Virus record (IMG/VR): IMGVR_UViG_3300042860_002788
Location: 1 to 22,208 of that record
Direction: 5' to 3' (one strand)
Source of the DNA: a virus
DNA: 22,208 nucleotides
The translations under genes were made by a program, and so were the position numbers. Under the pieces are notes generated by a model, which did not search any database, had not been told where the DNA came from, and was given only the letters and a program-made list of their open reading frames with translations. Positions 1 to 22,208 of this stretch are shown here, piece by piece. The first letter of the stretch is position 1; the number at the start of each line of letters is the position of its first letter.

Positions 1-2
1 GT

Positions 3-614
3 CTGAGTTCTACTATCTCAGCCATTGAGCGTTTCGCGCCTGACCTCAAGAAACAATTAGATAAAGAAGTCAAAGGTGTCTTGAGCAAGGTTGTCACACA
101 AGCCCGCGAACATATACCTTTTGACATCCATCCTTCAGGATGGGCGCGTGAGAATAAAAATGCAGGCTTAATTGGCCCATTGCAACAGGGTCAAGGCCGA
201 GGAAGTTTTGTGCGCTTTGATGCCGCTAAAGCTAAAGCAGGAATCAAATCAACATCGCCAAGTTCTAAATCTAGCGCCACAGGCTTTCGCAATTCTTATG
301 GCGTAATTCAGCGCGATGCCGCAGGCGCTATCTTTGAAACTGCCGGTCGCGGAAGCAAAGCAAGTCGAGCAAGAACCCGCGCTTCACGATCCACAAACCC
401 AACTGCCTCTCAAGACTTTATCCAAGCAGTTGAAAAGTATTATGGAGTCTTGCCAACCGCTAAAGGTTTGGGTCAAGATAAAGGTCGCGCTCTTATTAGA
501 GCAGTTGATGACAACAAGAAGACCGCACAGCGTGCTATCTTTGAAGCGATTAAAGATGCTGAAAACAAAGCACAGGCACGGATGGATGCAAATTTGAATC
601 AGAGAGAAGGTTAG
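3..614 (+). CDS. Tail/neck protein upstream of tape measure (5' partial)
   Basis: The reading frame is open from the left edge, so the start lies outside the window; 203 residues are visible. A TTG at 81 is possible but the frame continues upstream with protein-like helical sequence, so I treat the gene as truncated by the window. The protein is Lys/Ala/Arg-rich with no membrane segment. A central IFETAGRGSKAS stretch recalls the 'AIFE-AG' motif of HK97 gp10-like neck/tail-completion proteins, and the C-terminus is helical. Its position directly before the tape measure gene (3-nt gap) fits a tail completion or assembly role. It does not look like the usual frameshifted tail assembly chaperone pair. 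The family assignment is weak; the structural-module placement is firm. Confidence 0.6.
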   Translation: MSSTISAIERFAPDLKKQLDKEVKGVLSKVVTQAREHIPFDIHPSGWARENKNAGLIGPLQQGQGRGSFVRFDAAKAKAGIKSTSPSSKSSATGFRNSYGVIQRDAAGAIFETAGRGSKASRARTRASRSTNPTASQDFIQAVEKYYGVLPTAKGLGQDKGRALIRAVDDNKKTAQRAIFEAIKDAENKAQARMDANLNQREG

Positions 615-617
615 ACA

Positions 618-3014
618 ATGGCAATTATTGAACGCATTGTCACCGTCTATAACGACAAAGGTTCAAAGCAAGCTCTCAAAGACCTCAACAAACTTGAGAA
701 GAATTTTATCGATGCCGGCAAGAAGATTGCCAAGGCCATTGGCCTTGCTACGCTCGCCACAGGCGCACTGGCAGTTAAACTTGGCAAGGATGCAGTCCAA
801 GGCGCGATGGAAGACCAAAAGGCGCAGATTGCACTTGCGACCGCTTTGCGAAATACCGTTGGCGCAACCGATGCTCAGGTGGCTTCAACTGTCGCCTACC
901 TTGATGCCTTAGAACTCCAAGTTGGTGTCAACAACAATGAGCTGATTCCAAGCCTTCAGAAGTTGACCCAAGCCACAGGCGATATTGAGCAGGCTCAATC
1001 CCTGCAAGCACTTGCCCTTGATGTAAGCGCAGGCACAGGCAAATCACTTATTCAAGTGACCGATGGCATTGTTCGTGCCATTGGCGGAAATATCGGAGCC
1101 TTAAAAAGATTAGGCATTCCACTTGACGAAGCCATTGTCAAGAATAAAGACTTGAATGGCGCTCTCTCAGTTCTTTCTACAACCTTCGGCGGGCAAGCTC
1201 TAAATCGAGCAGAAACTTTTGAATTTCAAATCGAGCGCCTTCGCTTACAGTTTGACCAAACCCTTGACACTTTGGGTTATGCCTTAATCCCTGTCTTACA
1301 AGAACTTGCTGAAGTTTTCCGCGCAGATGTTCTGCCTGTCTTTGAGCAATTCATTGCTGACAACAAGGATCAGATTGCAGATACCTTGCGCGATGTTGCT
1401 GACTTTGCAATAAATGCTGCCAAGGGTCTTGCTTCAATGTTTAAGACCATCTCAGACAACCTCACAACTTTCAAAGCCTTTGGCGCTTTACTTGTCGGCA
1501 TCTTTGTTGGAAATGCTGTCTATAATGGCGTAAAAGCTCTCATCGGCATAATCACTCTGCTCACAGGAGCATTCACAAAGCAGGCGGTCGCAGGCACGGC
1601 CGCAGGCACGGCCACCGCTTTCGCAACAGGCGGAGCCTCAGCAATAGCAGCAGCCGCAGGAATTGCAGCCTTTACAACGGCAGCAGGCCTTGCCTTTATT
1701 GCAATGAACAAGATGACAGAGGGCCTCAACGACAACACCGCCGCCCTTAAGAAGCAGACAAGCGTTGTTGCTGGCCACTTAAAAGACCTTGACAGACTTG
1801 CAAAATTGACTGCCAATGCCAACCTAAAGAATCTCAAGAATGTTCAAATCACAACAAACTTGAACAAAAAGACCGCAGAGCAGATTAAACTTGAGAAGGC
1901 TCTTGCAGCTTTGAAGAAGTTGGGCGTTGCTCCAACTAATGAGAAAGACCCGATTCAACTTGAGGCTGCTCGCCTAAATCTTCTAAAGCAATCAAACTTA
2001 GAAGAAGCAGCAAGAGTCAATGCGCTGATTGCCAATATGGAAGCGCAGATGAAACTCAATGAGGCTGCGCAGCGTTATACCGATCTCTTGACTGTTCTCT
2101 CTGATGCAGTAATCAGTGATGAAGAAGTTTCGGTTCTTGCTCAAAAGTGGAACATTACAAAGGGCGAAGTTCTTGAATATATCGCCCGAATCTATGCTGC
2201 CAACTCAACAGACCTAAATGACGGCCCAATTGTCAACCTGCTAATGAAGTGGGGTCTGACAAAAGAAGAAGCCGAGAAGTATGTAGATTTTACCCGCGCC
2301 CTCAAAGATGAAAAGATTGACGACTCAGAAATTGAGAAGTTGATGGGCAAGTGGGGAATGACCCGCGCTGAAGTTCTAGCCTATGGAAAGACAGTTCAAG
2401 ATGGAACTGCCTTACAAGCAGCACTTTCTAAGAATTGGTCTTTGCCAGGAGATGAAGCCGCCGATGCTTGGAAGCGGGCTCTTGCAGCTCTAAACGCCTA
2501 TCTTGCTGCTTTGAATACCGGCAAGCCGCAAGGCATTCCATCAGGCACTCCTTCAGGCACACCTTCAGGCACGCCATCGGGAACGCCATCATCGGTGCCA
2601 AACGCGGTCATTCCAAATCCTTTTAACCCTTCTTCTGCTCCTGTTTCAACGGGCGCTGTTAGAGAACAAATTGACACTTTGACTGCCTTGCGCGAAAGCA
2701 CCGAAAGTGGCACCGCAATCAGCTTCTTACTCAAAGAACAAATTGACACTCTTTCCGACTCAATCACAACATTGGGTCTTGGCGCTCTTAGCGATGAGCG
2801 CGCAAGGCTTACAGCAATGGGAACTTTCGATACTCCTACAACTTCAAGTTTTGACCCTGGCTCTTTCCGTATGGCAGAAAATGCTGGAATGACTGTCAAT
2901 GTCACTGTTGAAGGCAATGTCCAAACAGAGGCAGATTTGGCAAATGCCATCCGTCAGCGAATCTTGTTAGAACAACAAAGCGGTAATCCAATTCTCTTTG
3001 TTGGCGGTCTGTAA
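618..3014 (+). CDS. Tape measure protein
   Basis: This 798-aa protein should set tail length and be threaded through the tail tube during DNA ejection. It begins with a Lys-rich helical stretch, then a hydrophobic segment around residues 40-55. A long amphipathic part follows, then strongly hydrophobic Ala/Gly-rich segments at about 285-315 and 320-365, typical of siphovirus tape measures. Residues 496-597 hold three 34-residue repeats with a strictly spaced Lys-Trp pair (510/511, 544/545, 578/579). A Gly-Thr-Pro-Ser repeat linker follows at about 639-658. It is the longest gene of the module. The start ATG follows an AGAAGG-like ribosome site, and the stop TAA overlaps the next ATG by one base (TAATG). 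It is short for a tape measure, suggesting a fairly short tail. Confidence 0.93.
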   Translation: MAIIERIVTVYNDKGSKQALKDLNKLEKNFIDAGKKIAKAIGLATLATGALAVKLGKDAVQGAMEDQKAQIALATALRNTVGATDAQVASTVAYLDALELQVGVNNNELIPSLQKLTQATGDIEQAQSLQALALDVSAGTGKSLIQVTDGIVRAIGGNIGALKRLGIPLDEAIVKNKDLNGALSVLSTTFGGQALNRAETFEFQIERLRLQFDQTLDTLGYALIPVLQELAEVFRADVLPVFEQFIADNKDQIADTLRDVADFAINAAKGLASMFKTISDNLTTFKAFGALLVGIFVGNAVYNGVKALIGIITLLTGAFTKQAVAGTAAGTATAFATGGASAIAAAAGIAAFTTAAGLAFIAMNKMTEGLNDNTAALKKQTSVVAGHLKDLDRLAKLTANANLKNLKNVQITTNLNKKTAEQIKLEKALAALKKLGVAPTNEKDPIQLEAARLNLLKQSNLEEAARVNALIANMEAQMKLNEAAQRYTDLLTVLSDAVISDEEVSVLAQKWNITKGEVLEYIARIYAANSTDLNDGPIVNLLMKWGLTKEEAEKYVDFTRALKDEKIDDSEIEKLMGKWGMTRAEVLAYGKTVQDGTALQAALSKNWSLPGDEAADAWKRALAALNAYLAALNTGKPQGIPSGTPSGTPSGTPSGTPSSVPNAVIPNPFNPSSAPVSTGAVREQIDTLTALRESTESGTAISFLLKEQIDTLSDSITTLGLGALSDERARLTAMGTFDTPTTSSFDPGSFRMAENAGMTVNVTVEGNVQTEADLANAIRQRILLEQQSGNPILFVGGL
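2103..2408 (+). repeat. Three 34-codon protein repeats with KW core in the tape measure
   Basis: Three units of exactly 102 nt encode helical repeats that share the pattern D-x-x-[IV]-x3-[LM]-x2-KW-[NG]-[ILM]-T-x2-E-[VA]-x2-Y. The Lys-Trp codons start at 2145, 2247 and 2349. The DNA has diverged while the protein pattern is kept, so this is an old duplication under selection rather than a fresh tandem repeat. Confidence 0.75.
2532..2591 (+). repeat. 12-bp tandem repeat (x5) encoding GTPS linker
   Basis: Five tandem 12-bp units of the form GGCACNCCNTCA encode Gly-[Ile/Thr]-Pro-Ser repeats in the C-terminal third of the tape measure. The units differ mainly at third codon positions. They probably encode a flexible linker, and the copy number could vary by slippage. 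Confidence 0.85.
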
Positions 3015-4279
3015 TGCCAGGAACTCCGCTTCTTGGAGTCAGCATTGACTTCGCAAATGGCCCTGCCTTTGGAAACCCTTTAATTTTAGATGATCCTTCA
3101 ACTCCCCTTGGCGTGGGCATCTTGGCAGATGCGCCGGCAGATGTCGTTGATGTAAGTGACATCGCCCTTCGCGTTTCCATCCGCCGAGGCCGCAACCGAG
3201 TTCTTAATAGCTTTGAAGCAGGCACCGCCACCGTCGTCTTAGAAGACGAGAATGGCGACTACAACCCGCAAAATACTTCATCGCCTTACTATGGCAAACT
3301 CTTGCCTCTTCGCAAGATTCGTATTTATGCAGATTATGACGATGGCGGTGGCCTTGACCGCTATTATCTTTTCTCAGGATATATCACAAGTTTTGACAAC
3401 ACATTCAGGCTTGGCAATGATGAAGTTTCAACTGTGACTTTTCAATGTGTCGATGCCTTCCGCCTTTTGCAGAATGTCCAAATCACGACTGTTGCGGGTT
3501 CTTCCGCCGGTCAAACCACGGGGGCGCGCATTGAGAACTTGCTAGATTTGGCAAGTTTCCCTGTAAGCCAAAGACTCATTGATGTCGGCGACACGCTAGT
3601 TCAAGCCGACCCTGCAACCTCTCGAACACTTCTTGGCGCTTGTCAGAATATAGAACAGACCGAACTTGGTGGCTTCTTTATCGATGATGAGGGCAACGCG
3701 GTCTTTCTATCAAGGTCAACAGTTTCAGAAAAGGCAGATGAAACGCCTTTATTGTTCAACGATGATGGCACCAATATCTCTTATCAGAGCATCGATTTTG
3801 CCTACGATGACACACAGATTTTCAACGATATAACTGTCACTCGCCTTGGCGGAACTGCTCAAAATGTGCAGTCCACAAGTTCGATTGAAACCTTCTTCAT
3901 TCATTCAGGATCGCGCTCTGACTTGCTAATGCAGACCGATGCCGAGGCCTTAGACCAGGCTTCAATGCTTCTAAATGCCCGCGAAAATGCGCTTCTTCGC
4001 ATTGATTCCATTGGCTTAAACCTTATGGATTCGACCGCCTCAAATCGCATTGTGGCAGGTCTTGAATCAGATTTGTTCACCCTGATAAATGTCACCAAGA
4101 CAGGTCAGGCATCCTCAACCTTTACCCTTGAGCTATTCGTTCAAGGCATTCAGCACGACATAACACCGAACACTTGGGCAACACGCTTCCTCACCGCAGA
4201 ACCTATAATTCAGGCATTCATCTTGGATTCCGCAATCCAAGGTCTGCTTGATGGAACTGTGGGAGTTCTTTCATACTAA
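3014..4279 (+). CDS. Minor tail protein (distal tail / hub type)
   Basis: A 421-aa protein directly after the tape measure, the usual place of the distal tail or baseplate-hub protein. The region around residues 55-130 has the pattern common in actinophage minor tail proteins: RRGRNRVLNSFEAGTATVVL, then DENGDYNPQN, SPYYGKLLP, IRIYADYD and YYLFSGYI. This is a beta-rich fold seen at the tail tip. The rest is beta-rich without a recognisable enzymatic motif. It starts at the ATG overlapping the tape measure stop (TAATG), so translation is probably coupled, and it ends just before an AAGGAG ribosome site for the next gene. Confidence 0.85.
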   Translation: MPGTPLLGVSIDFANGPAFGNPLILDDPSTPLGVGILADAPADVVDVSDIALRVSIRRGRNRVLNSFEAGTATVVLEDENGDYNPQNTSSPYYGKLLPLRKIRIYADYDDGGGLDRYYLFSGYITSFDNTFRLGNDEVSTVTFQCVDAFRLLQNVQITTVAGSSAGQTTGARIENLLDLASFPVSQRLIDVGDTLVQADPATSRTLLGACQNIEQTELGGFFIDDEGNAVFLSRSTVSEKADETPLLFNDDGTNISYQSIDFAYDDTQIFNDITVTRLGGTAQNVQSTSSIETFFIHSGSRSDLLMQTDAEALDQASMLLNARENALLRIDSIGLNLMDSTASNRIVAGLESDLFTLINVTKTGQASSTFTLELFVQGIQHDITPNTWATRFLTAEPIIQAFILDSAIQGLLDGTVGVLSY

Positions 4280-4288
4280 GGAGAAATG

Positions 4289-5062
4289 ATGGCTAAACAG
4301 ACCTTCACAACAGGTCAAGTTTTGACCGCAGCGCAAATGACATCGCTGCAACAAACTGCAATGCTTGGTGGCGATGCAAGTGCAAAGGTTGCCTCTTATG
4401 TTCTAGCGGCTGCCGATGCCGGCACTGCTATCTCAATGAGCAATGGCAGCGCAACAACAATCACTGTGAACACAGGTTTGTTTGCGGCAGGCGACATTGT
4501 GACAATTGTCAATCTTGGCGCAGGTGTTTGCACGATTACCGCAGGCACCGCAACTGTTGCAACATCAGGATCACTTGCTCTTGCTCAAAATCAAGGTGGC
4601 GTTCTTCGCTTCACAAGTGCGAGCGCAGCTATCTTCTTCCAGTTCGCAACACCTGCTTCGGGCGACATCGAAGGTGTCACCGCAGGCACAGGTCTTTCAG
4701 GTGGCGGAACATCAGGCACAGTTTCACTTTCCTTTGATTACTCTATCGGAAATCAGTCAGTAGAATCAGCGCAAACCGCTTCTTACACCCTGGTTATTGG
4801 AGATGCAGGCAAACTTGTGACAATGAGCAATGCTTCAGCCAATAACTTGACAGTGCCGCCTAACTCAAGCGTTGCTTTCCCAACAGGAACCCGCATTGAT
4901 GTCTTGCAAAAGGGAGCTGGCCAAACCACTCTTGTTGCAGGATCAGGAGTGACCATAAATTCTAAAGCTTCGGCTCTAAAGTTCTCAGCTCAATACGCAG
5001 GTGCAACTCTCATCAAATATGGAACCGATACTTGGTTTGCCGTTGGAGATTTGACTGCATAA
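4289..5062 (+). CDS. Tail fibre-like structural protein with duplicated beta domain
   Basis: A 257-aa protein low in charge and rich in Ala/Gly/Ser/Thr, typical of phage fibre or appendage proteins. The N-terminus (KQTFTTGQVLTAAQM) resembles the short attachment segment found at the start of many tail fibre proteins. Two related beta domains follow, at about residues 35-120 and 165-257. Each starts SY-L---DAG--[IV][ST]MSN-S and ends in a similar beta-hairpin run; a Gly-rich linker (GVTAGTGLSGGGTSG) joins them. Two adjacent ATGs exist at 4286 and 4289. The AAGGAG at 4278-4283 is better spaced from the second, so I chose 4289. The stop overlaps the next ATG by one base. Confidence 0.75.
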   Translation: MAKQTFTTGQVLTAAQMTSLQQTAMLGGDASAKVASYVLAAADAGTAISMSNGSATTITVNTGLFAAGDIVTIVNLGAGVCTITAGTATVATSGSLALAQNQGGVLRFTSASAAIFFQFATPASGDIEGVTAGTGLSGGGTSGTVSLSFDYSIGNQSVESAQTASYTLVIGDAGKLVTMSNASANNLTVPPNSSVAFPTGTRIDVLQKGAGQTTLVAGSGVTINSKASALKFSAQYAGATLIKYGTDTWFAVGDLTA

Positions 5063-5628
5063 TGTCGCCACTTCCACCATTAGGCTTTTTCGCTAAACCC
5101 GCAGCCGCAGTAGGTGACTTTGAATCCATCGCTACTGGCACAGTCGGCGCTAGTTCAACTTCATCTGTAATCACGTTCAGTTCAATCCCTAGCACTTATG
5201 CTCATCTACAACTGCGTATGTTTGCGAGGGCAACCGCATCTAACACTATGTTTGTTCGCTTTAATAATGATTCAGGTGCAACAAATTACGATAATCACCG
5301 AATGAATGGAAATGGAAGCACTGTTGGTGCAGATGCCAGAATAAATTATTCTGCGCTTTTTGTATCGTCTAGAGGTTATGGTGTTCCTTCAACAGCACTC
5401 ATTGGCTCGGCTATTGTTATGGATATTCTAGATTACACAAATACAAATAAATACAAAGTTACACGAACTTTATCTGGTCAGGAACTTAACACCTCTAATA
5501 GCGATATAGAATTTACATCAGGTTCTTGGAAAAATACTAATGCAATAAACAGAATTGATGTAAGCATAGATAGTAGCACTTTAGCCGAATACACACATAT
5601 TGCCCTATACGGCATAAAGGGGGCATAG
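5062..5628 (+). CDS. Tail-tip/fibre-like protein, paralog 1 of 3
   Basis: A 188-aa beta-rich protein, first of three tandem paralogs. After a short Pro-rich leader (MSPLPPLGFFAKPAAAVGDF) it has ESIATGTVG, ITFSSIPSTYAHL, a VRFNNDSGATNY segment, and ends IALYGIKGA. All of these line up with the next two genes. The start is the ATG in TAATG overlapping the previous stop; an in-frame upstream GTG lies inside the preceding gene and is unlikely. The role is inferred from position among fibre genes and from composition: a virion surface or receptor-contact protein. No enzymatic motif is visible. Confidence 0.75.
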   Translation: MSPLPPLGFFAKPAAAVGDFESIATGTVGASSTSSVITFSSIPSTYAHLQLRMFARATASNTMFVRFNNDSGATNYDNHRMNGNGSTVGADARINYSALFVSSRGYGVPSTALIGSAIVMDILDYTNTNKYKVTRTLSGQELNTSNSDIEFTSGSWKNTNAINRIDVSIDSSTLAEYTHIALYGIKGA

Positions 5629-5631
5629 CCA

Positions 5632-6117
5632 ATGGCAATTACTTATGAGCCGATAGCAACGACAACGCTAGGAAGCGCACAATCAACAGTTTCTTTCACT
5701 TCAATTAGCGGTTCTTTCACCGACCTTGTTTTGATTGTTAATGGCGGATTAGATTCGGGTAGCGCTGAGTGTAATCTGAGATTCAATTCAGATACAGGCA
5801 GTAATTATTCTTATACCGCATTGGAAGGAAATGGCACCAGCGCTTCTTCTTATCGCGGTTCTAATCAAACTAGATTATGGTTTACCAGTTATTACAGCGC
5901 CTCGCGTTCTATGAGCATAGTCAATATACAAAATTACTCAAACAGCACCACACATAAAACCGCCATCATCCGTCATAATAACGCTTCAGTTTATACGGCG
6001 GCCTCGGTTGGTTTATGGCGTAGCACTTCAGCCATCACAGCAATAGAGTTATATCCATCCTCTAACAACTGGGCTACTGGAACAACCTTCACTCTCTACG
6101 GAATTGCGAGTGCATAA
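5632..6117 (+). CDS. Tail-tip/fibre-like protein, paralog 2 of 3
   Basis: A 161-aa Ser/Thr/Asn-rich beta protein. It starts MAITYEPIATTTLGS, then VSFTSISGSFTDLVL, NLRFNSDTGSNYSY, and ends TTFTLYGIASA. The same order of motifs is in its neighbours, so it is a tandem paralog. This family is familiar from uncultured phage genomes as an unnamed short structural protein, but I know of no assigned function. A receptor-binding or tail-tip decoration role is inferred only from location. Its stop overlaps the start of the third copy (TAATG), implying coupled translation and similar dosage. Confidence 0.75.
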   Translation: MAITYEPIATTTLGSAQSTVSFTSISGSFTDLVLIVNGGLDSGSAECNLRFNSDTGSNYSYTALEGNGTSASSYRGSNQTRLWFTSYYSASRSMSIVNIQNYSNSTTHKTAIIRHNNASVYTAASVGLWRSTSAITAIELYPSSNNWATGTTFTLYGIASA

Positions 6118-6647
6118 TGGCAACTACTTATGAGGCAATAGCCACAGTCACAGTTGGTAGCGGTGGGGCGGCTAATATTACTTTTAGTTCTATACCTGCA
6201 ACTTATACAGATTTATTGGTTAAAATCTCAAGTCGTTGTGATTATGGCGAAATTGACCAAGCAGTTTTTGTTAGATTTAATGGTGATTCTGCGGCTAATT
6301 ATTCTATTAGGGAATTGTTGGGTAACGGTTCGGTTGGGGTGTCAAGTCTTTCTTGGTCTAGTCAAACTTTTATTTTTGCATTTCAAGGCGCTGCTCAAAA
6401 TGCAACTTCAAACACTTTTGGAAATATAGAGATGTATATTCCAAATTATGCTGGTTCAACAAATAAATCTGTAAGCGTTGATGGTGTTACTGAAACTAAT
6501 GCTAGTTCTGGAACAAATAGATTAAATTCATTAAGTGCTTCTCTTTGGTCAAATACATCAGCAATTACATCAATTGCACTTACATCTCAAAACGGTTCAT
6601 TTGTGCAATACTCAACCGCCACCTTATACGGCATCAAAAACTCCTAA
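6117..6647 (+). CDS. Tail-tip/fibre-like protein, paralog 3 of 3 (A+T-rich)
   Basis: A 176-aa protein starting MATTYEAIATVTVGS, followed by ITFSSIPATYTDLLV, VRFNGDSAANYSI and the C-terminal TATLYGIKNS, so it is homologous to the two preceding genes. Much of its coding sequence is visibly more A+T-rich than the tape measure or lysis genes (about 32-43% G+C in hand-counted 60-base blocks after the first), with many T-ending codons. This suggests recent exchange from a different phage lineage, as often seen for host-range genes. Virion surface role inferred from context. Confidence 0.75.
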   Translation: MATTYEAIATVTVGSGGAANITFSSIPATYTDLLVKISSRCDYGEIDQAVFVRFNGDSAANYSIRELLGNGSVGVSSLSWSSQTFIFAFQGAAQNATSNTFGNIEMYIPNYAGSTNKSVSVDGVTETNASSGTNRLNSLSASLWSNTSAITSIALTSQNGSFVQYSTATLYGIKNS

Positions 6648-6660
6648 GAAAGGTAAACAA

Positions 6661-6885
6661 ATGACACATAAACTCGTAGTGGACTGCTCAACAGGAGTAG
6701 CCACAGAGGTAGAACTAACGGCTGAAGAAATCGCACAACGCGAGGCAGATGCAGTTGCTTATGCTGCACAGAAAGCAGCAGATGATGCAGCAGCACAGGC
6801 TAAGGCAGAGGCTAAGGCAAGCGCCGAGGCTAAACTCGCAGCACTTGGTTTAACAGCAGACGAAATCGCAGCCCTTTCTTTATAG
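6661..6885 (+). CDS. Small Ala-rich helical protein following fibre genes
   Basis: A 74-aa protein with a short beta-type N-terminus (MTHKLVVDCSTGVATEVELT), then an Ala/Lys/Glu-rich helix that probably forms a coiled coil (about residues 24-62), and a C-terminal LGLTADEIAAL. Proteins of this form commonly follow tail fibre genes in phages, where an assembly-helper or fibre-stalk role has been guessed. I cannot assign one. The ATG at 6661 is preceded by AAGAAAGG at 6646-6653. A longer in-frame extension upstream lies inside the preceding gene and is not supported. Confidence 0.7.
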   Translation: MTHKLVVDCSTGVATEVELTAEEIAQREADAVAYAAQKAADDAAAQAKAEAKASAEAKLAALGLTADEIAALSL

Positions 6886-6930
6886 ATTTTTTCAAAAAAT
6901 TGGGGATCATAACTTTTAACTAGGAGAGAA

Positions 6931-7191
6931 ATGGCTTCCTCAAGTCAAGTCACAGTCACATCCACCTCAATTATTATCATTGAGTCCTATGGAGAATTTC
7001 GAGATGTCCACCTTCGAAATGTAGGTTCTCACACGATGTATGTTGGCGGTTCGGATATAACAACCAGCAATGGATTTGCACTTCCGAAAGATGCTTACAT
7101 AAATTTCAGAATTGCACCAAAATCCATTGTCTATGCAGTTTGTTCAAATAATGAAACAGGCATAGCCTCTGTCTTATATATGGAGCCATAA
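6931..7191 (+). CDS. Small beta-sheet phage protein, function unknown
   Basis: An 86-aa protein rich in Ser/Thr/Val/Ile. It shows a run of short beta strands: QVTVTSTSIIIIES, VHLRNVGSHTMYVGGSD with TTSNGFALPKD, then SIVYAVCSNNETGIASVLYM. The 'N-GS-T-YVGGSD-TT-NG--L' pattern is frequent in small phage structural proteins of unknown role. The ATG has a good ribosome site (AGGAGAG). It lies in a 45-base gap after the fibre block and directly before the lysis genes, so it may be a decoration or tail accessory protein. Function inferred only loosely. Confidence 0.65.
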   Translation: MASSSQVTVTSTSIIIIESYGEFRDVHLRNVGSHTMYVGGSDITTSNGFALPKDAYINFRIAPKSIVYAVCSNNETGIASVLYMEP

Positions 7192-7192
7192 A

Positions 7193-7396
7193 ATGAACAT
7201 AACCGATTGGGCAGGCTTTGTTGTCGCCCTCATCAGCATCATTGGGTCAGTCGCCCTCGGAGTCAAATGGCTCGTCAAGCACTACCTAGCCGAACTCAAG
7301 CCAAATGGGGGAAGTTCGATAAAGGACAAAGTGTCAGTCCTAGAGGATAAGGTTGATTTCTTAACCGACCTTGTGAAAAGAGCTTTGACCAAATAA
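7193..7396 (+). CDS. Single-TM membrane protein, putative holin
   Basis: A 67-aa protein with one N-terminal transmembrane segment (about residues 7-28, AGFVVALISIIGSVALGVKW). A cytoplasmic-type hydrophilic tail HYLAELKPNGGSS and a short heptad-like helix (VSVLEDKVDFLTDLVKRAL) follow. It directly precedes the endolysin and overlaps its start (TAATG). Small TM proteins with this tail are common next to actinophage lysins and are usually called holin-like. A membrane-spanning accessory role in lysis is likely, but pore formation is not shown by the sequence. Confidence 0.65.
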   Translation: MNITDWAGFVVALISIIGSVALGVKWLVKHYLAELKPNGGSSIKDKVSVLEDKVDFLTDLVKRALTK

Positions 7397-8001
7397 TGTG
7401 TTCTCAACTCGATAAGTTCTTAGAAGTGGCAGCAGGCGAAGTTGGCTACATTGAAGGCCCTGCCGATAATCAAACAAAATATCAAAAGACGAATCAGCCT
7501 TGGTGCGGAGCCTTCGTCAATTGGGTTGCAAAGCAGGCAGGTGTCAAAATCCCTGACTGCACCTACACACCGGCAGGGGCAAAGGCATTCGCCGAGGCGA
7601 AGCGTTGGCAAGGTATTGCCGAGGCCAAGCCAATGCCAGGAGATTTGGTCTTCTTTGATTTTCCCAATGACTCACTCGATAGAATCTCTCACATTGGCAT
7701 TGTCGAGCAGGTCAAAGGCAATGGCACTGTTGTCTGCATTGAAGGCAACACGGCTCCCGACACCAAAGGCGATCAGCGCAATGGTGGTCAAGTTGCCCGT
7801 AAGATACGCGCCTACAAAGTAAAGAATCGGGGAAAAGTCCTACCATCTCTGCCGGTGTTCATTGTGGGCTTCGGCAGACCTAAGTTCAAGGAGTGCAAAT
7901 GCTCGACAAAGACAAAGCAGTCGCAATCGTTAACACCTACGCAAGAGCAGGAGCAGCCGCAGTCGCAGCTCTCTACCTCGCCGACCCATCGCGCCCTCTA
8001 A
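7396..8001 (+). CDS. CHAP-domain endolysin
   Basis: A 201-aa peptidoglycan hydrolase of the CHAP (NlpC/P60-like) amidase/peptidase family. The catalytic Cys is C37 in NQPWCGAFVNW, the His is H99 in DRISHIGIVE, and the third polar residue is probably E116 in VCIEGNT. The order and spacing match CHAP enzymes. The domain occupies about residues 1-165. There is no recognisable cell-wall-binding domain; instead the last 34 or so residues are a low-complexity Gln/Ser/Thr/Pro tail encoded by DNA that also encodes the next gene in another frame. No signal peptide is present, so export would need a holin. It follows the TM protein with a one-base overlap. Confidence 0.9.
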   Translation: MCSQLDKFLEVAAGEVGYIEGPADNQTKYQKTNQPWCGAFVNWVAKQAGVKIPDCTYTPAGAKAFAEAKRWQGIAEAKPMPGDLVFFDFPNDSLDRISHIGIVEQVKGNGTVVCIEGNTAPDTKGDQRNGGQVARKIRAYKVKNRGKVLPSLPVFIVGFGRPKFKECKCSTKTKQSQSLTPTQEQEQPQSQLSTSPTHRAL

Positions 8002-8096
8002 AAGATTATCTTGCCTGCTTTCTAGCAGCAGTCATTGGCCCTGTTTTGAAAGCCATTGACCCAAAGGCGACAGAGTTTGGTCGCGGAAGTAAATAG
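7899..8096 (+). CDS. Small hydrophobic protein, second holin-like candidate
   Basis: A 65-aa protein with an Ala-rich hydrophobic segment (VAIVNTYARAGAAAVAALYLA) and a second one (YLACFLAAVIGPVLKAI), separated by a short polar turn (DPSRPLKD). This is compatible with two membrane helices. The ATG at 7899 sits 5 nt after GGAG (7890-7893); a GTG at 7893 is in frame but overlaps the ribosome site. The first 103 nt lie inside the 3' end of the endolysin gene in another frame. The location makes a lysis role plausible. It could also be a small virion or membrane protein. Confidence 0.65.
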   Translation: MLDKDKAVAIVNTYARAGAAAVAALYLADPSRPLKDYLACFLAAVIGPVLKAIDPKATEFGRGSK

Positions 8097-8100
8097 AAAA

Positions 8101-8370
8101 ATGAATCGGGGGAAGATTTTGGATGAGGCCAAACGCCTCACCGCAACGGATCGTCAAAGTATTTATGGCGACCCTTACATAAATCACAAACGCATCGCAG
8201 ACCTGTGGAGTGTTTATCTTGAAACTGAGATAAGCCCTTCACAGGTCGCTTTGTGTTTATGCCTTGTGAAAATTGCTCGGCTCATAGAAACACCTGACCA
8301 CTTAGATAGCATCATCGACTTGGCGGCTTACACCGCTATTTATGGGGAAATCAATGATTCAAAAAAATAA
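8101..8370 (+). CDS. DUF6378-like phage protein
   Basis: An 89-aa protein matching a widespread phage family (DUF6378 type): KILDEAKRLTATDRQSIYGD near the N-terminus, then HKRIADLWSVYL, ISPSQVALCLCLVKIARL and a C-terminal DSIIDLAAYTAIYGEI. The fold is probably all-helical, and the conserved DR--YGDP and DS-IDLAAY blocks are all present. Its biochemical role is unknown; the family often sits near nucleotide-metabolism or structural genes. The start is the ATG after the previous stop. Earlier in-frame TTG/GTG codons would overlap the preceding gene and have no better ribosome site. It overlaps the next gene by 17 nt. Confidence 0.8.
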   Translation: MNRGKILDEAKRLTATDRQSIYGDPYINHKRIADLWSVYLETEISPSQVALCLCLVKIARLIETPDHLDSIIDLAAYTAIYGEINDSKK

Positions 8371-9031
8371 CTTAGTGCTTGTGCCAACAAGAGGCAGGCC
8401 AAAAAATGCAGTTGAAGTCTTGCAAGCACATAGAGAGTTTTCTTGTCGCTCTGACTTGCTCTTTGTTGTGGACAAAGATGATGAAGAGATTGTCAATTAT
8501 CGAAGCTCAGTTGGCGTTGAATACATCCTAGAAATTGAAAATACCACACGGGGGATGGCTTATCCTGTCAATGTCGCTGCCAAGAAATATGCAAATGAAT
8601 ATGAGTTCTTCACCTTCATTGGCGATGACCATAGATTCAGAACACCTGATTGGGATATTGCCTTGATGAAAGCGATAGGCAGCGCCCCTGGCATTTCCTA
8701 TGGCAATGACCTTTTGCAAGGTGAGAACTTGCCAACTGCGGTGATGATGTCAAAAGCCATTGTCAGCGCCCTTGGCGGGATGGTGCCACCGAAACTTCGC
8801 CATCTCTACCTTGACAACTTTTGGAAGAAGATAGGTCAAGACCTTGGCAACCTTGTTTATCTGCCTGAAGTCATCATTGAGCATTGCCATCCATTAGCAG
8901 GCAAAGCCGAGTGGGATGAAGGCTATCGCTCTGTCAATGCCCGTGAAGTTTATTCATTTGATGCCTTGGCCTATGACTCCTACATCAAGAGCGAGGACTA
9001 TGCAGTTCTCTTGCGAGATTTATTGAAATGA
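8354..9031 (+). CDS. Glycosyltransferase-like protein (GT-A type)
   Basis: A 225-aa protein with the features of a family-2-like GT-A fold. These are an N-terminal LVLVPTRGRP nucleotide-sugar-binding strand, a central FFTFIGDDHRFRTPDWD with an acidic metal-binding Asp pair, and a C-terminal acceptor region including HLYLDNFWKKIG and EHCHPLAGKAEWDEG. It may transfer a sugar to a virion protein, phage DNA or host surface polymer; the acceptor is not evident. It forms a three-gene block with the next two genes, all overlapping by 4 nt. Of the ATGs at 8342 and 8354 I chose 8354, because GGGGA at 8344-8348 is correctly spaced for it. Confidence 0.75.
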   Translation: MIQKNNLVLVPTRGRPKNAVEVLQAHREFSCRSDLLFVVDKDDEEIVNYRSSVGVEYILEIENTTRGMAYPVNVAAKKYANEYEFFTFIGDDHRFRTPDWDIALMKAIGSAPGISYGNDLLQGENLPTAVMMSKAIVSALGGMVPPKLRHLYLDNFWKKIGQDLGNLVYLPEVIIEHCHPLAGKAEWDEGYRSVNAREVYSFDALAYDSYIKSEDYAVLLRDLLK

Positions 9032-9765
9032 GAGCAGTTTCATTCTCGCTCTATGGCAATGATCCGCGCTACACCATCGGAGCTATCAAGAACGCAATTC
9101 TTGGCTCGCGTTATTTTCCATTTGAAGATGGCTTCCGCTTAGTCTTTTATGTGGGCCAAAGCGTTGAAGATTGGGTTGTCAGCACCCTAAACCTTGTCAA
9201 AGGTGTCAAGATAGTCAGGATGAGTGAGTTAGAAAATAACACCGCAAGGCTTTGGCGTTATCTTGCTTTTGCTGACCCGCAATTTGAAGTGGTCATCTGC
9301 CGTGATGCCGATGCCCGTCTTTCTTTCCGCGACCGAATAGCCCACGAAGAATGGGAGCAATCAGGTCTTGATTATCACATCATCAAAGACCATCCTTCAG
9401 GTCATAATTACCCAATAAGCGCAGGGATGTTTGCCGGCAAGACCTACAAGTTTCGAGATATGGCAGAACTTATTGCCAGCGATAACCCTGGCGATTTCTA
9501 CACCACAGACCAAGCATTTCTTGAAAAAGTTATCTATCCTTGGGTAAAGGATTCAGTCTTAATTCACGATCCGTTTTACAACACACCTATTGAGGGCAAG
9601 TCAATAAGAACAGGCATTGCCTTTGATGCGCCAACTAAACTTTCCCACATTGGCGCAGCTCTTGATGAAAATGACCGCTATATCTTTAGGATTGACCGCG
9701 ATGCTCAATTGGCAGAAGCGAACACTGAGAAATATAAATATGAGAGCGACAGGTGGGGAAAATGA
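9028..9765 (+). CDS. Second glycosyltransferase-like protein
   Basis: A 245-aa protein starting MRAVSFSLYGNDPRYTIGAI, a nucleotide-sugar-binding-like strand-loop. It carries a DxD-type motif in VVICRDADARLSFRD (about residues 88-102), then HIIKDHPSGHNYPISAGMF and DFYTTDQAFL. The DAD plus later His/Asp pattern recalls retaining or inverting GT-A enzymes, but the family is not one I can name with certainty. It starts within the stop of the first transferase (ATGA), so the two are coupled. The gene after it encodes an epimerase that could supply the sugar. Substrate unknown. Confidence 0.65.
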   Translation: MRAVSFSLYGNDPRYTIGAIKNAILGSRYFPFEDGFRLVFYVGQSVEDWVVSTLNLVKGVKIVRMSELENNTARLWRYLAFADPQFEVVICRDADARLSFRDRIAHEEWEQSGLDYHIIKDHPSGHNYPISAGMFAGKTYKFRDMAELIASDNPGDFYTTDQAFLEKVIYPWVKDSVLIHDPFYNTPIEGKSIRTGIAFDAPTKLSHIGAALDENDRYIFRIDRDAQLAEANTEKYKYESDRWGK

Positions 9766-10628
9766 AAATCCTGATAACAGGCGATGAAGGCTTTGTCGGC
9801 ACTAACTTCAAGAAACATCTTGATTCTAAGAACAACCAAATCACCGGCATTGACATAAAGAATGGGCGCGATGTCCGTGACTTCTTTGCTAAAGATGACA
9901 CCAAATTTGATGTGGTCATTCATCTCGCGGCCATTGTCGGTGGCCGTGCCACCATTGAAGGAAATCCTTTGGCAGTTGCCGCCGACCTTGCCATCGATGC
10001 CGACCTCTTCCAATGGGCGCTTCGCACTCGCCCTGGACATTTAGTTTATTTCTCATCTTCTGCTGCCTATCCAATTTTCTTGCAAAGAGCTGAATACAAG
10101 CAGAAGTTAAAAGAGTGGGATATAAACCTTGACCATATAAGAACACCTGATATGACCTATGGTTGGGCAAAGTTATCAGGCGAGAAACTTGCCTCTTATG
10201 CTCGCGCTGAAGGCTTGGGAATAACTGTTCTTCGCCCATTTTCAGGCTATGGCACGGATCAAAGCCTTGACTATCCTTTCCCATCATTTATCAAGCGAGG
10301 CAGAGAGAAGGAAGCGCCATTTAATGTTTGGGGCAAAGGAACGCAAGTGCGCGACTTCATCCACATCGAGGACATCGTCAGAGCTACCTTTGAAGCCATC
10401 ACAAACAAGGTTGAAGTTTCTAATCTCTGCTCAGGTAGAGCGACATCTTTCATTGACTTGGCAGAACTTGTGATGATGCAGGCAGGTTATTTGGCTGAAA
10501 TAAAAACCAACCCGAACGCACCTGTTGGGGTGGCATATCGGGTTGGCGACACTCACAAAATGCTTTCCTTCTATGAGCCAAAAATCTCACTTGAAGAGGG
10601 CATTGAGCGAGCCTTGAAAGGTATTTAG
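9762..10628 (+). CDS. NAD-dependent sugar epimerase/dehydratase
   Basis: A 288-aa extended short-chain dehydrogenase that probably converts a nucleotide sugar. It has the Rossmann NAD motif TGDEGFVG (residues 6-13), VVIHLAAIVGG, VYFSSSAAYP with the active-site Ser region (98-100), and the catalytic Y133-x3-K137 in YGWAKLSGEKLA. It also has GYGTDQ and a C-terminal VRDFIHIEDIVRA typical of the family. It completes the sugar cassette with the two transferases. The start is the ATG in the ATGA overlap with the upstream gene; GTG at 9753 is in frame but overlaps the ribosome site GGTGGGG. Its stop overlaps the stop of the converging minus-strand gene. Confidence 0.9.
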   Translation: MKILITGDEGFVGTNFKKHLDSKNNQITGIDIKNGRDVRDFFAKDDTKFDVVIHLAAIVGGRATIEGNPLAVAADLAIDADLFQWALRTRPGHLVYFSSSAAYPIFLQRAEYKQKLKEWDINLDHIRTPDMTYGWAKLSGEKLASYARAEGLGITVLRPFSGYGTDQSLDYPFPSFIKRGREKEAPFNVWGKGTQVRDFIHIEDIVRATFEAITNKVEVSNLCSGRATSFIDLAELVMMQAGYLAEIKTNPNAPVGVAYRVGDTHKMLSFYEPKISLEEGIERALKGI

Positions 10629-10864
10629 AACTCTCTCTCCATTTTCTTGATGGTTCGGTTGATGTATTTAGGGCCTGCCCAATCCATAAACCATTGCGGA
10701 AATACAACCGCACTTGGTTGGCGCTTTGGCATAAATAGCACCATCAGAAGCGGAATCCAAAAGCCATAAAAGGCTGATAGGAAAGCCCAAAAGAAGATGT
10801 TTCTGCCAATGGCAAAGGCATAGAAAGCAGTGAAGAAAACGATTAGCAAATCCCATCCATTCAT
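10625..10864 (-). CDS. Small two-TM membrane protein, function unknown
   Basis: A 79-aa protein with two probable transmembrane helices (about residues 5-22 and 24-46; LLIVFFTAFYAFAIGRNIFF and FLSAFYGFWIPLLMVLF), followed by a basic amphipathic tail. It is the last gene of the minus-strand operon; its ATG follows directly on the stop of the Prim-Pol gene (TAAATG). The stop overlaps the epimerase stop on the other strand by two bases. Such a protein could be a superinfection exclusion or membrane-anchoring factor, but nothing in the sequence proves this. Confidence 0.7.
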   Translation of the reverse strand: MNGWDLLIVFFTAFYAFAIGRNIFFWAFLSAFYGFWIPLLMVLFMPKRQPSAVVFPQWFMDWAGPKYINRTIKKMEREF

Positions 10865-11323
10865 TTAGCACCATCCCATCACAGGGGCAGGCTCAATGTC
10901 TTTGACAATTTCATAGAATTTGCCGTTTTCGTGCATTGATCCTGCGGTGACAACATATCCATTGAACTTGATGTCAACGCCATCGCGCAGTTTGCCCTTG
11001 AAAGAAGCGCCAAGTGGAGCTTTGTAGTAGAGATGCAAGCCATCACCTGTTTCAACTGTGAAGGTGTCAAGGTCTAAGCCATCGGTTGTTCCGCCATTGC
11101 GGTAGTCAATATCAAAGACCACTAGATTTGATGGCGCACAAGCAATGCCAATGTTTAGCAATGGCGACTTCTCAAACCACTTCTTGACTGTGGCAGGTTT
11201 ATTAGAGGCTGACTTATAGCCTTGCTTTGCTATTGGAAAGAATGGAATTTTTTGTTGCGGATAGCAAGGCAGAACATACCAACCGCGCTTTGCAAAGGCG
11301 GTGGCGATTTCGGCAGTTGTCAT
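10865..11323 (-). CDS. Stand-alone Prim-Pol (bifunctional primase-polymerase) domain protein
   Basis: A 152-aa protein consisting only of a Prim-Pol (AEP superfamily) domain, which makes primers or extends DNA. The N-terminus (IATAFAKRGWYVLPCYPQQKIPFF) is the usual start of this domain. The metal-binding D71-I-D73 is in NLVVFDIDYRNGG, the conserved His (H97) in GDGLHLYYKAP, and the third acidic strand in RDGVDIKFNGYVV followed by TAGS. There is no helicase domain, unlike the large Prim-Pol/ATPase at 17715. The ATG at 11323 overlaps the upstream stop (ATGA) and follows AAGGAG; a longer version would start inside the upstream gene and is unlikely. Confidence 0.85.
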   Translation of the reverse strand: MTTAEIATAFAKRGWYVLPCYPQQKIPFFPIAKQGYKSASNKPATVKKWFEKSPLLNIGIACAPSNLVVFDIDYRNGGTTDGLDLDTFTVETGDGLHLYYKAPLGASFKGKLRDGVDIKFNGYVVTAGSMHENGKFYEIVKDIEPAPVMGWC

Positions 11324-11451
11324 TTGACATACTCCTTCAAGAAATCGTTGATGGCTTCGGACAATGATTTGCCCTCTGCCCGCGCCTTCGCCTGCGCCTT
11401 GCGCCATAGTTGGTCAGATACACGAACGCTTCTAATCTTCTTCAACTTCAT
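11320..11451 (-). CDS. Ribbon-helix-helix (CopG/Arc-like) DNA-binding protein
   Basis: A 43-aa protein beginning MKLKKIRSVRVSDQLWRKAQ, a strand with alternating residues then a helix. KARAEGKSLSEAINDFLKEYVK follows as the second helix of a ribbon-helix-helix fold. Such dimeric proteins bind operator DNA, usually as repressors. It overlaps its upstream neighbour by 20 nt and the Prim-Pol gene by 4 nt. Its best guess target is the operon control region at 12488-12652. The start chosen gives the classic minimal RHH length; a longer in-frame upstream region lies inside the preceding gene. Confidence 0.75.
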   Translation of the reverse strand: MKLKKIRSVRVSDQLWRKAQAKARAEGKSLSEAINDFLKEYVK

Positions 11452-11716
11452 CACCTTTGCTCTCAAATGATTCGTAATTGGTAAGTAAAAGCCAAGCATC
11501 AGAACCCTCATCCCAAACAACTTCGAATGACCATTCTTCTTGCTCTAAGAACTGCCTTCCAAAAAGAAGGTTGGCATAAAGGTCAAACCAATATGCCCAA
11601 CGCCACTCATAGCTTTTGACACTTGGTTCAAAATGCAATTCGTGTTTTTTCCAATGCACACCCCATTCCATCGAAGTTTGGTGCAAACGCATAAAGTCTT
11701 CGTTTGTCAGTTTCAT
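11432..11716 (-). CDS. Small acidic Trp/Tyr-rich protein, unknown
   Basis: A 94-aa protein rich in Trp, Tyr, Phe and Glu (for example MEWGVHWKKHELHFEP and YEWRWAYWFDLYANLLFG), ending in an acidic tail DEVEED. No signal peptide or clear TM segment, and I do not recognise the family. The start ATG overlaps the previous gene's stop (TAATG) inside the repeated 17-bp junction element, so translation is probably coupled. Being small, acidic and in a phage minus-strand accessory operon, it could be an inhibitor of a host protein, but that is only a guess. Confidence 0.6.
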   Translation of the reverse strand: MKLTNEDFMRLHQTSMEWGVHWKKHELHFEPSVKSYEWRWAYWFDLYANLLFGRQFLEQEEWSFEVVWDEGSDAWLLLTNYESFESKGDEVEED

Positions 11717-11730
11717 TATGCACCGACCTT
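11714..11730 (-). repeat. Junction repeat copy 3 (gene overlap element)
   Basis: Plus-strand sequence CATTATGCACCGACCTT. Read on the minus strand it encodes Lys-Val-Gly-Ala-stop of one gene and contains the ATG of the next (TAATG), with AAGG about 10 nt before that ATG acting as ribosome site. Identical to the copy at 11950. Confidence 0.85.
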
Positions 11731-11952
11731 TTGATTGTAAGGATGATTGGGTGAATCCCAAGGTGTGCAAACTTCACACACTAAATCTGCGCCACCAAGA
11801 AGATGCGTGTAATACGCGCACCAAGTTCCAAGTGGTGTTCTATGTTGTATTGCCTCACTATTTGCTTGGAATGCTGACCGCAAATAAGTTCCTGCGTGGT
11901 CATCGCAAACAACAGTTCCATTGTCGTCAACCCATAAACGATTAGTTGTCAT
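11716..11952 (-). CDS. Small hypothetical protein, Cys/His-containing
   Basis: A 78-aa protein with VVCDDHAGTYLRSAF near the N-terminus and CAYYTHLLGGADLVCEVC in the second half. The Cys and His spacing (C-D-D-H and C-E-V-C) could hold a zinc, though not in a pattern I can name. It ends KVGA, like its two upstream neighbours, because the last codons are part of the repeated junction element. Start and stop both overlap neighbours by one base. Function unknown. Confidence 0.6.
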   Translation of the reverse strand: MTTNRLWVDDNGTVVCDDHAGTYLRSAFQANSEAIQHRTPLGTWCAYYTHLLGGADLVCEVCTPWDSPNHPYNQKVGA

Positions 11953-11966
11953 TATGCACCGACCTT
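11950..11966 (-). repeat. Junction repeat copy 2 (gene overlap element)
   Basis: Same 17 bases as the copy at 11714, again exactly spanning the stop/start overlap between two unrelated small genes and encoding the KVGA terminus of the upstream protein. Confidence 0.85.
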
Positions 11967-12194
11967 CTGAGTGCGGTGCATCCGATAATTGATAGCAACT
12001 GCGCCATTAGCAAGTTCTTGGTCAATGTTGTTGACAACTGTTGCCAAGTTATATGGAAAGGTATTACGACCACCATCTGCATCTTGTATGCGATAACTAA
12101 AACCTGACTTATCTGTGCGCCTTGTTATTGAGATTCCGCGATAGTCATAACCATAAGCGGTCTTGATAAGTTGCGCTCTTTGATCCTTTGTCAT
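11952..12194 (-). CDS. Small hypothetical protein
   Basis: An 80-aa protein with mixed alpha/beta composition (TKDQRAQLIKTAYGYDYRG, SITRRTDKSGFSYRIQDADG, then a helix NLATVVNNIDQELANG). It is not homologous to the neighbouring genes, yet its last four residues (KVGA) and its junction DNA are the same. I do not recognise a family. One-base overlaps on both sides suggest a strictly coupled operon. Confidence 0.6.
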   Translation of the reverse strand: MTKDQRAQLIKTAYGYDYRGISITRRTDKSGFSYRIQDADGGRNTFPYNLATVVNNIDQELANGAVAINYRMHRTQKVGA

Positions 12195-12208
12195 TATGCA
12201 CCAACCTT
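12192..12208 (-). repeat. Junction repeat copy 1 (gene overlap element)
   Basis: One base differs from the other two copies (CATTATGCACCAACCTT); the encoded KVGA-stop and the overlapping ATG are unchanged. It lies between the first and second genes of the minus-strand operon. Confidence 0.85.
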
Positions 12209-12487
12209 TGGAACAATCCTGTAAGTTCCTTTTACTTCGCCAAGAATCGTTAGCATTTGATTAACTGTTAAACCTAATTCATTGAGAGCAGAAACAAATT
12301 GGCTTAGATAGATTTTGTCATTGTCTTTGAAAGTCTTGAAATAAATCGCATTACCATTCTGCCAAATGTGAATACCATCGCATTGTGCAGGAAAATAACT
12401 AGCGGAATCCGTCACATAATTTATTCCTAACTTCTTGACGATACCGCGCAACTTTGCAGTTGTGATGATGTCTAGTGTTTCTAACAT
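12194..12487 (-). CDS. First gene of the minus-strand operon, hypothetical
   Basis: A 97-aa protein with an N-terminal helical part (LETLDIITTAKLRGIVKKLG), a beta segment (DGIHIWQNGNAIYFKTF) and a further helix (YLSQFVSALNELGLTVNQML), ending KVGA. The mix of short helices and a beta hairpin could be a small DNA- or protein-binding fold, but I do not recognise it. It has its own ribosome site (AAGGAAGG, 7 nt from the ATG on the minus strand), as expected for the leading gene of the operon, and faces the divergent control region. Confidence 0.6.
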   Translation of the reverse strand: MLETLDIITTAKLRGIVKKLGINYVTDSASYFPAQCDGIHIWQNGNAIYFKTFKDNDKIYLSQFVSALNELGLTVNQMLTILGEVKGTYRIVPKVGA

Positions 12488-12652
12488 TGTCTTGCCTTCC
12501 TTCGGAGCTACTACCTTTCACCCCGATAAGAGAAGAGTAGCTTAAGTGCCTACCTTTGTCCATACACTACTTATTAGGCATTTGGGCGTGTCGGGCATAG
12601 GGTGTCAGCCCTTCCCCTCATACTTAGCGCAAGTCAACAGAAGGGGTGTTAT
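12488..12652. promoter_or_regulatory. Divergent control region between minus and plus operons
   Basis: About 165 bases separate the first minus-strand gene from the first gene of the plus-strand DNA-metabolism module, so both promoters should lie here. I find no convincing -35/-10 pair. An inverted repeat TGCCTA (12547-12552) / TAGGCA (12575-12580) with a 22-nt spacer is a candidate operator. TTGACT on the minus strand is a fair -35 but lacks a good -10 partner. The ribosome site of the minus gene (AAGGAAGG) and of the plus gene (AAGGGG at 12641-12646) mark the two edges. Confidence 0.5.
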
Positions 12653-12805
12653 ATGGAGTTTGTTATGTTCGGGGCTGTAATCGGCATTCTATGCCTTTTA
12701 TGGGGCATTCTGAGCCTACACGATGACCCACTAGAAGAGGGCATTCGGCAGGCGCAGGCTTGGGAGAGCCGTCAGAAGGCTCTTGCAAGGGCGGTGGGCA
12801 AGTGA
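12653..12805 (+). CDS. Small single-TM protein
   Basis: A 50-aa protein with one N-terminal transmembrane segment (VMFGAVIGILCLLWGILSL), then a short charged tail (HDDPLEEGIRQAQAWESRQK). The ATG at 12653 is 6 nt after AAGGGG; a longer in-frame extension upstream lacks such a site. It ends in a GTGA overlap with the next gene. It is the first gene of the plus-strand DNA module. No family recognised. Confidence 0.6.
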   Translation: MEFVMFGAVIGILCLLWGILSLHDDPLEEGIRQAQAWESRQKALARAVGK

Positions 12806-13137
12806 ACCTATTTTCTGTCCACAATGCCACAGACGGATCAGTAGTCCTCTACCTAGAAGAGCAGGATGCCAACCTTGACCTTCTTGAAGATGTCGTGGCG
12901 CAGGTGCCTTTGTTGGCCCTCTCTCGCCTTGCCGAGCATTCAGGCCTTGATTCTTTGAAGTCAGAGCAGGCTGCAAGGCTTCTCGACAAGGTCAGGGCGC
13001 AACTGCCTGACATCGCAGTCAAGCTCGCCTCAATAACAGAAGATGAGGCGCTGGCCTTGGCTGAACAATTGATTTTGGCAGTGAAGTTCGCCCGCGCCGT
13101 TGCCGGCAAACCTACGAAATTGGAGTTGGTGAAGTAA
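12802..13137 (+). CDS. Acidic helical protein, unknown
   Basis: A 111-aa protein. The first part is beta (NLFSVHNATDGSVVLYLEE), the rest mostly helical and Leu/Ala-rich (LLEDVVAQVPLLALSRLAEH, EQAARLLDKVRAQL, DEALALAEQLILAVKFARAV). The start is the GTG overlapping the previous stop (GTGA). The stop overlaps the nuclease start by one base (TAATG), so these are co-translated. I do not recognise the family. Position between a TM protein and an Hjc-like nuclease suggests a DNA-metabolism accessory. Confidence 0.65.
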   Translation: MNLFSVHNATDGSVVLYLEEQDANLDLLEDVVAQVPLLALSRLAEHSGLDSLKSEQAARLLDKVRAQLPDIAVKLASITEDEALALAEQLILAVKFARAVAGKPTKLELVK

Positions 13138-13487
13138 TGGCAAATCCCAATGGTCGCAAAGGCTCTGCGTTTGAAATCGGAGTTCTCAAGTGGTTGCGTT
13201 CTCGCGGTGTCACCGCCGAGCGTTTGCGATTATCGGGATCAAAAGATGAAGGCGACATAGTTGCCTTTATTGCAGGCAAGACTTATGTGCTTGAACTGAA
13301 AAATCGCAAGGCAATAAGCCTTCCGACCTTTTGGGATGAGGCAGTTAAGGAAGCCAAGAATTATTCAAAGGCACGGGGCCTAGAAGAAGCTCCACCATCA
13401 TTCGTTGTTGTGAAGAGAAGGAACGCCTCTATTGAGAGGGCATTCGTTATTCAAGACCTTGAATCCTGGTTAGGTGAGAGGCAATGA
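13137..13487 (+). CDS. Hjc-like PD-(D/E)xK nuclease, putative Holliday junction resolvase
   Basis: A 116-aa nuclease of the restriction-endonuclease fold. The family pattern is clear: an N-terminal GRKGSAFEIGVLKWLRSRG with the acidic E13, the basic RLRLSGSKDEGD with D40, and the catalytic strand YVLELKNRK with E53-x-K55. A helical end follows, with FWDEAVKEAKNY. This matches archaeal-type Hjc/VRR-like resolvases, which cut four-way DNA junctions during replication and packaging. The length fits a stand-alone dimeric resolvase. It starts in a TAATG overlap and its stop overlaps the WhiB start (ATGA). Confidence 0.8.
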   Translation: MANPNGRKGSAFEIGVLKWLRSRGVTAERLRLSGSKDEGDIVAFIAGKTYVLELKNRKAISLPTFWDEAVKEAKNYSKARGLEEAPPSFVVVKRRNASIERAFVIQDLESWLGERQ

Positions 13488-13954
13488 ATGTTCTCCAACA
13501 CTTTTATCCTGCGCTTCCACTTCTTCCCGAAGCAAGTTGCAAAGGCATCATCAATCCAAACTTATTTTTTCCTGAATCAAAAGAACAAGAGGCAAAGTGC
13601 CTTCCAATCGCGCGCAGTATTTGCGCCGGTTGTCCTGAAAGAAAGGAGTGCTTGGACTACGCGCTCAAAGAACAAATCCCTCACGGAATATGGGCAGGGA
13701 CCACGCCTGCACAGCGAGGCTTTGGGCAAGGATTTAAGAATCGCAAAACAGGGCGAGTCAATCGCGCTGATGCAATCCGATCCTTGCATTCTTTTGGGCG
13801 AACACCCAAAGAAATCGCAGACACTATGAGAATCGAATTGGCTTATGTCACTCAGGTTCTCAAGAGAGCTGCGAAATTAGAAGGAGAATCCCAATTACTC
13901 AACGCAAAAAAACCTTCAGGGGAATCATCATCATCATCGGAGTCAGCGCAATGA
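13484..13954 (+). CDS. whiB: WhiB-family Fe-S transcription regulator with C-terminal HTH-like region
   Basis: A 156-aa protein carrying the WhiB signature. Four Cys are placed C19...C47-x2-C50-x5-C56 (ICAGCPERKECLDYAL), followed by the G-[IV]-W turn motif in HGIWAGTTPAQRG (68-72). This should bind a 4Fe-4S cluster and contact the host sigma factor. After about residue 90 it continues with ADAIRSLHSFGRTPKEIADT and MRIELAYVTQVLKRA, which looks like a helix-turn-helix not present in short WhiB proteins. The C-terminus is a Ser/Glu-rich tail. The family is confined to actinobacteria and their phages, so it indicates the host group. It probably redirects host transcription. The tail DNA also encodes the signal peptide of the next gene. 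Confidence 0.9.
   Translation: MNVLQHFYPALPLLPEASCKGIINPNLFFPESKEQEAKCLPIARSICAGCPERKECLDYALKEQIPHGIWAGTTPAQRGFGQGFKNRKTGRVNRADAIRSLHSFGRTPKEIADTMRIELAYVTQVLKRAAKLEGESQLLNAKKPSGESSSSSESAQ
13879..13896 (+). promoter_or_regulatory. Strong ribosome site leading to a probable ATT start codon
   Basis: AGAAGGAG at 13879-13886 is followed after 7 nt by ATT (13894-13896), in frame with the transglycosylase gene. No ATG, GTG or TTG exists in that frame between the preceding stop (13768-13770) and the ATG at 13951. The spacing is ideal for ATT and far too long for 13951. Confidence 0.6.
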
Positions 13955-14322
13955 CTTCAATGTTGGTGAATGCGGCATTTGCACCACAACCTGCAATTCC
14001 TGCATCTATTGTTTACAAAGAAAGACCTATCTTGAAGCAAGTCGATGCTAAGCAATTAGCAAAGAAATTGCTGACAAAAAAAGAGTATTCCTGCCTGGCG
14101 AAATTGCTCGGTAAGGAGTCGGCGTGGAATGCAGAGTCCAAGAACCCTGCTTCGAGCGCCCGTGGCATTGGCCAGTTGCTTGATGCCACCTATCGCAACC
14201 TCGGAATGAAACACACTGAGGCATCGGTGCCACAACTTGTGGCAACACTCGCCTATATCCATCGGCGACACCTGACTCCCTGCAAGGCTTGGAGTCATTT
14301 TAAGGAAAAGAACTACTACTGA
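13894..14322 (+). CDS. Secreted lytic transglycosylase-like (SLT) protein, probable ATT start
   Basis: If started at ATT 13894 the product is 142 aa. It has a textbook signal peptide: basic n-region TQRKKTFR, hydrophobic core GIIIIIGVSAMTSMLV, and cleavage after NAAFA (residue 30). The mature part has the SLT/lysozyme-like pattern: a helix with catalytic Glu in LGKESAWNAESKNP (E75, or E56 from the ATG), then SARGIGQLLDATYRNLG and a final helix with AYIHRRHLTPCKAW. It would cut the host peptidoglycan from outside the membrane. Started at ATG 13951 (123 aa) the basic n-region would be lost. It overlaps the WhiB tail in another frame. It lies away from the lysis genes, so a role other than final lysis is possible. 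Confidence 0.75.
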   Translation: MTQRKKTFRGIIIIIGVSAMTSMLVNAAFAPQPAIPASIVYKERPILKQVDAKQLAKKLLTKKEYSCLAKLLGKESAWNAESKNPASSARGIGQLLDATYRNLGMKHTEASVPQLVATLAYIHRRHLTPCKAWSHFKEKNYY

Positions 14323-14337
14323 AAAAAAGGCGGGGTC

Positions 14338-14658
14338 GTGTCAACTGAAATCGAAAAGGGCGTGGTGGACTTTGACGAGAACATCGCAATGTGGCTTGAA
14401 CAATATCGCCACGCCCTTGCCAAAATAAAAGAATGGGAAGAGGTCGGCGATGTCGCCCGATCCCATATCGAAGCTGCTCTTGGCGACAATGAAGTCGGTC
14501 TTTACAAAGGCCAACAAGTCGTCAAGTTCTCAACTGTCACATCGACAAGATTTGATGTGAAACGAGCAAAGGAAATCTTGCCACCACAGGTGCTTGATGT
14601 CCTAAATGTTCAAAGCACTCATCGCAGATTCTCTCTTGTGAGCCAGGATGAGCAATGA
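14338..14658 (+). CDS. Recombination-associated helical protein (YqaJ-tail-like)
   Basis: A 106-aa protein. The first half is a long helix (ENIAMWLEQYRHALAKIKEW), the second has LGDNEVGLYKGQQVVKFSTV and FDVKRAKEILPP, ending RRFSLVS. This arrangement resembles the C-terminal accessory region found in or beside phage YqaJ/lambda-type exonucleases. Here it is a separate gene two genes upstream of a RecB-like exonuclease. A role in helping that enzyme is inferred. The start is GTG at 14338; a purine-rich AAAAAAAGGCGGGG precedes it. Confidence 0.6.
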   Translation: MSTEIEKGVVDFDENIAMWLEQYRHALAKIKEWEEVGDVARSHIEAALGDNEVGLYKGQQVVKFSTVTSTRFDVKRAKEILPPQVLDVLNVQSTHRRFSLVSQDEQ

Positions 14659-14735
14659 GCATCCCTTACTTAAATCCAATGGAGCCAATTGTTCCAATAA
14701 TTCCTGACTATGATGATGAAGAAGAGGAAGATTGA
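14655..14735 (+). CDS. 26-aa acidic mini-protein
   Basis: A 26-codon frame, MSIPYLNPMEPIVPIIPDYD plus a DEEEED tail. Its ATG overlaps the upstream stop (ATGA) and its TGA overlaps the exonuclease ATG (TGATG). The double overlap is exactly what the surrounding real genes show, which argues for translation. It may act mainly as a coupling peptide or may bind a basic partner. Function unknown. Confidence 0.5.
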   Translation: MSIPYLNPMEPIVPIIPDYDDEEEED

Positions 14736-15478
14736 TGACCTTAGTGTCACCTGTTTCACCTGCTAAAGCTCTAGGTCAAGGACTCTCTGAGATTATTACT
14801 CAGGCAGGCATTTGGACTCCAAGAGCCAAGCAAGTCGTCATCGGGCCATCAGAAATTGGTCACGATTGCACAAGGCGACTTGCTTACAAACTCCTTGATT
14901 GGGAGAAGACCAACGAAGGCGGTTCCTCTAATTGGAGCGCCCAAGTTGGCAGCGCAATTCACAAATATCTTGCAGATGTCTTTGCAAGAATTGAAGGCTA
15001 TGAAGTCGAGAAGCGAGTCAATATCCGTGGCAACCTGACCGGCACCGTTGACCTTTATGACAGTGTGCGTGGCATCGTTATTGATTGGAAAACCACAAGT
15101 CCTAATCAGATGGATCGCAAACGCAAAGAGGGCAAAAACCCTCAATACTTCACACAAATTCAACTCTATGGCTACGGAATGGCACAAACTGGAGCCCCTG
15201 TCAATCAGGTTGCCCTTGTCTATCTGCCCACAAGTGGTGGCATAGATGAGATGCACATAGAACTTTATGACTATGACGAATCGGTAGCTCTGAAAGGTTT
15301 AGAGCGAATGGATAACATCCACGCTCTACTTGCTCAGGTTGATGTGGAAACAAATCCTGCAATGTGGGAGATGATTCCATCAAAGCCAAACCGACTTTGC
15401 AACTATTGTCCTTACTTTTTGCCTTACTCAAAAGACCTCTCGAAAGGATGCTACGGTGAAACCGCGACTCGTAATTAG
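14735..15478 (+). CDS. Cas4/RecB-family PD-(D/E)xK exonuclease with Fe-S cysteines
   Basis: A 247-aa nuclease of the RecB/AddB/Cas4 superfamily, probably producing 3' single strands for phage recombination. Visible motifs: IGHDCTRRLAY with C45; H76 in GSAIHKYL; TGTVDLYD with D106; IVIDWKTT with D117-x-K119; and the Q-x3-Y helix TQIQLYGYG (Q141-Y145). Three C-terminal Cys in RLCNYCPYF and KGC (C222, C225, C239) together with C45 make the iron-sulfur staple typical of Cas4 and AddB. No Cas genes or repeats are nearby, so it is a phage recombination enzyme. ATG 14735 (TGATG overlap) is preferred to TTG 14732. Confidence 0.88.
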   Translation: MTLVSPVSPAKALGQGLSEIITQAGIWTPRAKQVVIGPSEIGHDCTRRLAYKLLDWEKTNEGGSSNWSAQVGSAIHKYLADVFARIEGYEVEKRVNIRGNLTGTVDLYDSVRGIVIDWKTTSPNQMDRKRKEGKNPQYFTQIQLYGYGMAQTGAPVNQVALVYLPTSGGIDEMHIELYDYDESVALKGLERMDNIHALLAQVDVETNPAMWEMIPSKPNRLCNYCPYFLPYSKDLSKGCYGETATRN

Positions 15479-15677
15479 TCCGATGAAGCATTGGGAAGCA
15501 AGAATCCTCAATTCTGTCGCTTGGCTTATTGGAATGCGCGGTGGCTCTGTTGGCTATTGCTGGATTGAAACAACTGAAGAAGCTGATGAAAACGACATTG
15601 AAGTGACAATCAATGACATAGTAAAAAACAATGAAGAAGATGAAGCAAACAAAATAGAAAAGGAGTCGGGGGAATGA
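15456..15677 (+). CDS. Small protein with acidic C-terminus, unknown
   Basis: A 73-aa protein. The N-terminal part is basic to neutral (KPRLVISPMKHWEARILNSV, AWLIGMRGGSVGYCWI) and the C-terminus strongly acidic. It starts at GTG 15456, which has AAAGGA 7 nt upstream; the later in-frame ATG at 15483 has no ribosome site. It overlaps the exonuclease by 23 nt and ends in an ATGA overlap with the SSB-like gene. The acidic tail recalls tails that contact DNA-repair partners, but this is a guess. Confidence 0.55.
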   Translation: MKPRLVISPMKHWEARILNSVAWLIGMRGGSVGYCWIETTEEADENDIEVTINDIVKNNEEDEANKIEKESGE

Positions 15678-16138
15678 CCTTCGCATCACCAGGAAATCAA
15701 AGCGAGTCAGTGAAAGTGGCAGACCTTGCCAATCACTTGCTTATTATTACACCTATTGAATATAAGACAGGGATTCAAACTGTCCACGGCATCGCCGAGG
15801 CAGTCGAAGTCAATGTCTATGATCTTGACACAAACACCGAATACAACTCTTTGCTTTGGTTCAATGTTGCACTTCGCAATGCGCTGAAGACAAAACTGAA
15901 TCAGAAGGTTCTTGCCCGCATCGGCCAAGGCCCTGCCAAGCCTGGCAAGAGCGCGCCGTGGATTTTGCTAGATGCCACTAGCGATGCGACAGCAATTGCA
16001 AAGGCAAATGCTTATCTTGCGGCACCGCCTGCGCCTGTGGCAACGCCTGCGCCTGTGGCCTCTATTGCAAATCCAACTGCGGGTTTAACACCTGAAGTTG
16101 CAGCTCTGCTCGCACAACTTGGAGCAAAGCCACTATAA
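15674..16138 (+). CDS. Single-stranded DNA-binding-like protein (actinophage type)
   Basis: A 154-aa protein with a beta-rich core resembling the OB-like ssDNA-binding proteins of actinophages. The pattern is ADLANHLLIITPIEYKTGIQ, EAVEVNVYDLDT, LLWFNVALRNALK, VLARIGQGPAKPGKSAPWIL and LDATSDATAIAKANAYL. It lacks the acidic bacterial SSB tip and instead has an Ala/Pro linker with an 18-nt tandem repeat (from 16026) encoding PAPVAT, then a hydrophobic helix ending AQLGAKPL. It follows an exonuclease, as expected for a recombination set. It starts in an ATGA overlap. Confidence 0.7.
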   Translation: MTFASPGNQSESVKVADLANHLLIITPIEYKTGIQTVHGIAEAVEVNVYDLDTNTEYNSLLWFNVALRNALKTKLNQKVLARIGQGPAKPGKSAPWILLDATSDATAIAKANAYLAAPPAPVATPAPVASIANPTAGLTPEVAALLAQLGAKPL

Positions 16139-16140
16139 AT

Positions 16141-16295
16141 GTGAAAGCAAGGCGGTTTTCCTTCCGTCACCGTCTTGCATCATAAGGTTGCCTGTGTCCT
16201 ACCTTTCCACGGGCAACCAAGCAGTGCTTGGGAGCGATGAGATACGGGGTCATTCATCGGCAGGTTCGATTCCTGCCACTGCACTCGACAAATAA
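16141..16295 (+). ncRNA. Structured non-coding RNA with hairpins and tRNA-like 3' domain
   Basis: The gap between the SSB-like gene and the next gene holds consecutive stable helices. P1: GCAAGGCGG (16147-16155) with CCGTCTTGC (16170-16178), 9 bp including one G-U. P2: GGTTGCCTGTG (16186-16196) with CACGGGCAACC (16208-16218), 11 bp including one U-G. A tRNA-like domain follows at 16220-16283. An alternative hairpin CCAAGC-AGT-GCTTGG (16217-16231) competes with P2 and with the acceptor-like stem, so a switch is possible. No CDS is supported here. The element ends just before an A-rich stretch and the AAGGAG of the next gene. It may be a separate RNA or a leader acting in cis. Confidence 0.6.
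16220..16283 (+). ncRNA. tRNA-like domain lacking a normal D-arm
   Basis: Acceptor-like helix GCAGTG (16221-16226) with CACTGC (16277-16282). A perfect T-arm: GCAGG (16260-16264), loop TTCGATT, CCTGC (16272-16276), directly stacked on the acceptor helix. A central hairpin CGATGA (16235-16240) with TCATCG (16254-16259) takes the place of the anticodon arm. Only 8 nt (16227-16234, containing GGG) stand where a D-arm should be. No CCA is encoded and the outermost A16220-A16283 cannot pair. Total length about 64 nt. It is not a canonical tRNA; the geometry is closer to the tRNA-like part of tmRNA. Confidence 0.5.
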
Positions 16296-16306
16296 AAAGG
16301 AGTCAA

Positions 16307-16486
16307 ATGTGTCGCCACATCTTCGAAACCATTGGAGTTGCCATATGTCCTGACTGCGGGCGTGACACTCACGAAACAGATTTTGAGTTTCAAATAGAAC
16401 TTCATAAGCAATGGATAAGAGATGGCAAGGCAGATTGGAACATCTGCCCACTAGGGGGAACGATTAGGGGATGGTGGTCAATATGA
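16307..16486 (+). CDS. Small zinc-ribbon-like phage protein
   Basis: A 59-aa protein starting MCRHIFETIGVAICPDCGRD. Cys at 14 and 17 (C-P-D-C), with C2 or His22 and C47 (NICPLGG) as possible further ligands, suggest a zinc-binding knuckle. The C-terminus GTIRGWWSI and the central HETDFEFQIELHKQWI look like those of an unnamed protein family I have seen in phages. The ATG has AAGGAG 4 nt upstream. Its stop overlaps the methyltransferase ATG (ATGA). It is the first gene after the structured RNA, so the RNA could control it. Confidence 0.7.
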   Translation: MCRHIFETIGVAICPDCGRDTHETDFEFQIELHKQWIRDGKADWNICPLGGTIRGWWSI

Positions 16487-17223
16487 CAACGGCAGTGTCA
16501 CTGTTTGCAGGTGTTGGCGGGTTTGACTTAGCTTTAGAGCGAGCAGGAGTCAAAGTTGTCGCAAGTGTTGAGTGGGATAAGAACGCGCAAAATGTATTGA
16601 GAAAACAATTTCCGAATGCACAAGTATTCGGCGACATTCAGGGGGTCACAGGTGAACAATTACGAGCAGCAGGATTTAATCCCGAAGATGGAATCATCAC
16701 CGGTGGATTTCCTTGCCAAGACCTTTCCGTTGCTGGAAAGCGAGCAGGGTTGGCGGGATCGCGTAGTGGACTTTTCTGGGAAATCTGCCGACTCCTTGAC
16801 GAAACAAGAACGCAGACTTTTATCCTCGAAAATGTCCCTGGTTTACTTTCCTCAAATAACGGAAGAGATATGGCCGTTGTCGTTGAAGCGTTGGTCGAGC
16901 GCGGGTATCGCATCGCTTGGCGGGTGCTTGATGCTCAATACTTCGGAGTTCCCCAAAGAAGGCGTAGAGTCTTCATTGTCGGATGTCTTGGAAACCAAGG
17001 GCGATCACCTGAAGAAATACTCGCTATCAGCGAAGGCCGCGCAGGGTATCTTGCGAAGAGCAACGCGCCGAGGAAAGGTTCTTCCACAACCATTGCAAGA
17101 GGCGCTGAATCAAGTGGCGAACGAGCAGTCACAGGAACTTTAGCGGCGAGAGATTACAAAGGACTCGCTGCCGATGATTTATTGGACAACAAAGCAATTG
17201 TTGATTTAGTGAGTAAAGATTAA
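16483..17223 (+). CDS. dcm: C5-cytosine DNA methyltransferase, N-terminal part (motifs I-VIII)
   Basis: A 246-aa product with motif I (SLFAGVGGFDLALERAG), motif IV GFPCQDLSVAGKRAG with catalytic C78, motif VI ILENVPGLL (E116-N-V) and motif VIII VPQRRRRVFIVG (158-162). Motifs IX and X and most of the target recognition region are absent; they are encoded by the next ORF in another frame. A full C5 methyltransferase is usually 320-450 aa, so this is half an enzyme or the alpha subunit of a split one, as known for two-subunit C5 methyltransferases such as M.AquI. It probably protects phage DNA from host restriction. Start at ATG 16483 (ATGA overlap); ATG 16471 is possible but abuts its ribosome site. 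Confidence 0.88.
   Translation: MTTAVSLFAGVGGFDLALERAGVKVVASVEWDKNAQNVLRKQFPNAQVFGDIQGVTGEQLRAAGFNPEDGIITGGFPCQDLSVAGKRAGLAGSRSGLFWEICRLLDETRTQTFILENVPGLLSSNNGRDMAVVVEALVERGYRIAWRVLDAQYFGVPQRRRRVFIVGCLGNQGRSPEEILAISEGRAGYLAKSNAPRKGSSTTIARGAESSGERAVTGTLAARDYKGLAADDLLDNKAIVDLVSKD
16616..17143 (+). CDS. Overprinted phage protein (SLSDVLE/GILRRA-type) inside dcm
   Basis: A 175-aa frame lying wholly within the methyltransferase gene, one base out of phase. It does not read like a random shadow. It contains SPVDFLAKTFPLLESEQGW, MLNTSEFPKEGVESSLSDVL and YSLSAKAAQGILRRATRRGK followed by LPQPLQEALNQVA. I recognise this as an unnamed phage family with conserved TLNTSEWP, SLSDVLE and LS-A-AGILRRAEKRGK-LP blocks. 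In other phages the methyltransferase sequence over the same DNA also shows the matching pattern, so the overlap is probably old. Function unknown. The true start could be ATG 16616 or ATG 16688; no strong ribosome site is visible. A family search would settle it. Confidence 0.6.
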   Translation: MHKYSATFRGSQVNNYEQQDLIPKMESSPVDFLAKTFPLLESEQGWRDRVVDFSGKSADSLTKQERRLLSSKMSLVYFPQITEEIWPLSLKRWSSAGIASLGGCLMLNTSEFPKEGVESSLSDVLETKGDHLKKYSLSAKAAQGILRRATRRGKVLPQPLQEALNQVANEQSQEL

Positions 17224-17230
17224 AAAATAA

Positions 17231-17707
17231 ATGATGGTTATTGTAATGAGAGAACGAGAAGGAAAAGCGGGGGGGGGGAAGGGATTTCTACTAGCGGAGA
17301 ACAGGAGTTTTACATTGGCGACAAGTAATTTTCAAATTATTTTCTATGGACAGAGAGTAGGTGATGTCAGAGTGCAAGATGACAAGATAAACACTTTGCA
17401 GGCAAGAATGGGAACAGGCGGAAACAATATGCCGATGTTGGCAGAGGTCTTAGCCTTTGATGCTTACAATCAAACTGTTAGCGAAACAAGTCAAACAATC
17501 AAAGCCCATACTGCTAACAAAGAAAACATTGGAACTATTTGGGAGAAGTCAACAGTGCGCCGATTGACACCGACAGAGTGCGAGAGGTTGCAAGGATTTC
17601 CTGATGGATGGACAGAGGGCCAAGCCGATTCGCACCGCTATAAACAAATGGGCAATGCGGTGGCGGTGCCTGTTGTCGAGTGGATTATTAACAGAATAAC
17701 AAACTAG
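17231..17707 (+). CDS. dcm: C5-cytosine methyltransferase, C-terminal part (TRD, motifs IX-X)
   Basis: Up to 158 aa. It has MREREGKAGGGKGF and INTLQARMGTGGNNMPM, typical of the region between motif VIII and IX in phage methyltransferases. Motif IX RRLTPTECERLQGFPDGWTE and motif X RYKQMGNAVAVPVVEWI follow. It is in another frame from the N-terminal half, separated by a short A+T-rich stretch with stops in all three frames. Starts at ATG 17231, 17234 or 17246 are possible; none has a good ribosome site, though re-initiation after the nearby stop could serve. It may be a beta subunit of a split enzyme or the remains of a broken gene. A ten-G tract lies in its first codons. Confidence 0.8.
   Translation: MMVIVMREREGKAGGGKGFLLAENRSFTLATSNFQIIFYGQRVGDVRVQDDKINTLQARMGTGGNNMPMLAEVLAFDAYNQTVSETSQTIKAHTANKENIGTIWEKSTVRRLTPTECERLQGFPDGWTEGQADSHRYKQMGNAVAVPVVEWIINRITN
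17269..17278 (+). repeat. Ten-G homopolymer tract in the methyltransferase C-terminal ORF
   Basis: Ten consecutive G encode the Gly-Gly-Gly of the EGKAGGGKG segment. Runs this long are prone to slipped-strand errors in replication and also in sequencing. Gain or loss of one base would shift the frame of the downstream motifs IX-X. Confidence 0.85.
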
Positions 17708-17714
17708 GAGAACT

Positions 17715-19775
17715 ATGACGGGGGAAATCTTACGAACGGGCCTTGAGTTCGCTGCCAATGGCATCTGTGCGGTGCCGGTTGCAACTGATGGCTCCAAAAG
17801 GCCTGCACTTACCAATTGGAAGCTATATCAAGAACGCCTGCCAACACCTGATGAGTTGCTGACTTGGTTTGCAAGCGCCGAAGGTGTCGGTGTCATTTGT
17901 GGAAAAGTCAGTGGCAATTTAGAGATGTTGGAACTAGAAGGCCGAGCAGTTGCCGACAAGATGCACCTTGACTTAAAAGAGATGGCAAATAATGCAGGCC
18001 TTGGTGATGTTTGGGATCGCATAAACAACGGGTATGTGGAGATGACTCCATCAGGCGGAATCCATTGGCTCTATCGCATTGACGGAGAAGTTCCTGGCAA
18101 CACCAAACTCGCAAGAAGGCCTGGCGAAAATGGCGGGATAGATGTCCTAGCCGAAACAAGAGGTGAGGGCGGCTTTGTCATTGTCGCGCCATCGGCAGGG
18201 CCTTGCCATCCGTCAGGCGGAGCTTGGAAGATGCTTGTTGGCGGAGCCAATAGCATCCCGACACTGACGGTTGACGAGCGCGACCAACTCCACAAATTAT
18301 TTGAAACCTTTGACTCAGTTCCCAAGGTTGAGTTTGTCACCGAAGAACTTGCGCCAAAAGGTGTCAATTTAACTCCTGGCGATGATTACAACGCCAAAGT
18401 CACTTGGGATCAGATACTTGAGCCTTTAGGTTGGAAGAAGGTTTACACCAACAAGGCAGGTGTGACCTCTTGGAGAAGACCAGGCAAGTCTGAAGGCATA
18501 AGCGCCACCACAAATCACGCAGGCAATGACAAGTTCTATGTCTTTTCAAGTTCAACACAGTTTGAAGCTGAGCGAAGTTATAGCAAGTTCGCAGTCTTCA
18601 CCATCGTGCAGCATCAAGGCAACTTCACCGCCTCTGCCAAGGCTCTGCGTGAGCAAGGCTATGGCGAGGCACGCAAAGAGCTTCAAACCTTAGAAGTTCA
18701 CTCACCTGCGCTAGTTCAACTCCACGATGAAGAAGGTCAGCCCTTTGAGTCCTCTTGGATACCTAAACAGATTCAAGAGTTAGAACTAGCCGATGAGCCT
18801 GCGCCATCAATGCTTAGACGAGAAGATGGCAACTCTCTTTTATATGCAGGCAAGATAAATGCCATCTTCGGTGAGTCTGAGAGCGGTAAAACTTGGCTCG
18901 CATTGGAAGCAATAAGGCAAGAACTTGCCAAGAAAAACATAGTTTTCTATTTAGACTTTGAAGACTCGGCAAGAGGCATTCTCAATCGCTTAAAGACAAT
19001 GAAGGTGCCGACAGATAAGTTCAAGTTCTTTAGGTATGCAAACCCTGACTCCAAACTCGAAGCAGGTGTTGGCGAATTGATGAAGACTGAGATTATGGCC
19101 TACCTGCCAAGTCTGATTGTCGTTGATGGTGTCAATGCCGCGATGAACCTGATGGGTCTTGATTTAGAGAAGAATAAGGATGCAACCTTCTTCTCGCAGA
19201 CAATTTTGAAGCCCTTAAGGATCGGTGGCGCTGGCATTCTTACCATCGACCATGTCACCAAATCAAAGGATAACCGAGGCAACTATGCCATTGGAGCCCA
19301 AGCCAAGAGAGCTGACATTGACGGTGCGGCCTTTGCCGTGTCGGTGGCGATGCCATTTGGCAGAGGCATTGACGGAGCCCTTGATATAACTTGCACCAAA
19401 GATAGGCCTGGCTTTGTCCGTGCCATCTGCCCCGATGCCAAGACGGTCGGCGTTGCCAACCTGCGCTCGCTGCCTGATGGCGGTATCTCGGTGTCCATAT
19501 CGGGTGGCAGTGTCAAGATTTCAAGTAGAGAACAGAAGATGGAAGCGGTCTGCGATTTACTTAGGAATCACGGATACGAAATGCACCGAAATCAAATCGC
19601 TGACATCTTAAGAGATAAGAACATTGGCGTTGGTAATGGTGAGTTAAAAGTTGTTTTAGAGTCATTAGTCGGTGGCGGTCACATTACTTATCGAAGAGAT
19701 GGTCAGAAAATCTATTACAGTTTTGAGCAAGATTTCATTGTCAATGATGTCAAGGCTTGGACTCCAAATGAGTGA
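17715..19775 (+). CDS. Primase-polymerase / RecA-like helicase fusion (replication protein)
   Basis: A 686-aa replication protein. The N-terminal Prim-Pol-like domain (about 1-200) shows LEFAANGICAVPVATDGSKR, a TPSGGIHWLY block with H117 and GGIDVLAETRGEGGFVIVAPS. However, the usual DxD is E73-L-E75 here (NLEMLELEGRA). A linker of about 200 residues follows. Then comes a RecA/RepA-type ATPase: Walker A GESESGKT at 386-393, Walker B LIVVDGVN with D471, and TIDHVTKSKDNRG. The C-terminus (REQKMEAVCDLLRNHGYEMH onward) looks like a winged helix. It should unwind and prime phage DNA. The ATG has AGGAG 4 nt upstream. The candidate origin begins at its stop codon. Confidence 0.88.
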   Translation: MTGEILRTGLEFAANGICAVPVATDGSKRPALTNWKLYQERLPTPDELLTWFASAEGVGVICGKVSGNLEMLELEGRAVADKMHLDLKEMANNAGLGDVWDRINNGYVEMTPSGGIHWLYRIDGEVPGNTKLARRPGENGGIDVLAETRGEGGFVIVAPSAGPCHPSGGAWKMLVGGANSIPTLTVDERDQLHKLFETFDSVPKVEFVTEELAPKGVNLTPGDDYNAKVTWDQILEPLGWKKVYTNKAGVTSWRRPGKSEGISATTNHAGNDKFYVFSSSTQFEAERSYSKFAVFTIVQHQGNFTASAKALREQGYGEARKELQTLEVHSPALVQLHDEEGQPFESSWIPKQIQELELADEPAPSMLRREDGNSLLYAGKINAIFGESESGKTWLALEAIRQELAKKNIVFYLDFEDSARGILNRLKTMKVPTDKFKFFRYANPDSKLEAGVGELMKTEIMAYLPSLIVVDGVNAAMNLMGLDLEKNKDATFFSQTILKPLRIGGAGILTIDHVTKSKDNRGNYAIGAQAKRADIDGAAFAVSVAMPFGRGIDGALDITCTKDRPGFVRAICPDAKTVGVANLRSLPDGGISVSISGGSVKISSREQKMEAVCDLLRNHGYEMHRNQIADILRDKNIGVGNGELKVVLESLVGGGHITYRRDGQKIYYSFEQDFIVNDVKAWTPNE

Positions 19776-19995
19776 CCGTTCCGCAGCACTTGGTTGGACA
19801 CGGAACGGTTGTTTGTCTAATCAAAATACCCTTACGGAACAGTCGGAACGGTTAGGTGTTATTTTTACGCTCAAAACAGGCAACCGTTCCGCCGTTCCGC
19901 ACCGTTCCGCACCACTACGGAACGGTTTTGCCAATAACCGTTCCGCCGTTTCCCCCCCCTATAAGGGGGGGAACGGAACGGTTGGTCGGAACAGT
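19775..19995. repeat. Iteron array of ACCGTTCCG inverted/direct repeats, candidate origin
   Basis: The 231-base gap after the primase-helicase holds eight exact copies of ACCGTTCCG or its complement. They start at 19775, 19801, 19844, 19883, 19901, 19918, 19937 and 19974. Three further copies have one mismatch (19835, 19891, 19987). Copies occur in both orientations. No gene is supported in this gap. Dense repeats next to the replicative helicase suggest a replication origin or a multi-site operator. Confidence 0.75.
19936..19983. other. Large GC hairpin inside the iteron array
   Basis: AACCGTTCCG (19936-19945) pairs with CGGAACGGTT (19974-19983), and TT plus seven C (19950-19958) pairs with seven G plus AA (19965-19973). 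A 4-nt bulge (19946-19949) and a CTATAA loop remain. That makes 19 bp of stem. No U-run follows, so it is not a standard terminator; cruciform extrusion at an origin is more likely. Confidence 0.7.
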
Positions 19996-20006
19996 TCGAG
20001 GAACAG

Positions 20007-20339
20007 ATGAATCAAGATTTCAAGCCTATAAATTGCTCAAGGTGTGGAGCCCTCATTTGGGCAGGGATAAGTTGGGCTGGCTTTGCTCGCCGACTTGATA
20101 CCCCTGTCCTCACCATTGAGGAAGAGATAATTAAACGGATCAACAACCTAATGACCTTTGAGTGTCACAAGACCAAGGTGTCCTTTGAGGCGGTTGAAAG
20201 AAGTGCCAACCGAATTAAGTGGGGCAAGACCAAGAGGTCGGTCATCTTGGGAGAGCATCACTGCTCCTCATTCAAACTCTTTGAAGTGACACCGCCGAAC
20301 TATTGGAAAGAACTCGACTACATAGGAAGGCCGTTCTGA
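20007..20339 (+). CDS. Small Cys/His zinc-type protein, unknown
   Basis: A 110-aa protein with an N-terminal INCSRCGALIWAG (C10, C13), then a helix-rich middle (IEEEIIKRINNLM), FECHKT (C53/H54) and a C-terminal EHHC (H84, H85, C86). This suggests one zinc site formed by C10, C13 and later His/Cys. The ATG follows GAGGAACAG. Its stop overlaps the next ATG (TGATG). The family is not recognised beyond its likeness to small actinophage zinc proteins. Lying directly downstream of the iteron array, it may be regulated with or by the origin region. Confidence 0.65.
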   Translation: MNQDFKPINCSRCGALIWAGISWAGFARRLDTPVLTIEEEIIKRINNLMTFECHKTKVSFEAVERSANRIKWGKTKRSVILGEHHCSSFKLFEVTPPNYWKELDYIGRPF

Positions 20340-21079
20340 TGCAATGTTTAGTCTGTAAGAAAGAAATCGAAGCCGAGTGTCGCAGTTGCTTCGGTCGCCT
20401 GCGAGCTACCTTGAAGGAGTTGCCACAGTTGCAGTTCGAGGCAGGCTTCTACCTTGAGCCATCACGCACCGGCAGTGGCGCGGTCAGCGCCGAACGCTCT
20501 ATCGGTATCAATGTCAATGCCTTGGACTTTTCAATGGCAACTGACCTTCTTGCCATCCTTCACGGGTGGGAAGGCATTATCAGGCGCGACAGGGCCTTGA
20601 CACCGCCCGCGCTAGTAAAGAGGGAGCCGACTACTGACCTTGAAGTCCTGGCAACCTGTGAGTTCCACATTGCCCACCTTTCTTGGACATTGACTCAGCC
20701 GTGGGCGTTAGACTTCGCAGGGGAAGTTTGGGGGCTACACGCTAGGGGTCGTGCAGCCGCCAAAAAGTTCAAAGAACAGGCAAGAAGGATTCCTTGTCCG
20801 ACTGATGACTGCAATCGTTTTGTTGTCATTGATGTCGAACAAATGTCACAAGATGTCAGTTGCTTTGGATGCAAACAAAGTTGGTCGGTCTTGAGATTGG
20901 TGGCACTAGCAATGAGCAATCCGAATCGCAGATTCTTTCTTGACATCGAGGCAATTGCAGCTTGGCTACAAATGACAGAGCGAGAGGTTTATCGAGCAGT
21001 TAGAAAGTTTGGAATTGAGAAACGGGGTTCGACTTACGATCTCCAAGCCCTAATGAAAGTGAGGCAACAAAATGCCTAG
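20339..21079 (+). CDS. Zinc-ribbon and helix-turn-helix regulator
   Basis: A 246-aa protein typical of actinophage early regions. The N-terminal Cys cluster CLVCKKEIEAECRSC (C3, C6, C14, C17) is followed by a helical part with LDFSMATDLLAILHGWEGII. A second zinc ribbon has CPTDDC and CFGCKQSW. The C-terminal HTH is LDIEAIAAWLQMTEREVYRA plus VRKFGIEKRGSTYDL, with the pattern of a MerR/excisionase-like or homeodomain-like binder. It probably binds DNA to regulate phage transcription or replication. The start is the ATG in TGATG; upstream in-frame codons overlap the preceding gene. Confidence 0.8.
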   Translation: MQCLVCKKEIEAECRSCFGRLRATLKELPQLQFEAGFYLEPSRTGSGAVSAERSIGINVNALDFSMATDLLAILHGWEGIIRRDRALTPPALVKREPTTDLEVLATCEFHIAHLSWTLTQPWALDFAGEVWGLHARGRAAAKKFKEQARRIPCPTDDCNRFVVIDVEQMSQDVSCFGCKQSWSVLRLVALAMSNPNRRFFLDIEAIAAWLQMTEREVYRAVRKFGIEKRGSTYDLQALMKVRQQNA

Positions 21080-21278
21080 AATGTTGTCAAGGTTCTCTGC
21101 TACACTTTCGTTATCAGAGTTCCCTATCTCGGAACAATCCATCCACGAAATCGATGAAGCCCTTGGTCACGCTACCAAGGCACGCAACCTTCCTCATTAC
21201 ACTCAACGCCAACGCGACATTGTTGACGAGTTCATAGACGATTTGCTTGATATGCGTTTGGAGCTACAACAATGTTGA
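21072..21278 (+). CDS. Small helical protein, unknown
   Basis: A 68-aa protein. The N-terminus is basic (MPRMLSRFSATLSLSEF), followed by helices IHEIDEALGHATKARNL and QRQRDIVDEFIDDLLDMRLE. It overlaps the regulator by 8 nt and the next gene by 7 nt. The helical, Asp-rich C-terminus could be a dimerisation or partner-binding segment. No family recognised. Confidence 0.6.
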   Translation: MPRMLSRFSATLSLSEFPISEQSIHEIDEALGHATKARNLPHYTQRQRDIVDEFIDDLLDMRLELQQC

Positions 21279-21469
21279 GCATAACAATAAGCATTGGTGA
21301 TGTTGAGTCAGAGATGACAACCGACCAAAATCTTTCCTTTGATGCTATCGAGTCGTTATTGAGCAGAGCAGTCAATGCAACGCTGCAATGTTATCTATCT
21401 CTTCCAACTGAGGATCGTCTTGCAGGCTTCGGAACGGATGATGAAGATGATGACGAGGAAGCCGAATGA
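21272..21469 (+). CDS. Small acidic protein, unknown
   Basis: A 65-aa protein with a beta-type start (MLSITISIGDVESEM), a helix FDAIESLLSRAVNATLQCYL and a strongly acidic end (TDDEDDDEEAE). Acidic small phage proteins sometimes mimic DNA, but the sequence shows no specific anti-restriction family. The acidic end is encoded by the GATGATGAAG repeat that, in another frame, supplies the tandem ATGs of the endonuclease VII gene. Confidence 0.6.
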   Translation: MLSITISIGDVESEMTTDQNLSFDAIESLLSRAVNATLQCYLSLPTEDRLAGFGTDDEDDDEEAE

Positions 21470-21836
21470 ATCGCGTGTGTGTCGTAAGTGTGGAACTGAA
21501 TATCCGATAACAGAGTTTCGTTTCACTAATAAAGCAATAAACAAAAGACACAACATCTGCAAACATTGTAGGCAGATTCATAGAAAGTTTGTTCGTGAAG
21601 CAAAGCAACACTATGACGAACTCTTAAAGAAACAGAATAACTCTTGTGCTATATGTGGAATCACTGCTGATGAAAGCAATGATAAGTTAATCATTGACCA
21701 TAATCACGACACACTTATTGTGCGAGGAATTGTTTGTTCTTATTGCAACAAGGGTCTTGGATTCTTTAAGGACTCACCCACCCGCCTAGCGATGGCAATA
21801 GAATACTTAGTGAAACACGATGGCATTACTTCCTAG
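21438..21836 (+). CDS. Recombination endonuclease VII-like protein
   Basis: A 132-aa nuclease. The C-terminal half has the endonuclease VII core: CAICG (C70, C73), IIDHNHDT (D87-H-N-H90), RGIVCSYCNKGLGFF (C100, C103, N104) and a final helix AIEYLVKHDG. It should resolve branched DNA before packaging. An extra N-terminal zinc finger (C15, C18, C41, C44; CRKCGTEYPITEF and NICKHC) precedes it. Four possible ATGs lie at 21438, 21441, 21447 and 21450; I took the first, after GGAACGG. It overlaps the acidic gene by 32 nt and the HNH gene by 17 nt. Confidence 0.85.
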   Translation: MMKMMTRKPNESRVCRKCGTEYPITEFRFTNKAINKRHNICKHCRQIHRKFVREAKQHYDELLKKQNNSCAICGITADESNDKLIIDHNHDTLIVRGIVCSYCNKGLGFFKDSPTRLAMAIEYLVKHDGITS

Positions 21837-22131
21837 ACCTTGCGCACAATGCGGAACAATAGTTCGCAACTCTTATCTCTGTGCTGAATGTAAGCGAAAG
21901 AAAGAAGCACTGCGCCCATCACGAACAGCGCGAGGCTATGATTACAAGTGGCAGAAGTTATCTAAGCTCGCTCGGCAGTTGCAACCATTTTGTCGCCTGT
22001 GCCATAGCACTCAAGACCTGACGGCGGATCACATAATCAGTTTGGCAAATGGTGGCAGAAACGAATTGCAAAATATCCAAGTGCTTTGTCGTTCTTGTAA
22101 TTCATCTAAAGGAAAAAACGCACAGAATTAA
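21820..22131 (+). CDS. HNH endonuclease (packaging-associated type)
   Basis: A 103-aa HNH nuclease. An N-terminal four-Cys zinc knuckle (C8, C11, C21, C24) is followed by ARGYDYKWQKLSKLAR, a block usual in phage HNH proteins. The HNH core follows: CRLCHSTQDLTADHIISLAN with D70-H71, then NELQNIQVLCRSCNSSKG (N85, C90, C93, N94). In many cos-type phages such a gene lies just before the small and large terminase genes and helps cleave packaging sites. Its position at the right edge fits that. It overlaps the endonuclease VII gene. Confidence 0.88.
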   Translation: MALLPRPCAQCGTIVRNSYLCAECKRKKEALRPSRTARGYDYKWQKLSKLARQLQPFCRLCHSTQDLTADHIISLANGGRNELQNIQVLCRSCNSSKGKNAQN

Positions 22132-22157
22132 ATTGACCCCCCGTGGCACATACGGGT

Positions 22158-22208
22158 ATGGGCAAAAAGTGTGGGAAACAGGCGCGTAAAGCACCCCGCG
22201 TATTCGTT
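22158..22208 (+). CDS. Possible start of next gene (3' partial), maybe terminase small subunit
   Basis: From the ATG at 22158 the frame is open to the window edge: MGKKCGKQARKAPRVFV (17 codons, basic). There is only a weak ribosome-like ACGGG upstream. A terminase subunit often follows an HNH gene, but 17 codons cannot identify it. The preceding gap (22132-22157) contains CCCCCCGTGG and TACGGG, which might belong to a packaging site. Confidence 0.35.
   Translation, partial: MGKKCGKQARKAPRVFV

What the first reader, a model, noticed from the sequence alone, without database searches (positions are those of the whole stretch)
11714..12208. Identical 17-bp stop/start junction reused between unrelated small genes
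Seen: CATTATGCACC[GA]ACCTT three times, each time exactly at a gene boundary. Each copy encodes KVGA-stop and embeds the ribosome site and ATG of the next gene. The genes themselves are not alike. Inference: a modular joint that lets small genes be swapped by homologous recombination while preserving translational coupling, a cassette-like accessory island.
Basis: partly seen in the sequence, partly recalled or inferred. Interest (0 to 1): 0.7.

Follow-up and report, generated by a model that had tools for sequence, protein, structure and literature searches.

The report
Swappable phage genes sharing start/stop joint
In a large, uncultured group of viruses that probably infect aquatic actinobacteria, a row of tiny accessory genes is rapidly reshuffled between viruses, each gene ending in nearly the same short sequence that stops its own translation and starts the next gene, so that almost any gene can be placed after any other and still be made.

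Summary
The 17-mer is real: three exact copies (minus-strand sense AAGGTNGGTGCATAATG), each an in-frame KVGA stop overlapping the next ATG, none elsewhere in the window. At least 119 IMG/VR stretches carry it; the reversed control finds 2. With close variants it joins 134 different gene-family pairs.

In contigs picked by a flanking prim-pol gene, not by the motif, 31 of 106 array TAATG junctions are exact and the rest are mostly graded variants; 131 other TAATG junctions of those contigs have none. The island claim holds: window and relative L368 are about 96% identical on both sides of an unrelated block (11960-12506).

The exchange-joint claim holds only partly. The variable part of the motif travels with the left gene and is at background when only the right gene is shared. 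Homology breaks at GCATAATG, which any exchange sparing both overlapping genes would require, and breaks also occur at ATGA overlaps.

Best reading: a gene-owned Shine-Dalgarno plus TAATG re-initiation coupler, constrained at nucleotide level (GGT in 60/60 KVGA tails against 27% of Gly codons), that makes accessory genes interchangeable. A new variant of phage boundary, start-associated or interlinked-gene junctions.

The parts
12488..12506 (-). Leader and ribosome site of the first array gene (GAAGGAAGG at 12495-12503); left edge of the exchangeable island
   Evidence: Homology with relatives L367, L368, L369, L370 resumes at 12502-12506 and with L015 at 12485
12194..12487 (-). Accessory gene 1 (97 aa, family a12/F95), ends KVGA
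   Evidence: ORF; also in L408 and L410 with other right partners
12192..12208 (-). Joint 1, AAGGTTGGTGCATAATG: SD-like AAGG..GGT, KVGA stop overlapping the next ATG
11952..12194 (-). Accessory gene 2 (80 aa, family a9/F47), ends KVGA
   Evidence: ORF; three right partners at M-like joints in the unbiased set
11950..11966 (-). Joint 2, AAGGTCGGTGCATAATG; breakpoint of homology with L368 (11960), L015 (11954) and L372 (11958)
11716..11952 (-). Accessory gene 3 (78 aa, family a6/F61), Cys-rich, ends KVGA
   Evidence: ORF; three right partners at M-like joints in the unbiased set
11714..11730 (-). Joint 3, AAGGTCGGTGCATAATG
   Evidence: left gene continues and right gene differs in L068
11432..11716 (-). 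Accessory gene 4 (94 aa, family a8/F40), last gene of the array, no KVGA tail
   Evidence: ORF; family recurs with other left partners
11320..11451 (-). Arc/ribbon-helix-helix-like protein (family a1/F11), start of the conserved part of the operon
   Evidence: phrog_6506 E 9e-12; RHH_1; homology with L367, L369, L370 starts at 11444
10865..11323 (-). Small Prim-Pol domain protein (152 aa), the core gene used for unbiased sampling
   Evidence: PF09250 E 6e-27; 205 relatives in IMG/VR

Best explanation
The 17-mer is the consensus form of a translational coupler that belongs to the 3' end of each small accessory gene. AAGG-(1-2 nt)-GGT pairs with the anti-Shine-Dalgarno end of 16S rRNA, and the TAATG overlap lets the terminating ribosome re-initiate on the next gene. 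KVGA is mainly the coding by-product of that RNA signal. Because every such gene ends in a coupler and begins with an ATG fitted to it, genes can be exchanged one or a few at a time, with crossovers in the GCATAATG overlap, and expression of the whole chain is kept. Shown here: the motif, its restriction to the array, its nucleotide-level constraint, its inheritance with the left gene, the change of partners and the breakpoints. Inferred: re-initiation, pairing with host 16S rRNA (host tail assumed), and that the benefit is easy gene turnover in an accessory operon. How the DNA is exchanged (annealing at microhomology, or illegitimate joins filtered by selection) is left open.
For: Array-specific in contigs not selected by the motif: 31 exact of 106 array TAATG junctions, mostly graded variants for the rest, 0 of 131 other TAATG junctions. 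Nucleotide-level constraint: KVGA tails use AAG 60/60, GGT 60/60 (27% of Gly codons otherwise), GCA 56/60, with the Val third base free. Strongest predicted anti-SD pairing of all junction classes (-10.95 against -7.7 for ATGA and -3.3 kcal/mol for random ATGs). The core AAGGYNGGYGC is followed by ATAA in 192 of 205 cases. Variable half moves with the left gene (0.87 against 0.63, background 0.69). 134 family pairs share the joint; up to ten right partners for one family. Island replacement between about 96% identical flanks. At M-like joints right-shared blocks mostly start at -6/-5 and left-shared blocks end at +2 to +4.
Against: No expression data. Host and its 16S tail are not known. Exact joints exceed the independent-position expectation (12.2 against 5.7 of 37 left families), which may mean some shared ancestry of the tails rather than selection alone. 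Partner exchange is not exclusive to this joint. Function and benefit of the accessory genes are unknown.
Confidence: 0.75

Rival explanations
1. The 17-mer is a homologous-recombination joint: identical copies anneal between co-infecting phages (phage single-strand annealing recombinase) and are kept mainly because they allow gene swapping.
For: Exact 17-mers at many mosaic boundaries; recent exchanges with identical joints on both parents (L075/L415, L410/L408). M-like joints show more partner change than ATGA joints in the unbiased set (61/73 against 11/26 pairs). A Cas4-like exonuclease and a RusA-like resolvase are encoded. Lambda Red joints can form in short identical blocks (PMC2327257).
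Against: When only the right gene is shared the variable half is at background identity, so in most exchanges less than the 17-mer was common. Other tight joints break as often in the motif-selected set and ATGA joints carry many breakpoints. The overlap alone confines viable crossovers. No annealing protein was identified in the genes searched.
Confidence: 0.15
2. The C-terminal peptide KVGA itself is selected, for example as a degradation or localisation tag, and the DNA identity follows.
For: Unrelated proteins share the same last four residues.
Against: Codons are fixed beyond codon usage. Neighbouring joints keep AAGG..GCATAATG while changing the peptide to KAVA, KENA, KANA, EVSA or KDIA.
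Confidence: 0.03
3. An ordinary strong ribosome site of these phages with no special link to gene exchange; the shuffling is the usual mosaicism of phage accessory regions.
For: Non-motif tight junctions between small genes break as often in the motif-selected contigs (32% against 30%); many ATGA breakpoints.
Against: The motif is confined to the accessory array and absent from the other TAATG junctions of the same contigs. Partner turnover is higher at M-like joints in the unbiased set.
Confidence: 0.07

Closest known systems
Start-Associated Sequences (SAS) of Cluster K mycobacteriophages (PMC3203893)
   Same: Repeated short SD-bearing sequence just before the starts of different gene families, in the non-structural half of actinophage genomes, one orientation.
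   Different: SAS is GGGATAGGAGCCC, mostly after intergenic gaps of more than 50 bp and not a coding stop/start overlap; it is tied to the downstream gene (and to ESAS inverted repeats), whereas this joint belongs to the upstream gene.
nin region of lambdoid phages, a chain of interlinked genes (Kroger and Hobom 1982, as cited in PMC8022706)
   Same: Row of small accessory genes with overlapping stop/start codons and the SD inside the upstream gene (lambda joints read).
   Different: Lambda joints are mostly ATGA and only loosely alike (for example gctgcATGA, ggcgcATGA); here the overlap is TAATG with a near-fixed 15-17 nt sequence over many families.
Short conserved boundary (linker) sequences proposed to drive phage mosaicism (discussed in PMC3029335 and PMC2327257)
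   Same: Short conserved sequence at the boundary of exchanged modules.
   Different: Here it lies at single-gene boundaries, is part of the coding sequence, and its conserved part is explained by translation; use as a crossover site is not shown.
PeSL mobile regulatory cassettes of T4-type phages (Arbiol 2010, Comeau 2014; titles seen in the references of PMC4503421, papers not readable here)
   Same: Repeated regulatory sequence between small genes linked to modular shuffling.
   Different: PeSLs are transcriptional (early promoter plus stem-loop, from general knowledge); no promoter or stem-loop recurs at these joints.

Membership tests
Cluster K SAS | 13-bp consensus GGGATAGGAGCCC | tested here: not met
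   The joint is AAGGTNGGYGCATAATG
Cluster K SAS | Located a few bases before the starts of genes of different families | tested here: met
   134 family pairs
Cluster K SAS | Mostly with genes preceded by intergenic gaps of more than 50 bp | tested here: not met
   Start overlaps the upstream stop in 176 of 192 sites
nin-type chain of interlinked genes | Overlapping stop/start with the SD inside the upstream gene, in a row of small genes | tested here: met
nin-type chain of interlinked genes | ATGA overlaps | tested here: not met
   The motif joints are TAATG; ATGA joints occur elsewhere in the same arrays
Boundary/linker sequences of mosaic phages | Same short sequence at boundaries of exchanged segments | tested here: met
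Boundary/linker sequences of mosaic phages | Exchange depends on homology at that sequence | not testable with these tools
   Needs a cross; the sequence evidence is ambiguous
PeSL cassettes | Promoter and stem-loop between genes | tested here: not met
   Promoter-like sites 2 (shuffles 3.8), terminator-like 4 (shuffles 2.4), none recurring at the three joints on the coding strand
Integron-type cassette array | Recombination sites with inverted repeats between cassettes | tested here: not met
   No inverted repeat at the joints
Integron-type cassette array | Linked tyrosine integrase | tested here: inconclusive
   None among the proteins searched, but the record is a 22-kb fragment and not every gene was searched

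The most novel reading that the evidence does not exclude
These phages maintain a standardised joint that serves both as translation coupler and as short homology for a phage annealing recombinase, so that accessory genes are exchanged one by one like interchangeable parts: an evolved assembly standard for gene acquisition.
Probability: 0.15. Interest if true: 0.75.

Novelty: new variant of a known kind. Interest (0 to 1): 0.52.

Why it matters
Short conserved sequences at mosaic boundaries have long been proposed but cannot be identified at most boundaries (PMC3029335). Here is a phage group in which scores of unrelated gene families are joined by one near-identical coding joint, arrays turn over while the flanking core stays about 96% identical, and breakpoints are known to a few bases. 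That is a testable natural system for asking whether phages evolve standard translation couplers that make newly acquired genes usable at once, and whether such couplers also guide recombination.

Tried and rejected
Peptide-tag reading: rejected by codon fixation. Chance repeat: rejected by the reversed pattern and shuffles. General ribosome site of the phage: rejected, the motif is absent from non-array TAATG junctions. Common descent of the genes: no support in hhalign. Motif as an exchange hotspot compared with other tight junctions: not supported in the motif-selected set (30% against 32%), supported in the unbiased set with core genes excluded, so left open. Cellular genomes: hits look like chance plus a few fixed gene pairs, mainly one pair in Sphingomonadales. 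Cultured relatives: no DNA match to the array; best protein matches in the phage collection about 25-43% identical; the G2 actinophage records KU886271 and KU886273 are not held. Assembly artefact: judged unlikely, since a 17-bp repeat is shorter than usual assembly k-mers (general knowledge) and the same arrays recur in different metagenomes (L117/L370/L371, L075/L405). A first gene-calling attempt mis-called starts and was replaced by a dynamic-programming caller.

Full report
Observation. The pattern occurs three times exactly, at the stated coordinates and nowhere else in the window at up to three mismatches; no shuffle reached three. The genes lie on the minus strand. In sense orientation the joint is AAGGTYGGTGCATAATG: AAG GTY GGT GCA TAA, with the next ATG overlapping the stop as TAATG. 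Four small genes (97, 80, 78, 94 aa) are followed by an Arc/ribbon-helix-helix-like protein and a small Prim-Pol domain protein. A WhiB-like protein at 13484-13951 marks the record as an actinophage, following the published use of whiB as an actinophage marker (PMC10202952, PMC6802176). The group has no close cultured relative in the phage collection.

Beyond the window. Nearly all sites are the in-frame KVGA stop of one ORF overlapping the ATG of another, mostly small ones. A GGC variant is also common. Together 158 contigs hold 192 AAGG[TC]NGG[TC]GCATAA sites; the next start overlaps the stop in 176 and follows by 1-3 further bases in 16. They join 134 different pairs of gene families; one upstream family has ten different downstream partners. 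Some contigs belong to other phage groups in which one fixed gene pair carries the sequence (for example F38-F54), so not every hit is part of the phenomenon. In cellular genomes the hits are mostly one fixed pair in Sphingomonadales plus scattered others.

Unbiased set. To avoid choosing contigs by the motif, relatives were gathered by the Prim-Pol protein (alignment A1; 205 relatives, best 80 kept). The arrays upstream of it were read with a dynamic-programming gene caller; 61 of them are distinct by family order. Among 106 distinct array TAATG junctions 31 are exact and 11, 16 and 18 have one, two and three mismatches; among 131 other TAATG junctions in the same contigs none is exact and most have 5-9 mismatches. 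The joint is thus a property of the accessory array, with a graded consensus.

Nature of the constraint. KVGA tails in these arrays use AAG in 60 of 60, GGT in 60 of 60 and GCA in 56 of 60 cases, although GGT is 27% of glycine codons in the same genes; the valine third base is free. AAGG and GGT can pair with the anti-Shine-Dalgarno tail. Predicted pairing averages -10.95 kcal/mol for exact joints, -9.9 for near ones, -7.7 for ATGA joints, -7.5 for distant TAATG joints and -3.3 for random ATGs (the tail sequence is assumed). Other array joints are variations on the same theme, such as AAGGCGGTTGCATAATG and AAGGTGGTCGCATAATG. The core AAGGYNGGYGC is followed by ATAA in 192 of 205 occurrences, so the stop belongs to the unit. 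This favours a coding-embedded SD plus re-initiation overlap over a peptide tag.

Gene exchange. Arrays are combinatorial, for example a27=M=a28=M=a4=M=a1, a27=M=a22=M=a4=M=a1 and a21=M=a22=M=a4=M=a1 (=M= is the exact joint). Pairs with 97-99% identical prim-pol DNA have a mean array Jaccard similarity of 0.17, and 36 of 62 share no array gene. Window and L368 are 95.6% identical over 8214-11960 and 96.0% over 12506-16479, with unrelated genes between; L367, L369 and L370 break at 11444 and 12502, L015 at 11954 and 12485. So the island runs from the array's leader to the Arc-like gene, with internal breaks at the joint 11950-11966.

Where exchange happens and who owns the joint. When two junctions share the left gene (at least 85% identity over 90 nt) and differ on the right, positions -14..-4 are 0.87 identical; when they share the right gene and differ on the left, they are 0.63 identical, no better than background 0.69. 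The variable part therefore comes with the left gene. At M-like joints right-shared blocks mostly start at -6/-5 and left-shared blocks end at +2 to +4, that is in GCATAATG; examples are printed. Of 1187 breakpoints in arrays, 747 lie within -22..+8 of a start codon in both genomes, a window that covers 19% of array bases (pairs of contigs are not independent events).

Caution on mechanism. A TAATG overlap leaves only a few bases where a crossover keeps both genes whole, so exact breakpoints are expected whether joining is homologous or illegitimate. ATGA joints also carry many breakpoints, and in the motif-selected contigs other tight joints break as often. In the unbiased set, with the invariant core excluded, M-like joints show more partner change than ATGA joints (mean 0.66 against 0.31; 61/73 against 11/26 pairs), but position in the array is confounded with joint type. 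Exact joints exceed the independent-position expectation (12.2 against 5.7 of 37 left families), which could be shared ancestry or the pairing geometry that links positions. The same gene pair can have diverged joints.

Comparison with known systems. The organisation resembles the lambdoid nin chain, with the SD in the upstream gene and overlapping stop/start (PMC8022706); the lambda joints read are mostly ATGA and only loosely alike. SAS of Cluster K phages are repeated SD-bearing start sequences before unrelated genes (PMC3203893), but are intergenic, of another sequence, and tied to the downstream gene. Boundary sequences are the general idea (PMC3029335). T4 PeSLs are transcriptional; no such signals recur at the joints here.

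Verdict. The joint is best read as a standard translation coupler owned by the upstream gene that makes accessory genes interchangeable; its use as a homologous recombination joint is possible but unproven. New variant of a known kind.

Noticed in passing
array families a2, a4, a5, a6; window 11716-11952: Several of the swapped proteins are Cys-rich and look like small zinc-ribbon proteins without confident Pfam matches; their functions are unknown.
   Followed up: partly
window 16471-17223 and 17231-17707: A DNA cytosine methyltransferase appears split over two adjacent ORFs (N-terminal half matches PHROG DNA methyltransferases); could be a frameshift or a true split gene.
   Followed up: no
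window 17715-19775 and 10865-11323: Two Prim-Pol domain proteins in one phage: a 686-aa primase with an AAA domain and a stand-alone 152-aa domain next to the array.
   Followed up: no
window 5032-6647: Three tandem ORFs belong to one protein family by the blastp clustering (F23), possibly duplicated tail or adhesin-like genes.
   Followed up: no
L125-L244 (cellular genomes): The same 17-mer occurs at one fixed gene pair in Sphingomonadales (looks like the rplM-rpsI junction, from memory) and at what looks like rplC-rplD in some Betaproteobacteria: a recurrent coding solution for KVGA-TAATG outside phages.
   Followed up: partly
L245-L364 (IMG/VR contigs of the relaxed-codon scan): A parallel form AAGGTNGGCGCATAATG joins other small genes in many viral contigs, some of the same families.
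   Followed up: partly
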